DNA from: Erythrobacter litoralis
GTDB taxonomy: Bacteria; Pseudomonadota; Alphaproteobacteria; Sphingomonadales; Sphingomonadaceae
Reading direction: 5' to 3'
NCBI RefSeq assembly: GCF_029760855.1
Contig: NZ_SOSI01000004.1
Coordinates: forward strand, 62,001 to 126,000
DNA length: 64,000 nt
Under the pieces are notes generated by a model. It was given only the letters and a program-made list of their open reading frames with translations, was not told where the DNA came from and ran no database searches. This document shows, piece by piece, positions 1-64,000 of the stretch; position 1 is the first letter of the stretch, and every line of letters begins with the position of its first letter. The position numbers were made by a program, and so were the translations under genes.

Positions 1-2
1 GC

Positions 3-401
3 TACTTTCTTCAGGCCTTCGTCAATATCGGGCTTGTTCCCGATGGCGGATCGAGCTGGATGCTGCCGCGCCTCATCGGCAGCGCGCAGGCGGCACGGAT
101 GATGATGCTGGGCGAGAAGGTTCATGCGGAAGAGGCCGAGCGGATCGGTCTGATCTATCGCTGCGTCGAGGACGACGCACTCGAAAGCGATGCACGCGCC
201 TTGGCCGAACGGCTGGCGAACGGCCCTACGGTCGCGCTCGGCGCAATGAAGCAGGTCATGCGGCAGGGTCTGCAAGCCGACCTTGCGACCACGCTGTCCG
301 CAGAAGCCGAAGCGCAGCGGCAGGCCGGCAATACCCAGGATGCTGCGGAGGGTGCCATGGCCTTTCTTCAGAAACGCAAAGCCGAATTCAAAGGCGCCTG
401 A
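3..401 (+). CDS. Enoyl-CoA hydratase/isomerase family protein, 5'-truncated by window edge
   Basis: The frame is already open at the window edge and reads through the conserved crotonase segment IGLVPDGGSSWMLPRLIG before the first internal ATG at 60, so the gene starts upstream and only its C-terminal 132 codons are here. Crotonase-fold enzymes hydrate or isomerise acyl-CoA thioesters in fatty-acid or phenylacetate degradation. The acidic residue of the PDGG loop is typical of the family, and the rest is the usual C-terminal trimerisation helices ending in a FLQKRKAEFKG-like tail. It ends 20 bp before an operator-like palindrome that begins the sugar locus, so it is probably not part of that locus. 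Which acyl-CoA is used (for example a PaaG-type isomerase) cannot be decided from this fragment. Confidence 0.88.
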   Translation, partial: YFLQAFVNIGLVPDGGSSWMLPRLIGSAQAARMMMLGEKVHAEEAERIGLIYRCVEDDALESDARALAERLANGPTVALGAMKQVMRQGLQADLATTLSAEAEAQRQAGNTQDAAEGAMAFLQKRKAEFKGA

Positions 402-421
402 CCACCAGCCCATTGATTTTA

Positions 422-435
422 TGTTAGCGCTCTCA
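422..435. promoter_or_regulatory. Candidate XylR (LacI-family) operator upstream of GH3 operon
   Basis: TGTTAGCGCTCTCA matches the palindrome TGTTAGCGCTAACA at 12 of 14 positions. It lies 40 bp before the start codon of the GH3 gene. The same palindrome recurs in front of the other operons of the locus, and a LacI-family regulator is encoded at 10307-11428. The link between regulator and site is inferred. Confidence 0.7.
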
Positions 436-440
436 TACGA

Positions 441-460
441 GATCCCGAAAGAGCGGGATC
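441..460 (+). other. 5'-UTR hairpin before the GH3 gene
   Basis: GATCCCG and CGGGATC form a perfect 7-bp stem around a six-base AAAGAG loop. It sits between the operator and the Shine-Dalgarno (GGGAGG, 465-470) of the GH3 gene. There is no U-tract, so it is not a terminator; an mRNA-stability role is possible but untested. Confidence 0.35.
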
Positions 461-475
461 CGCCGGGAGGATTGC

Positions 476-3010
476 ATGGGGAATATCAGTCGTACGTTCT
501 GTCTGCTCGCGTCGAGCGTTTCGCTCGCCGCGTGCGCCACCATGGCGCAGGACGATATGGCCACGTCCGTACCGGCCGCGGATGCGCCCGATGCCGCGAC
601 GCAAGCGAATGGCGTCGCCAATCCGGAAATCTGGCCATCCTACGATTACCCGGTGCCGGTAGTGCCTGCACAGGAACAGCGCATCGCCGACATTATCTCG
701 CGCATGACGCTGGAAGAGAAGATCGGCCAAGTCGTGCAAGCCGATCTGTGCTGCGTCACGCCGGAAGACGTTAAGACCTACAATCTCGGTTCAATCCTGG
801 TGGGCGGCAATTCCGGCCCGTATGGCGACGATTTCGCTCCCGCCCCGCAGTGGTTGAAAGCGGCGGATGAGTTCTACGAAGCCTCGATCGACAAGAGCGA
901 CGGCGGCGTGGGCGTGCCCGTGGTCTGGGGGACGGACGCGGTTCACGGGCACTCGAACATCATCGGGGCGACGCTCTTCCCACACAATATCGGGCTCGGC
1001 GCGATGCGCGATCCCGCGCTGATCGAGAAGATCGCGCAGGCGACCGCCAAGGAAATCCGCGTCACGGGGCAGGAGTGGACCTTCGCGCCCACCGTCGCCG
1101 TGCCGCAGGATTTCCGCTGGGGCCGCGCCTATGAAGGTTATTCCTCCAACCCGCAGCTGGTTGCCTCCTATGTCGGCGCGATGGTGCGCGGACTGCAGGG
1201 TCCTCCGACAAACACCAACCTTCTGGCTGGCCCCTATGTGATCGCCTCGACCAAGCACTTCCTTGCCGATGGCGGCACGGATCGCGGCGTCGATCAGGGC
1301 GATGCCTCGATCAGCGAAGCGGAGCTGCGCAACATTCACGGCGCACCCTACGGCCCCGCGATCGCAGAAGGCGTGGCCACGGTGATGGCGAGTTTCTCCA
1401 GCTGGCAAGGCGTGAAGATGACGGGCAATGAAAGCCTGCTTACCGGGGTCCTGAAAGACCGGATGGATTTTGGCGGCTTCGTCGTTTCCGACTGGAATGC
1501 CCACGGGCAGGTCGAAGGCTGCACCAATGAAAGCTGTCCCAAGGCTATCGAGGCTGGGATCGACATGTACATGGCGCCCGATACGTGGAAGGCGATCTAC
1601 GACGACCTTTTGACCAAGGCGCGTGCCGGAACCGTCCCGATGGAACGGATCGACGACGCCGTCGCTCGTATCCTGCGGGTGAAGATGCGGCTCGGCCTGT
1701 TCGAGGCGGGTAAGCCTTCGACCCGGCCGCTGTCGGGGCAATACGAGCTGCTCGGCGCGCCTGAGCATCGCGCGGTTGCGCGCGAGGCGGTGCGCAAGTC
1801 GCTGGTGCTGCTCAAGAACCAGGGCGTCCTCCCGATCGCGCCGGGCGGCCGCCTGCTCGTAGCGGGTGACGGCGCGGACGACATCGCGCGTCAGAGCGGC
1901 GGGTGGACGATCACATGGCAGGGTACAGGTCTCGAGAACGATCTCTTCCCCGGCGCGACTTCGATCTACAGCGGTCTTAAGCAGGCGGTCGAGGCGGGCG
2001 GCGGCACCGCCACCCTGTCGGCCGACGGCAGCTATATGCAAAAGCCCGATGCCGCCGTGGTGGTGTTCGGCGAAGAACCCTATGCCGAATTCCAGGGCGA
2101 CCGCGCACAGCTGACGCTCGATCCGCAGCTTACCGCGCCGTACGAAACGATGGCGAAGCTGAAGGCGGAAGGCATTCCGGTCGTCGCGGTGATGATTACC
2201 GGCCGCCCGCTCTACGTGAACCCTGCCCTGAATACCGCCGATGCTTTTGTGGTCGCTTGGCTGCCGGGTAGCGAAGGAGGCGGCGTGGCCGATTTGCTGG
2301 TTGCCAGCGCCGACGGGAATGCCGCGTACGATTTCACCGGGAAGCTGCCCGCCGCCTGGCCCCGCACACCCGATATGAGCGACGGCGCGTTGTACGAGTA
2401 CGGCTACGGCCTCAGCTACGCATCGGGCGCACAAAGTGCCTGGAGCGCCCTTCCCGAAGTCGACATGACCGAGGCGGAGGGCGACAGCCGCGTGTGGTTC
2501 CGCGCCGGTTCTCCGGCAGCGCGCTGGTCGCTGCTGGTGAAGGGTCCGGCCCAGGCCGACCAGACCCGCATCACCACCGTGCCCGCCGAGGCGCTAGGTG
2601 GCCGGGCGCGCGTGACGGCGGAGAACTACATCGTGCAGGAAGGCGCACGCCGCTTCGCCATTTCCGGCGGCGATGCCGAAGTGTCCCTCAGCAATCTGGA
2701 AGCGCAGGATATCGACCGCGAAACCAATGCCGACGTGCTGCTGCTGACGACGCTGAAGGTTTGGGACGCACCCGATACCGCGCAGCTCGGCGCGATCGGC
2801 CCGGACAGCCGCGGGTTCACGGCCATCGATATGCCGGTATCGGACGATTTCGTGACCTACGGTCTGCCGCTGAAGTGCTTGCGGAGCAAAGGTGCGGACG
2901 TCGCCAATCTGACCGAACCCTTCGTCATCCGCACCACCGGACAGGCGGACTATGCCATCGGCGAAGTTCGGTTGGGTACGGATGCCGACGTGACGCTGCC
3001 CTGCAATTGA
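476..3010 (+). CDS. Glycoside hydrolase family 3 exo-beta-glucosidase, lipoprotein
   Basis: An 844-residue GH3 enzyme expected to remove glucose from the non-reducing ends of beta-glucans or cello-oligosaccharides. The N-terminus is a lipoprotein signal with lipobox LAAC near residue 20, so it is probably anchored in a membrane facing the periplasm or the outside. The N-terminal barrel carries WGTDAVHGH and KHFLADGGTDRG, both typical of the ExoP/cellodextrinase branch. The predicted nucleophile is Asp339 in VVSDWNAHG. The second GH3 domain follows, then about 200 further residues resembling the ExoP-type C-terminal domain. The ATG at 476 is preceded by GGGAGG. It is the first gene of a tightly packed operon (cupin, GH5, xylX, xylB, xylC) and has an operator-like palindrome at 422-435. 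Glucosidase activity is inferred from subfamily motifs; xylosidase side activity is possible. Confidence 0.9.
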   Translation: MGNISRTFCLLASSVSLAACATMAQDDMATSVPAADAPDAATQANGVANPEIWPSYDYPVPVVPAQEQRIADIISRMTLEEKIGQVVQADLCCVTPEDVKTYNLGSILVGGNSGPYGDDFAPAPQWLKAADEFYEASIDKSDGGVGVPVVWGTDAVHGHSNIIGATLFPHNIGLGAMRDPALIEKIAQATAKEIRVTGQEWTFAPTVAVPQDFRWGRAYEGYSSNPQLVASYVGAMVRGLQGPPTNTNLLAGPYVIASTKHFLADGGTDRGVDQGDASISEAELRNIHGAPYGPAIAEGVATVMASFSSWQGVKMTGNESLLTGVLKDRMDFGGFVVSDWNAHGQVEGCTNESCPKAIEAGIDMYMAPDTWKAIYDDLLTKARAGTVPMERIDDAVARILRVKMRLGLFEAGKPSTRPLSGQYELLGAPEHRAVAREAVRKSLVLLKNQGVLPIAPGGRLLVAGDGADDIARQSGGWTITWQGTGLENDLFPGATSIYSGLKQAVEAGGGTATLSADGSYMQKPDAAVVVFGEEPYAEFQGDRAQLTLDPQLTAPYETMAKLKAEGIPVVAVMITGRPLYVNPALNTADAFVVAWLPGSEGGGVADLLVASADGNAAYDFTGKLPAAWPRTPDMSDGALYEYGYGLSYASGAQSAWSALPEVDMTEAEGDSRVWFRAGSPAARWSLLVKGPAQADQTRITTVPAEALGGRARVTAENYIVQEGARRFAISGGDAEVSLSNLEAQDIDRETNADVLLLTTLKVWDAPDTAQLGAIGPDSRGFTAIDMPVSDDFVTYGLPLKCLRSKGADVANLTEPFVIRTTGQADYAIGEVRLGTDADVTLPCN

Positions 3011-3014
3011 CGTC

Positions 3015-4019
3015 ATGACGCCGGTCGCCCAAATCGACCCGGTCGATGCCGAAACCTTCGAGCGGGACATTCGCCCGCTTTACAGGCCGGTGGTCATGCG
3101 CGGTCTTGCGCAGGACTGGCCGGCGGTTTCGGCCGCGCGACAGGGGAGCGATGCGGCACTGCGCTATGTCGAAGAGTGCGACAGCCGCCAGCCGGCGGAC
3201 ATCATGCTCGCCCCTGCAGCGGAAAAGGGGCGGTTCTTCTACGCGCCCGATATGCGGGGGTTCAATTTCCGCCGCGAAAGGCTCGACCTAACGGGCCTTG
3301 CCGAACATTTGCGCAGGATCGCCCATCAAGACGATCCCATCGGCATCTATGCGGGCGCGGTCGATGCGCGCTCCCACCTCCCCGGTTTTGCCGAGGCCAA
3401 TGCCCTGCCGCTGCTGGATACGGTCGAAGCGGTGCCGCGTATCTGGCTCGGGAATGCGAGCCAAGTCGCGACCCATTTCGACCTGTCGGACAATGTCGCG
3501 GTCTGCGTGCTCGGCACGCGCCGCTTCACCCTGTTCCCGCCCGAACAGACGGCGAACCTCTATGTCGGCCCGCTCAACGTGACGCTGGCGGGCCAGCCCG
3601 TCAGCATGGTCGATCCCCTCGCGCCGGATACGGATCGCTATCCCCGGTTCGAGGAGGCGGAAGCGCATGCCCAGACGGTCGAGTTGGAGCCGGGCGATGC
3701 GCTCTATATCCCGACGCTGTGGTGGCATCACGTCACGGCCACCGCGCCGGTCAACATGCTGATGAATTACTGGCACAATGATGCGACGCGCGGCGGCGGC
3801 TTCCTCGCGCTGATCCATGCCATGCTCGCGATCCGCGAACAGCCCGCCTACCAGCGCAAGGCGTGGCGCGCATGGTTCGACCATTTCGTGTTCGACGATG
3901 ATGCGTCCGATGCCGCCGCGCATCTGCCCGATCACGCGAAAGGGGTGAACGGCCCCGCTACGCCCCAGCGCGAGGAGCAAATTCTGCGCTTCCTCGTGCA
4001 GGTCCTCACGTCACGATAA
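3015..4019 (+). CDS. Cupin_8 / JmjC-like domain protein
   Basis: A 334-residue cupin-like protein of the Cupin_8 family, the fold of Fe(II)/2-oxoglutarate hydroxylases. The metal-binding signature shows as THFDLSDN (His-x-Asp) in the middle of the protein, with WWHHV later as the distal histidine region, followed by NYWHN. Residues 20-40 (RPVVMRGLAQDWPAV) form the usual N-terminal strand. It starts 4 bp after the GH3 stop and ends 19 bp before the GH5 start, inside the hydrolase operon. A paralogue lies at 28092, fused by overlap to two halogenase-like genes. In this kind of bacterium Cupin_8 genes often sit beside TonB receptors and tryptophan-halogenase-like genes in sugar loci. The substrate is unknown to me, and no hydroxylase activity is shown. 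Confidence 0.8.
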   Translation: MTPVAQIDPVDAETFERDIRPLYRPVVMRGLAQDWPAVSAARQGSDAALRYVEECDSRQPADIMLAPAAEKGRFFYAPDMRGFNFRRERLDLTGLAEHLRRIAHQDDPIGIYAGAVDARSHLPGFAEANALPLLDTVEAVPRIWLGNASQVATHFDLSDNVAVCVLGTRRFTLFPPEQTANLYVGPLNVTLAGQPVSMVDPLAPDTDRYPRFEEAEAHAQTVELEPGDALYIPTLWWHHVTATAPVNMLMNYWHNDATRGGGFLALIHAMLAIREQPAYQRKAWRAWFDHFVFDDDASDAAAHLPDHAKGVNGPATPQREEQILRFLVQVLTSR

Positions 4020-4038
4020 AACCGAAAGGGAGAGCCCG

Positions 4039-5649
4039 ATGTACAAACAGATCCTTCTCGCCGCCGCTTTTGCTAGCGCTATCATTCCCCTGCCCGCCTT
4101 GGCGCAGCAGCCCGCGGAAGTCACCGCTCCGGCCACCCTGCCGGTCGGCACGTGCATCAATATGGGCAATTCGCTCGAGCTGGAAGACGAGGGGATGCAC
4201 GGCACGAAAAGGATCGATGCGGCCGATTTCGAGCGCATCGCGGCAACGGGCTTCCAGACCATCCGCCTGCCGGTGCGCTGGGATACGCATAGCAGCAGCG
4301 AGGCGCCTTATACCATCGAACCGGCTTGGCTCGACCGGGTGACCGAGGTGGTCGACATGGCGCTGGCGTCCGGCCTCAACGTCATTCTCGACAGCCATCA
4401 TTTCAATCCGATCCACGAAGATCCCGCTGGGGTCGCCCCGTGGCATGGCGGCGTGTGGCGGCAGGTCGCAGCCCGCTTCGCGGGCTATCCCGAAGACACA
4501 CTGTGGTTCGAGCTGGAGAACGAACCGCATAACAAGTTCACCAATGACAATCTTCTCGAAACGCTCGCTCCGGCGCTTGCTGCCGTGCGTGAGACGAACC
4601 CGACGCGGCCGGTCATCTATGGCGGCGGAAACTGGAGCGGGGTGGATTCGCTCGCGACCCTGCCGCTGCCCGAAGACCCCAACGCCTATCCGACATTTCA
4701 TTATTACGAACCCTTCGCTTTCACCCATCAGGGCGCATCGTGGGTCGAGCCCGAAGCTCCGCCGGTCGGTCGCAGCTACGGCGAAGCGGGCGATGCGGCG
4801 CAGCTCGCCGGCGATGTTGCCAAAGTCCGCGCCTACGCCGAACGGACGGGCAAATTGCCCTTCATGGGCGAGACGGGCGCGTATGAGGAACACGTGCCGC
4901 TCGCGCAGCGGGTCGCCTATGCAAAGGCGGTGCACGAGGCTTTTGCGCCGCTCGGTGTCGGCATCTGCACTTGGGCCTACACCAACACCTTCCCGTTCTA
5001 CGACGCGCAGAAGGGCGAATGGCTCGCGGGCATGCGCGGCGCGCTCGGGCTTGCGGACGACACGACTGCCCCGCCCATGTCCACCGCTGGCCCAGCTCCG
5101 GCTTTCGATACGAGCAGGGAACCCAAAGCCCGGCGGCTGCCTTCCGAACTGGCAGCGTTCGACGACCAATTGCCTGGCTGGCTGGTCAACGATCCCTCGT
5201 CCTTGGAATGGACGAGCTACGGCCCCGCGCTGAAGCGATCGGTAAACGCGCAGGCGGAGGTTCCGAACGGCGGTGTCGCCTTGACGTTCGAGGTCACCCG
5301 CGCAGGCGATCCGTGGTCGGCAGGCGCGAACATCCCGCTGATCGCCGACATCGAAGAGGGTCGCCGATACACGATCGGTTTCTGGGCGCGGGCGGTGTCG
5401 AGCGAGGCACCGGATGGCAAGGGTATGGTACAGGTACGCTTCCAGCGCGACCGCGAACCTTATCCCGGATTCGGCGATACAACCGTATCGGTCGGCCCCG
5501 ACTGGCAATTCCATGAAGTCAGCGCCGTTGCCGATGCCGATATCCCGCGCAAGGATGCCCTCGCCGTGATGCAATTCGGAAGCGCGGTGCAAACGCTCGA
5601 AATCGGGCAGGCTATCGTGGTTGCGGATGCCGCCTCCATCACGCAGTAG
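4039..5649 (+). CDS. Glycoside hydrolase family 5 endoglucanase with C-terminal carbohydrate-binding-like domain
   Basis: A 536-residue secreted cellulase-type enzyme. Residues 1-22 are a Sec signal ending ALAQQ. The GH5 barrel starts with TCINMGNSLE and contains RLPVRW, DSHHFNP, the acid/base Glu162 in FELENEPHN and the nucleophile Glu278 in FMGETGAYEE, so all catalytic landmarks are present. The barrel ends near residue 340. A linker and a beta-rich domain of about 150 residues follow, resembling CBM4/9/11-type carbohydrate-binding modules, which would hold the enzyme on polysaccharide. The start is supported by AAAGGGAGA upstream. It likely makes beta-glucan or xyloglucan oligosaccharides for the GH3 enzymes. 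The exact GH5 subfamily and substrate (cellulose, mixed-linkage glucan, xyloglucan) cannot be read from motifs alone. Confidence 0.87.
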   Translation: MYKQILLAAAFASAIIPLPALAQQPAEVTAPATLPVGTCINMGNSLELEDEGMHGTKRIDAADFERIAATGFQTIRLPVRWDTHSSSEAPYTIEPAWLDRVTEVVDMALASGLNVILDSHHFNPIHEDPAGVAPWHGGVWRQVAARFAGYPEDTLWFELENEPHNKFTNDNLLETLAPALAAVRETNPTRPVIYGGGNWSGVDSLATLPLPEDPNAYPTFHYYEPFAFTHQGASWVEPEAPPVGRSYGEAGDAAQLAGDVAKVRAYAERTGKLPFMGETGAYEEHVPLAQRVAYAKAVHEAFAPLGVGICTWAYTNTFPFYDAQKGEWLAGMRGALGLADDTTAPPMSTAGPAPAFDTSREPKARRLPSELAAFDDQLPGWLVNDPSSLEWTSYGPALKRSVNAQAEVPNGGVALTFEVTRAGDPWSAGANIPLIADIEEGRRYTIGFWARAVSSEAPDGKGMVQVRFQRDREPYPGFGDTTVSVGPDWQFHEVSAVADADIPRKDALAVMQFGSAVQTLEIGQAIVVADAASITQ

Positions 5650-5695
5650 AAACAGAAACACGAGCATGGCTTGCCGGGCGCAAGTCTCCCGCATA

Positions 5696-5709
5696 TGGTA
5701 GCGGTATCA
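5696..5709. promoter_or_regulatory. Degenerate XylR-type operator upstream of xylX
   Basis: TGGTAGCGGTATCA matches the locus palindrome TGTTAGCGCTAACA at 11 of 14 positions. It lies in the 76-bp gap between the GH5 stop and the GTG start of the xylX-like gene, just ahead of its Shine-Dalgarno GGGAG. It could give an internal, separately controlled promoter for the Weimberg genes. It is weaker than the other sites and may be chance. Confidence 0.4.
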
Positions 5710-5725
5710 AAGGGAGTGGGGCCAA

Positions 5726-6850
5726 GTGGCCGAGACATTGCACGACATTCTGCCCGGCGATTTCGCCGAAGGGCGTTTCATCGGACGGGTGCATACGCCC
5801 GCCGGGCCCTGCGTGGTGGCGATCCGCGGGGGCGTTCTTTTCGACCTGACCTGCGAAGTTTCCAGCGTGAGCGGCGCAATTGTGCGGCGAGCGTTCGACG
5901 GCGGTGAACGGATCGGGGCGATCGAGGATGGCTTGCCTGAAGGATGGTCGCTCCTCTCCCCGATCGATCTCCAATGCATCAAGGCGAGCGGCGTCACCTT
6001 CGCGCTGTCCGCCCTCGAGCGGGTGATCGAGGAACGCGCGCGCGGCGATGCGGCGAGGGCGGCTGAAATACGCGGCCAGCTCGAGGACAAGGTCGGCTCC
6101 GGCATCCGCTCGGTCGTGCCCGGCAGCCCCGAAGCGATGCAACTGAAGGACGCGCTGATCGCGGAAGGCATGTGGTCGCAATATCTCGAAGTCGCAATCG
6201 GGCCGGATGCGGAGATCTTTTCCAAGTCGCCCGTGCTAAGTTCGGTCGGCGCAGGACAGGAGATCGGCGTCCGCTCCGATTCCAGCTGGAACAACCCCGA
6301 ACCCGAAGTGGTGCTGGTCTGCGATGCGCACGGGGAAGTCGTAGGTGCGGCGCTCGGCAACGATGTGAACCTGCGCGATTTCGAAGGGCGCTCGGCGCTG
6401 CTGCTTTCGAAAGCGAAGGACAACACCGCAAGCTGCGCCATCGGCCCGTTCATCCGCCTGTTCGATCAAAGCTTTGGGATCGACGATGTGCGAAATGCAG
6501 TGGTCGAACTGACCATCGAGGGGTCGGAAGGCTATCGGCTCGAAGGGACGAACGAGATGGCGCAAATCAGCCGCGATCCGCTCGATCTGGTGGCGCAGTG
6601 CCTCTCGGAACATCATTATCCCGACGGCTTCGTGCTGTTCTGCGGTACGCTGTTCGCGCCGACGCAGGACCGCGACGAGCAAGGTGCCGGCTTCACCCAT
6701 AAAATCGGCGATCGCGTTACCATCGCATCGCAGCGTATCGGCCGGCTGACCAATACCGTCACCACATCGCGCGATGCGCCTGCCTGGACGATGGGTATCG
6801 GCGCATTCGTCCGCAATCTGGCGAGCCGCGGGCTCGTCGACACGATCTGA
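5726..6850 (+). CDS. xylX: 2-keto-3-deoxy-D-xylonate dehydratase (FAH family, XylX-like)
   Basis: A 374-residue member of the fumarylacetoacetate hydrolase family. In the Weimberg pathway XylX removes water from 2-keto-3-deoxy-D-xylonate to give 2-oxoglutarate semialdehyde in the cytoplasm. FAH-fold features are visible: a domain of strands at the N-terminus, then SWNNPEPEVVLV with the acidic metal-ligand region, GNDVNLRDFEGRSALLLSKAKD, and LFCGTLFAPTQDRDE near the C-terminus. The start is GTG at 5726 with GGGAG nine bases upstream. Directly downstream are a xylose-dehydrogenase-like SDR and a lactonase, and the dehydratase and semialdehyde dehydrogenase of the same pathway are elsewhere in the locus. 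That context is the main reason for the specific call, since FAH sequences alone are hard to tell apart. Confidence 0.85.
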   Translation: MAETLHDILPGDFAEGRFIGRVHTPAGPCVVAIRGGVLFDLTCEVSSVSGAIVRRAFDGGERIGAIEDGLPEGWSLLSPIDLQCIKASGVTFALSALERVIEERARGDAARAAEIRGQLEDKVGSGIRSVVPGSPEAMQLKDALIAEGMWSQYLEVAIGPDAEIFSKSPVLSSVGAGQEIGVRSDSSWNNPEPEVVLVCDAHGEVVGAALGNDVNLRDFEGRSALLLSKAKDNTASCAIGPFIRLFDQSFGIDDVRNAVVELTIEGSEGYRLEGTNEMAQISRDPLDLVAQCLSEHHYPDGFVLFCGTLFAPTQDRDEQGAGFTHKIGDRVTIASQRIGRLTNTVTTSRDAPAWTMGIGAFVRNLASRGLVDTI

Positions 6851-6863
6851 ACCTTCGGAGGTC

Positions 6864-7637
6864 ATGCTGGAGAATCTGGACACCCGCGCGCTCTATCCGA
6901 GCCTAAAGGACAAGCGCGTCATCATCAGCGGCGGCGGCTCCGGCATCGGGGCCGGACTGGTCGAGGGCTTTGCACGGCAGGGCGCACGCGTGGCCTTCGT
7001 CGATATCGCCAAGGATGCGAGCCGCGACTTGTGCGAAAGCCTCTCCGGCGCGGCCCATGTACCGGTGTTCCGCGCCTGCGACATCACCGATGTCTCGGCC
7101 TACACCGATGCGCTCGGCGAAATGGTGGAGGCGATCGGCGGCTGCGACGTCCTCCTCAACAATGCGGCGAGCGACGACCGGCATACGGTCGCCGAGGTGA
7201 CACCCGAATACTGGGACCAGCGCATGGCGGTGAACCTCAAACACCAGTTCTTCGCCGCACAAGCGGTCGCGCCGAAGATGAAAGCGTCGGGCGGCGGCAG
7301 TATCGTCAATCTCGGTTCGATCAGCTGGCATTTGGGGCTGGAAGACCTAGCTCTCTATCAGACGGCGAAGGCCGCCATCGAAGGTCTGACGCGCAGCCTC
7401 GCGCGCGAATTCGGGCGCGACAATATCCGGGTCAACACCATCGTGCCGGGCAATGTGAAGACACCGCGACAGGAGAAGTGGTATACGCCCGAAGGAGAGG
7501 CGGAGATCGTCGCCGCACAGTGCCTCGACGGGCGCATCCTGCCGATCGACATCGCGGCGATGGCGCTGTTCCTCGCCAGCGACGACGCGCGGTTCTGCAC
7601 CGCGCACAATTACTGGGTGGATGCGGGATGGCGATAG
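6864..7637 (+). CDS. xylB: SDR-family D-xylose 1-dehydrogenase (XylB-like)
   Basis: A 257-residue short-chain dehydrogenase. It should oxidise D-xylose to D-xylono-lactone with NAD+, the first Weimberg step. The Rossmann motif GGGSGIGAG is near residue 23, followed by the NNAAS segment. The catalytic set is Ser in NLGSISWHLG, Tyr in LYQTAKAAIEG and the following Lys. I chose the ATG at 6864, preceded by TCGGAGG, over an upstream in-frame start inside xylX. This gives the normal SDR length. The gene is 13 bp after xylX and overlaps xylC by 10 bp. An SDR acting on another aldose (L-arabinose, for example) would look the same; the neighbours favour xylose. Confidence 0.85.
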   Translation: MLENLDTRALYPSLKDKRVIISGGGSGIGAGLVEGFARQGARVAFVDIAKDASRDLCESLSGAAHVPVFRACDITDVSAYTDALGEMVEAIGGCDVLLNNAASDDRHTVAEVTPEYWDQRMAVNLKHQFFAAQAVAPKMKASGGGSIVNLGSISWHLGLEDLALYQTAKAAIEGLTRSLAREFGRDNIRVNTIVPGNVKTPRQEKWYTPEGEAEIVAAQCLDGRILPIDIAAMALFLASDDARFCTAHNYWVDAGWR

Positions 7638-8512
7638 ATAGGAACGTTCGGCAAGCGCTCGCGCTAGACGCCAAGCTCGGCGAAGGCGTCGTGTGGGATG
7701 CCGGACGACAGGTCGTCTGGTTCGTCGACATCAAGCGCCAACAACTCTGGCATTTCGATCCGGCGACCGGCAGCAATGCGGTGAGCGAAGCGCCGGGCCA
7801 GATCGGCTGGGCGCTTCCGGCGGAAGGGGGCCTGCTGCTGTGCGGCTTGCAGGAGGGGCTCTACACGTTCGATCCCGAAAAGCAGCGTTTCGATCGCCTG
7901 ATGGCCGTGCCTGGCGAGCCATCCGGCAACCGCCTCAACGACGCGTGCACCGATCCGTGGGGCCGGGTGTGGTTCGGCTCGATGGACGATGCGGAGGGCG
8001 ATGCGAGCGGACGTTTCTATGTCTTCGATCGCGGTGATATCCGCCCCGCCGGTCCGAGCGGCATCACGATTACGAACGGCCCTGCGGTGAATGTGGACGG
8101 CTCGCGCATCTATTTCACCGATACCGCCAAGCAGACGATCATGGTCGCCGACCTTTCGGCCAACGGCGTAAGCGAAGCGCGCGATTTCGTCCGCACCGCA
8201 GATCGCTTCCCCGATGCCTTTCCCGACGGCCCCGTGGTGGACGCGGAAGATAATGTGTGGACCGGTCTTTACCTCGGCGGCCATGTCGCGCGCTATTCGC
8301 CCGACGGAGAGTTGGTCGAACGGATCGAGATGCCGGCGCGCGACATAACCAAGCTCGCATTCGGCGGTGCGGACCTGCGCACCGGATACGTCACAAGCGC
8401 GACCAAGAACATGGAACCCGCCGACATGGAACGGCATCCGCGAGCCGGCAGCCTTTTCGCCTTCGACGCCCCCGTCGCAGGCTTCGCGCAGCCTCGCGTA
8501 AAGCTCGGCTAG
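7628..8512 (+). CDS. xylC: Xylono-1,4-lactonase (SMP-30/gluconolactonase family, XylC-like)
   Basis: A 294-residue six-bladed beta-propeller of the SMP-30 family. It should open the D-xylonolactone made by XylB to D-xylonate. The signature regions are LGEGVVWDAG (metal-binding Glu), NRLNDACTDPWGRVWFGSMDD (Asn/Asp of the site), ITNGPAVNVDGSRIYFTDT and PDGPVVDAEDNVW. Those residues coordinate the divalent metal in this family. The ATG at 7628 overlaps the end of the dehydrogenase gene by 10 bp, so translation is probably coupled. It is the last gene of the operon and meets the oppositely oriented xylD with a 10-bp gap. Confidence 0.86.
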   Translation: MAIDRNVRQALALDAKLGEGVVWDAGRQVVWFVDIKRQQLWHFDPATGSNAVSEAPGQIGWALPAEGGLLLCGLQEGLYTFDPEKQRFDRLMAVPGEPSGNRLNDACTDPWGRVWFGSMDDAEGDASGRFYVFDRGDIRPAGPSGITITNGPAVNVDGSRIYFTDTAKQTIMVADLSANGVSEARDFVRTADRFPDAFPDGPVVDAEDNVWTGLYLGGHVARYSPDGELVERIEMPARDITKLAFGGADLRTGYVTSATKNMEPADMERHPRAGSLFAFDAPVAGFAQPRVKLG

Positions 8513-8522
8513 GCCCGCGGGA

Positions 8523-10310
8523 TCAATGATTGTGCCGCGGCAGTTTCCGTGCGGTGCCGCGATATTTCAGGGCAAAGTCCATCACGCCCCCTTCGCCGAG
8601 CTGCCCGCTTTTCTCGCGGAACAGCTCCTCCCACGGCGTATTGCTTTCCGGATAAGGCGGAGCGGGCTCTTCCTCCAGCCGTCGCCTGATTTCCGCATCC
8701 TCGACCAGCGCATTGCATGATCTCGCATTGAGGTCGACGCGGATTGTATCACCGGTCCGCAGCCAGGCGAGGCCGCCGCCCACCGCGCTTTCGGGCGAGA
8801 CGTTGAGGATGGAGGGGCTGTCGCTGGTGCCCGACTGGCGGCCGTCCCCCAAGGTAGGCAACCACTGAGTCCCGCTGCGGATCAGCGCGTCGGGCGGTTG
8901 CATGTTGACCACCTCGGCGCTGCCCGGCCAGCCGACCACGCCCGATCCGCGCACGACGAGGATGCAGTTCTCGTCGATCCGAAGCGTGGGATCGTTGATG
9001 CGGTGGTGGTAATCGTCCGACCCGTCGAACACCACGGCGCGCGCTTCGAAGATGCCTTCGTTCCCAGGGCGGGAGAGGTAGCGCTGGCGGAATTCGTCGG
9101 AGATCACCGATGTCTTGAGGATGCCGAAATCGAACAGGTTTCCGGAGAGAACAAGGAATCCCGCCTTCTCCATCAGCGGATCGGCGAAGGGCCGGATCAT
9201 CTCCCTGTCCTTGCTTTCGCGCCCTTCGAGGTTTGCCGCCAGCGTCGTGCCGGTGCAGGTGCGCACGTCGCCGTGCAGCCTGCCCGCCTGCAGCAACTCC
9301 CACATTGCCGCCGGTACGCCGCCCGCGCGGTGAAAGCGCTCGCCGAGATAGGCGCCTGCCGGCTGCATATTCACGAGCAGCGGCAGGTCGTAGCCATGCT
9401 CCTGCCAGATCGAAGGGGGGAGCGGCACGCCGGCATGGGCGGCCATCGCCTGGATATGCGGCTGGGCGTTGCTCGATCCGCCGATCACGCTGACCGTGGC
9501 GATTGCATTGAGGAACGCCTCGCGCGTCAGGATGTCGGAAGGCTTCAGATCCTCATGTACCATTTCGACGATCCGGCGACCGGTGCGATAAGCCATCTGG
9601 CCGCGCTCGCGATAGGGCGCGGGAATGGCGGCGCACCCGGTAAGGCTTAGCCCCAGCGCTTCGGCGACCGCATTCATCGTGCTCGCCGTGCCCATCGAAT
9701 TGCAATGCCCGGCGGACGGCGCGCTGTCGGTCGCGCGGTTGAGAAATTCCTCTTCGTCGATCTCGCCCGCGGCAAGCTTTCTGCGGCTGCGCCAGATTAC
9801 CGTACCACTGCCGACCAGTTCGCCTTCGTGCCACCCATCCAGCATCGGCCCGCCGGACAGGACGATGGCGGGAATATCGACCGTGCTTGCCGCCATCACC
9901 TGGCTCGGCGTCGTCTTGTCGCAGCCGGTGGTGAGAACGACGCCGTCGATCGGGTAGCCGTTCAAGAGCTCGACCAGCCCGAGATAGAGCAGGTTGCGAT
10001 CGAGCGCGGCGGTGGGGCGGCGACAGTTCTCGAAGATCGGATGGACCGGAAATTCGATGGGAATGCCGCCCGCATCGCGAATGCCGTCGCGCGTGCGTTT
10101 GGCGAGTTCGAGATGGATGCGGTTGCACGGGGACAAGTCGCTGCCCGATTGCGCGATGCCGATAATGGGCTTGCCGCTACGCAATTCCTCTGGCGTAACG
10201 CCGTAATTCATGAAGCGCTCGAGATAGAGCGCGGTCATGTCCATGCGTTCGAGATTGTCGAACCAGTCGCGGCTGCGCAGGCGCTTGGGAGACTGGTTCG
10301 TATCTGTCAT
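8523..10310 (-). CDS. xylD: D-xylonate dehydratase (IlvD/Edd family, XylD-like)
   Basis: A 595-residue IlvD/Edd-family dehydratase, which converts D-xylonate to 2-keto-3-deoxy-D-xylonate in the cytoplasm using an iron-sulfur cluster and Mg2+. Cluster cysteine regions are seen as GIAQSGSDLSPCNRIH, TTGCDKTTPSQ and SAGHCNSMGTASTM, and the C-terminal swivel domain contains RGSGVVGWPGSAEVVNM. I set the start at 10310 (MTDTNQS...), where it overlaps the xylR stop by ATGA, rather than the longer frame to 10544, which would run into xylR. Length matches Caulobacter XylD-type enzymes. The 4-bp overlap suggests an xylR-xylD transcript with coupled translation. Confidence 0.9.
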   Translation of the reverse strand: MTDTNQSPKRLRSRDWFDNLERMDMTALYLERFMNYGVTPEELRSGKPIIGIAQSGSDLSPCNRIHLELAKRTRDGIRDAGGIPIEFPVHPIFENCRRPTAALDRNLLYLGLVELLNGYPIDGVVLTTGCDKTTPSQVMAASTVDIPAIVLSGGPMLDGWHEGELVGSGTVIWRSRRKLAAGEIDEEEFLNRATDSAPSAGHCNSMGTASTMNAVAEALGLSLTGCAAIPAPYRERGQMAYRTGRRIVEMVHEDLKPSDILTREAFLNAIATVSVIGGSSNAQPHIQAMAAHAGVPLPPSIWQEHGYDLPLLVNMQPAGAYLGERFHRAGGVPAAMWELLQAGRLHGDVRTCTGTTLAANLEGRESKDREMIRPFADPLMEKAGFLVLSGNLFDFGILKTSVISDEFRQRYLSRPGNEGIFEARAVVFDGSDDYHHRINDPTLRIDENCILVVRGSGVVGWPGSAEVVNMQPPDALIRSGTQWLPTLGDGRQSGTSDSPSILNVSPESAVGGGLAWLRTGDTIRVDLNARSCNALVEDAEIRRRLEEEPAPPYPESNTPWEELFREKSGQLGEGGVMDFALKYRGTARKLPRHNH

Positions 10311-11428
10311 CGCGGCGGTGTTTCCGATCTGTTGGCGAGCGAGGGGCCGGCGTCCGAATTGCGGCGCACCAGCTTGTAGGGGAATGAAACGTGTTCGGCC
10401 TTCGTCCGCTCGCCATTGCGACGCGCGCGGCTGATGCCGGCGATCATGGCTACCGCCTTCGCCGTCATCTCGCGGATCGGCTGGCGGATGGTTGTAAGTT
10501 CGGGCCAGATCGAACTGGCAAGGTCGGTATCGTCGAACCCGCACACCGTGATATCGCTCGGTACGTCGAGATGCAATCGATGGGCGACGGCGACGGTCGC
10601 CGCGGCCATATCGTCGTTCGAGGCAAAAATGGCCGTTGGGCGCTGCCTGGCCGAAAGGAGCTTTTCCGCGGCCGTCATACCGGATCGGTAGGTAAATTGG
10701 CCTTGGGCCACGAGGCCGTCCGAAACGTCGAGACCCGCTTCCTCCATGGCCGTGCGATATCCCTTCAGCCGCTGCCCACTCGCCACTTGTTCAGGATTGC
10801 CAATGATGAAGCCGATCCGCTCATGGCCCAAGGAAAGGATGTGCCGGGTCATGTCATAGGCCGCGCGATATTCGTCGATCAGCACCGCGCCGCAGGTGCC
10901 GCTCGCCCGGCCGGGGCCGACCGCGATGGCGATGCCGCCTGCATCGCGGATGAGGTCGAGCACGCCTTGGTCGTCGCATAATGGCGGCGGCAGGATGAAG
11001 CCCGTGATACCGCCTTCCACCATCTTGGAAATCAGCAGCGCATTATCGGGCGCATTGTCGCAGCTCTGCACTTCGAGATGGATGTCGCGCCGGGTCGCCT
11101 CTTCCAGCGCACCCATCAGGAATTCCGCCAGATAGGATGAAGACGGATTGTCGAACAGCATCCCGATCCGCACCTGGTCGCCCCCTGCGAGCGAGCGCGC
11201 CGCGCGGTTGGGCGAATAGTTCAGCTTGGCGATCGCCTCGCGCACGGTCTCGCGCGTTGCTTCGCGAACATTGCCCTCGCCGTTGATCACACGGCTCACC
11301 GTCATGGGCGAACACCGTGCTTCCCGCGCAACATCCGCAATTGTGGGAGCGGTATTACTGCGCCGTGTCGCGCGCTTGCGCGAAGGGGCGTCTGCTTTTG
11401 CGGAGGATGCGGTCATGAACATTCGCAT
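10307..11428 (-). CDS. xylR: LacI-family transcriptional repressor (XylR-like)
   Basis: A LacI/GalR regulator of about 370 residues. The helix-turn-helix reads TIADVAREARCSPMTVSRVING, then the hinge helix region YSPNRAARSLAGG, then a periplasmic-binding-protein-like sensor domain (IGMLFDNPSSSYLAEF... FASNDDMAAA... VCGFDDTDLA). Starts at 11428, 11422 and 11416 are all possible. The frame open to 11554 is unlikely because it would run over the operator. The gene is divergent from the GH3 xylosidase, with a perfect-half operator between them (11554-11567), so it probably represses itself and the locus and is released by xylose or a xylonate-type ligand. It is upstream of, and overlaps by ATGA, xylD. 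The ligand is inferred from context. Confidence 0.87.
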   Translation of the reverse strand: MRMFMTASSAKADAPSRKRATRRSNTAPTIADVAREARCSPMTVSRVINGEGNVREATRETVREAIAKLNYSPNRAARSLAGGDQVRIGMLFDNPSSSYLAEFLMGALEEATRRDIHLEVQSCDNAPDNALLISKMVEGGITGFILPPPLCDDQGVLDLIRDAGGIAIAVGPGRASGTCGAVLIDEYRAAYDMTRHILSLGHERIGFIIGNPEQVASGQRLKGYRTAMEEAGLDVSDGLVAQGQFTYRSGMTAAEKLLSARQRPTAIFASNDDMAAATVAVAHRLHLDVPSDITVCGFDDTDLASSIWPELTTIRQPIREMTAKAVAMIAGISRARRNGERTKAEHVSFPYKLVRRNSDAGPSLANRSETPPR

Positions 11429-11553
11429 ACCGCGTGTTCCGAACTTCCGGCAAGAGGGCTTGGCACAGCCGTGCCTTCCTCGGTCAAACCACCGATACGT
11501 ATCGCGCTGCTGATAGGTCGACGGATACTTGACAGGCTTCCCCCCGCTCATCA

Positions 11554-11567
11554 TGGTAGCGCTAACA
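11554..11567. promoter_or_regulatory. Candidate XylR operator between xylR and GH3/GH10 operon
   Basis: TGGTAGCGCTAACA matches the palindrome at 13 of 14 positions, centred on TAGCGCTA. It lies in the divergent intergenic space, 126 bp from the xylR start and 45 bp before the GH3 start, and could control both directions. Confidence 0.75.
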
Positions 11568-11611
11568 GATACAAAGCCTCAGTCAAGCGACCGGGGTCAG
11601 GGAGAGCTTCG

Positions 11612-14023
11612 ATGAACTTTGCAATCCGCGCGGCGCTTGTAGCCAGCGCAGCCGCCATGGCGTTCACCGCGCCGCTCGCTCCGCAGGCATCGGCACAGGA
11701 CATAACGGCAGATATTAGCACCGAAAAGCCGATGGCGGATGCGCCGTACTGGGACGCATCCCTGCCGGTGGAACAGCGCGTCGCCGATCTGATGCAGCGC
11801 ATGACGCTTGAGGAAAAGCTCGCGCAAATGATCGCAACCTGGACCAACAAGGCCGAGATACAGGACGACGCGAACTTTTTTGATCCCGCCAAGGCGAGTG
11901 CGCGATATCCCGACGGAATCGGCTTCTTCACCCGCCCGTCGGACCTGAAGGGCCCCGGAAGTCCGCGGCAGAATACGCCGCGTTCGATCGAGGAAAGCAT
12001 CCGGTATGTGAACGCGCTTCAAAGCTGGGCGCGGCAGCAGCGGCTCGGCATCCCGATCATGACGCATGAAGAATCGCTGCACGGTCTTGCTGCGCTCGAT
12101 GCCACCAGCTTTCCACAATCGATCGGCCTCGCCTCGACATGGGATCCGGACCTTGTGCGCGATGTGAACGATTACATCGCCAGCGAGGTTCGCGCGCGCG
12201 GCGTCCACCAGGTGCTCTCTCCCGTGGTGGATGTCGCGCGCGACCCGCGCTGGGGCCGGATCGAGGAGACCTTCGGGGAGGACCCGTACCTCGTTTCGGA
12301 AATGGGCGTCGCCGCGGTGGAAGGGCTGCAGGGCGTTGGCACCGGTCGCAAACTCCGGCCCGGCCAGGTGATGGCGACGTTGAAGCACATGACCGGGCAC
12401 GGCCAACCGGAAAGCGGCACCAATGTCGGCCCGGCGCAGATCTCGGAACGCACCCTGCGCGAGGATTTCTTCCCCCCGTTCAAGGAAGTGATCGACCGTA
12501 CGGGGATCGACGCGGTAATGGCGAGCTACAACGAGATCGACGGCATCCCCTCCCATTCGAACCGCTGGCTGCTGGGCGATATCCTGCGCACGGAATGGGG
12601 CTATCAGGGCGCAGTCGTATCGGATTATTTCGCGATCGAGGAAATGGCCTCGCGCCATCATATCGCGGAAGATCCGGCCGGTGCCGCAGTCTTCGCGCTG
12701 GATGCCGGAGTCGACATCGATTTCCCCGACGGGGTGGCCTACCGCAATCTTGAGCAATTGCTTGCTCAAGGCAAAGTGTCGCCGGAGCAGATCGACACCG
12801 CCGTCGAGCGCATCCTCACGATGAAGTTCAACGCCGGGCTGTTCGAACAACCTTTCGTCACCGACGCCGCGCCTGCCATGGCTTCGAACGGGCCCGAAGG
12901 CGTGGCCTTGGCGCGCAAGGCCGCCGAGAAATCGCTGATCCTGCTCAAGAACGACGGAGTTTTGCCGCTCGCCATGCCTGACGGCAGCGCGAAGCCGACC
13001 ATCGCGGTGATCGGACCCAATGCCGATGTCGCGCGGCTCGGCGGCTATTACGGCATACCGAGGGACACGGTCACGCCGCTGGAAGGCATCCGCGCGCTGG
13101 TGGGCGATAGTGCGAACATCGTCCATTCGCCCGGTGTGAAGATCACGCTCGACGACGACTGGTGGGAAGACGAGGTCGAGCTTGCCAATCCCGAAGAGAA
13201 CCGCCGCATGATCGCCGCCGCGGTCGAAGCGGCCCGCGACGCCGACACGATCGTCCTCTTCATCGGCGATACCGAACAGACCAGCCGCGAGGGCTGGGCT
13301 GACGAGCATCTCGGCGATCGCACCAGTCTCGATCTCGTAGGGGAGCAGAACGAGTTGTTCGCCGCCATGAAAGCGCTCGGCAAACCGATCGTGACGGTGC
13401 TGATAAACGGCCGGCCCCCGAGCTATCCGGCGGTGGCGGAACAGTCGGACGCCATCCTCGAAACCTGGTATGCCGGCGAACAGCAAGGCACCGCCATCGC
13501 CGATGCATTGTTCGGCCGCGTCAATCCGGGCGGCAAGCTGCCGGTTACTGTCGCCCGCAATGTCGGCCAGCTACCGAACTTCTACAATTACAAACCGAGC
13601 GCGCGGCGCGGCTATCTGTTCGACGAGGTGACCCCGCTCTACCCCTTCGGTTACGGGCTGTCCTATTCCAGCTTCACCATGGGCGCGCCGACGCTTTCGT
13701 CTGCCACCATCGCGGCAGGGCAGGGCGTGACCGTCCGCGTTTCCGTCACCAATACCGGCGCCATGGCAGGCGACGAGGTGGTGCAGGTCTATTTGCGCGA
13801 CGAGATCAGCTCGGTCACCCGCCCGGTAAAAGAGCTTGCCGGCTTCAAGCGCGTCACCCTCGAACCCGGCGAGACGCGGCAGGTCGATGTCGCGATCCGT
13901 CCCGATGCCTTTGCATTCTGGGATCGCGACATGAAACGCGTGGTCGAACCCGGCAGCTTCCAAATCATGGTCGGACCGAATTCGCAAGATCTTCAGACAG
14001 TCGAACTGACCGTTTCCGAATAA
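11612..14023 (+). CDS. Glycoside hydrolase family 3 beta-xylosidase
   Basis: An 803-residue exported GH3 enzyme, likely a xylan 1,4-beta-xylosidase. The signal peptide is residues 1-28 (ends ASAQ). The barrel domain contains VDVARDPRWGRIEETFGEDPYL and KHMTGHGQPESGTN, a form common in xylosidase-type GH3. The predicted nucleophile is Asp338 in AVVSDYFAIEE. The second GH3 domain (SLILLKNDGVLPL, then NGRPPSYPAV) is followed by a fibronectin-type-III-like C-terminus with VTNTGAMAGDEVVQVYL. The ATG at 11612 (SD GGGAGAG) is better than a start at 11471, which lies within the operator and xylR region. The adjacent GH10 gene, 11 bp downstream, strengthens the xylan assignment. Beta-glucosidase activity is the main alternative. 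Confidence 0.88.
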   Translation: MNFAIRAALVASAAAMAFTAPLAPQASAQDITADISTEKPMADAPYWDASLPVEQRVADLMQRMTLEEKLAQMIATWTNKAEIQDDANFFDPAKASARYPDGIGFFTRPSDLKGPGSPRQNTPRSIEESIRYVNALQSWARQQRLGIPIMTHEESLHGLAALDATSFPQSIGLASTWDPDLVRDVNDYIASEVRARGVHQVLSPVVDVARDPRWGRIEETFGEDPYLVSEMGVAAVEGLQGVGTGRKLRPGQVMATLKHMTGHGQPESGTNVGPAQISERTLREDFFPPFKEVIDRTGIDAVMASYNEIDGIPSHSNRWLLGDILRTEWGYQGAVVSDYFAIEEMASRHHIAEDPAGAAVFALDAGVDIDFPDGVAYRNLEQLLAQGKVSPEQIDTAVERILTMKFNAGLFEQPFVTDAAPAMASNGPEGVALARKAAEKSLILLKNDGVLPLAMPDGSAKPTIAVIGPNADVARLGGYYGIPRDTVTPLEGIRALVGDSANIVHSPGVKITLDDDWWEDEVELANPEENRRMIAAAVEAARDADTIVLFIGDTEQTSREGWADEHLGDRTSLDLVGEQNELFAAMKALGKPIVTVLINGRPPSYPAVAEQSDAILETWYAGEQQGTAIADALFGRVNPGGKLPVTVARNVGQLPNFYNYKPSARRGYLFDEVTPLYPFGYGLSYSSFTMGAPTLSSATIAAGQGVTVRVSVTNTGAMAGDEVVQVYLRDEISSVTRPVKELAGFKRVTLEPGETRQVDVAIRPDAFAFWDRDMKRVVEPGSFQIMVGPNSQDLQTVELTVSE

Positions 14024-14034
14024 GGGGCAGGATC

Positions 14035-15195
14035 ATGGTTGATATCTCACGCCGCGCCGCGCTTGCAGGCCTGTGCAGCCTTCCGCTGGCCGGTTGCGCC
14101 ACATTACCGTCGTCACGCAGCGCCGCAAACGTGCCCGCCGGCCCCAGCCTCGATGCCATCGCCCGGCGCAGCGACCGGCGGTTCGGCAGCGCGGTCGCCT
14201 GGAATGCGGACGGCACCGGAATGTCGATCACCAATCCGCGCTATGCCGATCTGGTGAAAGCGGAATGCGGGGTGGTGGTGCCGGAAAACGAACTGAAATG
14301 GCAGAGCCTGCGCCCTTCGCCCGATACTTACAATTTCAAACCGATGGATGCGATCGCCGAATGGGCGCGGGCGAACGGGCAGGACTTGCGCGCCCATGTC
14401 CTGCTATGGCACCGGCCCGAATGGTTTCCCGAATGGCTCAACACCTATGATTTCGGCGCGACGCCGGTGCGCGAGGCGGAGCGGTTGCTCGGCGAGCATA
14501 TTCAAACCGTAACGCAGCGCTATGGCAGCCAGATCAAGAGCTGGGACGTCGTCAACGAAGCGATCGATCACGATGCGCGCAAACCCATCGAAACCAGCCT
14601 GAGCCGTGTAATGGGCAGCCCGGAAGCCGTGATCGACTATGCGTTTCATCAAGCGCGCGAACAGCTTCCCGACGCGCAGCTCGTCTATAACGATTACATG
14701 AGCTGGGAGCCGCAGCACGAAGGCCATGTCGCCGATGTGCTGCGCCTGCTCGAAGGGATGAAGGCACGCGGCGTTCCGTGCGATGCGCTCGGCATCCAGT
14801 CGCATATCGAGATGTTCGAACTCGATCAGGCGACCGGCGTCGGGGTGTACGACGAGGCGGGATGGCGCCGCTTCCTCGACGAAGTAACCGGCATGGGCTA
14901 CCGGCTTGTCATCACCGAATTCGACGTGAAGGACACCGCCCTGCCCGCCGATCTCGCCGCGCGAGATGCGGCGGTCGCGGACTATACGCGGCGCTATTTC
15001 GACGTAATGATGGATTACGACGGCATGCTCGACGACGTACTGGTCTGGGGCATGGTCGATGCCTTCAACTGGCTCCAGTATTTCGAGCCGGCACGACGGG
15101 CGGACGGCCTCGAAGTGCGCGGTGCGCCTTACGACAACCAGTATCGCCCCAAACCGATGCGCGGTGCATTGGCCGACGCCTTGGCAACCTCTTAG
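14035..15195 (+). CDS. Glycoside hydrolase family 10 endo-1,4-beta-xylanase, lipoprotein
   Basis: A 386-residue GH10 xylanase that cuts the xylan backbone inside the chain. The N-terminus, DISRRAALAG followed by LAGC, looks like a Tat-type lipoprotein signal. GH10 marks are VVPENELKWQSLRP, HVLLWHRPEWFPEWL, the acid/base Glu175 in WDVVNEAI, the substrate-binding NDYMSWE, and the nucleophile Glu295 in LVITEFDVKD. The length is normal for a single-domain GH10, with no binding module. It is the second gene after the GH3 xylosidase in a two-gene operon under the palindrome at 11554. It converges with the halogenase-like gene with one base between the stop codons. Confidence 0.93.
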   Translation: MVDISRRAALAGLCSLPLAGCATLPSSRSAANVPAGPSLDAIARRSDRRFGSAVAWNADGTGMSITNPRYADLVKAECGVVVPENELKWQSLRPSPDTYNFKPMDAIAEWARANGQDLRAHVLLWHRPEWFPEWLNTYDFGATPVREAERLLGEHIQTVTQRYGSQIKSWDVVNEAIDHDARKPIETSLSRVMGSPEAVIDYAFHQAREQLPDAQLVYNDYMSWEPQHEGHVADVLRLLEGMKARGVPCDALGIQSHIEMFELDQATGVGVYDEAGWRRFLDEVTGMGYRLVITEFDVKDTALPADLAARDAAVADYTRRYFDVMMDYDGMLDDVLVWGMVDAFNWLQYFEPARRADGLEVRGAPYDNQYRPKPMRGALADALATS

Positions 15196-15196
15196 G

Positions 15197-16648
15197 TCAG
15201 GCTTGTCGCGCGCCGAGCCGCTGCATCATCCATTGGCCGTAAGGCGGAAGCTGCGCGAGGGCAGCCTTTGCGGACCGTTCGAACTCCGCTTGCAGTGCCG
15301 CCACATGGCGAGCATCGCCGCTGCGTTCCTGCGGCGGTATGCCGCGCGTAAAGCCAAGCGCCTCGTAAAGGCCGATCCGTTCCTCGGCCTCGAACGCATA
15401 TTCTTCGCGAAAGGGCAGTCGGCCCCGACGCGTATACTGGTCGATGGCAGAAAGGACGGCATCCGGCGGATCGTCTCCCGCGAATACCTGCCGCGCGAAC
15501 GGTGCGGCGCGATGGAGGGCAAGAGATTCGTGCACGCCGTCCAACATCAGGCGGGCGCGGCGGTTGAACTCGGATCGTTCGCGCGGATCGATAATGCGGC
15601 CGGGAAGAAGTTCCAGCAGCAGATCGAGCATCCGGTGCGCGAGGTCGATCGGCAGGAAGGCGAGCGGTTCCATGCACGCCGCGGCGTCCCCGATTGCAAT
15701 CACATTGCCGATCCAGGGCTCGCGCACGGCATCCTCGTGCAGCGCGACCTTCGCCGCCGGTTGCGTTTGCAAGGCCCGCGCCGCCGCTTCCTCGTGAATA
15801 TCGGCTCGGGCCCCCAAGATGGTTTGCAGACCGCTCCGGCTCGCCAATTCGAGCAGCCAACCTTCCGGCAACAGGGACAGGCGGTCCTCCAGAGCGAGCA
15901 TCCCCTGCCCCAACGGTGCGTAGTAGAGAGTTCGTTCGGTGCCTTCGCGCCATTCGGCCTCCGGATGCGCACCAATGACGCTGCGTGCGATACCGCTGCA
16001 ATCAACATACAGGTCTGCCGTCATGCGCTCGCCTTGCGTCGACGATATCGCCGCAACTCCGCCCGCGCCCATCTCGACCCTCGCGATGCCTCCGGAAACG
16101 AGCCGCACTCCGATCCTCTGCGCCTCGGCTGATAGAAGTGCGCGATAGGCGGCGGGATCCCAGCGCATCGCGTAATCGAGCTTATCGACGGGACCGGTCC
16201 CCTCGCCCTGGTGCACAGCGAAGCGGCCCGCATTCGCAAGAACTTCCGCCAGCGAGCCCGGCGCTCGCGCGGCTCCCGCACTGCGCGAACCCCCGCCCCA
16301 TTGCGCCGCGAACCGCGCCTGCTGCGGCACGCCGCTCGCAGAGCCGTAGGCCATAGCGCCGTGCTGCCCCGCCCCGCCCCAGCCGATGTAGCGCAGTATC
16401 AGCCGGTGGCTCCCACCAGCCTGCCCGATAAGGACGTCCTCCGTAATGCCGAGCCGGTGATGCAGGCGATTGGAGAAAGGCAACGCGCTGGCCGCATGGT
16501 CCGCGAAATCGCGCGGGTCGCCCTGCGTGACCAGCACAACCACTTCGCACCCGGGCACCGCGCGCTTCAGTCCGATCGCGGTCAGGATGGCAACCTGGCC
16601 CCCGCCGACGATCGCGATGCGGCGCAGCGGTTCGCCGGCGGCGCTCAC
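15197..16648 (-). CDS. Degenerate tryptophan-halogenase-family flavoprotein
   Basis: A 483-residue relative of flavin-dependent tryptophan halogenases that has lost the family's key residues. The FAD motif is IVGGGQVAILTA, where the neighbours have GGGTAGWMTA. The catalytic Lys position reads Arg82 (SHRLIL against ATYKLG). The WxWxIP motif is missing. The EPLEST segment reads EPLAFLP. A FAD-site element, IGNVIAIGDAAACMEPL, remains. I use the GTG at 16648, which overlaps the upstream halogenase stop as GTGA, instead of a frame open to 16897. It is the last gene of the MFS-halogenase-halogenase-like operon. It may be a non-catalytic partner or a different flavoprotein. Function unknown. Confidence 0.75.
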   Translation of the reverse strand: MSAAGEPLRRIAIVGGGQVAILTAIGLKRAVPGCEVVVLVTQGDPRDFADHAASALPFSNRLHHRLGITEDVLIGQAGGSHRLILRYIGWGGAGQHGAMAYGSASGVPQQARFAAQWGGGSRSAGAARAPGSLAEVLANAGRFAVHQGEGTGPVDKLDYAMRWDPAAYRALLSAEAQRIGVRLVSGGIARVEMGAGGVAAISSTQGERMTADLYVDCSGIARSVIGAHPEAEWREGTERTLYYAPLGQGMLALEDRLSLLPEGWLLELASRSGLQTILGARADIHEEAAARALQTQPAAKVALHEDAVREPWIGNVIAIGDAAACMEPLAFLPIDLAHRMLDLLLELLPGRIIDPRERSEFNRRARLMLDGVHESLALHRAAPFARQVFAGDDPPDAVLSAIDQYTRRGRLPFREEYAFEAEERIGLYEALGFTRGIPPQERSGDARHVAALQAEFERSAKAALAQLPPYGQWMMQRLGARQA

Positions 16649-18171
16649 GCGGGCTGCGCCGCCAACCGTGCGGCCTCGCGTTTCAGGTAGGCGACATGGA
16701 CCGGCATGCGGGCGACTTCCCCATCGATCTCCTGCCGCAACCGCTCCAGCGCGGCTGCGACCCGGTGCGGGTCCGCGAAGGCGGTGCGAGTATCGTGCTT
16801 GTCCGGCAGCAGGCCCTGCCCGACATAGACCGCAATCCAGCTCGCATCGTAGAACAGGCCGTCGGCGTATTTCTCTATCCGCCCGGCCTTGCGCCAAAGG
16901 TCCATCTTGGCGGCGAGGCTATCGGGCACCGCCATCGTTCGCACGTGGTTCCAGAACTCGGAATCGTCGCGCGTCGTCACGTGATAATGCAGGATGAGGA
17001 AATCCCGCACCCGGTCGTATTCGATGTCGACCAGCCGGTTGAACTCGTCGCGGTCCCGCCCATCGATCGCACCGCCTTCGGGGAACAGTTCGATCAGATA
17101 GGTGATCGCCATCTGCGCCAGATAGATCGAGGTGGATTCGAGCGGTTCGAGGAATCCGCTGGCCAGCCCGACGCCTATGACATTGTGGCTCCAGCTGTGC
17201 TTGCGCCGCCCGGGTCGGAAGCGGAGCACGCGGGGATCGGCGAGCGGCTCGCCCTCCGCCGCAACGCGGATCGCTTCGCAGGCCTCATCCTCGCTCAGAT
17301 GTGCGCTCGAGAACACGTAACCGTTGCCCATGCGGTGCTGGAGCGGGATCTGCCAGCGCCAGCCGGCCGGCATCGCGGTCGCGGTTGTATAGGGCCGGAT
17401 GTCCTCCGTTTCGTGCGTGCACGGCATGGCGGCGGCCCGGTCGCAGGGAAGCCAGTGGGTCCAGTCCTCCCATTCTTCGCCCAGCGTTTCGCCCAGCAAC
17501 AACGAGCGGAAACCCGAGCAGTCGACGAACAGGTCGCCTTCGATCCGACGCCCGTCTTCCATGACCAGCGCGCGGACATCTCCGCTGTCCCCGTCGCGCT
17601 CGACCGATGTGACGCGGCCTTCGTGCCGGGTCACACCGTTGGCGAGGCCGAACTCGCGCATGAACGGGCCGAACAGCGTGGCGTCGAACTGATAGGCGTA
17701 GCCATAGGTCGAGGCCAGGCTCGTTCCCTCGGCGGGCGGGGCGAAGCGGTTGGCTTTGGCGGCGGCGACGGCGAAGGAATAGTCGCCCAGGGGCGCGGCC
17801 ATGCCTTGCCGTTCAAGCTCGAGCCACCAGTGGTGGAAACCCACCCCGGCCACCTCCTCGCCGAAGCTGCCGAAGGGATGGATGTAGCTCGTCCCGATGC
17901 TGCCGAAATCGCGGAAATCGATGCCGAGCTTGTAGGTTGCATGGGTGGCGCGCATGAACGTCGCCTCGTCGATCCCCAGTCGTTCGACGAAGCCGCGGAT
18001 GTGCGGCAGCGTTGCCTCGCCCACGCCGACGATGCCGATATCCTCGCTCTCGACAAGCGTCACTTCGGCAAGGTCGGGCAGAAGCTTGGCAAGCCCGGCC
18101 GCCGTCATCCACCCCGCCGTCCCGCCACCGAGGACGACGACGCGGGTTTTCGGTTTCCCTTCGCGCTGCAT
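16645..18171 (-). CDS. Tryptophan-halogenase-family FAD protein
   Basis: A 508-residue member of the flavin-dependent tryptophan halogenase family. Visible features are the FAD Rossmann motif VVLGGGTAGWMTAA near residue 11, the catalytic Lys81 in ATYKLGIDF, the halogenase motif GWRWQIPLQHR, and EPLESTSIYLAQ near the active site. The closest well-studied relatives halogenate tryptophan or other aromatics using reduced FAD and halide. For the members found in sugar-uptake loci, however, no substrate is established. The gene is 53 bp after the MFS porter on the same strand and overlaps the next, degenerate paralogue. No flavin reductase partner was seen in the window. Confidence 0.82.
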   Translation of the reverse strand: MQREGKPKTRVVVLGGGTAGWMTAAGLAKLLPDLAEVTLVESEDIGIVGVGEATLPHIRGFVERLGIDEATFMRATHATYKLGIDFRDFGSIGTSYIHPFGSFGEEVAGVGFHHWWLELERQGMAAPLGDYSFAVAAAKANRFAPPAEGTSLASTYGYAYQFDATLFGPFMREFGLANGVTRHEGRVTSVERDGDSGDVRALVMEDGRRIEGDLFVDCSGFRSLLLGETLGEEWEDWTHWLPCDRAAAMPCTHETEDIRPYTTATAMPAGWRWQIPLQHRMGNGYVFSSAHLSEDEACEAIRVAAEGEPLADPRVLRFRPGRRKHSWSHNVIGVGLASGFLEPLESTSIYLAQMAITYLIELFPEGGAIDGRDRDEFNRLVDIEYDRVRDFLILHYHVTTRDDSEFWNHVRTMAVPDSLAAKMDLWRKAGRIEKYADGLFYDASWIAVYVGQGLLPDKHDTRTAFADPHRVAAALERLRQEIDGEVARMPVHVAYLKREAARLAAQPA

Positions 18172-18224
18172 CGGCCGATCCTAGCGCATCGACGAAGGAG
18201 CGCACACCCGCGGCGCTTGCAAGT

Positions 18225-19679
18225 TCATTTGATGCGCGTCGTCGGCGCGATCGCGTCGCCGACGCTAGCCGGTGCGTCCCAGCCTTCCATTTCCTCCAGC
18301 TCCTTGCCTTTGGTCTCGTTGATGAACCGTTTGACCAGAAAGAAGCTGATCGCCGCACTGATCGTATAGATCGCATAGGTGACCGCAAGGCCGAGACCGT
18401 CGGCCATCAGCGGGAAGGTCTGCACGACCAGAAAGTTCGCCCCCCACTGTGCGAGGCCCGCCACCGCCAGTGCCGACCCGCGGATCTGATTGGGGAACAT
18501 CTCGCCCAGCATCACCCACATCACCGGGCCCCAGCTCATGTTGAAGAAGATGACATAGAGATTGGCGGCAACCAGCGCGATGTTGCCGGCCATCCCGCTG
18601 AGCACGAGGTTGCCGGACGCATCGGTACCCGCGCCGGAAAAGGCGAACGTCATCGCCCCGAGCGATACGGCCATCCCTACCGATCCGATCATAAGGAGCG
18701 GCTTGCGCCCAATCTTGTCGATGAACAGGATCGCCACGAACACCGCCGCGATCGAGACCACGCCCGAGACGATATTGATCAGCAGTGAGTCGCTTTCGGT
18801 GAAGCCGGCGAGCTGCCACAGCGTTTCGCCGTAATAGAAAATCACGTTGATGCCGACGAATTGCTGGAACGTCGCCAGCAGCAGCCCGGCCCATACGATC
18901 GGGCGGAAGATCGTTCCGCTTGCGGTCACATCAGACAGGCGGGGGCGATGCTCGTCGCTGAAGCTCGCTTCGATCTCGCCGATCTTGCGATTGGCGGTTT
19001 CCGTGCCGAACAGGCGGGTTAGAACCTTCCGCGCATCCTCGCTATGGCCCCGGCTGACGAGATAGCGCGGGCTCTCCGGAATGAAGAACAGCGCAACCAG
19101 GAAGATCGCGGCGGGAACGGCTTGCGCGAGATACATCCAGCGCCATGCCGGCGTCCCGCCGATTTCGGCCAGCGAGTCTCCGGCGGCTGCCGCGAGAAAG
19201 TAATTAACGAGGAAGGCGGCGGTGAGACCGGTGATGATCATTACCTGCTGCACTGTCGTCAACCGGCCGCGGATATTCGCGGGCGCGACTTCCGAAATAT
19301 ATAGGGGCGAGAGCACGCTTGCCGCACCCACCGCCATGCCGCCGGCGAACCGCGCGATGACGAAGAATGTATGATCGGCCGTCGTCCCTTGGATGAGCGC
19401 GCCGACGACGAAGAGGACCGCCGAGACGATCATCACGCGCTTGCGTCCGATTACATCCGCCAGCCGGCCGGCGAAGAAGGCACCGAACGCACAGCCGATG
19501 AGCAGCGATCCGACGGTAAACCCGAGCTGTGCCGGACTGAGATCGAACGCCGCGGTCAGGCCGCCTTGCGTTCCGTTCACCGCGCCGCTGTCGTAACCGA
19601 ACAGCAAGCCGCCGATCGTCGCGACGGCGACGATTGCCGATATCAGCGCCATGTTGACGCCGCTGCGTGTCGTATCCAT
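18225..19679 (-). CDS. xylE: MFS sugar porter (XylE-like D-xylose:H+ symporter)
   Basis: A 484-residue major facilitator with 12 expected membrane segments, of the sugar-porter family. It should bring D-xylose across the inner membrane. Family marks are GYDSGAVNGTQGG in helix 1, GRLADVIGRKRVM in the first cytoplasmic loop, RFAGGMAVGAASVLSPLYISEVAP, the IPESPRYLVSRG motif, QQFVGINVIFYYGETLW, DKIGRKPLL and KGKELEEME at the C-terminus. The start at 19679 faces xylA across a 123-bp gap holding a palindromic operator. A close relative of Caulobacter's xylose porter is the natural call. Glucose or arabinose transport cannot be excluded. Confidence 0.85.
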   Translation of the reverse strand: MDTTRSGVNMALISAIVAVATIGGLLFGYDSGAVNGTQGGLTAAFDLSPAQLGFTVGSLLIGCAFGAFFAGRLADVIGRKRVMIVSAVLFVVGALIQGTTADHTFFVIARFAGGMAVGAASVLSPLYISEVAPANIRGRLTTVQQVMIITGLTAAFLVNYFLAAAAGDSLAEIGGTPAWRWMYLAQAVPAAIFLVALFFIPESPRYLVSRGHSEDARKVLTRLFGTETANRKIGEIEASFSDEHRPRLSDVTASGTIFRPIVWAGLLLATFQQFVGINVIFYYGETLWQLAGFTESDSLLINIVSGVVSIAAVFVAILFIDKIGRKPLLMIGSVGMAVSLGAMTFAFSGAGTDASGNLVLSGMAGNIALVAANLYVIFFNMSWGPVMWVMLGEMFPNQIRGSALAVAGLAQWGANFLVVQTFPLMADGLGLAVTYAIYTISAAISFFLVKRFINETKGKELEEMEGWDAPASVGDAIAPTTRIK

Positions 19680-19718
19680 GTTCCCTCTCCCTCACCCATT
19701 TCCATAACGGGCCGCTTA

Positions 19719-19732
19719 TGTTAGCGCTAACT
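19719..19732. promoter_or_regulatory. Candidate XylR operator between MFS porter and xylA
   Basis: TGTTAGCGCTAACT is the best copy of the palindrome, 13 of 14 with both halves nearly perfect. It sits in the divergent promoter region, 39 bp from the porter start and 70 bp from the xylA start, so one site could control both units. Confidence 0.78.
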
Positions 19733-19802
19733 ATGACGTAAACATTGGCGAACGCAAGCGCGGTTTTAATCATTTCAGCCGCGCAAACCGAAAAGGAATT
19801 CC

Positions 19803-21365
19803 ATGCTTACAGGCACCAATCTCATCGCCGGCGAACAACGCCAATCCGGACAGACCTTTCAGGCCGTCGAAGCTGCTTCGGGCACCAAGCTCGATCCCGC
19901 CTTTCATGAGGCTAGCGAACAGGACGTTGCAGATGCCTGTGCGGCTGCCGCCGAAGCGCAGAAAGTTTTCGGTGCACTCTCGCCCGCGAAGCGCGCCGCC
20001 TTCATCCGCCTCGTCGCCGAGAAGATCGACGCGCTGGGCGATATGCTGACGCAGCGCGCGATGCAGGAAAGCGGCCTTCCCGAAGCGCGCCTTAACGGAG
20101 AGCGCGGGCGCACAGTCGGCCAGCTCCGCCTCTTTGCGGACGAAGTGGAACAGGGCGAATGGCAGCGCCTGCGGATCGATCATGCCGATGGCGGCAAGAC
20201 CCCGTCCAAGCCCGATCTACGCTTGAGGATGATACCGCTGGGCCCGGTCGCCGTGTTCGGGGCGAGCAATTTCCCGCTCGCCTTCTCCGTCGCGGGCGGC
20301 GACACCGCCTCGGCCTTCGCTGCAGGGTGCTGCGTGGTGGTGAAGGGCCACCCGGCGCATCCCGGTACCTCCGAACTGGTTGCGGGCGCGATCAGGGAGG
20401 CGGTCTCTGAAAGCGGTCTGCCTGCCGGGGTCTTCTCGCTCGTCAACAGCACCAGCAACGCGATCGGCGAGGCGCTCGTGACCGACCCGCGCATTGCCGC
20501 TGTCGGCTTTACGGGATCGCGCGCGGGCGGCCTCGCCCTTATGCGCCATGCGGCAGAGCGACCCGTGCCGATCCCGGTCTATGCCGAGATGAGCAGTATC
20601 AATCCTGTCGTCCTCATGCCGAACAAGCTTGCCGCCGACGCGGAAGCCCTTGGACAAGCCTATGTCGGCTCGCTTTCGCTTGGTGCAGGTCAGTTTTGCA
20701 CGAATCCCGGTATCGTCCTCGGTGTGGAGAGCGACGCGCTCGATACCTTCGTCCGTACCTCCGGCAAGGCACTTGAAAGCGTCGCTGCACAGACCATGCT
20801 GACGTCCGCGATTCGTGGGAGCTACGATGAAGGCATCGGCAAGCTTGGAAAGCTGAAAGGCGTCGAGCTGGTCGGAACCGGAGCGGAAGGGTCCGGCAAT
20901 TGCGGCAGGGCTCAGGTTTTCACCGTATCGGGCGACGATTTCCTCGGCGACGACACGTTCTCGCACGAAGTCTTCGGTCCGAGTTCGGTCGTCGTGCGGT
21001 GCCGCGATCTTGATCAGGTGCGGGAAATCCTCACGAAGCTCAAAGGCCAACTCACCACCACCCTTCACATGAACGAAGCGGATCACGATGCCGCGCGCGA
21101 ACTTCTTCCGGTTATGGAGCAACTTGCAGGCCGCATCATCGCCAATGCCTGGCCGACCGGTGTCGATGTGACCCATGCGATGGTCCATGGCGGGCCATTC
21201 CCGGCGACTTCGGACGGACGCAGCACCTCGGTCGGCACTTTGGCGATCGATCGCTTCCTGCGTCCGGTTTCCTATCAGGACATGCCGAGCGATCTCCTGC
21301 CGGAAGCCCTGCGCGAAGACGGCGGTTCCGCGCCGCGCCGCGTCGATGGACAGCGTGCCGGCTGA
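19803..21365 (+). CDS. xylA: 2-oxoglutarate semialdehyde dehydrogenase (XylA-type ALDH)
   Basis: A 520-residue aldehyde dehydrogenase that should oxidise 2-oxoglutarate semialdehyde to 2-oxoglutarate, the last Weimberg step. The general base Glu262 is in YAEMSSINPVVLMP, the form typical of ketoglutaric-semialdehyde dehydrogenases. The catalytic Cys299 is in GAGQFCTNPG. The NAD(P)-binding region shows VAVFGASNFPLAFSVAGGDTASA and GFTGSRAGG. The C-terminal part, AWPTGVDVTHAMVHGGPFPATSD, is also typical of this subgroup. The ATG follows AAAAGGAATTCC. It is a single-gene unit closed by the strong terminator at 21387-21428. The symbol follows Caulobacter usage, and is not the E. coli xylose isomerase. 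Confidence 0.9.
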   Translation: MLTGTNLIAGEQRQSGQTFQAVEAASGTKLDPAFHEASEQDVADACAAAAEAQKVFGALSPAKRAAFIRLVAEKIDALGDMLTQRAMQESGLPEARLNGERGRTVGQLRLFADEVEQGEWQRLRIDHADGGKTPSKPDLRLRMIPLGPVAVFGASNFPLAFSVAGGDTASAFAAGCCVVVKGHPAHPGTSELVAGAIREAVSESGLPAGVFSLVNSTSNAIGEALVTDPRIAAVGFTGSRAGGLALMRHAAERPVPIPVYAEMSSINPVVLMPNKLAADAEALGQAYVGSLSLGAGQFCTNPGIVLGVESDALDTFVRTSGKALESVAAQTMLTSAIRGSYDEGIGKLGKLKGVELVGTGAEGSGNCGRAQVFTVSGDDFLGDDTFSHEVFGPSSVVVRCRDLDQVREILTKLKGQLTTTLHMNEADHDAARELLPVMEQLAGRIIANAWPTGVDVTHAMVHGGPFPATSDGRSTSVGTLAIDRFLRPVSYQDMPSDLLPEALREDGGSAPRRVDGQRAG

Positions 21366-21386
21366 TCGCGCCACTCTGCGACAATG

Positions 21387-21428
21387 AAAAAAGGCCGCCG
21401 CATCCGAAAATGCGGCGGCCTTTTTTTT
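21387..21428. terminator. Bidirectional rho-independent terminator
   Basis: A perfect 10-bp stem, GGCCGCCGCA (21393-21402) with TGCGGCGGCC (21411-21420), has an A-run on the left and eight T on the right. The two flanking genes converge here, so the same hairpin can end xylA on the plus strand and the TonB receptor on the minus strand. Confidence 0.93.
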
Positions 21429-21439
21429 GCTGAGTTCAG

Positions 21440-24400
21440 TTAGAAATTGCCGCGAACGATGAACGAGAACCTGCGGTCGTTCACAAAGAAAGAACGCGGC
21501 GCGAGCCGGTCCGGATCTCCGGTAAAGGCCTGCGAAGTCTTGGTGACCTCGTTCAACAGGTTCACGCCCTGTACCCCGACCTTGATCGCGTCGCTCACGT
21601 CGAAGAAGATCGACGCATCCAGCTGTCCAGTCGGCTCGTTGAAGATCGAATAGAACGGGAAGATTGCATCCGAAGCCGTAAGCAGGAAGCGAGAGCGCCA
21701 ATTATATGCTGCACGCGCCGAAATCGGACCTTTCTCGTAGAACACCGTGGCGTTCACATTATGCTTCGAAAGCTGTTCGAGCGGCAAATTACCCGGCGCA
21801 ACAGTGGATGGGCTTTCCACCGTATTGTTCGCGATATTTCCACCGTTCAGGAAGCTGCTGGGCAGGCCTTCGCTGTCGATATAGGTATAGTTCGCCGCCA
21901 CGCCGAGACCGTCGAACGGCGCGGGGAGGAAATCGTACGTCTGCTGGTAAGCCGCTTCGAAACCCTTGATCTTTCCGGTGCCATCGAAGTTTTCCGGCCG
22001 GCGGGTTGGTACAACGACTTGCGTTCCGTTGAATTCATACGCGATGTCCGTCACGTTCTGGAAGAAGAACCCTTCGACTTCCTTGTAGAACGCATTGAAC
22101 GTCAGCGAGCCCACGGTATCGAAATACCATTCAGCCGAAGCATCGAACTGCCACGCTGTTGCGGGCCTGATCGAGGGATTTCCGGCTTGTGCAAACAGGC
22201 CACCGCTATTCGCATCGAGCTGCGTATTGAGGAAGTTTCGGATATAGGCATTATCCGGCCGGGTAAGCACTTTCGAAGCCGCAAACCGCAGCACGAGATC
22301 GTCGCCAACGCCGAAGCGCAGGTTCAGGCTCGGGAGCCAGTAATCGTATGTGTCGCGCGAAGGCACATAGATTGGATCCAGATCGGCGATCGCCTGTAGC
22401 GCCGCATAACCGTCCGGCCCGAGGTTGCAGATGCCGCCCGGTGAGACTTCCGTTCCGTCCGGCCGGGTAATCGGGGTGAGGCACCGTGTGTCGAAGTCTT
22501 GTGTAAGGTTCAGGCTCTCTCGCGTACCGAGATCGAACGAACCCGGCGAACTTACGTCGGTTCGAACGTAGCGAACGCCGGCATTACCGCCGAACCGGAC
22601 GTCGCCGAAAATCGGATCGTACGGTTTGCCGAACGAAAGCATCGCATAGCCGGCATAATCGTTCTGCTTTATGTTCTGGATATCGGTCGGGAGGAACGGC
22701 GTTCCCGCGATCACGCCTCCACGCTGTTCAAGGGGCACGAACCCGGTCAGCGTATCATTGTCGGGATCGTTCTGACGGTCCCATTCGCGGATGATGCCTT
22801 GGGTGAAATCCTGGAAACCCTGATAATCGTCGATCAGGTCGCCCGAATAATAGTAACCTCCGACCGGTCCGTTGGTATCGCCGCGGAAGAAGTCGGGGAA
22901 TTCGTAGAATTCCTGCTGGTCCTGCCCGAATTCGTCGAACGAGACCGCCGTCCCGGCCCATACTTCGCTGAGTACGCCCCAGTTATAGGTCGTATAGCGG
23001 ACCTGCTGGTCCTGCCGTTGGTACCGGCCGCCAACCTTCGCGTAGCGCAGGAAGGAATCGTCGTCGAATTCGTAATTGAGGTCGGCCCGGAAAGCGAACT
23101 GATCGCCTTCACTGTCCTCGATGTGATCCATGGCCGCACGCCAGTATTGCGAGCGCGGATCCATGAAATATTCCGCATCGGTCTGGTTCGCCAGCTCCTC
23201 GTTGACGCCGCCCCAAGTGTAGGTCGTGATGTCGGGGCGATGCGGGATGACGGTCGGCAGATCGCCCGTCAGGTCGAGCTCCTGATCGGCGAAAGTCGAA
23301 CCGAAGATGCTGACATCGAGGTTTTGCTTCTTCGAACTCGCATATTGCGCATCGAGTTCGAGTGACAGGCGGTCGGTGAACTTTTGTGAGAAGTGTACGC
23401 CGTAATCGTAATTGGTGGTCTCGTCGTCCACCTGACGCCGCGCGAGATGCTGCTGCATGCCGCCTGCAGTTACGAAACCGCCATTGGCGTCGTTTCCGCG
23501 AAAGGCATCGCTGGGACGCGTGATGTATCCTGACTGGAACAGCCCGTCGTCGTCGTAAAGATAGTCCTGGAATTCCCCGATCGGACATTCAGCCCGCGGC
23601 GTCGGATCGCCGCTGACGAATCCTCCACGGCCATCCGGCGTAAGAATGTTCGGACCATTTGCGTTTTGAAGGCAGCCCTGCGGAAACGTATTGTACTCGG
23701 ACTGGTCGGGTAGGGTTTCGAACGTGTATTCACCCCAGCGATTGGTCGAATGCGAACGGATGAACTGCGCCGTCAGCAAGGAACGTTCGTCGTTCGACTC
23801 CCACTGGAACGTTGCCGCGACACCGTCGCGCTTGCGGTCGAATTCCTGCGTGCGGAATTGTCCGCCAATGGGTGCGTAGCGGACATCGGCGTAGTCGGCG
23901 AAGCCATCCGCTCCGGGAGTTCCCGCCGTTCCGCATGCCGAGTTCGGCGGCGGGAGAGTGTTGTTGTCCACGCCGGCAAGCGGCAACGGATTGCGGCAGA
24001 CCCGCGCGCCGTCGGCAAACGCCTGTTCGACCAGTTGCCCGTCGCGCGTCTGGAAGTTGGTGATCTGCAAGCCGTCCGCACGGCTCTTGATCTGGGAGTA
24101 GGATGCACTGACCAGGAAGCCAAACGTGCCCGCATCGGTTTCCCATGTATTGCTGATCAGGCCGGAAACCGTCGGCGTCCACTTCTCGCGGAAGTCGCCG
24201 TAGTTCGCTTCGGCGCTGAAGGCGATCTTGAGACCGTAATCGTCGAACGGCTTGCGGGTGTTCAGATTGACCGTTCCGGCAAGGCCGCCTTCGATCATGT
24301 CGGCGGTCGAGTTCTTGCTTACGATTACCGATCCCAGCAGTTCGGACGGGACATCGGCGAAGTTCAGTGCCTGCCCGCCGACCCCTGCGACGAACGCGGT

Positions 24401-24862
24401 CCGCCCGTTGAATTCGGACCGCACGAAATTGAGGCCGCGCACAACGACGCCGGAACCTTCGACCGAGAAGTGATCCGGATCGCTCGACCCGGCAAAGCGG
24501 TTGATGGCGAGACCCGGCACCCGCTGCAGCGCTTCGGTAACGGAGCGGTCGGGAAGCGCGCCGATATCGGCGGCGGTAATGGCATCGACCACGGTATCGG
24601 CTTCGCGCTTGATGTTTTGCGCATTTGCCAGCGATTGGCGGATGCCGCTGACGATGATGACGTCGCCGTCGGTCTGATCCGCGTCGGGCTCACCGGTTTC
24701 CGCATCGACCGGATCTTCGACCGGAGCGGTCTGCGCATAGGCGGCATTCGCGGCCAGCAGCCCGGACAGCGCCATGGTCGACGCACCTGCACGCAGCAGG
24801 TTGCGGAATAAAAATTCGTTGCCTGCGCCCAAGCGGCCGCGCGGCGTGATCGCCTTAGTCAC
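21440..24862 (-). CDS. TonB-dependent receptor for xylan/glucan oligosaccharides (Caulobacter type)
   Basis: A 1140-residue outer-membrane active transporter. The signal region ends ANAAYAQ near residue 44. A TonB-box-like DVIIVSGIRQSLAN is at 68-81, the plug domain (DIGALPDRSVTEALQRVPG) follows, and a long beta-barrel ends in phenylalanine, as outer-membrane proteins do. It should carry oligosaccharides too large for porins into the periplasm. I set the start at GTG 24862 with GGGAGAGGG upstream. The frame open to 25375 would cross the operator and the divergent gene. The operator at 24877-24890 lies just upstream. It is divergent from the halogenase-halogenase-cupin operon, a pairing often seen in these bacteria. 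The cargo is inferred from the surrounding hydrolases. Confidence 0.9.
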   Translation of the reverse strand: MTKAITPRGRLGAGNEFLFRNLLRAGASTMALSGLLAANAAYAQTAPVEDPVDAETGEPDADQTDGDVIIVSGIRQSLANAQNIKREADTVVDAITAADIGALPDRSVTEALQRVPGLAINRFAGSSDPDHFSVEGSGVVVRGLNFVRSEFNGRTAFVAGVGGQALNFADVPSELLGSVIVSKNSTADMIEGGLAGTVNLNTRKPFDDYGLKIAFSAEANYGDFREKWTPTVSGLISNTWETDAGTFGFLVSASYSQIKSRADGLQITNFQTRDGQLVEQAFADGARVCRNPLPLAGVDNNTLPPPNSACGTAGTPGADGFADYADVRYAPIGGQFRTQEFDRKRDGVAATFQWESNDERSLLTAQFIRSHSTNRWGEYTFETLPDQSEYNTFPQGCLQNANGPNILTPDGRGGFVSGDPTPRAECPIGEFQDYLYDDDGLFQSGYITRPSDAFRGNDANGGFVTAGGMQQHLARRQVDDETTNYDYGVHFSQKFTDRLSLELDAQYASSKKQNLDVSIFGSTFADQELDLTGDLPTVIPHRPDITTYTWGGVNEELANQTDAEYFMDPRSQYWRAAMDHIEDSEGDQFAFRADLNYEFDDDSFLRYAKVGGRYQRQDQQVRYTTYNWGVLSEVWAGTAVSFDEFGQDQQEFYEFPDFFRGDTNGPVGGYYYSGDLIDDYQGFQDFTQGIIREWDRQNDPDNDTLTGFVPLEQRGGVIAGTPFLPTDIQNIKQNDYAGYAMLSFGKPYDPIFGDVRFGGNAGVRYVRTDVSSPGSFDLGTRESLNLTQDFDTRCLTPITRPDGTEVSPGGICNLGPDGYAALQAIADLDPIYVPSRDTYDYWLPSLNLRFGVGDDLVLRFAASKVLTRPDNAYIRNFLNTQLDANSGGLFAQAGNPSIRPATAWQFDASAEWYFDTVGSLTFNAFYKEVEGFFFQNVTDIAYEFNGTQVVVPTRRPENFDGTGKIKGFEAAYQQTYDFLPAPFDGLGVAANYTYIDSEGLPSSFLNGGNIANNTVESPSTVAPGNLPLEQLSKHNVNATVFYEKGPISARAAYNWRSRFLLTASDAIFPFYSIFNEPTGQLDASIFFDVSDAIKVGVQGVNLLNEVTKTSQAFTGDPDRLAPRSFFVNDRRFSFIVRGNF

Positions 24863-24876
24863 TGTATCCCTCTCCC

Positions 24877-24890
24877 TGTTAGCGCTACCA
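24877..24890. promoter_or_regulatory. Candidate XylR operator at the TonB receptor promoter
   Basis: TGTTAGCGCTACCA matches 13 of 14 positions and lies 14 bp upstream of the receptor's GTG, next to its Shine-Dalgarno. It is in the divergent region shared with the halogenase operon starting at 25025. From memory, the described Caulobacter XylR operator has the same TAGCGCTA core. Confidence 0.77.
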
Positions 24891-25024
24891 AACAATGTTA
24901 GGCGCGCATTACTTTCGGGTGGCGGGGAATATCCAACGGGGGCAGCCTTTGCAATACCCTGCGGTAAAGATAGAGGGAGGTGTTGCAAAAATACGCAAGT
25001 CGCGTGGGAGGCGCACGATTCCAT

Positions 25025-26584
25025 ATGGCCGCAGGTAACGGTAACAGTCGACGGATCGAACGCGTCGTTGTGGTAGGAGGCGGTACGGCCGGCTGGATGG
25101 CGGCAGCGGCCCTTTCGCGGTTCTTCGCCGATGGGACGCGGCGGATAACGGTCGTGGAGTCGGATGCGATCGGCACCGTAGGCGTGGGAGAGGCGACGAT
25201 CCCGCCGATACGCAATTTCAACGCGATGCTGGATATCGACGAGAATACCTTCCTTCGCGAGACCCGCGGCACATTCAAGCTCGGCATCGAATTCGTGAAC
25301 TGGGGCCGCCAAGGCGACCGGTATTTTCATCCCTTCGGCACCTATGGCCGCGACCTTCACGGCATCCAGTTCCACCAGCTATACCTGCGCGAGGCGGCGC
25401 GCGGCGGTTTGGCCGCCGGCTCGATCGAAGACTATTCGATGAGCACGGTCGCTGCGAAACTCGGCCGGTTCGCGCGTCCCTCCGCCGCTGCGAAATCGGC
25501 GGTGTCGGAGATGTTCTTCGCCTTCCATTTCGACGCGGGCCTATACGCCCGCTTCCTGCGCCGCATGGCCGAGCGACAGGGGACCGAGCGCATCGAAGGT
25601 AAGATCGTCGAAGTGCTGCGCGATGACGAAAACGGCGATGTCACGGCCGTTCGCTTGGAAGGCGGCAACACGGTCGCGGGCGATCTGTTCATCGACTGCT
25701 CCGGCTTTCGCGGCCTCTTGATCGAGGACACGCTCGAAACCGGATACGAGGACTGGAGCCATTGGCTGCCGATGGACCGTGCCATCGCCATGCCAACGGC
25801 AAATGTCCGGTCGCCCGATCCGTTCACCCGCGCAACCGCGCACGGCGCAGGCTGGCAATGGCGCATCCCGTTGCAGCACCGCACTGGCAACGGCCACGTC
25901 TTCTCATCCTCTTACATGGGGGAAGACGAAGCACGCGACATCCTGCTGCGCAATGTCGAGGGCGATGCCATCGCCGAACCGCGCACACTCCGGTTCACCA
26001 CCGGTATGCGCAAGCGGCTCTGGTCGCACAACGTCGTCTCGCTGGGCCTTTCGGGCGGCTTCATCGAACCGCTGGAATCGACCAGTATCCACCTCATCCA
26101 GAACGGTATCGCGCGCCTGTTCGCGCTGTTCCCCGATTGGCCGATCAACCCGCTGGAGCGAGACGAATACAATCGCGGCATGCGTGAATTGTACGAGGAT
26201 GTACGGGATTTCGTGATCCTGCATTACAAGGCGACCCAGCGTGACGACACACCCTTCTGGCGCTATGTCCGCGATATGGACGTGCCAGACAGTCTCGCCA
26301 GACGCATGGAATTGTGGCGCCGGCGCGGGCGGGTGTTCCGAGAGAATGCCGAACTGTTCTCGCAGCCGAGCTGGGTTGCGGTGATGCTCGGCCAGAACGT
26401 CTGGCCCGAAGGGCACGATCCGATCGCCGACACGCTCGACGAGCGCAAGGTCGCCGCCGCCATGACGCAAATGCGCGAGGGCTACCGGGCAACGGCAGAG
26501 CGCCTGCCGACGCAAGAGCAATTCCTGCGGCAGGCCGGCGCTTGGCACGAAGACACTCCGCCGCAAATGACTGCGCAGTGGTGA
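25025..26584 (+). CDS. Tryptophan-halogenase-family FAD protein
   Basis: A 519-residue halogenase-family flavoprotein with all main features: FAD motif VVVGGGTAGWMAAA (near 15-28), GVGEATIPPI, the catalytic Lys85 in GTFKLGIEF, GWQWRIPLQHR, and EPLESTSIHLIQ. The ATG at 25025 with GGGAGG upstream gives a length like its paralogues. A GTG at 24980 in the same frame is possible but has the Shine-Dalgarno touching it. It is the first gene of an operon in which the next start overlaps its stop (GTGA). Its place next to a TonB receptor under an XylR-type operator ties it to carbohydrate use. The true substrate is unknown; halogenation is known for the family, not for this subgroup. Confidence 0.83.
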   Translation: MAAGNGNSRRIERVVVVGGGTAGWMAAAALSRFFADGTRRITVVESDAIGTVGVGEATIPPIRNFNAMLDIDENTFLRETRGTFKLGIEFVNWGRQGDRYFHPFGTYGRDLHGIQFHQLYLREAARGGLAAGSIEDYSMSTVAAKLGRFARPSAAAKSAVSEMFFAFHFDAGLYARFLRRMAERQGTERIEGKIVEVLRDDENGDVTAVRLEGGNTVAGDLFIDCSGFRGLLIEDTLETGYEDWSHWLPMDRAIAMPTANVRSPDPFTRATAHGAGWQWRIPLQHRTGNGHVFSSSYMGEDEARDILLRNVEGDAIAEPRTLRFTTGMRKRLWSHNVVSLGLSGGFIEPLESTSIHLIQNGIARLFALFPDWPINPLERDEYNRGMRELYEDVRDFVILHYKATQRDDTPFWRYVRDMDVPDSLARRMELWRRRGRVFRENAELFSQPSWVAVMLGQNVWPEGHDPIADTLDERKVAAAMTQMREGYRATAERLPTQEQFLRQAGAWHEDTPPQMTAQW

Positions 26585-28095
26585 GCGCACCACCGATCCG
26601 CAGGATCGTCATCGCCGGCGGGGGGACCGCCGGATGGATGACCGCTGCCGCGCTCGGCAAGGTGCTGGGCGGCATCCCCGGCCTGTCGATCACCCTGATC
26701 GAAAGCGAGGCGATCGGCACGGTAGGCGTGGGCGAAGCGACGATCCCGCGCATCCACGCGTTCAACGCGATGCTCGGCCTCGACGAGAACGCCTTCGTCC
26801 GCGAAACCTGCGCGACGTATAAACTCGGCATCGAATTCGTCGACTGGCTGCGGCCCGGCCACCGCTACGTCCACCCGTTCGGACGCTACGGGCTTGATAT
26901 GATGGGCATCGAATTCCATCATTTCTGGCTCAAGGCGCAGGAGGCCGGCGAATCGGAACCGCTCGACAGCTTTTCGATCGCGGCGATGGCCGGGAAGGCG
27001 GGCAAGTTCGCGCGCCCGCGTCCCGATCAGCCGAATTCGCCCCTGTCCAAACTTGCCTATGCTTTCCAGTTCGATGCCAGCCGCTATGCCCACTTCCTGC
27101 GTGGCTATGCCGAGAAGCTCGGCGTGCGGCGGATCGAGGGCCGGATCGTCGATGTCGTGCAGGATGGGGAAAGTGGGTTCGTCGATGCGGTCCGGCTGGA
27201 GAACGGCGAAACCGTCGCGGGCGAATTGTTCGTCGACTGCTCCGGCTTTCGCTCGCTGCTCCTCGGGCAAACGCTTGGTGTGCCGTTCACGGACTGGACC
27301 AAATGGCTTCCCTGCGACCGCGCGATTGCGGTCCCCTGCGAGCTTGGCGGGGATCACGAACCGCTCACCCGCTCAACTGCGCGGCCCGCCGGCTGGCAAT
27401 GGCGCATTCCGCTCCAGCACCGGATCGGGAACGGGCACGTCTATTCCTCGGCGCATATGGATGACGGCGAGGCCGAAGACCTGTTGCTAGCCAATCTCGA
27501 TGCAGCACCGATCGCCGAACCAATTCGCCTGCGCTTCACCGCAGGCTATCGCACACGGGCGTGGGAAAAGAACGTCGTGGCGCTGGGCCTTGCCGCCGGC
27601 TTCCTCGAACCGCTGGAATCGACTGCGATACATCTGGTCCAGGTCGGTATCGCGCGGCTCCTGACACTGTTTCCGACCACCGCGTTCACACCGAACGAGA
27701 TTGCGCGTTACAATCTCGAACACGAAAACGAATATCGCGACATCCGCGATTTTCTCGTGCTGCATTACCTCGCGACCGAGCGCGACGATACCGAGTTCTG
27801 GCGCTATTGCCGGAATCTCGAACCACCGCCGGCCGTCGCGGAAAAGATCGCCATGTTCGAAAGTTCGGGCCGGGTATTCCGCGAGAACAACGAGCTTTTC
27901 ACGGAAACGAGCTGGCTGTCCGTAATGGCGGGACAGGGCATTACGGCGGGCGGCTATCATCCGATGACCGACACGCTCGGCCTCGACGAGACCCGCAAGC
28001 GGCTCGCTCATATACGGCAGGTGGTTAGCGCCGCAGTCACGCAGATGCCGACTCAGGAGGAGTTTCTCACGGTCAATGGCGGCGCGATCCGATGA
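26581..28095 (+). CDS. Tryptophan-halogenase-family FAD protein
   Basis: A 504-residue paralogue of the preceding gene, with IVIAGGGTAGWMTAAA at the N-terminus, Lys81 in ATYKLGIEF, GWQWRIPLQHR, and EPLESTAIHLVQ. The start is GTG 26581, overlapping the preceding TGA by four bases. A start at 26314 would lie deep inside that gene. The stop overlaps the ATG of the Cupin_8 gene (ATGA), so the three proteins are likely made together in fixed ratio. The two adjacent paralogues may form a pair or act on different substrates. All conserved catalytic positions I can check are intact. Confidence 0.83.
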   Translation: MSAPPIRRIVIAGGGTAGWMTAAALGKVLGGIPGLSITLIESEAIGTVGVGEATIPRIHAFNAMLGLDENAFVRETCATYKLGIEFVDWLRPGHRYVHPFGRYGLDMMGIEFHHFWLKAQEAGESEPLDSFSIAAMAGKAGKFARPRPDQPNSPLSKLAYAFQFDASRYAHFLRGYAEKLGVRRIEGRIVDVVQDGESGFVDAVRLENGETVAGELFVDCSGFRSLLLGQTLGVPFTDWTKWLPCDRAIAVPCELGGDHEPLTRSTARPAGWQWRIPLQHRIGNGHVYSSAHMDDGEAEDLLLANLDAAPIAEPIRLRFTAGYRTRAWEKNVVALGLAAGFLEPLESTAIHLVQVGIARLLTLFPTTAFTPNEIARYNLEHENEYRDIRDFLVLHYLATERDDTEFWRYCRNLEPPPAVAEKIAMFESSGRVFRENNELFTETSWLSVMAGQGITAGGYHPMTDTLGLDETRKRLAHIRQVVSAAVTQMPTQEEFLTVNGGAIR

Positions 28096-29111
28096 GCCCC
28101 TTGCCTATTCCGGCTCCAGTCCGCGAAATGGAAGGTCCGGTTTCTGCAGAAATCCTCGCAGATATCCGGGAGCGTCGCCAACCGGTCGTGATGCGCGGCC
28201 TCGTCGCCGATTGGCCGGCGGTGGCAGCGGCCCGGCAGGGGGATGAGGCTTTATGCGCGGCGATCGCGCAAGGTGGCTCGACGCGCCCGGTGCAGGCCAT
28301 CGCGGCCAAGCCCGAGGAAGGCGGCCGCTTCTTCTACACCCCCGGTCTGACGGATCTGAACTTCATTCGCGGCAAGGGCCGCTTGGAGACGTTTCTCGGC
28401 GATCTCCTGCGGTTGGCAGGTCGGGACGCGGTACCGGCCATGGCCGTTCAGTCCGAAGATATCGGCGAAGTCATCCCCGCTTTTGCGCACGCCAACACGC
28501 TTGGCCTCCTGCCCGGTGTACGGCCACGCATCTGGATCGGCAATCGCATCCGCGTCGCCCCGCATTTCGACGTGAAGGAAAACATCGCCTGCTGCATCGG
28601 CGGGCGCCGCATCTTTACCATTTTCCCGCCCGACCAGACCGCCAACCTCTATCCTGGTCCGTTCGAGCTGACGCCGGCCGGCACGCCGATCAGCCTGGTC
28701 GATCTGTCCGCCCCCGATCTTGATGCATTTCCACGCTTCGCCGATGCGCAAGCAGCGGCGCAGGAAGCGACGCTGGCGCCGGGCGATGCGATCTACATCC
28801 CCTATTGCTGGTGGCATGGCGTCGCATCGCTGGACGACATGAACGTGTTGGTGAACTACTGGTGGAACGACGGCGAGCCCAAAGGCATAGGCGGCGGGTA
28901 CGAAGCGATGCTTCACGCCCTCTACGCCTATCGCCACCTACCGCCCGAGCAGCGCGACGTGTGGCGCGACCTGCTCGACTATTACGTGTTCGAGCGCTCC
29001 GGCGACCCCGCGGCCCATCTGCCTGACGATGCGAAAGGCGTACTGGGGCCGCCCTCGCCCGGCCTGTTCGCCCGGATGCGCGGCACAATCCGGGACGCAC
29101 TCGCCCGCTGA
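28092..29111 (+). CDS. Cupin_8 / JmjC-like domain protein
   Basis: A 339-residue second Cupin_8 protein of this locus, clearly paralogous to the one at 3015: RQPVVMRGLVADWPAVAAARQG, the His-x-Asp motif in APHFDVKEN, IFPPDQTANLYPGPFE, and the distal WWHGV. A JmjC-type Fe(II)/2-oxoglutarate oxygenase activity is possible from the fold but not shown. It overlaps the halogenase-like gene upstream by ATGA, the strongest sign of shared function with it. The next gene, paoC, ends on the opposite strand directly at its stop. Confidence 0.8.
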   Translation: MSPLPIPAPVREMEGPVSAEILADIRERRQPVVMRGLVADWPAVAAARQGDEALCAAIAQGGSTRPVQAIAAKPEEGGRFFYTPGLTDLNFIRGKGRLETFLGDLLRLAGRDAVPAMAVQSEDIGEVIPAFAHANTLGLLPGVRPRIWIGNRIRVAPHFDVKENIACCIGGRRIFTIFPPDQTANLYPGPFELTPAGTPISLVDLSAPDLDAFPRFADAQAAAQEATLAPGDAIYIPYCWWHGVASLDDMNVLVNYWWNDGEPKGIGGGYEAMLHALYAYRHLPPEQRDVWRDLLDYYVFERSGDPAAHLPDDAKGVLGPPSPGLFARMRGTIRDALAR

Positions 29112-31307
29112 TCAGGCGACGGCGGGCAGCCGGTCGAGATACTTGTCGAGCGTGAGGGGATAATCGCGAACGCGAATGCCGGTCGCATTGTAGAGCGCAT
29201 TGGCGATTGCTGCGCCAGGGCCGCAAATGCCGAGTTCGCCCACACCCTTCGCCTTCAGAGGCGAAATCATCGGATCGAGCGTATCGAGGAAGATGCATTC
29301 CTGCGGCGGGATGTCGGCATGGACCGGCACTTCGTAGCTCGCCAGATCGTGATTGGCGAAATAACCGAAGCGCTTGTCGACATGGAGATCCTCGGTCAGC
29401 GTGGCGCCTGCCGCCATCACCATCGCACCGATCACCTGGCTACGCGCTGACAACGGGTTGAGGATACGCCCGGCATCGCAGACCGAGAGCATCCGGCGGA
29501 TACTGGCCTCGCCGGTGTACATATCGACCGCGACCTCCGCGAAATGCGCGGCGTAAGTGCCGATGTCGTAATCCTTCTGGAAGTCGCCGAACTCCATCTC
29601 TCCCGTGGCGGTCACCGCACCGGCATCGGTCAGCGCATGGCTTTCACCATCGATGCTGGCCTTGCCGCCGGAAAAAGTCGCGGCATCGCCGTCGAAGCCG
29701 AGCTTGTCGCCGATCATGCGGCGCAGATTGACGCAGGCCGCATAAACCCCGGCGGTTGAACTCGCCGCGCCCCACTGGCCGCCCGAACCGGCGGACACGG
29801 GGTAGAGCGAATCGCCCAGTTCGACGCGCACCCGATCGAGCGGGACGCCCATCGCCTCGGCCGCGGTCTGGGCGATGATCGTGTAGGTCCCGGTGCCGAT
29901 ATCGGTCATGTCGGTCTCGACCGTAACCGTGCCGTCCGCGCCCAGCTTTACTCGTGCCGCCGATTTCATCGTCGGCGCTGCGCGATAGCCTGCCGCGACG
30001 CCCATGCCGACCAGCTTGCGCCCATCGCGTATCTGTGCGGGTGTGGCATTGCGTGCGGACCAGCCGAAGCGATCCGCGCCGGTGCGCAGGCAGCGTTCGA
30101 GATTGCGGTCCGAAATTTTGGTCTCCGGCTCGCCCGGCACATTGGCCTGTGCATCGTTGACGATCCGCACTTCGACCGGATCCATGCCAAGCGCCTCGGC
30201 CAGTTCGTCCATCGCGACTTCGAGCGCCATGTGCCCCGGCGCCTCGCCCGGCGCGCGCATCGCGTTGCCTTCTGGCAGATCGAGCTGCGCGGTCCTATTT
30301 TCCAGCAGCCGGTTCGCACCGGCATAGAGCTTGGGGGTTTGCAGCGTGCCGTTCTCCCCATCCTTGCCGGTGATATTGCCCGACCAGTTCTCATGCGCGA
30401 TCGCGGTGATCCGGCCATCGCGCCCCGCGCCCAGCCGCACACGCTGGATCGTCGCGGGGCGATGGGTCGAATTGTTGAACATCAGCGACCGATGCATCGC
30501 GATCTTTACCGGGCGACCGACCGCCTTGGCACCGAGCGCCGCCATGACGGCATCGGAGCGTACGAACAATTTCCCGCCGAAGCCGCCGCCGATATAGGGC
30601 GAATCCACGCGTATTTTCTCTGCGGGCATCCCGAGGATCGAACCGAGCGCGCGCTTGGACCATGCGACCATCTGGTTCGAGGTCCAGACGGTCAGCTCGT
30701 CGCCTTCCCATGCAGCGATCGTGGCGAACGGCTCCATCATCGCATGGGCTTCGTCCGGAGTGGTGTAGCGCTGGTCCACTTTCACCGCGGCGTTGGCGAA
30801 TGCCGCATCGAAATCGCCGAGGCGGTTGTAATCCGGCAGTTCCTCGCTCGCGAGGGGCGCGCCCGGCGCGACTTTCGCCAGATCGAACGCGCCTTCGCTG
30901 TCCGCATATTCGGTGCGGATAAGGCCCGCCGCTGCGCGTGCCTGTTCGAAGGTCTCGGCGACAACCACGGCGATCGCCTGATGGTAATGCGCGATCTCGC
31001 TACCGCCGAACAGCGGAGCGTGATTGAAGCTACTGGAGCCGACGGGCTTGTGCTCGGTCGCCGCGACGATGCCCAAGACACCCGGCGCGCGGCGGGCATC
31101 GGCAAGGTTCATGGAGCTGATGCGGCCCTTCGCAATGGCCGATCCCACGATCCAGCCATAGGCCTGGTTCGGCGCGACATCGTGGCGTTCTGCGGCATAG
31201 GGCGCCTGACCCGAAACCTTGAGCGGGCCGTCTATCCTTGGGGTGGACTTGCCCACCACAGTCGCCGTGTCGAAAAGGTTTTCGCCTGCGGGTGCTTCGA
31301 ATTTCAT
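29112..31307 (-). CDS. paoC: Periplasmic aldehyde oxidoreductase, molybdenum-binding subunit (PaoC-like)
   Basis: A 731-residue xanthine-dehydrogenase-family large subunit that should carry the molybdenum cofactor and the active site for oxidising aldehydes to acids. Typical pieces are GKSTPRIDGPLKVSGQAPYAAE, the region IGGGFGGKLFVRSD, NAMRAPGEAPGHMALE, GSGGQWGAASSTAGVY and, near the end, the acid residue region AKGVGELGICGPGAAIANA, where the Glu is the expected base. The start at 31307 has GGAG upstream. A longer frame runs into paoB and is rejected. It is the third gene of a three-gene operon (A, B, C). A PaoD/XdhC-type maturation factor is not visible in the window. Confidence 0.87.
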   Translation of the reverse strand: MKFEAPAGENLFDTATVVGKSTPRIDGPLKVSGQAPYAAERHDVAPNQAYGWIVGSAIAKGRISSMNLADARRAPGVLGIVAATEHKPVGSSSFNHAPLFGGSEIAHYHQAIAVVVAETFEQARAAAGLIRTEYADSEGAFDLAKVAPGAPLASEELPDYNRLGDFDAAFANAAVKVDQRYTTPDEAHAMMEPFATIAAWEGDELTVWTSNQMVAWSKRALGSILGMPAEKIRVDSPYIGGGFGGKLFVRSDAVMAALGAKAVGRPVKIAMHRSLMFNNSTHRPATIQRVRLGAGRDGRITAIAHENWSGNITGKDGENGTLQTPKLYAGANRLLENRTAQLDLPEGNAMRAPGEAPGHMALEVAMDELAEALGMDPVEVRIVNDAQANVPGEPETKISDRNLERCLRTGADRFGWSARNATPAQIRDGRKLVGMGVAAGYRAAPTMKSAARVKLGADGTVTVETDMTDIGTGTYTIIAQTAAEAMGVPLDRVRVELGDSLYPVSAGSGGQWGAASSTAGVYAACVNLRRMIGDKLGFDGDAATFSGGKASIDGESHALTDAGAVTATGEMEFGDFQKDYDIGTYAAHFAEVAVDMYTGEASIRRMLSVCDAGRILNPLSARSQVIGAMVMAAGATLTEDLHVDKRFGYFANHDLASYEVPVHADIPPQECIFLDTLDPMISPLKAKGVGELGICGPGAAIANALYNATGIRVRDYPLTLDKYLDRLPAVA

Positions 31308-31321
31308 GGGTGCGGCTCCGA

Positions 31322-32272
31322 TCAGGCTTTGGCATCGGCGAGCACGCCGGCGAGGGTACGCTCGGCGAGCGGAATCTTGAAGGCGTTGTCTTCGGTCGGC
31401 CGGGCATCGGCGAACGCGGTACGAATCACGGCGGTGGCTCCGTTGGGCAATTGTGCGTCGGCCTCCGCCAACCGCCACGGCTTGGGCGCCATACCGCCGA
31501 ACGCGACGCGTCCGGTACCGTCGGGCTGGATCACCGCGGCAACCGATATCAGCGCAAAGGCATAGGAACGCCGGTCGCGGACCTTGGCGTAGAAATGCTT
31601 GCCGCCGAGCGGCGCGGGCAGGCGCACATGGGTGATGATTTCGCCCGGCTCCAAGGCGGTCTCGATCTCCGGAGTATCGCCCCACAACCGGTGAAAGTCC
31701 GCCGCCGGGATCGCGCGGGTCGTGCCGTCGGCCTTTACGGTTTCCACCGTCGCATCCAGTACGCGCATCGCCACCGCCATATCGCCCGGATAGGTCGCGA
31801 TACATTTGTCGGAGGTGCCGATCACGCCGAGTTGGCGTGAAACCCCGCCGATCGCTGCGCAGCCGCTTCCGGGCTTGCGCTTGTTGCAGGGCATATTGGT
31901 GTCGTAAAAATAGACGCAGCGCGTGCGTTGCAGCATGTTGCCGCCGGTGGTCGCCTTGTTGCGAAGCTGTCCGCTCGCCCCGGCCTGGATCGCGCGGGTA
32001 AGGACGGCATAATCCTCGCGCACCCGCGGATGGGCAGACAGCGCGGTGTTGCTGACCAGCGTTCCGATGCGAAGCCCGCCATCTTCGGTGCCCTCGATCC
32101 GGTCGAGGCCGAGCCTGCCGACATCGACGAGATGCGACGGCATCTCGATCTCCAGCTTCATCAGGTCGAGCAGGTTGGTCCCGCCGGCGATGAACTTGGC
32201 ATTCGGGTTGGTAGCAACGGCCTGCGCCGCGGTGACGGGCGAGGTGGCGCGCTCGTAGGTAAAGCTTTTCAT
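31322..32272 (-). CDS. paoB: Periplasmic aldehyde oxidoreductase, FAD subunit (PaoB-like)
   Basis: A 316-residue FAD-binding subunit of the same complex, passing electrons between the iron-sulfur and molybdenum subunits. It shows [15 protein letters not shown] (FAD binding) and [17 protein letters not shown]. The cysteine-rich segment [15 protein letters not shown] is the insertion that binds an extra [4Fe-4S] cluster in PaoB-type proteins. It starts 4 bp after paoA and ends 14 bp before paoC. Confidence 0.88.
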
Positions 32273-32276
32273 CGGA

Positions 32277-32909
32277 TCAGGCTCCCGCCACTTCGGCCAT
32301 CGCGTCGGCGATGTTGGAATAGGCGCCGCAGCGGCAGATATTGCCGCTCATCCGCTCGCGCATTTCCATATTGGTCGGGCGCATCGGGCCGGTAAGGTCC
32401 TCGGTCACGTGGCTGGGGATGCCCTTGCGGATTTCCTGCAGCGTGGCGACTGCGGAGCAGATCTGCCCCGGCGTGCAATAGCCGCATTGATAGCCGTCAT
32501 GCTTCACGAACGCAGCCTGCATCGGATGGAGATCGCCCGGCATGCCGAGCCCTTCGATGGTCGTAACCTCGTCGCCGTCATGCATCACCGCAAGGGTCAG
32601 GCAGCTGTTGATCCGCTCGCCGTTCACCATCACGGTGCAAGCGCCGCATTGCCCGTGGTCGCAGCCCTTCTTCGTGCCGGTCAGCTGCATGTGTTCGCGT
32701 AGCGCGTCGAGCAAGGTTGTGCGCGTATCGACTTCGAGTTCGCGCCGTTCGCCGTTCACCGTAAGCTCCAGTGCCATCGGATCGGTATCCGTTTGGGCGT
32801 TACTCACAGTTTGGGCTACGGCGAACGAACTCTGCCCGATAGCCACCCCGGCGGCGCCTCCTGCAAGAACCCCGCGGCGCGATACGTTGAGAAAACCGTT
32901 GCTGTCCAT
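32277..32909 (-). CDS. paoA: Periplasmic aldehyde oxidoreductase, 2Fe-2S subunit (PaoA-like)
   Basis: A 210-residue small subunit with two [2Fe-2S] clusters. A Tat signal ([10 protein letters not shown]) sends the folded complex to the periplasm. Cluster-binding cysteines appear as [16 protein letters not shown], then INSCLTL, then [13 protein letters not shown] and GNICRCGAY. The start at 32909 has GAGGCG upstream. It is the first gene of the paoABC operon. The complex may detoxify aromatic or furan aldehydes from plant material, but that role is inferred only from the neighbouring hemicellulose genes. Confidence 0.9.
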
Positions 32910-33055
32910 TTTTCGCCTCTATCGACCCACTATGCCGACGTCTGTAGAGCAAGGGTGGAAGAATGTCAGGAGGCATTAGGGAGAAATGGCTTCCCGATCG
33001 CCTATTGGCCCTTCTGATCGCTTCGGCTGGAATCGAAGGGGACGTCCTGCACCGC

Positions 33056-33685
33056 TTAATAAGATAAGGTATGGTCAGATGCGGAACCGTACGAACTCAG
33101 ACAGCGGATCAAATCGACCTCACGATTGCATCCGACCTTCTCATACACGGACTTGATTTGCGATTTGATCGTTTCTTTCGAGACCCCCCGCCTCTTGGCA
33201 ACCTTTTTTCGATTTTCCCCTTTATAAATCGCCAAGGCAACATCGCATTCCGCTTCTGTCAGGCCGAATTCTTCGACTAACTTCGATTCCAAAAGATTAT
33301 CGCTTGTCTGCCTGAACACAGCAATGACCGCCTCGGGAATAGCAGTATCTCCCAAACCTTCCAAAACACGCATTTCGACCTCAGCCGATTGTGAAATCGG
33401 AACGACAGTTGGTGACTGTTGCAAGGTCGCGGCTAGATGCTGAAGATCTATCGCTTGTCGTGTGTTGCAGTTAAGAACGGACAGGCCATCGCCTTCCAAC
33501 TGAAGGTCATTCTCGCTTAAAAACGTCGCTAGTTTTTCAGATACGTTCTCACGCTCTCTTTCCGGCGAAACGATAAGCGCCGGAATGTCCAACGCATCGA
33601 GAGTACAGGCGATAGCGTGGAGATCGATACGATCGTTCGTATGCTCCCTATCCGGAGGTGATCGCAACGCTTTCTGTACAGACAT
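33056..33685 (-). CDS. LuxR-family DNA-binding regulator
   Basis: A 209-residue protein with a C-terminal LuxR/GerE helix-turn-helix: LTEAECDVALAIYKGENRKKVAKRRGVS is split over the first helices and KETIKSQIKSVYEKVGC is the recognition part. The first 130 residues match no receiver or autoinducer-binding signature that I can see. The gene is visibly AT-richer than its surroundings (26 G/C of 60 in 33241-33300). It is divergent from the pilin gene across 333 bp and is the natural candidate to control the pilus operon. It is also upstream of paoA on the same strand, with a 146-bp gap. Confidence 0.75.
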   Translation of the reverse strand: MSVQKALRSPPDREHTNDRIDLHAIACTLDALDIPALIVSPERERENVSEKLATFLSENDLQLEGDGLSVLNCNTRQAIDLQHLAATLQQSPTVVPISQSAEVEMRVLEGLGDTAIPEAVIAVFRQTSDNLLESKLVEEFGLTEAECDVALAIYKGENRKKVAKRRGVSKETIKSQIKSVYEKVGCNREVDLIRCLSSYGSASDHTLSY

Positions 33686-34018
33686 CTTTGGACCTTGCCT
33701 TTGAAGCCATCATCTCACTCGGTGAAAACGCCCGCCGATTTCTTAAGAATCGCACCCGCTTGATTATTAGCAGCATTCTTGAAAGGCAACTTGCAGTTTA
33801 ATTACCTCCAAACTCGACATTCAATTGAACTGTATCAGCGCGACACAAAGTGCCCCCTTCACCCTCCGGGGGGATGCGACTCGCACTTCGACTGGTTAAT
33901 AAGCAGTTAACTCTTGAGGTGGGGCAAATTCAGAACATGCAGTCGGTCGTACCGTCGCCATGAGAGTTCGAAGCCGCTGCAATTGTGCATGCGGTGTAAT
34001 TCTTGCTGAGGAAATACG
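33686..34018. other. AT-rich divergent intergenic region between LuxR-type gene and pilin
   Basis: This is the only non-coding stretch over 300 bases. It must hold the pilin promoter and probably that of the regulator. An inverted repeat, GTTAA-N7-TTAAC, at 33895-33911 is a possible regulator site. I saw no convincing -35/-10 pair and no credible gene. A reading frame covering its right end on the minus strand is a shadow of the pilin gene. Confidence 0.5.
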
Positions 34019-34501
34019 ATGAAAAAGATTGCTGCTTTCGGCGCCATTGCTGCCGCTGCCACGATGGCCACTCCAGCTTCTGCCGACGTACTGAACCTTT
34101 CGGGTGAAATCGATTACCAGTGTGATCTCACCCTCGGTGGTCAGAACTCGACGAGCCTGAATCTCAACAACACCAACCAGAACGTTGGCAATTTCACCAT
34201 CACCTGCAACGACCCCGACGGTTTCACCGTCGTAGTCGACTCGAACAATGACGGTTCGCTCGACAACGGCACGTTCTCGGTCGAATATAAGTGGAAGATC
34301 GACCCCGCCAGCGGCGAGCCGACTCAGGTTCAGCAAGGCTTCCAAAGCCCCGACAACACCTTCGTCGTGACCGGCTTCGAGCCGGGCTACGCCAATGGTG
34401 CCCTGCACTCGATCACGGCGAAGCCCGAAGCCGACACGGTTCTTCCGGGTGGTCTCAAGCTGAGCGATACCGTGACCTTCACGATCGACGGCAACGCTTG
34501 A
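34019..34501 (+). CDS. Putative major pilin subunit of a chaperone-usher system
   Basis: A 160-residue secreted protein with a clear signal peptide (ends TPASAD, about residue 23). The mature part is beta-rich with a Cys pair (YQCDLTL and FTITCNDPDG), as in spore-coat-U/CsuA-like pilins whose single disulfide joins two strands. Asn, Thr and Gly content is high. It lies directly upstream of a periplasmic chaperone and an usher, which is the main evidence. Sequence alone would be called hypothetical. A strong hairpin follows the stop and probably makes the pilin transcript more abundant than the downstream genes. Confidence 0.65.
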   Translation: MKKIAAFGAIAAAATMATPASADVLNLSGEIDYQCDLTLGGQNSTSLNLNNTNQNVGNFTITCNDPDGFTVVVDSNNDGSLDNGTFSVEYKWKIDPASGEPTQVQQGFQSPDNTFVVTGFEPGYANGALHSITAKPEADTVLPGGLKLSDTVTFTIDGNA

Positions 34502-34528
34502 TCTTTTAAGCAACTGAATGCTTAAACG

Positions 34529-34560
34529 GCTGGCGGGGTCGCGGGATCGACCCCGCCAGC
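34529..34560 (+). terminator. Hairpin between pilin and chaperone genes (partial terminator)
   Basis: A perfect 13-bp GC-rich stem (GCTGGCGGGGTCG at 34529-34541 with CGACCCCGCCAGC at 34548-34560) encloses a six-base loop and is followed by TTTATT. It lies 27 bp after the pilin stop and just before the chaperone Shine-Dalgarno. Since no promoter is evident after it, it may allow partial read-through or block 3' decay. Confidence 0.7.
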
Positions 34561-34583
34561 TTTATTACTTCGAGGGGGAAATC

Positions 34584-35303
34584 ATGAAGCGTATTCTCAA
34601 AGCCGCCGCCGCCCTGTGCGCAGTCGTGGCCGTTCCTGCGGCTCTTTCGGCGTATTCGGTTTCTCCTTTGCGTATCCAGATCGAACCGACGGGCGGCGAA
34701 GCGACCGGTCGATTGACGATCAACAATACGGATGCAAAACCTGCAACCCTCTCCATGACGGCGTTCAAGGTGCTGATCGATGAGAACGGGTCGGTAACAC
34801 GAGAGGAAACCAACGATCTTCTGGTCTTCCCTCCCCAAGCAATCCTGAAACCCGGTGCCAAGCAGGCCGTGCAGATACGGTTCCGTGGGGATCCCGCGAC
34901 AAAGTCGGCGCTGTATAATGTTCTGATTTCGCAAGTCCCCGTAGTCGCGAACGATAGCGAGGAAGCGCAGCTCAAGGTCGGCGTACGCTTTTTCACTGCT
35001 GTGGTTGTCGAGCCGAATGATGCGGCGGGCCAGTTGGAAATGACGGGTTCCGAGCCGGTTGCAGGGACGACGAAGCACCGTCTGACGTTCGTAAACCGTG
35101 GCAATGGTATCGCTCGTCTTGCCGACGGCGTTCTTCAGGCAGACGCTGGCGGCAGTGCTGTCGAGGTCTCCGATAAAGCCCTCATGCAAAGCGATACCTC
35201 TTATGTCATGCCGGGTGCGACGCGCTATGTCGAACTGGACATGGGCGATAATGCGGGCGCTATTGCGGCAAACGGCTTTACGTACTCTCCCACCGCTTCG
35301 TAA
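34584..35303 (+). CDS. Periplasmic pilus chaperone (PapD-like fold)
   Basis: A 239-residue immunoglobulin-fold chaperone that holds pilin subunits in the periplasm and hands them to the usher. The signal peptide is residues 1-23 (ends LSAYS). The N-terminal domain has SPLRIQIEPTGG and ATGRLTINNTDAKPATLSMTAFK. The conserved donor-strand region LVFPPQAILKPGAKQAVQIRFRG includes the FPP...L motif and the basic Lys/Arg anchor. The second domain begins near VGVRFFTAVVV. The ATG at 34584 has GAGGGGG upstream. It sits between pilin and usher as in archaic (sigma) chaperone-usher operons. Confidence 0.83.
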   Translation: MKRILKAAAALCAVVAVPAALSAYSVSPLRIQIEPTGGEATGRLTINNTDAKPATLSMTAFKVLIDENGSVTREETNDLLVFPPQAILKPGAKQAVQIRFRGDPATKSALYNVLISQVPVVANDSEEAQLKVGVRFFTAVVVEPNDAAGQLEMTGSEPVAGTTKHRLTFVNRGNGIARLADGVLQADAGGSAVEVSDKALMQSDTSYVMPGATRYVELDMGDNAGAIAANGFTYSPTAS

Positions 35304-35324
35304 GGTCTCGCACGGCGTTATGCG

Positions 35325-37754
35325 ATGGGCAGCCGCTCCCTCTATCTGACGGCATTAAGCTCCGGATTGTTGTTGATCGGGGGCGGATGGCCCAATTGCG
35401 CCTCGGCTCAAGTAGACAGTGCGCCTGTCGAGGACGACCTTACCGGATTAACCGGACCATTAATCATCGGCGGCGCTTATGTAGGCGACATCGATTTCCG
35501 TGTTTCTCCAGAAGGCGACGGGGTTGTCGACCGCGCGAGGTTGCTCGATCTTCTCAAGCCCGTCGCCAGCGTAGAGCTTCTGGAAACCTTGGCGGCGGTC
35601 GAACCCGAAGCGGAATATATTTCGTTCGAGCAGGCATCGGTCGGCGGGATGGAAGTCATCTTCGATCCCGGCGAACTGGGCGTAACCGTATCCCTGCCCG
35701 GTTCCGCTCGACTTCGCTCTACCTTGCGCTTCTCGGGTTTCATTGCCCCGGACCCCGAAAATTTCGACCAACCTGCGGAGTTAGCCGGGGGGGTCCAGCT
35801 GTTCCTTTCCGACGTGATAAATCACGGTATCGATCAGGTTGGCGACAATCTTGCGTTAAGAGCGGAAGGGTTCGTAACCCTCGGCGGCTTCGACGGGCTG
35901 ACGCTTTCATCGGCGCTCGATTATCGCCGCAACGCGATCGACAGGTATGCCGTAGAGGGCGTGACCCTCACTTACGATGATTTCGATCGCGCGCTAAGGT
36001 TTCAGGCCGGAAGCGTCTTGCCGGTACCCATCGCGCTTCAATCCAGTTTAGAAATCTTCGGCGTTGGCGTATCCCGACGTTACAATGAAATTCGCCCTTT
36101 CCAGAACATTCGCCCGAGCGGCCGGCAAAGCGTCATCCTCGAACGTCGTTCGACCGTAGAATTCTACGTCAACGGTCTGCTGGTCGAAACCCGAACGCTC
36201 GAACCGGGTCCCTTCGATTTCGACGATCTTCCTCTCCTGCGTGGCAATAACGACGTACGCATCGTCGTTCGCGATGGTGCGGGCAACGAACAGGTTATTG
36301 ACAGGAGCGCGTTCTATTCGCCCGTCCTGCTTGCCCCCGGCATTACCGACTTCGGCGGCTGGGTCGGTGTTCCAGAAGATCCTTCGGTTCGACAGAGTGG
36401 GGGCCTGCCTATCGGAAGCTTCTATTTTCTTCGCGGAGTGGAACAGGGAACGCTTGGCGCGACACTGCAGGTTGCAGCAGATGGCGCCCAGATCGGGGCA
36501 ACCGGGACCCTCGGCCTGCCATTCGGCTTCGTGAATGCGGACATCGCCTACGGGTCGGGAAGCGGAGGACGCGGCTTCGCAGCAGCGATCGACAGCGAGC
36601 TGAATTTCAGCGTTCGTGACCAGGACGATCTTCGTTTTCGATTCAGGGTGCAGGCGCAGCAGCCTCGTTTCGCCGATCCCCTGCGCCTTAATGCCGATAA
36701 TCCTGAACGCTGGGCCGGCTTCGCCAGCACGACATGGCGATTGGACGACAAGACGAGTTTCAGCCTTGGCGGTGCTTACAGCAGCGGACGTGGGGAGCGT
36801 CCCGACACTTGGACAGCTAACCTGGGCGCGTCACGCAGTATCGGCAGGTTCCGGCTGAACCTTTTCGCCTCGCATCGCGAAGTTACAGGTCGCGCACCGG
36901 AAACGGGTTTAAGGATCGGCCTATCGCTTCCCATCGGCTCCTCGGCGCGCGCTTCGGCCCGATACGATACCCTGAACGAGCGGGCCGAAGTCGAATTATC
37001 GCGTTTCCGAATAACGCGCGGGCGCGATTGGGACGGCCGAGTTCTTGTCGCACGAGACGGAGAGACGACCGACGTCTCGGCAAGGGGCACCTATTACGGT
37101 CAGCGTGTCCTCGCATCCGCGTCTCACGATACGGCGTTCCTGCGGCGCGGTTTGCCGAATACCCAGACCTCGACAGTTGGGCTGTCGACTTTCGTCGGAT
37201 TTGCTGATGGCCGCGTTGGGTGGGGCCGCGAAGGTATCGAAGGTTTTACCCTGATCCGTCGCCACCCCAGTTTGTCCGGAATGCCGATCGTGCTGAAACA
37301 GGGCAGCGAGGAAATTTTTAAATCCGATGGTCTGGGATCGGCGGTCGTACCCGTTTTCCGCCGTTATCAAAGGATGGCCCAGGAAGTTCTGATTGAAGAC
37401 CTGCCGCCGGGCTATTCACTCCCGCAAGTGACCTGGGACCTTCTGCCTGCCTTCGCCAGCGGCTACCTTCATACCGTCGGATCGGGGGCAAACCTGTCCA
37501 TCATGGGCAGGCTTGTGTTGAACGATGCGCCGGTTTCCTTGGCGATCGGCTTGTTGCTGCCCGAGGACGATGCGATGCAACCGATCGAATTCTTCACTTC
37601 GGACGATGGAAGTTTCTTCGCCGAAGGATTGGCACCGGGCACATACGACGTCATCCTTCAGGATGTACCTGCAGGCTCACTAAAAGTCGGTAAGGCCGAA
37701 GCAGGGTCGATTGTTGAACTGGGAGACATCGTCTTGGAAGGAACCGATCGATGA
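35325..37754 (+). CDS. Outer-membrane pilus usher
   Basis: An 809-residue usher that forms the secretion pore and assembly platform for the pilus. A signal peptide ends near ASAQ. The N-terminal domain is followed by a long beta-barrel with usher-typical stretches: SVILERRSTVEFYVNGLLVETRTLEPGPF is the plug/strand region, read here in separate pieces, then NNDVRIVVRDGAGNEQ, then GTLGLPFGFVNADIAYGSG. The C-terminal domains resemble carboxypeptidase-regulatory-like folds (LAPGTYDVIL). The start is 21 bp after the chaperone stop. Its last four bases overlap the start of the next gene (ATGA). Confidence 0.85.
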   Translation: MGSRSLYLTALSSGLLLIGGGWPNCASAQVDSAPVEDDLTGLTGPLIIGGAYVGDIDFRVSPEGDGVVDRARLLDLLKPVASVELLETLAAVEPEAEYISFEQASVGGMEVIFDPGELGVTVSLPGSARLRSTLRFSGFIAPDPENFDQPAELAGGVQLFLSDVINHGIDQVGDNLALRAEGFVTLGGFDGLTLSSALDYRRNAIDRYAVEGVTLTYDDFDRALRFQAGSVLPVPIALQSSLEIFGVGVSRRYNEIRPFQNIRPSGRQSVILERRSTVEFYVNGLLVETRTLEPGPFDFDDLPLLRGNNDVRIVVRDGAGNEQVIDRSAFYSPVLLAPGITDFGGWVGVPEDPSVRQSGGLPIGSFYFLRGVEQGTLGATLQVAADGAQIGATGTLGLPFGFVNADIAYGSGSGGRGFAAAIDSELNFSVRDQDDLRFRFRVQAQQPRFADPLRLNADNPERWAGFASTTWRLDDKTSFSLGGAYSSGRGERPDTWTANLGASRSIGRFRLNLFASHREVTGRAPETGLRIGLSLPIGSSARASARYDTLNERAEVELSRFRITRGRDWDGRVLVARDGETTDVSARGTYYGQRVLASASHDTAFLRRGLPNTQTSTVGLSTFVGFADGRVGWGREGIEGFTLIRRHPSLSGMPIVLKQGSEEIFKSDGLGSAVVPVFRRYQRMAQEVLIEDLPPGYSLPQVTWDLLPAFASGYLHTVGSGANLSIMGRLVLNDAPVSLAIGLLLPEDDAMQPIEFFTSDDGSFFAEGLAPGTYDVILQDVPAGSLKVGKAEAGSIVELGDIVLEGTDR

Positions 37755-38605
37755 ATGCATCTTATGTTCTCGCGCTGCTAATGCAGACAATCGAACCGAG
37801 TATGGAAGATGTCGGCCAATGCGATGTTCCGATTCCGACCGACATCGTACCGATATCCATAGATTACGAACCGTTTGATTTTGTCCCTGCTTCGGGTTCG
37901 TCATCTATCGTCTTGCGAAGCCCGGCGGACAACGAAGGCGAATTCGAAATAGCCCTGGTCGCGGAAAATACGCCGAACGATTTCGCCCTTACTTTCGAAG
38001 CCTCGTCGAACGAAGCTGCTGTTACGCGTGTAAGCGACAGCGCATTCCTCGTCCGCTCGAAGGCTGACAGTGTCTTTTCACTCGACATCACGTCTCGGGT
38101 ATCGATCCACCAACCGCCTGCCCCGGGGGATTACGGTGCGACCTATCGTATCGATGTTCGCGACACGCTATCAAACGTCGAATGTCTTGGACGGGCGAGC
38201 CTGCCCATCGCCATACGCGTTCCACCGCGGGCGCAGCTCAATATAGCTGGCGCCGATAGCCCGTTTTCCGATGGGCCGGATCTCTACACCGTGTCGTTCG
38301 ACACCATGGAAACAGGAGCGGAAAGAACCGTATTCATCCAGTTGCGGTCGAATTCCGACGCCGTACTGGAATTCGAGTCGGAGAATGCAGGATCGATGAA
38401 ATCGACGACCGGTCATTCGGTGTCATATACCGCTTCGCTGAATGGCAGTATCCTTGACCTAAGCTCATTGTATAGCATGTCCGTGCCCTCCGCACCGACG
38501 GCTCGGGGCACCAACCAGCCCTTGACGATCAGACTCGACGATGTTTCGGAAGCTCCGGCCGGAAAGTATCAAGACCGTGTTACGATTACGGTTTCCGCAT
38601 TCTGA
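37751..38605 (+). CDS. Putative pilus tip/minor subunit
   Basis: A 284-residue protein I do not recognise by sequence. It starts inside the usher stop codon (ATGA), so it belongs to the pilus operon. That position is where archaic chaperone-usher systems place the tip adhesin. It is rich in beta-forming and acidic residues and seems to have two halves (about 1-150 and 155-284). The second half includes TVSFDTMETGAERTVFIQLRS. The N-terminus has only a short hydrophobic stretch (YVLALLMQ) with no basic residue, so the signal peptide is weak or atypical. A role as adhesin or minor pilin is inferred from position only. Confidence 0.55.
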   Translation: MNASYVLALLMQTIEPSMEDVGQCDVPIPTDIVPISIDYEPFDFVPASGSSSIVLRSPADNEGEFEIALVAENTPNDFALTFEASSNEAAVTRVSDSAFLVRSKADSVFSLDITSRVSIHQPPAPGDYGATYRIDVRDTLSNVECLGRASLPIAIRVPPRAQLNIAGADSPFSDGPDLYTVSFDTMETGAERTVFIQLRSNSDAVLEFESENAGSMKSTTGHSVSYTASLNGSILDLSSLYSMSVPSAPTARGTNQPLTIRLDDVSEAPAGKYQDRVTITVSAF

Positions 38606-38619
38606 ATGCGTTTAAAAAG

Positions 38620-38646
38620 AGGCATCGAATGCCTTGATATTTTTTA
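38620..38646 (+). terminator. Probable terminator of the pilus operon
   Basis: AGGCAT and ATGCCT form a short 6-bp stem around CGA, flanked by an A-run on the left and followed by TGATATTTTTT. It lies 14 bp after the last pilus gene. The stem is short, so this is a moderate call. Confidence 0.5.
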
Positions 38647-38775
38647 CACGGATTCGTGATTAAGACGAATGCAGAGCTAATGCCGCACCAATACTTTAGC
38701 TGAATATTTTACGCGAATGTGCTTGCCACTGAAAAACGAATGGCGAAAAGTATAAGTCTGCAAGACTCTTTGAAA

Positions 38776-38862
<87 letters not shown>

Positions 38863-39028
38863 ACACAAGCGATCTCGCCGGCTTACGCGGATCGCGGGTA
38901 GGGGCGGGCCGATAGCGAAGGGGTGCGCGGGTTGTCAACGCGAATTCGCCCGAAGCGGAGCGGCGCTTGCGGTCGTGCGGGGCATGGGGCAAGAGGCGCG
39001 CAACGGTTTACAGGAAGACAATACGACA

Positions 39029-39985
39029 ATGGCGAAGAGCAGCTCCCTCAACGGCAAGCTGGTGGTTCTGATAGGCGGCAGCGGCTTCGTCGGCAATTAC
39101 GTCGCGCAGGCCCTGCTCGAACGCGGGGCGCGGCTCCGGATCGCCAGCCGCAATCCCGAACAGGCCTTCAATCTCAAGCCGCTCGCCAATCTTGGCCAAT
39201 TGCAATTCGCCCGCTGCGACGCACTCGACCGTCAGAGCGTGGAGCGATGCATCGAGGGGGCGGATGCGGTGGTCAATCTTGTTGGAGCCTTTGCCGGCAA
39301 TCTGAAGCGTTTGATGGGCGAGGCGCCGGGCTGGATGGCCGAAGCGGCCAAGCAAACCGGGGCCGATGCGTTCGTCCATGTCAGCGCCATCACCGGCCGC
39401 CTGCGAGGCGAGGACGACGAGATCATCGAATACGCCGCCGCCAAGCAGCTCGGCGAGGAGCGTGCGCGCGAAGCGTTCGACCGAACGATCGTTATGCGGC
39501 CGAGCATCGTGTTCGGGAAGGACGACGATTTCCTCAACATGTTCGCCAAGCTGATCCGCACTTTTCCCGTCCTGCCGGTATTCGGTCCGGATGCGCAGCT
39601 GCAGCTCGTTTATGTCGATGATGTGGCCGAGGCGATTGCACGGGCGCTGGAAGACCCGGCGGCGCATGGCGGCAAGGTTTTCGAACTGGGCGGTCCCGAA
39701 AAGCTGACGATGATGGACATCAATCGGCGGATCGCCGCCGCACAGCATAGAAAGCGGACATTTCTCGCCGTACCCGATCCGATTTCAGGCGTTTTCGCCG
39801 CCCTTCCGGGCACGCCAATGGGGCGCGACCAGTGGGAAATGCTTAAAGGCGGCAATACGGTTTCAGGCGAGTGTCCGGGCTTCGAAGATCTAGGCATCGA
39901 GCCGCGGCCGCTAAGCCTGTTCCTCGACCGCTGGATGACGCGCTATCGCAAGCACGGGCGGTTCGCCGAGCGGCTCAGTGCCTAG
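39029..39985 (+). CDS. NDUFA9-like NAD(P)-binding epimerase/dehydratase-family protein
   Basis: A 318-residue Rossmann-fold protein resembling the complex I-associated NDUFA9 family of alphaproteobacteria. It shows LVVLIGGSGFVGNYVAQALLERG at the start (glycine-rich loop GGSGFVG), VNLVGAF, HVSAITG, and the atypical short-chain active-site area EYAAAKQLGE. RPSIVFGKDDDFLN and QLVYVDDVAEAI follow. The ATG at 39029 follows AGGAAG. A frame open back to 38810 would run into the tRNA gene and is rejected. It probably binds NADP(H) and may help assemble complex I or act in quinone or lipid metabolism. Confidence 0.82.
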   Translation: MAKSSSLNGKLVVLIGGSGFVGNYVAQALLERGARLRIASRNPEQAFNLKPLANLGQLQFARCDALDRQSVERCIEGADAVVNLVGAFAGNLKRLMGEAPGWMAEAAKQTGADAFVHVSAITGRLRGEDDEIIEYAAAKQLGEERAREAFDRTIVMRPSIVFGKDDDFLNMFAKLIRTFPVLPVFGPDAQLQLVYVDDVAEAIARALEDPAAHGGKVFELGGPEKLTMMDINRRIAAAQHRKRTFLAVPDPISGVFAALPGTPMGRDQWEMLKGGNTVSGECPGFEDLGIEPRPLSLFLDRWMTRYRKHGRFAERLSA

Positions 39986-39997
39986 GCGAGCTGGCGC

Positions 39998-40864
39998 TCA
40001 CAACGCGTCGGAATAGATCGCCAGCAGGCGAGACCACGCGCGTTCGGCCTGCGCCTCGTTGTAAGCGGGGCTGTCCGGCACGCACCACCCGTGATCGGCG
40101 GGATAGACGTCGATCTCCGCTTCACAACCCACGCGGTCCGCCGCCTGGCGCAGTTCGGTCTTGGCGTTCGGGCTCTCGGCGTCGTCGTCCTGCGCAATGG
40201 CGATAAGATAGTGGACCGGCTCGCGCAGCATGCGGTGCGGGCTGTTCTCGCCGTCGCGCACCAGACCGCCGCCGTGGAAAGACGCCGCCGCCTCCAGCCG
40301 AGGCACTGCCGCCGCGCTCCAGATGGTGAATGGGCCGCCCATGCAATAGCCTTGCGTGCCCATGCGGCGATCGGGGTCGACCGCATCCTGCCCGGCGAAC
40401 CACTGGGCTACGGCGGACGCATCGACGCCGATCGCGGCGGCATCGAGCTTCTCGCGCCACGGTTTGACCTTCTGGAACCCGTCCTGCGCCGCGAAAGTGG
40501 CGAAATCGGCAAATTGCTCGCCGGTCACGTCGCGGTAGTAGGGATTGGCGACGAAGACGGCATAACCTTGCCGCGCGAGCCGTCGTGCCATCTGCCGCTT
40601 CGCTTCACGCAAACCCGCGATGTCGGGCCAGAACAGGACAGGCGCATGCTTGCCGTCGGACGGATGGACGAAAAAGCCGTCCATGGTGCCGGCGGAGGTG
40701 GCGAAGGAGACGGAGGTTTCGGCCAGATTGGTCGAGCCCGAACCCATATTCGCGTCCATGGGTGCACAGGCAGCCGTGGCGCCTGCGGTGATCGTCGCCG
40801 CACCGAACGAACGACGTGTAAGGGATTGGCGGCCCCATTCGGCGAGTTGGCGTTTGTTGCACAT
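39998..40864 (-). CDS. Dienelactone hydrolase family protein, exported
   Basis: A 288-residue alpha/beta hydrolase of the dienelactone hydrolase family. The nucleophile is Cys174 in GYCMGG; Asp in AQDDD (about 226-228) and His258 in PADHGW complete the triad. The N-terminus has LTRRSFGAAT followed by TAACAP, a Tat-type signal with a lipobox-like cysteine, so it probably acts in the periplasm. The real substrate is unknown; DLH paralogues of this kind act on various esters. It converges with the NDUFA9-like gene, 12 bp apart. Confidence 0.8.
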   Translation of the reverse strand: MCNKRQLAEWGRQSLTRRSFGAATITAGATAACAPMDANMGSGSTNLAETSVSFATSAGTMDGFFVHPSDGKHAPVLFWPDIAGLREAKRQMARRLARQGYAVFVANPYYRDVTGEQFADFATFAAQDGFQKVKPWREKLDAAAIGVDASAVAQWFAGQDAVDPDRRMGTQGYCMGGPFTIWSAAAVPRLEAAASFHGGGLVRDGENSPHRMLREPVHYLIAIAQDDDAESPNAKTELRQAADRVGCEAEIDVYPADHGWCVPDSPAYNEAQAERAWSRLLAIYSDAL

Positions 40865-40922
40865 AATCTTCTCTCCTTATCGCCGGGACCGGTATCTCAT
40901 TCAGAAATTGTCGGAACTTCGG

Positions 40923-41246
40923 TCAATCCTCGCGCAGCTCGAACACTACATCGCTGATCCCCGCATCGCGCAAGGATTGCTCCACGACCTCACGATCAGT
41001 TTCCGACAGAACTCCATCGAACCTGACGACGTGGGCGATGGGATAGCGGAGCGAGAATGCACCTTCTTCGAGAATCTTCCGAATGGCGCGAACCAAGGTG
41101 TCTTCGAAAAACGGACGGCTGGCGATGACCGCCTGTTCGGAAGAAAATGGGTAGGCTGCCGGTTGATCGACGAAATCGTTCGATCCACGCTGTTCGAGCT
41201 GAACTCGATCCCGATAGATCGATACGTCGAGATCGAGCCAGCGAAT
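40923..41246 (-). CDS. Hypothetical protein with no ATG/GTG/TTG start, possible ATT start
   Basis: On the minus strand a frame of 107 codons runs from just after the nitronate monooxygenase stop to TGA at 40923-40925. It begins IRWLDLDVSIYRDRVQLEQR and ends DAGISDVVFELRED. Its codon choice and amino-acid make-up look coding, while the overlapping plus-strand frame does not. There is no ATG, GTG or TTG near its 5' end. The first sensible codon is ATT at 41244-41246, 5 bp after the upstream stop, with AGGA close by. The pattern loosely recalls the N-terminal half of MreB-like actin-fold proteins, but I would not name it. Alternatives are a frameshift fusion with the upstream gene or a decayed fragment. 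Confidence 0.5.
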   Translation of the reverse strand: MRWLDLDVSIYRDRVQLEQRGSNDFVDQPAAYPFSSEQAVIASRPFFEDTLVRAIRKILEEGAFSLRYPIAHVVRFDGVLSETDREVVEQSLRDAGISDVVFELRED

Positions 41247-41251
41247 ATTTC

Positions 41252-42268
41252 CTAGCGGCGAGCCAGCGCTTCTTCGCTCTGGCTCATCAGCTTGGAGAGA
41301 ATATCCGCTGCGGGCTCCTCCTCCTTGAGCATTCCCACCGACTGGCCCGCCATAAGACTGCCGCGTTCGATGTCCCCATCGATCACTGCCTTCTTGAGTG
41401 AACCGGCCCAGTAATGCTCGATCTGTAATTGCGCTTCTTCCATCGCGATTTCATTTCGGTCCAGAACGCCTGCGACTTCGGTTTGTTTCCGTGTGAATTC
41501 TTCGGTGCCTTTGTTCTTGAGCGCGCGAACCGGAATAACGGGCAGCCGCGCGTCGACCTGAACACTGGTAACGGCATCGCGTGCATTGGCACGGAAAAAT
41601 GCCTTCTTGAAATCGGGATGGGCAATACTTTCGGTCGCACAGGCGAAGCGAGTGCCCAATTGGACGCCCGCCGCCCCCATTTCGAGATAGCCAGCAATGG
41701 CCTGACCACGACCAATCCCTCCGGCGACGAAAATCAGGTGGTCTTCCGACAATTCCGGCAGCATTTCTTGTGCGAGTACGCTGGTCGAGACCGGGCCGAT
41801 ATGTCCGCCCGCCTCCATGCCTTCGATGACGAGCGCATCTGCCCCTGAGCGAAGCAGCTTTTTGGCCAATGCCAGTGTCGGGGCAAAGCAGATGACCTTT
41901 GCCGGATTTTTCCCGCCCTTGATCGCCTCGACACTGCCTTTCGGCGGTATCCCGCCAGCCAGCACGACATGGGTGACGCCGTGCCGTTCGCACACAGCAA
42001 TAAGGTCGAGCAATTGCGGATGCATGGTGATGAGATTGACGCCGAACGGCTTGTCGGTCCTGGCACGGGTCGCCGCGATCTCGGCATCGAGCAGTTCGGT
42101 CGTCATGGCGCCGCAAGCGATCACGCCGAAGCCGCCGCCGTTAGAGATTGCGGATACGAGATTGCGCTCCGAGACCCAGCTCATCGCGCCGCACATGATG
42201 GCATAGTCCGAACCGAGGAAGTCGCGGCCGCGCTGCATGAGGCGCGCCGTCTTTGGAAATTGCGTCAT
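41252..42268 (-). CDS. Nitronate monooxygenase (2-nitropropane dioxygenase family)
   Basis: A 338-residue FMN-dependent TIM-barrel enzyme that oxidises alkyl nitronates. Related proteins are also enoyl-ACP reductase-like (FabK type). Family features are IMCGAMSWVSERNLVSAISNGGG, THVVLAGGIPP, ALVIEGMEAGGHIGP (the His of the active site), FVAGGIGRGQAIAGYLEMGAAGVQLGT. The start at 42268 (MTQFPKT...) is chosen because the frame open to 42478 runs over the promoter and start of the divergent transporter. It is followed at 5 bp by the atypical small gene. Confidence 0.83.
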   Translation of the reverse strand: MTQFPKTARLMQRGRDFLGSDYAIMCGAMSWVSERNLVSAISNGGGFGVIACGAMTTELLDAEIAATRARTDKPFGVNLITMHPQLLDLIAVCERHGVTHVVLAGGIPPKGSVEAIKGGKNPAKVICFAPTLALAKKLLRSGADALVIEGMEAGGHIGPVSTSVLAQEMLPELSEDHLIFVAGGIGRGQAIAGYLEMGAAGVQLGTRFACATESIAHPDFKKAFFRANARDAVTSVQVDARLPVIPVRALKNKGTEEFTRKQTEVAGVLDRNEIAMEEAQLQIEHYWAGSLKKAVIDGDIERGSLMAGQSVGMLKEEEPAADILSKLMSQSEEALARR

Positions 42269-42375
42269 GACCGAGGCGCTTATATCCACGCGGCAGTAGG
42301 GGCAAGCGACCCAATGCGCGACGCGTTTCGCGGTTTTGCTTTCCGGCGGAAAAAAAGCCGCTAGCAATCGCATAA

Positions 42376-44187
42376 ATGCCCAGTCTGCTTCCCGAATCGC
42401 TAGCCGCGTATCACCCGCAGATCGGGCTGTTCCTGCTCGTTGCCGTTTTCGTCGGCTTCGCGCTCGAACGGCTGCCACCCGTTGTACTGGCCGCGGTCTC
42501 GGCGCTGGTTATGCTATTGTTCGGCTTCATTTCGACCGACGAGCTTCTCGGCGTGTTCTCCAATCCGGCGCCCATCACGATTGCGGCGATGTTCGTGCTT
42601 TCGGGTGCCTTGCTGCGGACGGGCGCGCTGGAGGAGGTCTCCGGCTGGATTGTCCGGCGCACCTTGCGGCGGCCCAAACTGGCGGTGGCGGAGATCGGCG
42701 CAGGCACGCTCGCAGCTTCGGCCTTTATGAATAACACGCCGGTCGTCCTAGTGATGATCCCTATCGTGCGGCGCCTCGCGAAGGCGCTTGGCATCGCGGC
42801 GACGCGAATGCTGATCCCGTTATCGTACCTTACGATCCTCGGGGGAACGCTCACCCTCATCGGTACATCGACCAACCTGCTGGTCGACGGGGTAGCGCAG
42901 GAGGCTGGACTTGCCCCATTCGGAATGTTCGAAATCACCGGCGTCGGCATTTTCGCGGCGCTCGCGGGGGTGGCGACACTGGCGCTTCTCGGGCCACGCC
43001 TGCTACCCGACCGCCAGCCGCGCGCGCTCGACGAGGAGGCGGAAAGCGACGCCTATCTCTCTCATCTCGTCCTCCTCGCCGACAGTCCGTTGATCGGCCA
43101 GAAGGTGCGCGATCTGCGCATCGCGCGCCGACCGGGAGTGAAGCTCCTCGGCCTCAAACGGAGCGGGCAGATCGTGCGGAAGGGTTTCGGCAAGCACGAA
43201 CTCGCAGCCGGTGATCAATTGGTGGTGGCCGCCAGCCCCGCAGAACTTGCCTCGCTCGCAGAGGCGCACGATTTTCGCACCGGCCTGACAGGTGTGGGCG
43301 GCGGAGTTACGACCGCTGGACCGGACCGGCCGAAGGATCTCGCCATGGTCGAGGCGATCGTATCCTCTTCTCACCCGATCATCGGGCGGCGGTTGGCTGA
43401 CATTCCGCTGCTCTCCCGCCTCAAGGTTCGCGTTCTCGGCTTGAGCCGTCCGCGGCACAATGCCGGGCCGGAGCTTGCCGAGGTGCGTGTGCGCGCGGGC
43501 GACCGGCTGTTGATCGCAGCAGGGACCGATGCGGCGCAGGCCCTGCAGAGCAACGTGATGCTTGGCACGGTCAGCCAAGCCCCGGCCCGCGCGTTCCGGA
43601 GGCGGCAGGCTCCGATCGCCATCGCCACGCTGGCTGCCGTCGTGATCGTGGCGGCCGTTTTCTCCCTGCCCATCCAGGCTCTTGCCCTGCTGGGCGCAGG
43701 TATCGTGCTGGCGACCCGCTGCCTCGAACCGGAAGAGGCTTGGTCGGCTATCGACGGCAATACGCTGGTGCTGATCTTCGCAATGCTGGCATTCGGAGCG
43801 GGGCTGGACAATGCCGGAACGGTCGAATTGATCGTCAACGCGCTCGAACCGCTGTTTGCCGCCGCCTCGCCCCTCGTCCTGCTGATCTGCGTTTATGCCC
43901 TGGCCAGCGTCCTGACCGAAAGCGTGACCAACAACGCGGTGGCAGTTATCCTAACCCCAATCGCGATCGGCCTGGCGCAGGCTATCGGGGCCGATCCGCG
44001 CGAACTGACGGTGGCCGTCATGTTCGGCGCGAGCGCGAGCTTCGCCACTCCGATCGGCTATCAGACCAATACGCTGGTTTACGGCGCGGCGAATTATCGC
44101 TTTGCGGACTTCCTGAAGATCGGCGTGCCGATGAATATCATCGTCGGGCTGGCGACCTGCTTCGCAATCTACTTCATGTTCGGCTGA
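42376..44187 (+). CDS. SLC13/DASS-family permease with two RCK_C domains
   Basis: A 603-residue membrane protein with an SLC13-type transport unit split by two TrkA-C/RCK_C domains. Membrane helices cover about 1-205 and 415-603. The soluble part between has DSPLIGQKVRDLRIARRPGVKLLG (first RCK_C, here in pieces) and SHPIIGRRLADIPLLSRLKVRVLG (second). Transport signatures include FMNNTPVVLVMIPIV and, in the second half, ESVTNNAVAVILTPIA and FATPIGYQTNTLVYG. Such proteins move dicarboxylates, sulfate or related anions, probably with Na+ or H+. The substrate cannot be assigned. It is divergent from the nitronate monooxygenase. Confidence 0.83.
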   Translation: MPSLLPESLAAYHPQIGLFLLVAVFVGFALERLPPVVLAAVSALVMLLFGFISTDELLGVFSNPAPITIAAMFVLSGALLRTGALEEVSGWIVRRTLRRPKLAVAEIGAGTLAASAFMNNTPVVLVMIPIVRRLAKALGIAATRMLIPLSYLTILGGTLTLIGTSTNLLVDGVAQEAGLAPFGMFEITGVGIFAALAGVATLALLGPRLLPDRQPRALDEEAESDAYLSHLVLLADSPLIGQKVRDLRIARRPGVKLLGLKRSGQIVRKGFGKHELAAGDQLVVAASPAELASLAEAHDFRTGLTGVGGGVTTAGPDRPKDLAMVEAIVSSSHPIIGRRLADIPLLSRLKVRVLGLSRPRHNAGPELAEVRVRAGDRLLIAAGTDAAQALQSNVMLGTVSQAPARAFRRRQAPIAIATLAAVVIVAAVFSLPIQALALLGAGIVLATRCLEPEEAWSAIDGNTLVLIFAMLAFGAGLDNAGTVELIVNALEPLFAAASPLVLLICVYALASVLTESVTNNAVAVILTPIAIGLAQAIGADPRELTVAVMFGASASFATPIGYQTNTLVYGAANYRFADFLKIGVPMNIIVGLATCFAIYFMFG

Positions 44188-44193
44188 GCGGGT

Positions 44194-45474
44194 TCAGGCC
44201 GCTTCGTCTTCCGCATCGAGCCCATAGGCCGTGTGAAGGACGCGCACGGCAAGTTCCGTCTCGTCCTCATCGATCATCACGCTGACCTTGATTTCGGACG
44301 TCGAGATTGCCTGGATGTTGATCCCACGGTCCGACAGCGCGCGGAACATCGTACTGGCGACGCCCGCATGGCTCTTCATGCCGACGCCGACTACGCTGAT
44401 CTTGGCGATGCGGCTGTCGGTGATGATGCGGTTGAAACCGATCTCGTCGCGTTTGTCCTCTAGAAGGGCCTGCGCTCGGGCGAGGTCGGCCTGAGGCACG
44501 GTAAATGTCACGTCGGTCTCGCCCTTGTCGCGGCCCACGTTCTGGATGATCATGTCGACGTTGATCGACGCGGCGGCAAGCGGTTCGAAGATATGCGCCA
44601 CCGCGCCCGGTTTGTCGGGCACGCGGGTGAGGATGATCTTGGCTTCGTTCTTGTCGTGCGCGATGCCGGTTACGTGCTGGCGTTCCATTTCGCCCTTCTC
44701 CACCAGTTCGTTCATTTCATCTTCCGACACGATCAGCGTGCCGGGAATGTCGTCCGCCGGGACTGCGTCGTCGCCGACGAAGCTGGAGAGGACCTGCACG
44801 CGCACGCCCTCCTTCATCGCAAGGCCAACGCTGCGGGTCTGGAGCACTTTTGCACCCACGCTCGCCAGTTCCAGCATTTCCTCGTACGTAACGGCCTTAA
44901 GCTTGCGCGCTTTGGCGACGATGCGCGGGTCGGTCGTATAGACGCCATCGACATCGGTATAGATATCGCAGCGGTCCGCCCCGATCGCGGCGGCTACGGC
45001 TACGGCAGAAGTGTCGGACCCGCCGCGCCCCATCGTGGTGATGCGCCCCTCTTCCGAAACGCCCTGAAACCCCGGAATGACCGCGATCTCGCCCCGCCCC
45101 ATCGCTGCTGCCAATGCGTCGCCGTCGATCGCATCGATCCGTGCCTTTGCATGGGCCTCGATCGTGCGGACCGGCAATTGCCAACCGAGCCAGCTGCGCG
45201 CCTTGCAGCCCAGCGATTGCAGGGTAAGCGCAAGGAGGCCGCTCGTCACCTGTTCGCCGCTGGCAACGACCACGTCGTATTCGGCCGGATCGTGCAGCGC
45301 ATTGGCTTCCCGGGCGAAATTCACCAGGCGGTCGGTCTCGCCCGCCATGGCAGAAACGACCACGGCCACCTCGTTGCCGCCCGCTTGTTGCTTGCGCACG
45401 ATATTGGCTACGCGGCGGATACGCTCCGTGCCGGCCATCGACGTGCCGCCGAATTTCATCACGATCCGGGCCAC
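44194..45474 (-). CDS. lysC: Aspartate kinase
   Basis: A 426-residue enzyme that phosphorylates aspartate, the first step to lysine, threonine and methionine. It has IVMKFGGTSMAGTERI at the N-terminus, VVVSAMAGETDRL, PGFQGVSEEGRITTMGRGGSDTSAVA (read in two halves), and two ACT regulatory domains in the last 160 residues (KIILTRVPDKPGAVAHIFEP and KISVVGVGMKSHAGVASTMF). I choose GTG 45474, which has GGAG nine bases before it, over TTG 45489. It is divergent from ubiG. Feedback inhibition by lysine/threonine is expected from the ACT domains. Confidence 0.95.
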   Translation of the reverse strand: MARIVMKFGGTSMAGTERIRRVANIVRKQQAGGNEVAVVVSAMAGETDRLVNFAREANALHDPAEYDVVVASGEQVTSGLLALTLQSLGCKARSWLGWQLPVRTIEAHAKARIDAIDGDALAAAMGRGEIAVIPGFQGVSEEGRITTMGRGGSDTSAVAVAAAIGADRCDIYTDVDGVYTTDPRIVAKARKLKAVTYEEMLELASVGAKVLQTRSVGLAMKEGVRVQVLSSFVGDDAVPADDIPGTLIVSEDEMNELVEKGEMERQHVTGIAHDKNEAKIILTRVPDKPGAVAHIFEPLAAASINVDMIIQNVGRDKGETDVTFTVPQADLARAQALLEDKRDEIGFNRIITDSRIAKISVVGVGMKSHAGVASTMFRALSDRGINIQAISTSEIKVSVMIDEDETELAVRVLHTAYGLDAEDEAA

Positions 45475-45526
45475 GCGCGCTATCTCCAAGCTGGAATGGT
45501 CACCGCGAGGCTGCTAGCCACCGTCT

Positions 45527-46285
45527 ATGAGCGATGCAACCATGGCCACGCCAAGCAATACTTCGGCAGGGGCAACCATTCGCCCCGACGAGGCCGCCCA
45601 TTTCGGCAAACTGGCACGCGACTGGTGGGATCCCAAGGGATCGAGCGCTATGCTCCATCGGCTCAACCCCGTGCGGCTGCGCTTCATCCGGCAGGCGATC
45701 GACATGCATTGGGGCGGCGATGTCGAAAGTGCCAAACCGCTGGCGGGCAAGAGCGCCCTCGATGTCGGCTGCGGCGCGGGACTGTTGACCGAACCGCTTC
45801 ACCGCCTCGGCGCGGATGCGACCGGGGTGGACGCGGCGCCTGAAAATATCGGTGCCGCGGCGGCCCATGCGGACCGCACGGGGCTCGACATTCGTTATCT
45901 CGCGGGCGAACTTGGCAGTCACGATCTCGGACGGTTCGACCTTGTCTGCGCGATGGAGGTGCTGGAGCATGTCGCCGACAAGGCGGTGTTCCTGCGCGAA
46001 CTGGTGCTGCATCTGGAGGAGGACGGTCTGCTGATCCTCTCCACGCCCAACCGCACGGCGCAGTCGCGCATGCTGATGGTCGGCGCGGCGGAGCGGATCG
46101 GGCTTATCCCCGCCGGCACGCACGACTGGAACGACTTCGTGACGCCCGACGAACTTCGCGAACTTCTGCGCTTTTCAGGACTGACGATGAGCGAGCCGAA
46201 GGGCATCGCCTTCGGCGTTAGCAAGGGACTGCATCTGTCGGACGATCTTTCGTTGAATTACATTGTCACGGCGCGGCGGGCCTGA
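45527..46285 (+). CDS. ubiG: Ubiquinone biosynthesis O-methyltransferase UbiG
   Basis: A 252-residue class I SAM-dependent methyltransferase that does both O-methylations in ubiquinone synthesis. It has DEAAHFGKLARDWWDPKGSS at the N-terminus, typical of UbiG, the SAM motif LDVGCGAGLLTEPLHRLGA, AMEVLEHVADK, and LLILSTPNRTAQSRM. It starts at 45527. The in-frame ATG at 45542 (MATPSN) is an alternative. The next gene starts 10 bp downstream of its stop. Confidence 0.94.
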   Translation: MSDATMATPSNTSAGATIRPDEAAHFGKLARDWWDPKGSSAMLHRLNPVRLRFIRQAIDMHWGGDVESAKPLAGKSALDVGCGAGLLTEPLHRLGADATGVDAAPENIGAAAAHADRTGLDIRYLAGELGSHDLGRFDLVCAMEVLEHVADKAVFLRELVLHLEEDGLLILSTPNRTAQSRMLMVGAAERIGLIPAGTHDWNDFVTPDELRELLRFSGLTMSEPKGIAFGVSKGLHLSDDLSLNYIVTARRA

Positions 46286-46295
46286 TCGCCCCGTC

Positions 46296-47405
46296 ATGAA
46301 GAAACTGCCGGAATTGAAACCGAGCGAGGAGGACGCGCGGTTCCTGCGGCGGGTGTTTCTGCTGGTCGTCGTCGCGGCGGTGCTCGCCGTCGTCGTGATG
46401 GCGCACAACCTGCTGCTGCTCGCTTTCGGATCGCTGCTGGTTGCTCTCCTGCTCATCGTCGTGAGTGAATTCCTCGAGCGGAAGCTGGGGATCGCCTACA
46501 AAATCGGGCTGACCCTATCGACCTTGCTCCTGCTCGGCATCATCGCCCTGCTCGGCTACATGTTCTACGCCGAGATCGCGTTCCAGGGCGAATTGCTTGC
46601 TCGGGAGTTGCCCCGCGCCTGGGCGCAAACGGAAACGGCCCTTCGGCAAGGCGTCATCGGCCGCCTGCTGCTTGATACGGTGCAGAACCGTGATACGGTC
46701 ACATTCGTCACCAACGAGGCACAATCGATTGTCAGGGGCGCGGCGGTGGCGCTCTTCAACTTGCTGATCGTCCTGTCCGCCGCGGTATTCTTCGCCGCCG
46801 ATCCGACGCGCTATCGCAAGGGTCTCGCCATGCTCAGTCCACAGAGCTATCGCGCGCTGACCGATCGGACGCTTGGCGAAATCGGCACGGCGCTGCGCCT
46901 GTGGCTGATCACGCAGAGCATCTCGATGCTGGTAATGGGCGCGTTGTTCACGGTGGGCCTATGGCTTTCGGGCGTTCCAGCCTATGTTGCGCTGGGTGTG
47001 CTCGGCGGCCTCGCCGAATTCATTCCCTATGTCGGACCGATCCTCGCCATGTTGCCGGCGCTCCTGCTGAGTTTCGCGGGCGAGGGTTCGTTCGGCGGTG
47101 TGCTCGCGACCTATGCCGTCGCCCGCGTCGTGCAGGCCAATATCGTGACACCGTGGGTCACCGGCCGCGTCGTTTCGGTACCGCCAGGCTGGTACATCTT
47201 CCTCATTCTCGGCGCGGGCTACGTGTTCGGCACGTTCGGGCTATTCTTTTCCGGCCCTCTCGCCATCGCGGCCTATACCGCGTGGCTGGCGCTGTATTCG
47301 CGCGAGACGCTGGGCGACGATATCCTCATGCCGAGCGAGCATGCCGCAGAGCACTTCGGCGACGAGGAGGACGAACTACCGAAACGGGAGCCACCGCCCG
47401 GCTGA
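46296..47405 (+). CDS. AI-2E family (PerM/YdiK-like) membrane permease
   Basis: A 369-residue polytopic membrane protein with about seven or eight helices. The C-terminal helices contain GVLGGLAEFIPYVGPILAMLPALLL, the family's best-conserved region, and VQANIVTPWVTGRVVSVPP. Members export autoinducer-2 or act as Na+/H+ antiporters in some species; here the substrate is unknown. I use the ATG at 46296. An earlier start at 46263 would overlap ubiG. The charged tail (EEDELPKREPPP) is cytoplasmic. It abuts the deaminase gene end to end on opposite strands. Confidence 0.87.
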   Translation: MKKLPELKPSEEDARFLRRVFLLVVVAAVLAVVVMAHNLLLLAFGSLLVALLLIVVSEFLERKLGIAYKIGLTLSTLLLLGIIALLGYMFYAEIAFQGELLARELPRAWAQTETALRQGVIGRLLLDTVQNRDTVTFVTNEAQSIVRGAAVALFNLLIVLSAAVFFAADPTRYRKGLAMLSPQSYRALTDRTLGEIGTALRLWLITQSISMLVMGALFTVGLWLSGVPAYVALGVLGGLAEFIPYVGPILAMLPALLLSFAGEGSFGGVLATYAVARVVQANIVTPWVTGRVVSVPPGWYIFLILGAGYVFGTFGLFFSGPLAIAAYTAWLALYSRETLGDDILMPSEHAAEHFGDEEDELPKREPPPG

Positions 47406-47903
47406 TCAGTCGTTGGCCTGCATCTCTTCCGGGACGTCATCGTCCGGTCCGAAATACAGTTTCGCACATTCGGCTTTCAGCACGCCGCCATCCAGCTCCA
47501 GATCCTTCTTATAGGCATCGGCGATGTAATCGAGTGTCGAGAGATGTCGGTCCTCGAAATACATTTCGTGCACGTCTTCGCGGCCCGCACCGTAGACGAT
47601 GCGGCTCACTCCCGCCCAGATGCATGCGAACGTGCACATGCCGCAGGGTTGCAACGTGGAATAGAGGGTCGCGCCTTCGATCCGCATATTGCCGTGGGCC
47701 GGCCCTCCGGCGCGCAGGGTCACGATTTCGGCATGGGCGGTTGCATCGCAATCGTGATCCGTGCGGTTGACCCCGCGCGCGATTTCCACCCCGTCGAGAA
47801 CGAGGATCGCACCGATGGGCGTATCTGCGGGATCCTCTCCCTTGATCGCTACGGCATGATCGCGCGCCTTGCGCATCCAGTCTTTGTCGGTTTGCTCGTC
47901 CAT
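47406..47903 (-). CDS. Nucleoside deaminase (cytidine/deoxycytidylate deaminase fold)
   Basis: A 165-residue zinc-dependent deaminase. The zinc site is His57-Ala-Glu59 in ATAHAEIV and Cys87/Cys90 in LQPCGMCTFAC. The Glu is the proton shuttle. It resembles guanine/cytosine-type deaminases that salvage free bases or nucleosides more than tRNA-specific TadA, because the C-terminal helix and tail differ. The exact base is not decidable. It has no obvious operon partner. Confidence 0.8.
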   Translation of the reverse strand: MDEQTDKDWMRKARDHAVAIKGEDPADTPIGAILVLDGVEIARGVNRTDHDCDATAHAEIVTLRAGGPAHGNMRIEGATLYSTLQPCGMCTFACIWAGVSRIVYGAGREDVHEMYFEDRHLSTLDYIADAYKKDLELDGGVLKAECAKLYFGPDDDVPEEMQAND

Positions 47904-47980
47904 AGAGAATGAACGTACCGTACAAAGTTAGGGCAGGACTTTACCATTTATTGACCGCTGGCACGTAAGATGGAGACGTC

Positions 47981-48136
47981 ATGGTCAAGAAAACGGTCCT
48001 AGGTCTCGCGATCGTAAACCTGCTTATTTACAGTTACGGCAGCGATTTCGGCTCGATCAAACACAACATCCTGAATTCCGCGAAGTCGAACGGTCAGACG
48101 GTGATGGCACGCGACGATGGCGGTTGGGGTCGCTGA
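47981..48136 (+). CDS. Possible 51-residue small protein upstream of a two-component system
   Basis: ATG at 47981 is preceded by GGAG with a five-base gap, and the frame is open for 51 codons to TGA at 48134-48136. The product starts with two lysines, then a short hydrophobic stretch (VLGLAIVNLLIYSYG), then a polar tail ending DDGGWGR, so it could be a small membrane or secreted peptide. It sits 75 bp before the response regulator and in the same direction. I cannot assign a function, and chance is possible. Confidence 0.4.
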   Translation: MVKKTVLGLAIVNLLIYSYGSDFGSIKHNILNSAKSNGQTVMARDDGGWGR

Positions 48137-48211
48137 AACCTCGACGATAGTCGTTCGCCAGATATGGCGGGGTCGCATCCATCGCGGTCTCAGGCTATCG
48201 ACTGGGCAACC

Positions 48212-48937
48212 ATGCAGCTGAACGATCGCATTTATCGGATTGCCTTGATCGAGGACGATGGACCGCTGCGAACCCTGCTCGTCCGGCAGATCAAGCAAAG
48301 CGGCTTTCCGATCCGCGCCTATGCGACGGCCGCCGAGTTCAAGGCAGCGGACGATCCATACGATTTGGTCATCCTCGACATCATGCTTCCCGGCACAAGC
48401 GGGCTCGACCTGTGCCGGACACTGCGCCAAACCAGCGAAGTTCCGATCATCTTCATCAGCGCCCGTTCTTCGCCGACCGATCGTATCGTCGGTCTGGAGC
48501 TCGGTGCGGACGATTATCTGGTCAAACCCATCGACCCTGCCGAATTGATCGCGCGTATCCGGTCCGTTCTTCGCCGGTCCGAACGAGAAGGTGTCGGGAG
48601 CGGCGGGGATCGCGAAAACGTCGTGCGGTTCGACGGATGGACGATGGATCGGCGCAGAAGGGAACTCACCGCCCCGGAGGGTGGCCGCGTCTCGGTTTCG
48701 GATGCGGAATTCGATCTGCTCGGCGTTATGCTCGATATGCCGCAGCGCGTGATAGGGCGTGAAACTCTGCTCGAAAAATCGCGCGATCGCTTGCCCGGAA
48801 GTGACACCGGAGACCGCAGCATCGATGTGCTCGTAAGCCGGTTGCGACGGAAACTCGGCGTCGTGGACGGGGGGCGCGATCTCATCCGTACGGTGCGCGG
48901 CGTCGGCTATGTTTTTACCGGTCAGGTAGAACGTTGA
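48212..48937 (+). CDS. OmpR-family response regulator
   Basis: A 241-residue response regulator: receiver domain with phospho-acceptor Asp56 in LVILDIMLPG, Asp pair EDDG at the N-terminus, Lys in DYLVKPIDP, and a C-terminal winged helix (SIDVLVSRLRRKLGV, then LIRTVRGVGYVF). It is probably phosphorylated by the histidine kinase 13 bp downstream. The ATG at 48212 gives the usual length; a frame from 48164 adds 16 residues with no support. Its signal is unknown. Confidence 0.92.
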   Translation: MQLNDRIYRIALIEDDGPLRTLLVRQIKQSGFPIRAYATAAEFKAADDPYDLVILDIMLPGTSGLDLCRTLRQTSEVPIIFISARSSPTDRIVGLELGADDYLVKPIDPAELIARIRSVLRRSEREGVGSGGDRENVVRFDGWTMDRRRRELTAPEGGRVSVSDAEFDLLGVMLDMPQRVIGRETLLEKSRDRLPGSDTGDRSIDVLVSRLRRKLGVVDGGRDLIRTVRGVGYVFTGQVER

Positions 48938-48950
48938 AGGGCATCCGCGC

Positions 48951-50279
48951 GTGACGAAGCGCAGCCTCTGGCCCGCTGGCCTGACGGGCCGGGTGATCCT
49001 GGTTTTGATCCTCGCGGTGACCGTGCAATTCCTGGCCGCCAGCCTGCTGATCCGCGCAGGCGAATCCCATCTGCAACGCCAGGATCTCGGCAAACGGATC
49101 GCCGAACAATTACTCATCGCCGAACGAATCGTCGAATCCGCTGATGATGCGGATCGGGAGGCGTTGCTCGACAACCTCTCGACCATTCATACGCGATTGC
49201 GTCTCGTCGCTGGACCGCCGGACCTTCCGAGCGGCATGGCTCCGGGAACGCAGGAAGTTGCTCGCTCGATCATTGCGTTCGAGCCTGCCCTGGCGGACAA
49301 GAACCTGCGGCTGATGCGCGAAGGCAGCGGTTTGCTCGACTTTGAGAGGAAGCTGGAAGGCGCGATCGAGATCGACGATGGCGTATGGATACGCTTCACG
49401 ACGGAAGAGCCGGTCGCCGAATGGTTGGTTTACCTGGAATCGTCGCTTCGCATTGGGTTCGTGGCGTTGCTCGTCCTCGGATCGGCCGTCGTCCTCGTTC
49501 GAACTCTCGGCGCGCCGCTACGAAGACTGTCCGCAGATGCGCTGCTGATCGGCACATCGTCGCGCATCCCGTTCGACGAGGATGCGGGCCCACGCGAACT
49601 CCGCGAAGTGTCGCGTGCGCTGAATTCCATGCAGGAGCGGCTCGCCGACGAAGCGGACCGACGCACCCAGGCTCTCCTTGCCGTCGGCCACGACTTGCGC
49701 ACTCCGCTTGCGCGGCTTCGATTGCGGATCGCCACTATCGACGATGCGGAAGAGCGAAGTGCGGCGCAGAACGATATCGACCAGATGACGCGGATGCTGC
49801 AGGAGTTGCTGGATTTCTTCGAGACCGGCGAAACCCGGCAGGCGCGCGAACCGAGCGACCTTTCAAGCTTGTGCCAGACCGTTGGCGAAATGTTCGCCGA
49901 TCTGGGACACGAGATCGAGTTTTCCGGCCCCGAACGCCTCACCGTTCCCGTGGTGCACGATCATGTCGTTCGCGCCGTCGAAAATCTGGTCGATAACGCC
50001 ATCAAATACGGCGGAAGCGCGCGCATCGTCCTTACGGAACAGGGCGAATATGCAGTCATTGCGATTGAAGATCGTGGCCCCGGCATTCCGCCAGAGGATA
50101 TCGTCCGGGTCATGCGGCCGTTCGAACGGCGCGACGTTTCCCGACAGGACCGTCATCAGGGGATGGGGCTCGGCCTCAGTATCGCCGACAACGTGGCAGT
50201 GACGCATGGTGGAAGGCTAGAACTCGCCAATCGCCAGATCGGCGGCCTGCGCGCCGCGCTCCTTCTGCCGAAAAAGTGA
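48951..50279 (+). CDS. Sensor histidine kinase
   Basis: A 442-residue membrane sensor kinase. Membrane helix 1 is about residues 14-34, a sensor region of about 120 residues follows, helix 2 is near 160-180, then a HAMP domain, and the H-box His247 in AVGHDLRTPLAR. N-box NLVDNAIKYGG, G1 DRGPGIPPED and G2 GMGLGLSI are intact. The start is GTG 48951. It is the partner of the regulator just upstream. No neighbouring transport or stress genes reveal the stimulus. Confidence 0.92.
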   Translation: MTKRSLWPAGLTGRVILVLILAVTVQFLAASLLIRAGESHLQRQDLGKRIAEQLLIAERIVESADDADREALLDNLSTIHTRLRLVAGPPDLPSGMAPGTQEVARSIIAFEPALADKNLRLMREGSGLLDFERKLEGAIEIDDGVWIRFTTEEPVAEWLVYLESSLRIGFVALLVLGSAVVLVRTLGAPLRRLSADALLIGTSSRIPFDEDAGPRELREVSRALNSMQERLADEADRRTQALLAVGHDLRTPLARLRLRIATIDDAEERSAAQNDIDQMTRMLQELLDFFETGETRQAREPSDLSSLCQTVGEMFADLGHEIEFSGPERLTVPVVHDHVVRAVENLVDNAIKYGGSARIVLTEQGEYAVIAIEDRGPGIPPEDIVRVMRPFERRDVSRQDRHQGMGLGLSIADNVAVTHGGRLELANRQIGGLRAALLLPKK

Positions 50280-50304
50280 CCTCGGAAACAATTTGTTACA
50301 ATTC

Positions 50305-50332
50305 GGACGCGCTGCGGAAACGAAACGCGTCC
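50305..50332 (+). terminator. Weak hairpin between the two-component system and carbonic anhydrase gene
   Basis: GGACGCG (50305-50311) and CGCGTCC (50326-50332) form a 7-bp stem with a 14-base loop, in the 93-bp gap after the kinase. There is no T-run, so it is a weak candidate terminator. Confidence 0.3.
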
Positions 50333-50372
50333 ATTAAGCACTGCAACTTTGGAACCCATGCAGGAGCTATCC

Positions 50373-51059
50373 ATGGACAAATTAATGAAAGGCCTCTCGC
50401 GCTATCGCGAAGGTGCCTATCCCAAGCACGCCCAGCTTCTCGAAACGCTCGGTCGCGAAGGGCAGAACCCTAAAACCCTCATGATCAGCTGCTCCGACAG
50501 CCGCGTCGTGCCCGAGCTTATCACGCAATCCGATCCGGGCGACCTGTTCGTGATCCGCAATGCCGGCAATATCGTACCGCCGTGGCAACGCCTCAATGGC
50601 GGCACCACGTCGACCATCGAATTTGCGGTCGTTGGCCTGGGTGTGACCGATATCGTTATCTGCGGCCATGCCGATTGCGGTGCCATGAAAGCGCATTTCG
50701 CTCCCGAAGGCGCGCTCGACGCAATGCCGTCGGTGAAGGAATGGATCAGCCATTCGACCGCGGCCCATTCGGCGGTGGAAGCATGCTGCGGGTCTGCCGA
50801 CGACGGCGAGAAGATGGACATGCTCGTCGAGGAGAACGTGAAGCTGCAATTGACGCATCTGCGCAGCCATCCGTGCGTGGCGGCGGCTCTTGCCAAGGGC
50901 GATTTGCGGCTGCACGGCTGGGTATTCGAGATCGGCGCCGGGGCGGTTCGCGCTCTCGACGGCAAGACCGACACATTCCGTTCGATGGACGAAGTCGGCG
51001 AAGATATTCCCGTTGCGGTCACCGGGCCGCAGGCTCGTTCCAACCAGAAAGCGGCGTAA
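50373..51059 (+). CDS. Beta-carbonic anhydrase
   Basis: A 228-residue beta-class carbonic anhydrase that interconverts CO2 and bicarbonate. Zinc ligands are Cys40 in SCSDSR, His99 and Cys102 in CGHADCG. Asp42 and Arg44 form the catalytic dyad. The start at ATG 50373 has AGGAG seven bases upstream and is preferred to earlier in-frame starts at 50349 and 50358. Next comes a SulP transporter and a second, altered carbonic anhydrase-like protein, separated by a hairpin. Confidence 0.93.
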   Translation: MDKLMKGLSRYREGAYPKHAQLLETLGREGQNPKTLMISCSDSRVVPELITQSDPGDLFVIRNAGNIVPPWQRLNGGTTSTIEFAVVGLGVTDIVICGHADCGAMKAHFAPEGALDAMPSVKEWISHSTAAHSAVEACCGSADDGEKMDMLVEENVKLQLTHLRSHPCVAAALAKGDLRLHGWVFEIGAGAVRALDGKTDTFRSMDEVGEDIPVAVTGPQARSNQKAA

Positions 51060-51081
51060 CCTCCCCCTGTGGCCGCTTTCG

Positions 51082-51122
51082 GGCCGGCACGCATGACCGC
51101 ACCAAGGCCATGCGTGCCGGCC
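51082..51122 (+). terminator. Strong hairpin between carbonic anhydrase and SulP genes
   Basis: A perfect 14-bp stem (GGCCGGCACGCATG at 51082-51095 and CATGCGTGCCGGCC at 51109-51122) with a 13-base loop follows the carbonic anhydrase stop by 22 bp. The T-rich tail (CCCCGTTTCGTTTATT) is weak, so it may end the upstream transcript partly or fully. Confidence 0.65.
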
Positions 51123-51195
51123 TCCCCGTTTCGTTTATTCGCGATACGCGCGCACCGGCGCAGATAGTCGCAGACTTTTGAGCCAAGGAACCAAC

Positions 51196-52776
51196 GTGGC
51201 AGAACAAACCAAATTCCTCTCCTCGCTCGGTCGGGATCTTCCCGCCTCGATCGTGGTCGCGCTGGTGGCCCTCCCGCTATGCCTCGGTATCGCACTGGCA
51301 TCGGGGGCACCGCTCTTTTCAGGCCTTATTGCCGGGATCGTAGGCGGCATCCTCGTCGGCGCACTTTCCAAATCGCAGCTTTCCGTCAGCGGTCCTGCCG
51401 CAGGTCTGACCGTGATTGTGCTCGACGCACTGGAAGTTCTGCCGAGCTGGGAAGTTTTCCTCCTCGCCGTGATGCTCTCCGGCCTGCTTCAGGTCGCTCT
51501 CTATTTCACCCGATCCGGCACTTTGTCGGAATTTGTGCCGAGTTCGGTCATTACCGGGATGCTTGCTGCGATTGGCCTCATCTTGATACTCAAGCAAATC
51601 CCTCATGCCTTGGGCTATGACGGCGACTTCGAAGGAAGCCTGAGCTTCCTCCAGCCCGATGGCCTCAACACGCTATCGGCGCTGTTTTACTCGGTGTGGG
51701 ATTTCTTCCTGCCCGGACCTATCATCGTCGCCCTCATCTCGTTGGTGTTCCTGTTCTGGTGGGATGCGTCCAAGCCCAAGGAAGGGCCGCTGCGCCTGCT
51801 GCCGGGTCCGCTGGTCGTGGTTATCTTCGGCGTCCTTGCCAATGAGGCGTTCAAGCTTATCGCCCCGGGTCTGGTCATCGATCCAAGCCATCTCGTGCAG
51901 GTGCCTGTTTCCGGCTCGCTCGGCGAATTCGTCGGCCAGTTCCGTACCCCCGATTTCTCCGCCATCGGCATGGCCGACGTTTGGATCGTGGCCGCAACGC
52001 TTGCGATCGTCGCCAGCCTCGAATCGCTTCTCTGCGTCAAGGCTGTCGACGAGATCGATCCGCAACGTCGCACGACAGACAAGAATCACGAACTGCTTGC
52101 ACAGGGCGGCGGCAACTTCCTGTCCGGTTTGATCGGCGGGCTTCCCTTGACCTCCGTGATCGTTCGCTCGTCGGCAAACGTCGCCGCCGGTGCGGAAACG
52201 AAGGCCTCGGCAGTCCTGCACGGTTTCTGGCTGCTGCTGAGCGTCTTGCTCATCCCGTTCGTGTTGAACCTCATTCCGCTCGCAGCGCTTGCTGCCATCC
52301 TCATTCAGGTCGGTTACAAGCTGAATACGCCCGAACTTTACAAGCGGCGCTGGGCGCAGGGTTGGCACCAGTTCGTGCCGTTCATCGCGACGATCGCCGC
52401 TATCCTGTTTACGGATCTGCTGCGCGGCATCATCATCGGTCTTGTCATCGGCTTCGTCTTCGTGGTTGCACGGAACTTCCGCACCGCGGTCAGCGTGGCG
52501 CATGACGATGATTTCTGGATGGTGAGCGCGCGCCGTAACCTGTATTTCATTCACAAGTACGAGTTGCAGAATTCGCTCGGCCGTGTGCCGGAAGGCGCTA
52601 CGGTCGTGATCGATCTGGAACGGGCCGAATTCGTCGATCCCGACAATATCGACATCATCAACAGCTTCTCGAGAAATGCGCACTTCCGCGACATCTCGGT
52701 CAGCATTCGCGGCGATGTCGATAATCTTGCCGACGTGCAACTCGAAGCGCCCTCCAAAAAGGTGGCCTACTCATGA
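51196..52776 (+). CDS. SulP-family anion transporter (putative bicarbonate transporter)
   Basis: A 526-residue SulP permease with about 12-14 membrane segments and a C-terminal STAS domain (from about residue 425; VVIDLERAEFVDPDNIDIINSF is cut here into two). SulP proteins carry sulfate, bicarbonate or other anions. Its position between two carbonic anhydrase genes, overlapping the second by ATGA, points to bicarbonate, as in BicA-type systems. The start is GTG 51196 with AAGGA seven bases upstream. TTG 51178 is an alternative. The STAS domain may regulate transport. Confidence 0.85.
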   Translation: MAEQTKFLSSLGRDLPASIVVALVALPLCLGIALASGAPLFSGLIAGIVGGILVGALSKSQLSVSGPAAGLTVIVLDALEVLPSWEVFLLAVMLSGLLQVALYFTRSGTLSEFVPSSVITGMLAAIGLILILKQIPHALGYDGDFEGSLSFLQPDGLNTLSALFYSVWDFFLPGPIIVALISLVFLFWWDASKPKEGPLRLLPGPLVVVIFGVLANEAFKLIAPGLVIDPSHLVQVPVSGSLGEFVGQFRTPDFSAIGMADVWIVAATLAIVASLESLLCVKAVDEIDPQRRTTDKNHELLAQGGGNFLSGLIGGLPLTSVIVRSSANVAAGAETKASAVLHGFWLLLSVLLIPFVLNLIPLAALAAILIQVGYKLNTPELYKRRWAQGWHQFVPFIATIAAILFTDLLRGIIIGLVIGFVFVVARNFRTAVSVAHDDDFWMVSARRNLYFIHKYELQNSLGRVPEGATVVIDLERAEFVDPDNIDIINSFSRNAHFRDISVSIRGDVDNLADVQLEAPSKKVAYS

Positions 52777-53438
52777 AAACCATTCGCGAACTGATGCTGT
52801 CGAACAAGGCCTGGGCCGCCGAGAAACGCGAGATAAAGAAGGATTATTTCGCGCAGCAGGCGGCGGGCCAGAACCCGGAAGTGTTCTGGATCGGCGGATC
52901 CGACAGCCGCGTATCGCCGCAGCACATCACCCAGACACGGCCGGGCGAACTCTTCATCCACCGCAATCTGGCCAATCTCGTCTACGATAACGACGATAAC
53001 CTTCTCGCCGATCTGCAGCACGCGGTCGACGATTTCGAGGTCGGTCATATCGTATTGTGCGGTCACTATGGCTGCAGCGGGCTTCGCAGTGCGATGGATG
53101 ACGACGTCACCGGCCACATGAAAGCGTGGCTGCGCGGTGCACGCGACGTGTATGACGCCAATCGCGAGGAACTGGATGCGATCGCGGATCCGCTCGCCCG
53201 CCAGAACCGACTGAGCGAGTTGAACGTGCGCGAACAGCTCATCAGGCTGTCCCGCATCGATATCGTGCGCGCCGCCTTCTCGCGGGGGCAGGATCTGACC
53301 CTGCATGGCTGGATATACGACGTGCGCAACGGGCAGTTATCGGAACTGCTTGCCATCGATGCGCCGGTTGAAACCGCAGTACCCAAGCCGGCACCGAAGA
53401 TCATTTCGGTCGAGGAGCCGGCGTCCGACCCGGCGTGA
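52773..53438 (+). CDS. Beta-carbonic-anhydrase-like protein lacking one zinc ligand
   Basis: A 221-residue beta-CA homologue. The CxDSR motif that supplies the first zinc cysteine reads WIGGSDSRVS, with Gly42 (codon GGA, 52896-52898) at the position aligned with Cys40 of the upstream paralogue. The other ligands His98 and Cys101 (CGHYGCSG) and the Asp44/Arg46 dyad are present. The zinc site is therefore incomplete and the protein may be inactive, bind metal differently, or sense bicarbonate. It overlaps the SulP gene by ATGA, so it is probably co-translated and works with the transporter. Confidence 0.85.
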   Translation: MKTIRELMLSNKAWAAEKREIKKDYFAQQAAGQNPEVFWIGGSDSRVSPQHITQTRPGELFIHRNLANLVYDNDDNLLADLQHAVDDFEVGHIVLCGHYGCSGLRSAMDDDVTGHMKAWLRGARDVYDANREELDAIADPLARQNRLSELNVREQLIRLSRIDIVRAAFSRGQDLTLHGWIYDVRNGQLSELLAIDAPVETAVPKPAPKIISVEEPASDPA

Positions 53439-53448
53439 CCGGACACAT

Positions 53449-54084
53449 CTAATCGAATTGAACGGAGCCGGCACTTTTCATGCCGGCTCCACGCAGAAAG
53501 AATTCTATCCGGCAGCGAAGACTCTCGGCAGGAGCGCGCTTCGCGGCTCCGTGACTGATCGCTTCCTGTTGCATGTCGTTGATGAGCAGACCGAAAAAGA
53601 GTTCGGCCAAAATCTCTGGCTCGTAGAGCATCGCGACGCCCTGCGCCTTCCAGCGACTGAACAGTTCGACCAAGGCGAGCCGCGTACGCTGTGCCTTGGT
53701 TTCGAAGAACAGCTTGGCGAAATCCGGCTCTCCGATGCTTCGCGCTATCACCAAGCGGGTAAGGGCAACGTCTTCGGTGTGTAGAAACCGTGCGTGTAGC
53801 CCCATCCCGATGCGTGTCAGGGTCTCTGCGGGCGACGCATTCAGCGCGGCCATCTCGCGCACTATGGTGACGCCGGGCCGCATCTTCTCTTCCACTACGG
53901 CGTCGAACAGCCCCTCCTTGTTACCGAACAGCTTGTAGATCGTCGCGAGCGAACCGCCGGCTTCCTGCACCACCTGCCCGAGAGTTGTCCGCTCGAACCC
54001 CTGTTCCAGAAACAGTTTGCGCGCGGCCGCGATAAGCGCGTCGCGGCGTTGGTCGAGCCTGCTCGAAGCTGTCTGCGTACCCAT
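53449..54084 (-). CDS. TetR-family transcriptional repressor
   Basis: A 211-residue TetR regulator. The N-terminal helix-turn-helix shows ALIAAARKLFLEQGFERTTLG and AGGSLATIYKLFGNKEGLFDAVV, and the rest is a helical ligand domain. I prefer ATG 54084; GTG 54099 is possible, and a frame to 54399 is rejected because it covers the divergent efflux gene. It faces the RND operon, with an inverted repeat (54086-54109) next to its start, and so probably represses the pump and itself until a toxic compound binds. A 10-bp inverted repeat lies in its 3' end. Confidence 0.88.
   Translation of the reverse strand: MGTQTASSRLDQRRDALIAAARKLFLEQGFERTTLGQVVQEAGGSLATIYKLFGNKEGLFDAVVEEKMRPGVTIVREMAALNASPAETLTRIGMGLHARFLHTEDVALTRLVIARSIGEPDFAKLFFETKAQRTRLALVELFSRWKAQGVAMLYEPEILAELFFGLLINDMQQEAISHGAAKRAPAESLRCRIEFFLRGAGMKSAGSVQFD
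53464..53490. terminator. Hairpin within the 3' end of the TetR gene
   Basis: GGAGCCGGCA (53464-53473) and TGCCGGCTCC (53481-53490) form a perfect 10-bp stem with a seven-base loop. It is 25 bp after the carbonic anhydrase-like stop, so it may end that operon on the plus strand, yet it is part of the TetR coding sequence. There is no T-run. Confidence 0.45.
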
Positions 54085-54085
54085 G

Positions 54086-54109
54086 GTTTCTGTTTTCACG
54101 ATCAGAAAC
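54086..54109. promoter_or_regulatory. Candidate TetR operator
   Basis: GTTTCTG (54086-54092) and CAGAAAC (54103-54109) are a perfect inverted repeat spaced by ten bases, 24 bp in all. It touches the TetR start codon region and lies 69 bp before the efflux operon. Binding by this TetR is inferred from the position. Confidence 0.5.
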
Positions 54110-54178
54110 GCACTTGCAAGCAGAACTGTAATGCCTATTACACCTTCGCACCTGCAACATCGCATCGTCCGAGGCTCC

Positions 54179-55336
54179 ATGCGCAATCTGATTTTCCTTC
54201 TCGCAATGCTGCTCGGCGCATGTTCGGCCCCAGAAGAGGCTGCCCCGCCCCCCGCGACCCCTGTTCGCACCATCACCGTCGCACCGGCAGCCATACCGAA
54301 CATCATCGAATTGCCCGGCCGTGTAGAGCCCGTGCGAGAAGCCGAAGTTCGCGCCCGGGTCACCGGCATCGTGCAACAACGGCTGTACGAGGAAGGCACC
54401 GATGTGCGCGCAGGACAGCCATTGTTCCGTATCGATCCGCGCGAACTTCGCGCCAGCTACGCGCAGACCGAAGCCAGCCTCCAGCGGGCCCGCGCAACTG
54501 CGTCGAACGCCAGCGCTGTGGTCGATCGCTATCGCCCCCTGGTGAGCGAAAACGCCATCAGCCAGCAGGAATACGACGCGGCCGTCGCTGCCGCACGCGA
54601 AGCCGAAGCAAATGTTGCGCAGATACGCGCGCAGCTTGATGCCGCATCGCTGCAACTCGGATATACCACTGTCCGTGCGCCCATCGCTGGTCGGGCGAGT
54701 CGCGCGCAGGTTACGGAAGGCGCCCTGGTCAGCCAGACGGAGGGAACGCTTCTAACGCGGATCGAGCAGATCACGCCGGTCTATGTAAGCTTCTCCCAAT
54801 CGGCGAGCGAAGTTCTCGCGATCCGGCGCGCGATTGCCGCAGGTGAGCTCGATCTCGGAGAAAACGAACAGGTCGAGGTGCGCCTGCAGTTCAGCGACGG
54901 AACCGAATATCCCATTCCAGGCTATATCGACTTTCTCGATTTCTCGGTCGACGAAGAGACGGGCACGGTCGATCTGCGCGCCGAATTCCCCAATCCTGAA
55001 GGCATTCTTCTGCCGGGCGAGTTCGTTCGCGCGCGCATTTACGCCGGTCGTATTTCTAATGGCATCGCGGTGCCCCAGCGTGCGGTGACCGTGAACGAGG
55101 ACGGCGGATCGGTCTTCGTCGTCGATGGCAAAGGCATGGCAGCGCTTCGCCCGGTCCAGCTCGGCTCCATGGCCGATGGGCGCTGGGTCATCGAAAGTGG
55201 CTTGCGTCCTGGCGACAAGGTCATCGTCAGCAACCTCCAGAAAATTCGCCCCGGTGCTCCGGTAACGATTGCGAACCAGGCATCGCGCGGAAACACCCAG
55301 CAACGGGCACGCCCTGCACCGGCCGAGGCACGCTGA
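54179..55336 (+). CDS. RND efflux periplasmic adaptor (membrane fusion protein), lipoprotein
   Basis: A 385-residue adaptor of a tripartite efflux pump. The lipobox is LLGAC near residue 14, so it is a lipoprotein with the rest in the periplasm. The lipoyl half-motif GRVEPVREAEVRARVTGIVQQR, the coiled coil of about residues 100-160, and the beta-barrel (LGYTTVRAPIAGRASRAQVTEG) are typical of AcrA/MexA. The ATG at 54179 has GAGG upstream. A frame to 54017 is rejected as it crosses the TetR gene. It is the first gene of a three-gene operon, one base before the pump. Confidence 0.9.
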   Translation: MRNLIFLLAMLLGACSAPEEAAPPPATPVRTITVAPAAIPNIIELPGRVEPVREAEVRARVTGIVQQRLYEEGTDVRAGQPLFRIDPRELRASYAQTEASLQRARATASNASAVVDRYRPLVSENAISQQEYDAAVAAAREAEANVAQIRAQLDAASLQLGYTTVRAPIAGRASRAQVTEGALVSQTEGTLLTRIEQITPVYVSFSQSASEVLAIRRAIAAGELDLGENEQVEVRLQFSDGTEYPIPGYIDFLDFSVDEETGTVDLRAEFPNPEGILLPGEFVRARIYAGRISNGIAVPQRAVTVNEDGGSVFVVDGKGMAALRPVQLGSMADGRWVIESGLRPGDKVIVSNLQKIRPGAPVTIANQASRGNTQQRARPAPAEAR

Positions 55337-55337
55337 G

Positions 55338-58300
55338 ATGCCTCGTTTCTTTATCGATCGCCCCATCTTCGCATGGGTTATTTCCCTCGGCATCCTGCTT
55401 GCCGGCTTCCTTGCCCTGCGCGCGCTGCCGATCGAACAATACCCGGAAGTCGCGCCGCCTTCGCTCACTATCGCCGTCGCCTATCCGGGCGCCGATGCGG
55501 AAACGCTCGAGCAGAACGTTACGCAGGTTATCGAGCAGCAGCTGAACGGCGTCGAAGGCTTCCTCTACATGGCCTCCAACAGCCGCTCGAACGGAACGGC
55601 GGAAATAACGCTGACGTTCGAAGCCGGGACCGACATCGATATCGCACAGACCGAGGTGCAGAACCGCCTCAGCACGGTCGAGGCGCGCCTTCCCGAAGAA
55701 GTGCGCCGACAAGGCATCACCGTCCGGCAGGCCAATGCCGGCTTCCTCATGATCATTGCGCTGACATCGGAGACCGGCAGTCTCACCACGACCGATCTCG
55801 GCAATATCGCGTCAAACCAGGTGCTCGACGAACTACGCCGCGTGAACGGCGTCGGCGATGTGACCTTGTTCGGCTCGCAATATGCGATGCGTATCTGGCT
55901 CGATCCCGAAGCCCTAGCCTCCTACAATCTGTCGCCCGCCGCAGTGCTTGCCGCGATACAGGAACAGAACAGCCAGACCGCGGGCGGTTCGATCGGCGCT
56001 CTCCCTTTGACGGACGGGCAACAGATCACCGCCTCGATTTCCACCGACGGCCGCTTCTCCACGGTGCGCGAGTTCGAAAACATCATCTTGCGGGCCAATA
56101 GCGGCGGCGCGGCGGTGCGCCTCGGCGAGGTTGCTCGGATCGAGATCGGCGCACAGTCCTATGCCACCTCGACCGAACTCAACGGCCAGCCGATGGCCGG
56201 CATGGCCGTTCAGTTGGCAACGGGAGCCAATGCGCTGTCGACTTCGGAAGGCGTGAAGGCGCGGATGGAAGAAATCGGTTCCGGTCTGCCGGCGGGTGTC
56301 GACTGGTCGATCCCTTACGACACGACGCCGTTCGTGCAGGCCTCCGTAGACGAAGTGGTGAAGACCTTGGTCGAGGCCATGATCCTCGTCTTCCTCGTCA
56401 TGTTCCTCTTTCTCCAGAATTGGCGCGCTACGCTGATCCCGGCATTGGTCGTGCCAATCGCGCTTGCGGGGGCCTGCCTCGGTCTCTGGGTTTTCGGCTT
56501 TTCGATCAATGTCCTCTCGCTGTTCGGCATGGTGCTGGCCATCGGCATCCTCGTCGACGATGCGATCGTCGTGATCGAGAATGTCGAGCGGATCATGCGC
56601 GAGGAAGGCCTGCCGCCGCTGCAAGCCACGCGCAAAGCGATGGACCAGATCACTGGAGCCATCATCGGCATCACTCTGGTCCTCATCGCCGTGTTCGTGC
56701 CGATGGCCTTCTTCCCCGGATCGACCGGCGGTATCTATCGCCAGTTCTCGATCACGCTGGCGATTTCGATCTTCTTCTCCGCTCTCTTGGCCCTGACTCT
56801 GACGCCTGCCCTGTGCGCGACATTCCTCAAGCCGATGGAGCACGGACCGGACGAGACCGAGGGCGAGGTTCGCGATCCGGTGCCTTTCCCGAAAGGCGGT
56901 ACGCTACGGGAAAAGGCGTCATGGGCCCGGCAAAAGGCGGCGCGGCTATTCGCACGGTTCAACAGCTGGTTCGCCCGCATGACCAGCAAATACGGCCGTG
57001 CGAATGACAGCATCCTATCACGGCCCTTGCGCACCTTCGGCGTGTTCGCGCTGCTGGCAGCGCTGACCGTCTTCCTGTTTACGCGCCTGCCCGGCGGCTT
57101 CCTGCCGACAGAGGACCAAGGCTATCTCATTGCCGCGGTACAGGCCCCTCCCGGTGCGACGGTCGAGCGGCTCGACGAAGCGCTCGATCCGATAACGAGC
57201 TACTGGCTCAACAAGGAAGAAGTCGAGAACCTGGTCGTCGTCCGCGGGTTCAGCTTTTTCGGACAGGGGCAGAACAATGCTCTGATGTTCGCACCGTTCA
57301 AACCGTGGGACGAGAGAACCGGGGACGGCAGTAGCGCCGAAGCCATTCTCGGCGAAGCCATGGGTGTGTTTTCCCAAGTAGAGGGTGCAATCGCCTTCGT
57401 CATTCAGCCACCGTCGATCCAGTCGTTGGGGCAGGCGAGCGGCTTCACCCTGAAGCTCGAAGACCGCGGCGGTGTGGGGCGAGACACCCTTGTTGCCGCG
57501 CGCGATCAATTGCTGGGGCTTGCGTCGCAAAGCAATGTCATCGCCAACCTGCGGCCTGAAGACCAAGCGCCGAGCCCGGAGGTGGCCGTCGATATCGACC
57601 GGCTTCAGGCGCGCGCACTTGGCCTTTCCCTGAGCGACGTGAACGCGGCTCTCTCGATCACGTTCGGTTCCGCCTATGCCAACGACTTCAACCGCGAAGG
57701 CCGCGTGTTGCAGGTTCTGGTACAGGCCGATGCCCCTTATCGTATGACGCCGGAGGACATCCTCGCGCTGCGTATACCCAACGATCAGGGCGAACTCGTA
57801 CCCTTCAGCGCCTTTGCCAAGGCCGAATGGTCCGCCGCTCCGAACAGCCTTGCGCGATATAACGGGTACCCCGCCATGACGCTTTCGGGCATGGCGGCCC
57901 CCGGCCAATCGTCCGGTGCTGCGCTGAACGAGATGGAAACCCTGGCGGCGCAACTCCCCGACGGTATCGGCTATGAGTGGACGGGCATTTCCTACGAGGA
58001 GAAGCAGGCAGGCGGCCAGATCGGTCTGCTGCTCGGCTTGTCGGTCGTGGTCGTCTTCCTCGTGCTTGCCGCACTTTACGAAAGCTGGGCCGTACCGCTT
58101 TCTGTCCTGCTGATCGTACCGATGGGTGTGCTCGGTGCCGTACTCTTCACAATGCTGCGCGGCCTTTCGGCGGACGTCTATTTCAACGTCGGCCTCATTA
58201 CTATCATCGGCCTCGCGGCGAAGAACGCGATCCTGATCGTCGAGTTCGCGATCGAGGAAGAGGAGCGTGGCCGCTCGATCCTTGATGCCGTGAAAGAAGC

Positions 58301-58574
58301 CGCCATCCTCCGTTTGCGCCCGATCATCATGACCTCGCTCGCCTTTACGATGGGCATGGTGCCGCTCGTCTTCGCCAGCGGGGCCGGCGCGGCGAGCCGC
58401 ATTGCCGTTGGCACCGGCGTGATGGGCGGCATGATTACGGCAACGGCCATCGGCATTTTCGTAATCCCTGCCCTTTATCTGATTGTGCGCCAGAGGCTCA
58501 GCCGTCAGGACCCGCATAGCGCCGGAGGTACGCCCGAGAAAATAGACCGCCTGCCCGGGGAGCAACCGGCGTGA
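55338..58574 (+). CDS. RND (HAE1-type) efflux pump inner-membrane transporter
   Basis: A 1078-residue multidrug pump: N-terminal helix MPRFFIDRPIFAWVISLGI, porter domains, and 12 membrane helices. The proton-relay Asp pair is in GILVDDAIVVIEN, and helices near the end read FNVGLITIIGLAAKNAILIVEF. Length and order match AcrB/MexB-type pumps. It starts 1 bp after the adaptor stop. Its stop overlaps the outer-membrane gene by GTGA. Substrates are unknown, but TetR control suggests induction by a hydrophobic toxic compound. Confidence 0.93.
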   Translation: MPRFFIDRPIFAWVISLGILLAGFLALRALPIEQYPEVAPPSLTIAVAYPGADAETLEQNVTQVIEQQLNGVEGFLYMASNSRSNGTAEITLTFEAGTDIDIAQTEVQNRLSTVEARLPEEVRRQGITVRQANAGFLMIIALTSETGSLTTTDLGNIASNQVLDELRRVNGVGDVTLFGSQYAMRIWLDPEALASYNLSPAAVLAAIQEQNSQTAGGSIGALPLTDGQQITASISTDGRFSTVREFENIILRANSGGAAVRLGEVARIEIGAQSYATSTELNGQPMAGMAVQLATGANALSTSEGVKARMEEIGSGLPAGVDWSIPYDTTPFVQASVDEVVKTLVEAMILVFLVMFLFLQNWRATLIPALVVPIALAGACLGLWVFGFSINVLSLFGMVLAIGILVDDAIVVIENVERIMREEGLPPLQATRKAMDQITGAIIGITLVLIAVFVPMAFFPGSTGGIYRQFSITLAISIFFSALLALTLTPALCATFLKPMEHGPDETEGEVRDPVPFPKGGTLREKASWARQKAARLFARFNSWFARMTSKYGRANDSILSRPLRTFGVFALLAALTVFLFTRLPGGFLPTEDQGYLIAAVQAPPGATVERLDEALDPITSYWLNKEEVENLVVVRGFSFFGQGQNNALMFAPFKPWDERTGDGSSAEAILGEAMGVFSQVEGAIAFVIQPPSIQSLGQASGFTLKLEDRGGVGRDTLVAARDQLLGLASQSNVIANLRPEDQAPSPEVAVDIDRLQARALGLSLSDVNAALSITFGSAYANDFNREGRVLQVLVQADAPYRMTPEDILALRIPNDQGELVPFSAFAKAEWSAAPNSLARYNGYPAMTLSGMAAPGQSSGAALNEMETLAAQLPDGIGYEWTGISYEEKQAGGQIGLLLGLSVVVVFLVLAALYESWAVPLSVLLIVPMGVLGAVLFTMLRGLSADVYFNVGLITIIGLAAKNAILIVEFAIEEEERGRSILDAVKEAAILRLRPIIMTSLAFTMGMVPLVFASGAGAASRIAVGTGVMGGMITATAIGIFVIPALYLIVRQRLSRQDPHSAGGTPEKIDRLPGEQPA

Positions 58575-60028
58575 GACTAACATCGTTCTTTACGCTCGCA
58601 GCCAGCGCTGTTCTGATCACGGGCTGCGTCAATCTCGCGCCTGAACACACGCGCCCCGAGCCGGCCGTGGGTCCGGCATTCGAAGCGCTGCTCGCGCCGG
58701 ACGGAACCGCGGTGGCAGCGGAGATCCCCTACGACCAATGGTTCGTCGACCCCCAGCTTGTCACCTTGCTCGGCACTGCGGTCGAAAGTAACCGCGATCT
58801 CATGGCTGCGACTGCGCGCATCGAACAGGCACGCGCGCGCTACCGGATACAGGACGCACGCCGATTGCCGGAGGTTGTCGCAAACGGGAGCGCGACCCGC
58901 ACGCGGCAGGCGCTGACTGACGGAACTGCTCTGGGCCAGGCCGGCGACGGCCAGCAATTTCCCAACTCGATCACCTTCAACCGTTTCCAGGTCGGCGTCG
59001 GCGTCAGCGCCTTCGAACTTGATTTCTGGGGCCGTATCGCGAATCTGAGCGAAGCTGCGCGAGCGGAATATCTTGCGACGATTGCTGCGCAGCGCGCTTT
59101 CTATCTCTCGCTAGTCGCCGATGTCGCAACGACCTATTACGAGATCGTCGAGACTCGCGAACAGATCGCTTTGGCAGAGGCGACGGCGGAAAGCCGCAGC
59201 GAGGCCTTACGCATCGCCCGTCTGCGTCTCGATCAAGGGGTGACCTCTGCGCTGCCGTACCGTCAGGCCGAAACACTGCTGACCCAGGCCCAGCAACAGC
59301 TTTCCTCGGAGCGGTTGGCGCTCGCGCAGCTGCGCAACCAACTCACCGTCCTGGTGGGCGGACGACTCCCCGAAAATCTCCCCGAGGGATACGATCTTGC
59401 GCGCCAAGGCAACGGACGGCGGCTGGATGCCAGCGTGCCTTCCACGGTGTTGCTGGTCCGGCCCGACATCATCGCGGCCGAAGAGCAATTACGATCTGCG
59501 CGCGCCAATATCGGGGCAGCTCGCGCCGCCTTCTTCCCCTCGATCTCGCTGACCGGAAATGCCGGCCTGACCTCGAACGATCTTGGCGGCCTTTTCGGAC
59601 CTGATGGTTTCGGATGGACCTTTGGGCCGTCCATTAGCCTTCCAATCTTCGATGCTGGCGCGCGTCGCGCCGATCTCGATCTCGCTCAGGCGCTGGAAGT
59701 CGAACAGGTCGCGAACTACGATCGAACCGTGCAGACCGCCTTTCGCGAGGTGGCCGACGCTTTGGCAGGACGCGTTTATCTCACCGAACAGATAGACACG
59801 CTGGAACGCGCGGTCGCCGCGCAGGAACGGATCGCCCGGATCGCGCGGTTGCGGTACCGCGAGGGCGTTGCCGATTACCTCGAAGTGCTCGATGCCGAAC
59901 GCAACCTGTTCAGCGCCCGCCAGCAGCTTCTGACCACCCGCCGCGCCGCCCTGCAGAACAGCGCTACGCTATACGTAGCGTTGGGCGGAGGCGAGGGGGC
60001 CGCGCGTACGGACGCACAAGCCGACTAG
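58571..60028 (+). CDS. Outer-membrane efflux factor (NodT family), lipoprotein
   Basis: A 485-residue TolC/NodT-like outer-membrane channel that completes the pump. A lipobox ITGC near residue 19 indicates acylation. Repeated halves carry ELDFWGRIANLSEAARAEYLA and, in the second half, SISLPIFDAGARRADLDLAQ, both typical of the family. GTG 58571 overlaps the pump stop as GTGA. No clear terminator follows; tRNA-Leu on the opposite strand begins 99 bp further. Confidence 0.92.
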   Translation: MRLTSFFTLAASAVLITGCVNLAPEHTRPEPAVGPAFEALLAPDGTAVAAEIPYDQWFVDPQLVTLLGTAVESNRDLMAATARIEQARARYRIQDARRLPEVVANGSATRTRQALTDGTALGQAGDGQQFPNSITFNRFQVGVGVSAFELDFWGRIANLSEAARAEYLATIAAQRAFYLSLVADVATTYYEIVETREQIALAEATAESRSEALRIARLRLDQGVTSALPYRQAETLLTQAQQQLSSERLALAQLRNQLTVLVGGRLPENLPEGYDLARQGNGRRLDASVPSTVLLVRPDIIAAEEQLRSARANIGAARAAFFPSISLTGNAGLTSNDLGGLFGPDGFGWTFGPSISLPIFDAGARRADLDLAQALEVEQVANYDRTVQTAFREVADALAGRVYLTEQIDTLERAVAAQERIARIARLRYREGVADYLEVLDAERNLFSARQQLLTTRRAALQNSATLYVALGGGEGAARTDAQAD

Positions 60029-60127
60029 GCTACGCGGCTGTTCCCGCCATCGATCACGACGCATCGCGCCCTCAGGCTGTCCAGCTTCTGATAGATCTTT
60101 GAAACGTCTCTCCGAAGAGAAACTGTT

Positions 60128-60214
60128 TGGTGCGGTCGAGAAGACTCGAACTTCCACGGGCTTTCGCCCACAACGACCTCAACGTTGCGCGTCTACCAGT
60201 TCCGCCACGACCGC
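60128..60214 (-). tRNA. tRNA-Leu (anticodon GAG)
   Basis: An 87-nt leucine tRNA including CCA. The acceptor GCGGTCG pairs with CGACCGC, the D-loop reads AACTGGTAGACGC, the anticodon arm is CAACG-TTGAGGT-CGTTG (anticodon at 60178-60180), there is a long variable arm (GGGCGAAAGCCC), and the T-arm has AGTTCGAGTCT. The end nearest ftsE is its 5' end. Confidence 0.95.
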
Positions 60215-60299
60215 ACACAGTCAGTATCGGGGCGCTGCCCCGCCGGTAGGTGCGCGCCACTAGCAGCGCATAGGACGGCCCGCAAGCGCCTTGTTGAGG

Positions 60300-61214
60300 T
60301 TAAAGCGGCGCCCAGCCGACATCGGCGAAGACCGCGTTGCGCGGAACGTCGGTGCGGGCCTCGTCGATGGTTACGGTTTCGCCCGGCGCGATCTTCGGCT
60401 GCGGCGGCTGAACGACCCAGCTGAAGACTTGTCGCTCACGCCCATCGAGCATTTTGATCAAGACCGGCGGCAGGTTCTGCGTTTCGCGCGACGTGTTCTC
60501 GATGACAATCCGTGCGCTGAATAGATATGTCTTGTTCGAAAGCTCGCGCCAGCTTTGCTGATCTTCCGGAAAAGTCAGCTCTAGCCCCGGCTTCGCCGCA
60601 CCCCATTCGGCCGAACGAAGCGGCCACCATCCGGGCGTTCCGGCAATATTGAGGGTGGCCACGGCCCCCAGAGCCAATATGGCGAATATGGCTGCTGCCC
60701 AGGTCCAAAGACGCATCGTATTGCGCTGCGGACGAAACGGCGGTGCGCGATCGAAATGCGATACGCCGGTGTCGATATCATCGTCGCCAACAGGAGGCAG
60801 GGGTGAACGCTGATCCCGCGCGTAGGATGGCGGGCGTGTTTTGTCGAAATCGACGTCTTGCTTCGCTTCGACGGCCGTCTCGGAGGTCCCGTCGGCCGAC
60901 ACGGTTTCAGTCGGCTTGGCAGGGGCCGGATCCGGGCCCAGCTGCTCTTCGACGCCATCCTCGTCGGCAATCGCGTCGTGGTCCGCTTCATTTGTAGTCG
61001 TAGCGTCCGCAAAAGCGGCTTTGGGCGCGGCGCTCTCAGTGTCGATCGCCATTTCGGACGTCGCACTGTCTTCAGTCTTGGCAGCGTCCGGTTCCGGACC
61101 TTCCTGGAACCATGCGTGCTTGCATTTCGCGCAGCGCACCGTCCGCCCCTCTATCCCGATCGCGCTGTCAGGAACGACGTAACGCGTCTGGCAGGCGGGG
61201 CAGGCGATAATCAT
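60300..61214 (-). CDS. MJ0042-type zinc-ribbon, single-pass membrane protein
   Basis: A 304-residue protein with a zinc ribbon at the N-terminus: CPACQTRY and VRCAKCKHAW hold four cysteines. A long acidic low-complexity region (about 40-150; rich in Asp, Glu, Ala, Thr) follows, then a proline/arginine patch and one membrane helix (about 170-190; LWTWAAAIFAILALG). An exported beta-type domain then resembles DUF3426. It is divergent from ftsE, a placement common in alphaproteobacteria. It may be a regulator or an envelope assembly factor; its function is not known. Confidence 0.75.
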   Translation of the reverse strand: MIIACPACQTRYVVPDSAIGIEGRTVRCAKCKHAWFQEGPEPDAAKTEDSATSEMAIDTESAAPKAAFADATTTNEADHDAIADEDGVEEQLGPDPAPAKPTETVSADGTSETAVEAKQDVDFDKTRPPSYARDQRSPLPPVGDDDIDTGVSHFDRAPPFRPQRNTMRLWTWAAAIFAILALGAVATLNIAGTPGWWPLRSAEWGAAKPGLELTFPEDQQSWRELSNKTYLFSARIVIENTSRETQNLPPVLIKMLDGRERQVFSWVVQPPQPKIAPGETVTIDEARTDVPRNAVFADVGWAPL

Positions 61215-61362
61215 GGTGAACGCTGGCTTAGGGGCCGGCGCGAATCACCACAAGGTTCGCTTTTGCGCGCGAAAGGACCAAAGCGCCTTTTTTCCACACC
61301 GATGCATCGTTATAGCGCCATCGGGCGATGACGGGATACGGTCACATATCGGCAGGACCACG

Positions 61363-62088
61363 GTGTCCGGCATGAACGGCACCGATCCCGGTATCGTGAA
61401 GTTCGACAATGTCGGGCTGCGCTACGGGTTGGAAAAGGAAGTTCTGTCGGACATTTCCTTCACGCTGTTTCCCGGGCAATTCTATTTTCTTACCGGAGCC
61501 AGCGGAGCGGGAAAGACCTCACTCCTGCGGCTGCTGTATCTTGCGCAGCGGCCTTCGCGCGGTGCCATTCATATGTTCGACAATGATGTAATTGCCGCGC
61601 CGCGCGAAACCCTGCCCGCTTTTCGCAGACGTATCGGCGTCGTCTTTCAGAATTTCCGGCTGGTGGACCACTTGTCCGCTTACGACAATATCGCCCTCCC
61701 CCTTCGCGTTGCGGGCGTTTCCGAGGGGGAACTCGCCGAACCGGTGACGGATATGCTGGATTGGGTCGGCCTTGCGCAACGTGCAGACGCCCGCCCCGCC
61801 TCGCTATCCGGCGGCGAACAACAACGCGTCGCGATTGCGCGTGCGGTAATCTCGCGCCCTGAAATCCTCGTTGCCGACGAACCGACCGGCAATGTGGATG
61901 CGGAGATGGCAATCAAGCTCATCCGTCTGTTCCAGGCTCTCAATCGATTGGGCACGACGGTTCTGGTGGCGACGCACGATATGCAATTGCTGCGCAAGGT
62001 GCCCGACAGCTTGCTGATGCGGCTGGACAAGGGGCGCTTGTCCGATCCTACCGGTGTGCTCCGCTATCCGCCGCGCCGGGAGGACTGA
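61363..62088 (+). CDS. ftsE: Cell division ATP-binding protein FtsE
   Basis: A 241-residue ABC ATPase of the FtsEX complex, which activates peptidoglycan hydrolases at the division septum. Walker A GASGAGKTS is at about 45-53, the signature LSGGEQQRVAIA is past the middle, and Walker B is ILVADEPTGN. The GTG at 61363 has AGGA five bases upstream; ATG 61372 is the alternative. The frame open to 61213 covers the divergent promoter. The ftsX start is 2 bp after its stop. Confidence 0.9.
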   Translation: MSGMNGTDPGIVKFDNVGLRYGLEKEVLSDISFTLFPGQFYFLTGASGAGKTSLLRLLYLAQRPSRGAIHMFDNDVIAAPRETLPAFRRRIGVVFQNFRLVDHLSAYDNIALPLRVAGVSEGELAEPVTDMLDWVGLAQRADARPASLSGGEQQRVAIARAVISRPEILVADEPTGNVDAEMAIKLIRLFQALNRLGTTVLVATHDMQLLRKVPDSLLMRLDKGRLSDPTGVLRYPPRRED

Positions 62089-62090
62089 TC

Positions 62091-63023
62091 GTGGAGCGGC
62101 CCCCCGTGATCCGCCCTGCTAGCAAGCGCGGACTTGCCCCCTTTCGAGGTCGGCGGGCCGCATCGCTTCTGCCGCGCACACGGCTCGCCGGTCCGATGCC
62201 ATGGGTGATGGCGATCATGGTTGCGCTTACGGTCCTCGCTGGCGGCGCCGCCCTTTCGCTCGACAATGTTGCCCAGACGGCCCGCGGAGAACTCGCTGCC
62301 GCTGCCACGGTTCAAATTCTTTCCCCCGACCCCGAACGCCGGACAGCGCAGGCGCTGCAGGTCGCCACGATGCTTCGAGAACAAACGGATGTTTCGCAGG
62401 TGCGGATCGTCCCTCGCCAAGAAGTCGCCGATTTGCTCGAACCCTGGCTTGGCTCGGCAAGCGGGGGGAATGTGGTTCCGCTCCCCGCCCTGATCGATGT
62501 CGTGCTTTCGCGTGAAGCCGATGCCAGCGCGGTGGCCCGTTTGAGAGCGAAGATCGTCGAGATCGCTCCGGATGCGCGGATTGATGCGCAGTCGGAATGG
62601 CTCGAACCGGTCCTTGCAGCAATTTCCACGCTGCGCTGGATGGCGGTCGGCCTCATTCTCCTCTTGGGTTTTACCGCCGCCGCTGCCGTATGGCTGGCTG
62701 CGCGCCATGCTTTGGGCATCAATCGCGATACGCTGGAAATCGTGCATCTGCTGGGGGGCAGCGACGCGCAGATCGCACGCGTTTTCCAGCGCTCCATCAT
62801 GATCGATGCGGTTGCAGGCGGCGTTGCCGGCCTTGTCCTCGGCGCAGCTGCTCTTACGCTCATGGCGCGGCAGTTTTCGGCACTCGATTCCGGCATGATT
62901 TCCGCAGGCGGCTTGAGTGGTACCGACTGGGCGATCCTCGCGCTTCTGCCGCTTTGCGCAGTCGCGATTGCAGTCTACACGGCGCGCATGACGGTGCTTT
63001 CGAGCTTGAGGCGAATCCTGTGA
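62091..63023 (+). CDS. ftsX: Cell division permease FtsX
   Basis: A 310-residue integral membrane protein with four helices. Helix 1 is near residues 36-56, a periplasmic domain of about 120 residues follows, and three helices are near the C-terminus (about 180-205, 230-252, 275-297). It lacks an ATPase and pairs with FtsE. The GTG start at 62091 has GGGAGG before it. Its last four bases overlap the next gene (GTGA). The N-terminal 35 residues are basic and probably cytoplasmic. Confidence 0.87.
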   Translation: MERPPVIRPASKRGLAPFRGRRAASLLPRTRLAGPMPWVMAIMVALTVLAGGAALSLDNVAQTARGELAAAATVQILSPDPERRTAQALQVATMLREQTDVSQVRIVPRQEVADLLEPWLGSASGGNVVPLPALIDVVLSREADASAVARLRAKIVEIAPDARIDAQSEWLEPVLAAISTLRWMAVGLILLLGFTAAAAVWLAARHALGINRDTLEIVHLLGGSDAQIARVFQRSIMIDAVAGGVAGLVLGAAALTLMARQFSALDSGMISAGGLSGTDWAILALLPLCAVAIAVYTARMTVLSSLRRIL

Positions 63024-63559
63024 TCCTGCGTCTGTTTGCAGCTATCGTGCTCCTCTATGTCGGCGGTTTCCTGACATTTGCGTTGACCCTGCCGCAAGCG
63101 ATGGCAGGAGCCGCGACCGATGCGGTGATCGTGCTGACGGGCGGGCCGGGGCGGATCCAGCGCGGGCTGGAGGTGCTCGACGAAGGGTTGGCGAAAGAGA
63201 TGTTCGTCTCGGGCGTCGACCGGGAAGTGAAGTCTCAGGAATTCGCGGCGCAGTTCGATGTGGATGCGCGGACGATGGAATGCTGCGTGCAACTCGGCTA
63301 TCTCGCGGTCGATACGCGCAGCAATGCGGGCGAGACGGCCCAGTGGATGAAGGATCACGGCTTCACCTCGGCACGCGTGGTGACGACCGACTGGCACATG
63401 GCGCGTGCCTTTTCCGAGGTTGCAGAGGCCATGCCTCCGGGCATCAGGCTGGTGCAGGATGCGGTGCCGTCCCACCCCGAACTTGCAACGCTATTTCTCG
63501 AATACAACAAGCTGCTCGCGTCCGAAGTGACGCGCGGCGTGCCGAGCCTGCGCGGATGA
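63020..63559 (+). CDS. YdcF/DUF218 family protein
   Basis: A 179-residue protein with one N-terminal membrane helix (LFAAIVLLYVGGFLTFAL) and a Rossmann-like DUF218 domain: AVIVLTGGPGRIQRGLEVL, then TRSNAGETAQWM and VVTTDWHMARA, the family's conserved Asn/His cluster. GTG 63020 overlaps the ftsX stop. A frame from 62597 inside ftsX is rejected. Relatives such as SanA/ElyC affect the envelope, consistent with placement between ftsX and plsC. The reaction is unknown. Confidence 0.85.
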   Translation: MILRLFAAIVLLYVGGFLTFALTLPQAMAGAATDAVIVLTGGPGRIQRGLEVLDEGLAKEMFVSGVDREVKSQEFAAQFDVDARTMECCVQLGYLAVDTRSNAGETAQWMKDHGFTSARVVTTDWHMARAFSEVAEAMPPGIRLVQDAVPSHPELATLFLEYNKLLASEVTRGVPSLRG

Positions 63560-64000
63560 TCTATCTGCGTAATGCCGCCTTCTACGGCGCGTTCTACTTC
63601 GGATCGGTATTCGTCACTCTGGCGGCGCTTGCCTGCCTGCCGTTCTCTCGCGCCGCATTTCGCAGGAGGGTCGAAAACTGGAGCGGAATGCAACGCTGGT
63701 GCGTGCGCCACCTGCTCGGATGTCCTGTGAGGATCGAGAACCAGCCGCCGCAGCGCCCCGTGCTCTACGCAGTGAAGCACGAAAGCTTTTTCGAGGCGAT
63801 CGATGCGCCGACCCTGTTCGATACGCCGGCGGTGTTTGCGAAGAAGGAATTGTTCGACATTCCCTTCTGGGGCCGCGCTGCACTCGCCTACGGCCTCGTA
63901 CCCGTTTCGCGGGGGGATGGCGCCAAAACCCTGAAGGCGATGATCCGCGCGGCGAAAGAAGCAGTGAGCGAGGGACGACCGCTGGTGATCTTCCCCGAAG
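63556..64000 (+). CDS. plsC: 1-acyl-sn-glycerol-3-phosphate acyltransferase, 3'-truncated by window edge
   Basis: The ATG at 63556 overlaps the preceding stop (ATGA) and the frame is open to the last base, giving 148 codons of a PlsC-type enzyme. It transfers an acyl chain to lysophosphatidic acid at the inner membrane. The hydrophobic N-terminus (FYFGSVFVTLAALACLPF) precedes the catalytic box, here KHESFFEAID, with Glu instead of the usual Asp in H(X)4D. The PVSRGDGAKTL and VIFPE motifs follow. H(X)4E also occurs in related alphaproteobacterial acyltransferases, so it is probably active. It is the fourth gene of the ftsEX operon. Confidence 0.85.
   Translation, partial: MIYLRNAAFYGAFYFGSVFVTLAALACLPFSRAAFRRRVENWSGMQRWCVRHLLGCPVRIENQPPQRPVLYAVKHESFFEAIDAPTLFDTPAVFAKKELFDIPFWGRAALAYGLVPVSRGDGAKTLKAMIRAAKEAVSEGRPLVIFPE

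Follow-up and report, generated by a model that had tools for sequence, protein, structure and literature searches.

The flavin-dependent halogenases (FDHs) most similar to those described here are BrvH from Brevundimonas BAL3 (PDB 6FRL), Xcc4156 from Xanthomonas campestris (PDB 6Y1W) and 9LUQ from Pseudoalteromonas L11. BrvH-type halogenases have solved structures and in vitro activity, and no known native substrate. In the reports on BrvH and the Xcc enzymes, the native substrates are given as unknown and a peptide is proposed. The BrvH active site is open and was likened by its authors to that of MibH, which is reported to chlorinate Trp solely within its peptide (PMC5945002). MibH, QhpG and LodB are FDH-like flavoproteins with known substrates (deschloro NAI-107; quinone-cofactor proteins). 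MibH and QhpG are reported to modify Trp in a peptide or protein, QhpG by dihydroxylating peptidyl tryptophan (PMC7876137), and LodB to help such a Trp mature. Carbohydrate utilization TonB (CUT) loci in Xanthomonas and Caulobacter are described as combining a TonB-dependent receptor (TBDR), glycosidases and porters for plant sugars, and include a xylan locus (PMC1790865). The main text of that paper has no word starting with halogenase or SapC, and the word TonB does not occur in the main texts of the BrvH and Xcc4156 papers. Among open-licence papers, we did not find one tying FDHs to sugar TBDRs. Comparative-genomics annotators call TBDR-neighbor genes TrpH, SapC and Pass1, so specialists may already know of the linkage.

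The locus studied here lies in a 64,000 nucleotide stretch of Erythrobacter litoralis contig NZ_SOSI01000004.1 (the window; Table 1). It is of the xylan/xylose type, with GH10, GH3, a TIGR01782 TBDR, a XylE-like porter and LacI-type operators, and thus has the receptor, glycosidases, porter and common (predicted) operators of a CUT locus. In contrast to CUT loci, a tailoring module is added, and in contrast to BrvH and Xcc4156, three such enzymes and a pseudo-enzyme are held at one locus. The original prediction of four halogenase-family genes and two Cupin_8 genes in a carbohydrate locus was borne out for the halogenases, receptor, MFS porter and operators, but the second Cupin_8 gene lies outside the range in which it had been placed. 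The receptor scores 630 bits against a curated TIGR01782 cut-off of 310; its start codon is our choice. Judged by eye, its N terminus resembles a signal peptide, and those of the FDHs and cupins do not. XylE is the best model for the porter, with a score below that model's cut-off. The helix-turn-helix of the LacI-family protein starts at listed residue 71, so the true start must be later.

Table 1. Features of the xylan-type locus, by position in the window.
Feature	Position	Strand	Remarks
Operator, one mismatch	422..435	+	5′ of GH3-Cupin_8
GH3 glycosidase	476..3010	+	precedes Cupin_8 gene
Second Cupin_8 gene	3015..4019	+	221 bits; comes after GH3
LacI-family regulator	10307..11554	-	presumed ligand of operators
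GH3	11471..14023	+	ORF as listed; start probably further in
Operator	11554..11567	+	between LacI gene and GH3-GH10
GH10 xylanase family	14035..15195	+	GH3-GH10 unit
fdhA, conserved pseudo-halogenase	15197..16648	-	GTGA overlap with fdhB; PF04820 155 bits, two pieces
fdhB, intact FDH	16645..18171	-	PF04820 598 bits
MFS sugar porter	18225..19679	-	nearest XylE; upstream of fdhB-fdhA
Operator, one mismatch	19719..19732	+	5′ of MFS-fdhB-fdhA
TonB-dependent receptor, TIGR01782 (TonB-Xanth-Caul)	21440..24862	-	1140 aa from GTG 24862
XylR/LacI-type operator TGTTAGCGCTACCA	24877..24890	+	divergent promoter, TBDR / fdhC
fdhC, intact FDH	25025..26584	+	PF04820 643 bits; K85, W277, W279, I281, E348 kept
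fdhD, intact FDH	26581..28095	+	PF04820 624 bits; GTG start within GTGA overlap with fdhC
Cupin_8 / JmjC-type 2OG oxygenase	28092..29111	+	200 bits; ATGA overlap with fdhD

The overlaps said to unite two halogenases and one cupin are present, as GTGA at 26581-26584 and ATGA at 28092-28095. A third, GTGA at 16645-16648, couples fdhB to fdhA, and fdhA is therefore best taken as 15197-16648 (the ORF scored against PF04820 was 15197-16642). The operator TGNTANCGNTANCA has four exact sites in the window against 0.00 expected, and seven with at most one mismatch against 0.52. Of the 36 loci with a pseudo-FDH, 11 likewise have an exact operator no more than 600 bases from the 5′ end of the TBDR. The predicted operators would be bound by the local LacI-family regulator. 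The fdhC-fdhD pair is divergent from the receptor, contrary to the 47 of 48 linked FDHs in 22 genomes that are on the same strand as their TIGR01782 TBDR.

The PF04820 matches of fdhB, fdhC and fdhD (598-643 bits) include GxGxxG, the catalytic Lys, WxWxIP and the Glu in EPLES. G18-G20, K85, W277, W279, I281 and E348 are invariant in an FDH alignment that holds all three, and K85, W277, W279 and E348 are unchanged across 11 diverse FDHs. The nearest solved relatives of fdhC, 9luq, 6y1w and 6frl, align nearly full length at 535-482 bits; named Trp halogenases reach at most 297 bits. The phmmer alignment of fdhC stops at residue 431-437 with PrnA and RebH, and reaches about 500 with PyrH and SttH. 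Matches to QhpG and LodB are far under the family cut-offs, and CmlS, a halogenase of a small-molecule pathway, is a further sub-cut-off match with scores similar to QhpG.

The fourth gene, fdhA, had been called degenerate, which is wrong. It has Arg in place of the catalytic Lys, lacks WxWxIP and has EPLAFL for EPLEST, so by its sequence it would not be catalytically active. Its predicted structure appears to keep the FDH fold (TM 0.85 to BrvH), and MibH ranks 50th in a model-based fold search with it. The gene belongs to a conserved group of 37 open-frame relatives, spread over 36 of 175 FDH loci. None of the 37 members keeps WxWxIP or EPLEST, and the catalytic Lys is kept in 0/12 (fdhA included) and 5/25 of them. 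An intact FDH is directly upstream in 36/37 cases, and a pseudo-FDH accompanies intact FDHs in all 12 GH10 loci. We rejected a dying gene since the relatives keep open frames and their position after an intact FDH. The product is probably a non-catalytic partner of fdhB, i.e., the other half of a heterodimer, a substrate holder or a regulator. A conserved, catalytically dead halogenase is an unexpected pseudo-enzyme in itself.

Both Cupin_8 proteins have the HxD..H facial triad, with HFD at residue 158 and the distal His at 242 in the product of 28092-29111, and HFD at 154 and His at 238/239 in the other. The consensus over 44 aligned stretches is H.D .. H. The best PDB relatives of the former are FIH (aligned over residues 149-263) and JMJD5 (about 145-259), with HxD..H; unlike these, the window protein is bacterial and receptor-linked. 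The position which we take to be the 2OG-binding Lys of FIH is apparently Arg in the window protein. Unrelated O2-using families recur in FDH loci: the FDHs themselves, FIH/JMJD5-like Cupin_8, P4H-like DUF6445 and 2OG-FeII_Oxy_5. DUF6445, which has no match in the window's genome and is a neighbor family in the FDH loci of other genomes, has H110, D112, H206 and R224 invariant in seven sequences. It is a putative 2OG oxygenase by its HxD..H motif and its modeled fold, with a modest top match to the P4H of P. putida (E 1.6e−4; TM 0.43 by query, 0.54 by target).

A survey of co-occurrence with TonB receptors had been proposed, with random association as the outcome that would count against the original prediction. 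FDHs and TIGR01782 receptors are not co-located by chance: in 22 genomes, 48 of 54 FDHs have such a receptor no more than 5 kb away, against 2.5 expected. Of the 103 TIGR01782 TBDRs in the same genomes, 67 lack an FDH at this distance. Across the order, a profile of the window receptor found a TBDR in 71/95 FDH clusters and 1/40 control regions (77/95 and 4/40 when a second TBDR profile was added), and 66 of 80 named FDH loci have one. A TIGR01782-like TBDR is missing from the stretch covered in 24/95 and 14/80 loci, some of these stretches stopping at contig edges, and neither profile matches in 18/95 and 10/80. The window's own genome has 27 PF00593 matches and three receptors above the TIGR01782 cut-off; all five of its FDH genes lie within 7 kb of two of these. 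Of 188 runs of FDHs, 137 adjoin a TBDR and 47 adjoin a glycosidase from one of the families for which a profile was used. The 175 FDH loci contain GH13/GH97 (48), GH10 (12), GH20 (5) or GH3 without those (32), and the chitin-type GH20 assignment is borne out by Pfam. Modules of this kind belong to TIGR01782-type sugar receptors generally, not to xylan.

This suggests that the halogenase-like enzymes chemically modify something common to sugar-uptake systems, possibly the receptor. A sugar, a surface protein or a plant phenolic had originally been offered as the target. It is the receptor, not any one sugar, that the enzymes track, and some relatives modify proteins or peptides (FIH and JMJD5 for Cupin_8, the P4H-like fold for DUF6445, and sub-cut-off QhpG and LodB for the FDHs), so the receptor option gains. 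The loci serve different sugars (starch, chitin-type, xylan), and this speaks against a substrate that is phenolic or particular to one sugar. Our preferred reading, with a probability of a little under 0.4, is that cytoplasmic FDHs and 2OG oxygenases tailor one of the uptake system's proteins prior to its export, with the receptor precursor as the leading candidate. The locus would be a xylan-uptake unit under LacI/XylR-type control with an accessory O2-using cytoplasmic module of three catalytically complete BrvH/Xcc4156-type FDHs, two FIH/JMJD5-like Cupin_8 2OG oxygenases and one pseudo-halogenase. The FDHs would halogenate or oxidize aromatic side chains and Cupin_8 would hydroxylate side chains, with FADH2 supplied by a general flavin reductase. 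A flavin reductase within the locus was rejected, as originally predicted, since the sole PF01613 match in the genome (C2:240958) is outside the window. That the reaction is on a protein, with the receptor as substrate, we infer; against it, an outer-membrane protein is only briefly within reach of a cytoplasmic enzyme before export, and two thirds of TIGR01782 receptors lack a nearby FDH. Among ten residue types compared between 134 FDH-linked and 40 unlinked receptors, no alignment column separates the sets cleanly, and we rejected a single residue as a mark of linkage. Lys at 1044 (0.62 linked, 0.20 unlinked) and Trp at 1055 (0.55, 0.28) differ between sets that also differ in taxa. If the partners are sugar receptors, the search for the substrate shrinks to a few proteins accessible to mass spectrometry in a laboratory Caulobacter. 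Halogenation or hydroxylation of a receptor of the outer membrane would add a new type to the protein modifications of bacteria.

The substrate of the enzymes may instead be a small aromatic compound of the cytoplasm, such as an indole-type metabolite, a signal or a cofactor, required or produced whenever a TBDR sugar system is active; or the enzymes may release hypohalous acid. In vitro BrvH is reported to halogenate free indole and Xcc4156 indole derivatives, and the CmlS matches point the same way. We find this somewhat unlikely: the ten Pfam-named recurrent neighbor families are sugar, transport, SapC, Cupin_8 or DUF6445, none biosynthetic, and in some genomes (e.g., G204 and G232) several TBDR loci each have their own FDH, which is odd for a single shared product. 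The targets could also be other locus proteins, such as the MFS porter, the LacI regulator or the TonB system, with the module tuning transport or regulation. LacI genes are frequent (46/95 clusters) and the enzymes look cytoplasmic, but FDH runs adjoin LacI in only 8/188 cases against 137/188 for the TBDR, and the profiled porters in at most 12/188 together (MFS 5, maltose-type MFS 4, SSF 3), making such targets unlikely. Still less probable is that the halogenases are now flavin-based O2/redox sensors with residual catalysis, fdhA being further along that road. The conservation of fdhA despite its lost motifs would fit, as would the apo structure of Xcc4156, whose title mentions difficulties of cofactor soaking, and the BrvH structure, which is reported to contain no FAD (PMC5945002). 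Against it, fdhB, fdhC, fdhD and relatives have an invariant Lys, Glu and reaction-chamber W-x-W, which point to retained catalysis. Processing of aromatic xylan decorations (feruloyl, coumaroyl) or another plant phenolic agrees with the xylan-type locus and the pairing of pseudo- and intact FDHs in GH10 loci, and is weakened to a very slight chance by the same FDH family in starch- and chitin-type loci. To our knowledge the glycans of GH13/GH97 and GH20 loci hold no phenolics. Classical halogenation of free L-tryptophan, despite the family name and kept catalytic residues, is most improbable, in line with the original prediction, since the nearest solved relatives (9luq, 6y1w, 6frl) include BrvH and Xcc4156, which are reported to be active on indole and to reject free tryptophan.

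Pre-export tailoring of the receptor could be one case of a general, so far undescribed PTM system. In it, FDHs and 2OG oxygenases of at least three families (Cupin_8, DUF6445, 2OG-FeII_Oxy_5) would halogenate or hydroxylate surface proteins that bind glycans while these proteins are still in the cytoplasm and not yet displayed. The proteins would be TIGR01782 receptors and perhaps the tail fibers of marine phages with related FDHs, and xylan-type modules would include the pseudo-halogenase as a subunit without catalysis of its own; we regard so wide a system as speculative and somewhat unlikely. FDH matches occur in 76 phage records, duplicates included. By annotation, 6 of 14 distinct phages (HTVC008M, Syn1, P-RSM6, P-SSM2, S-CREM1, S-WAM1) have a 2OG oxygenase no more than about 3 kb from the FDH, and Pfam on ten chosen unannotated proteins added one in syn9. 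As a check, one 50 kb stretch of P-RSM6 carries seven genes annotated as 2OG oxygenases, and their closeness to the FDH therefore does not exceed chance. The same stretch has 0 genes annotated as tail fiber and is not a proper control for these. Five of the 14 phages (P-RSM6, P-SSM2, P-TIM40, S-SRM01, S-WAM1) have genes for tail fibers, fiber assembly or adhesins no more than 3 kb from the FDH.

The window (G000:C5:62001-126000, G000 being its 2.97 Mb genome) carries genes for GH3, Cupin_8, GH5, FAA hydrolase, SDR, SMP-30, IlvD/Edd, LacI, a second GH3, GH10, a XylE-like porter, aldehyde dehydrogenase and a TonB-dependent receptor (TBDR) near the finding. This gene content marks a xylan/xylose locus. 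The FAA hydrolase, SDR, SMP-30, IlvD/Edd and aldehyde dehydrogenase set resembles a non-phosphorylative (Weimberg-type) xylose pathway encoded in the same locus. All four genes originally predicted to belong to the halogenase family match PF04820 (flavin-dependent halogenases, FDHs), and the whole genome holds only the two Cupin_8 genes found here. The predicted overlaps joining two halogenases and a cupin are present (fdhC-fdhD GTGA, fdhD-cupin ATGA), and a third four-base overlap, GTGA, joins fdhB and fdhA. Adjoining the 3′ end of the second cupin, on the opposite strand, is an aldehyde-oxidase-type enzyme (29112-32909) made up of a molybdopterin, an FAD and a 2Fe-2S subunit; inspected by eye, the 2Fe-2S subunit looks twin-arginine-like at its N terminus. 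Further on (34019-37754) there may be a chaperone-usher cluster: a PapD-type chaperone scores 33 bits, an usher is matched weakly at 29 bits, and a pilin-like ORF noted by eye precedes them.

Features and predicted operators of the locus (window positions)
Feature	Position	Strand	Remark
Operator	422		one mismatch; ahead of GH3-cupin
Cupin_8 gene, first	3015-4019
Operator	4071		exact; inside an ORF
Operator	5696		exact
FAA hydrolase	5726-6850
SDR	6774-7637
SMP-30 lactonase	7031-8512
IlvD/Edd dehydratase	8523-10544
Operator	11554		exact; ahead of regulator/GH3-GH10
fdhA	15197-16648	-	PF04820
fdhB	16645-18171	-	PF04820
Operator	19719		one mismatch; ahead of MFS-fdhB-fdhA
Aldehyde dehydrogenase	19803-21365
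TBDR (TIGR01782)	21440-24862	-
Operator	24877		exact; ahead of the divergent TBDR / fdhC-fdhD-cupin pair
fdhC	25025-26584	+	PF04820
Operator	25033		one mismatch; inside an ORF
fdhD	26581-28095	+	PF04820
Cupin_8 gene, second	28092-29111

The operator TGNTANCGNTANCA occurs exactly at four sites in the window (0.00 expected) and at seven with up to one mismatch (0.52 expected). The sites at 422, 19719 and 24877 thus place an operator upstream of each of the four FDH and two cupin genes. We infer that the local LacI-type regulator binds the predicted operators. One exact copy (4071-4084) lies about 32 bases into the longest GH5 ORF (4039-5649); thus the real GH5 start is probably further downstream.

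A PF04820 search of 60 genomes of the order gave matches in 42. From the best 150 matches, 148 at ≥80 bits were kept, forming 95 clusters in 33 genomes, which include the window's own two and were retrieved with flanks. As controls, we used 40 stretches at round coordinates in genomes of the same set. Among these clusters from the best 150 matches, the window's TBDR profile was found in 71/95 (1/40 controls), or 77/95 with a second TBDR profile added (4/40 controls). LacI (46/95), SapC (27/95), Cupin_8 (26/95) and DUF6445 (10/95) were each found in 0/40 controls. The sample at the phylum level, 22 of 249 genomes, is not random, since the genomes were picked for SapC, few contigs and spread over families. 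It yielded 54 usable FDH rows of 77 listed (the other 23, below 60 bits, are probable other flavoproteins) and 103 TIGR01782 receptors (104 rows, two being pieces of one gene). Random co-occurrence, which the original prediction named as a refutation, is not what we see: in these SapC-selected genomes 48 of the 54 FDHs lie within 5 kb of a TIGR01782 receptor, whereas receptor density and rounded genome sizes would give 2.5. The receptor's strand is shared by 47 of these 48, unlike fdhC-fdhD in the window, which are divergent from their receptor, a protein of 1140 aa as read here. The same distance holds in the 22 genomes for 12/18 Cupin_8 genes (7 weak rows dropped), 18/40 SapC genes and 4/8 DUF6445 genes (one broken row dropped). 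TIGR01782 is present in 10 of 11 genomes with such FDHs; one of eight genomes lacking TIGR01782 has an FDH. In the genome of the window, PF00593 matches 27 times, three receptors exceed the TIGR01782 cut-off, and all five FDH genes are within 7 kb of two of these three. A TBDR also occurs in 66 of 80 named loci of the Alpha-, Beta- and Gammaproteobacteria; these are the top 80 among at least 583, so the set is biased towards the query's kin. SapC must also have another context, since 22/40 SapC genes in the 22 genomes are more than 10 kb from a TIGR01782 receptor or in genomes without one. A SapC gene of the window's genome (G000:C6:85309-85968) is likewise away from these receptors, with similar cases in other genomes. 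Among the control genomes, that of Caulobacter vibrioides has matches to PF04820, TIGR01782, SapC and Cupin_8.

The module tracks the receptor and not one sugar. In the 175 loci from best matches (the 95 clusters plus the 80 named loci), FDH-containing gene runs touch a TBDR in 137/188 and a glycosidase in 47/188, the latter a lower bound because only five glycosidase families were profiled. Among the same loci from best matches, starch-type GH13/GH97 were found in 48, GH10 in 12, chitin-type GH20 (Pfam-checked) in five, GH3 without any of these in 32, and none of all these in 78. Frequent gene orders are TBDR-FDH, TBDR-SapC-Cupin_8-FDH and TBDR-SapC-FDH-FDH. Occurrence with starch-type, chitin-type and xylan glycosidases counts against a xylan-specific substrate, and equally against the plant phenolic that had been suggested.

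The fdhA gene, first read as a degenerate halogenase, is not in decay. It is a conserved pseudo-halogenase, found wherever GH10 was seen (12/12 GH10 loci of the 175 from best matches). We found 37 such divergent FDHs with open frames over most of the profile in 36/175 loci from best matches (12/95 and 24/80), incomplete ones at contig edges being excluded. An intact FDH lies directly upstream (<400 bases, same strand) in 36/37; in the exception, locus L232, the upstream FDH is cut by the contig edge. None of the 37 keeps WxWxIP or EPLEST, and the catalytic Lys is kept in 0/12 of the order-level and 5/25 of the named-loci set. A tree that also included 70 randomly chosen intact FDHs (of 262) places them in a single group (support 0.85; largest subgroup 32 members, 0.65), to which long branches may contribute. 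For the four closest loci, dN/dS is 0.16-0.58 for FdhA vs 0.08-0.21 for FdhB, rough values because dS is near saturation. The predicted fold of fdhA has a mean pLDDT of 89 and matches BrvH (TM 0.85). These open frames, upstream partners, lost motifs, tree, dN/dS and fold together argue for a conserved pseudo-halogenase, which extends to Gammaproteobacteria (Gilvimarinus, Cellvibrio, Aestuariibacter, Glaciecola). Exact operators are densest in pseudo-FDH loci, with 20 in 0.71 Mb against 19 in 2.66 Mb of other FDH loci and one in 0.79 Mb of controls; 24/36 pseudo-FDH loci have none, and in 11/36 such a site falls no more than 600 bases from the receptor's 5′ end. Receptors of pseudo-FDH loci (e.g., locus L022) are about 150 residues longer, with a median of 1089 aa vs 939 for other FDH-linked and 949 for unlinked receptors.

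The closest structures to fdhC are 9luq (Pseudoalteromonas L11), 6y1w (Xcc4156) and 6frl (BrvH) at 535-482 bits, compared with at most 297 bits for named Trp halogenases. According to PMC5945002, tryptophan is not halogenated by BrvH, whose site is open like that of MibH. Another paper (PMC7336383) describes what BrvH and the Xcc enzymes act on in nature as still unknown and suggests a peptide. Sub-cut-off NCBIfam matches of the FDHs include QhpG and LodB, but also CmlS and geranylgeranyl reductases; QhpG dihydroxylates a peptidyl Trp, according to PMC7876137. The Cupin_8 protein carries HxD..H and has matches in FIH and JMJD5. DUF6445, a module member in other genomes with no match in the window's genome, combines HxD..H with a P4H-like predicted fold of modest score. 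The SapC consensus lacks HxD, and its PDB search gave no match. A third oxygenase type, 2OG-FeII_Oxy_5, has relatives in 7/175 loci from best matches (two Pfam-checked), and in five of the seven the gene overlaps an FDH frame or comes within 10 bases of one. On a Catenovulum plasmid, in a locus that also has GH32 and amylosucrase, such a protein (L309:8352-9872) is fused to TPR and stands between a TBDR and an FDH. Several unrelated O2-using families beside one receptor family would be expected of protein tailoring, short of proof.

Some findings speak against this reading. Two thirds of the TIGR01782 receptors in the 22 genomes have no nearby FDH (36/103 have one within 5 kb). Across ten residue types, no receptor column distinguishes the 134 FDH-linked receptors from the 40 that lack the linkage. 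Linkage does cluster on the receptor tree (12 changes vs 36 shuffled), as do the pseudo-FDH receptors (7 vs 31), which only shows joint inheritance.

Among the open-licence papers that we searched, none of those listed was seen to link FDHs with sugar TBDRs. Term searches of main text did not find TonB in a genomic FDH survey (PMC8269204), halogenase in the Blanvillain CUT paper (PMC1790865) or halogen in the Shewanella sugar encyclopedia (PMC2996990). Halogenase and TBDR transcripts are treated separately in passages of PMC11337851. FDHs also occur in marine T4-like phages, such as P-RSM6 (L313), syn9 (L314), P-SSM2 (L315), P-TIM40 (L316), S-SRM01 (L317) and S-WAM1 (L320), as overlapping pairs in P-RSM6, syn9 and P-TIM40. 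Of 14 phages examined, 5 have genes for tail fibres, fibre assembly or adhesins no more than 3 kb from the FDH.
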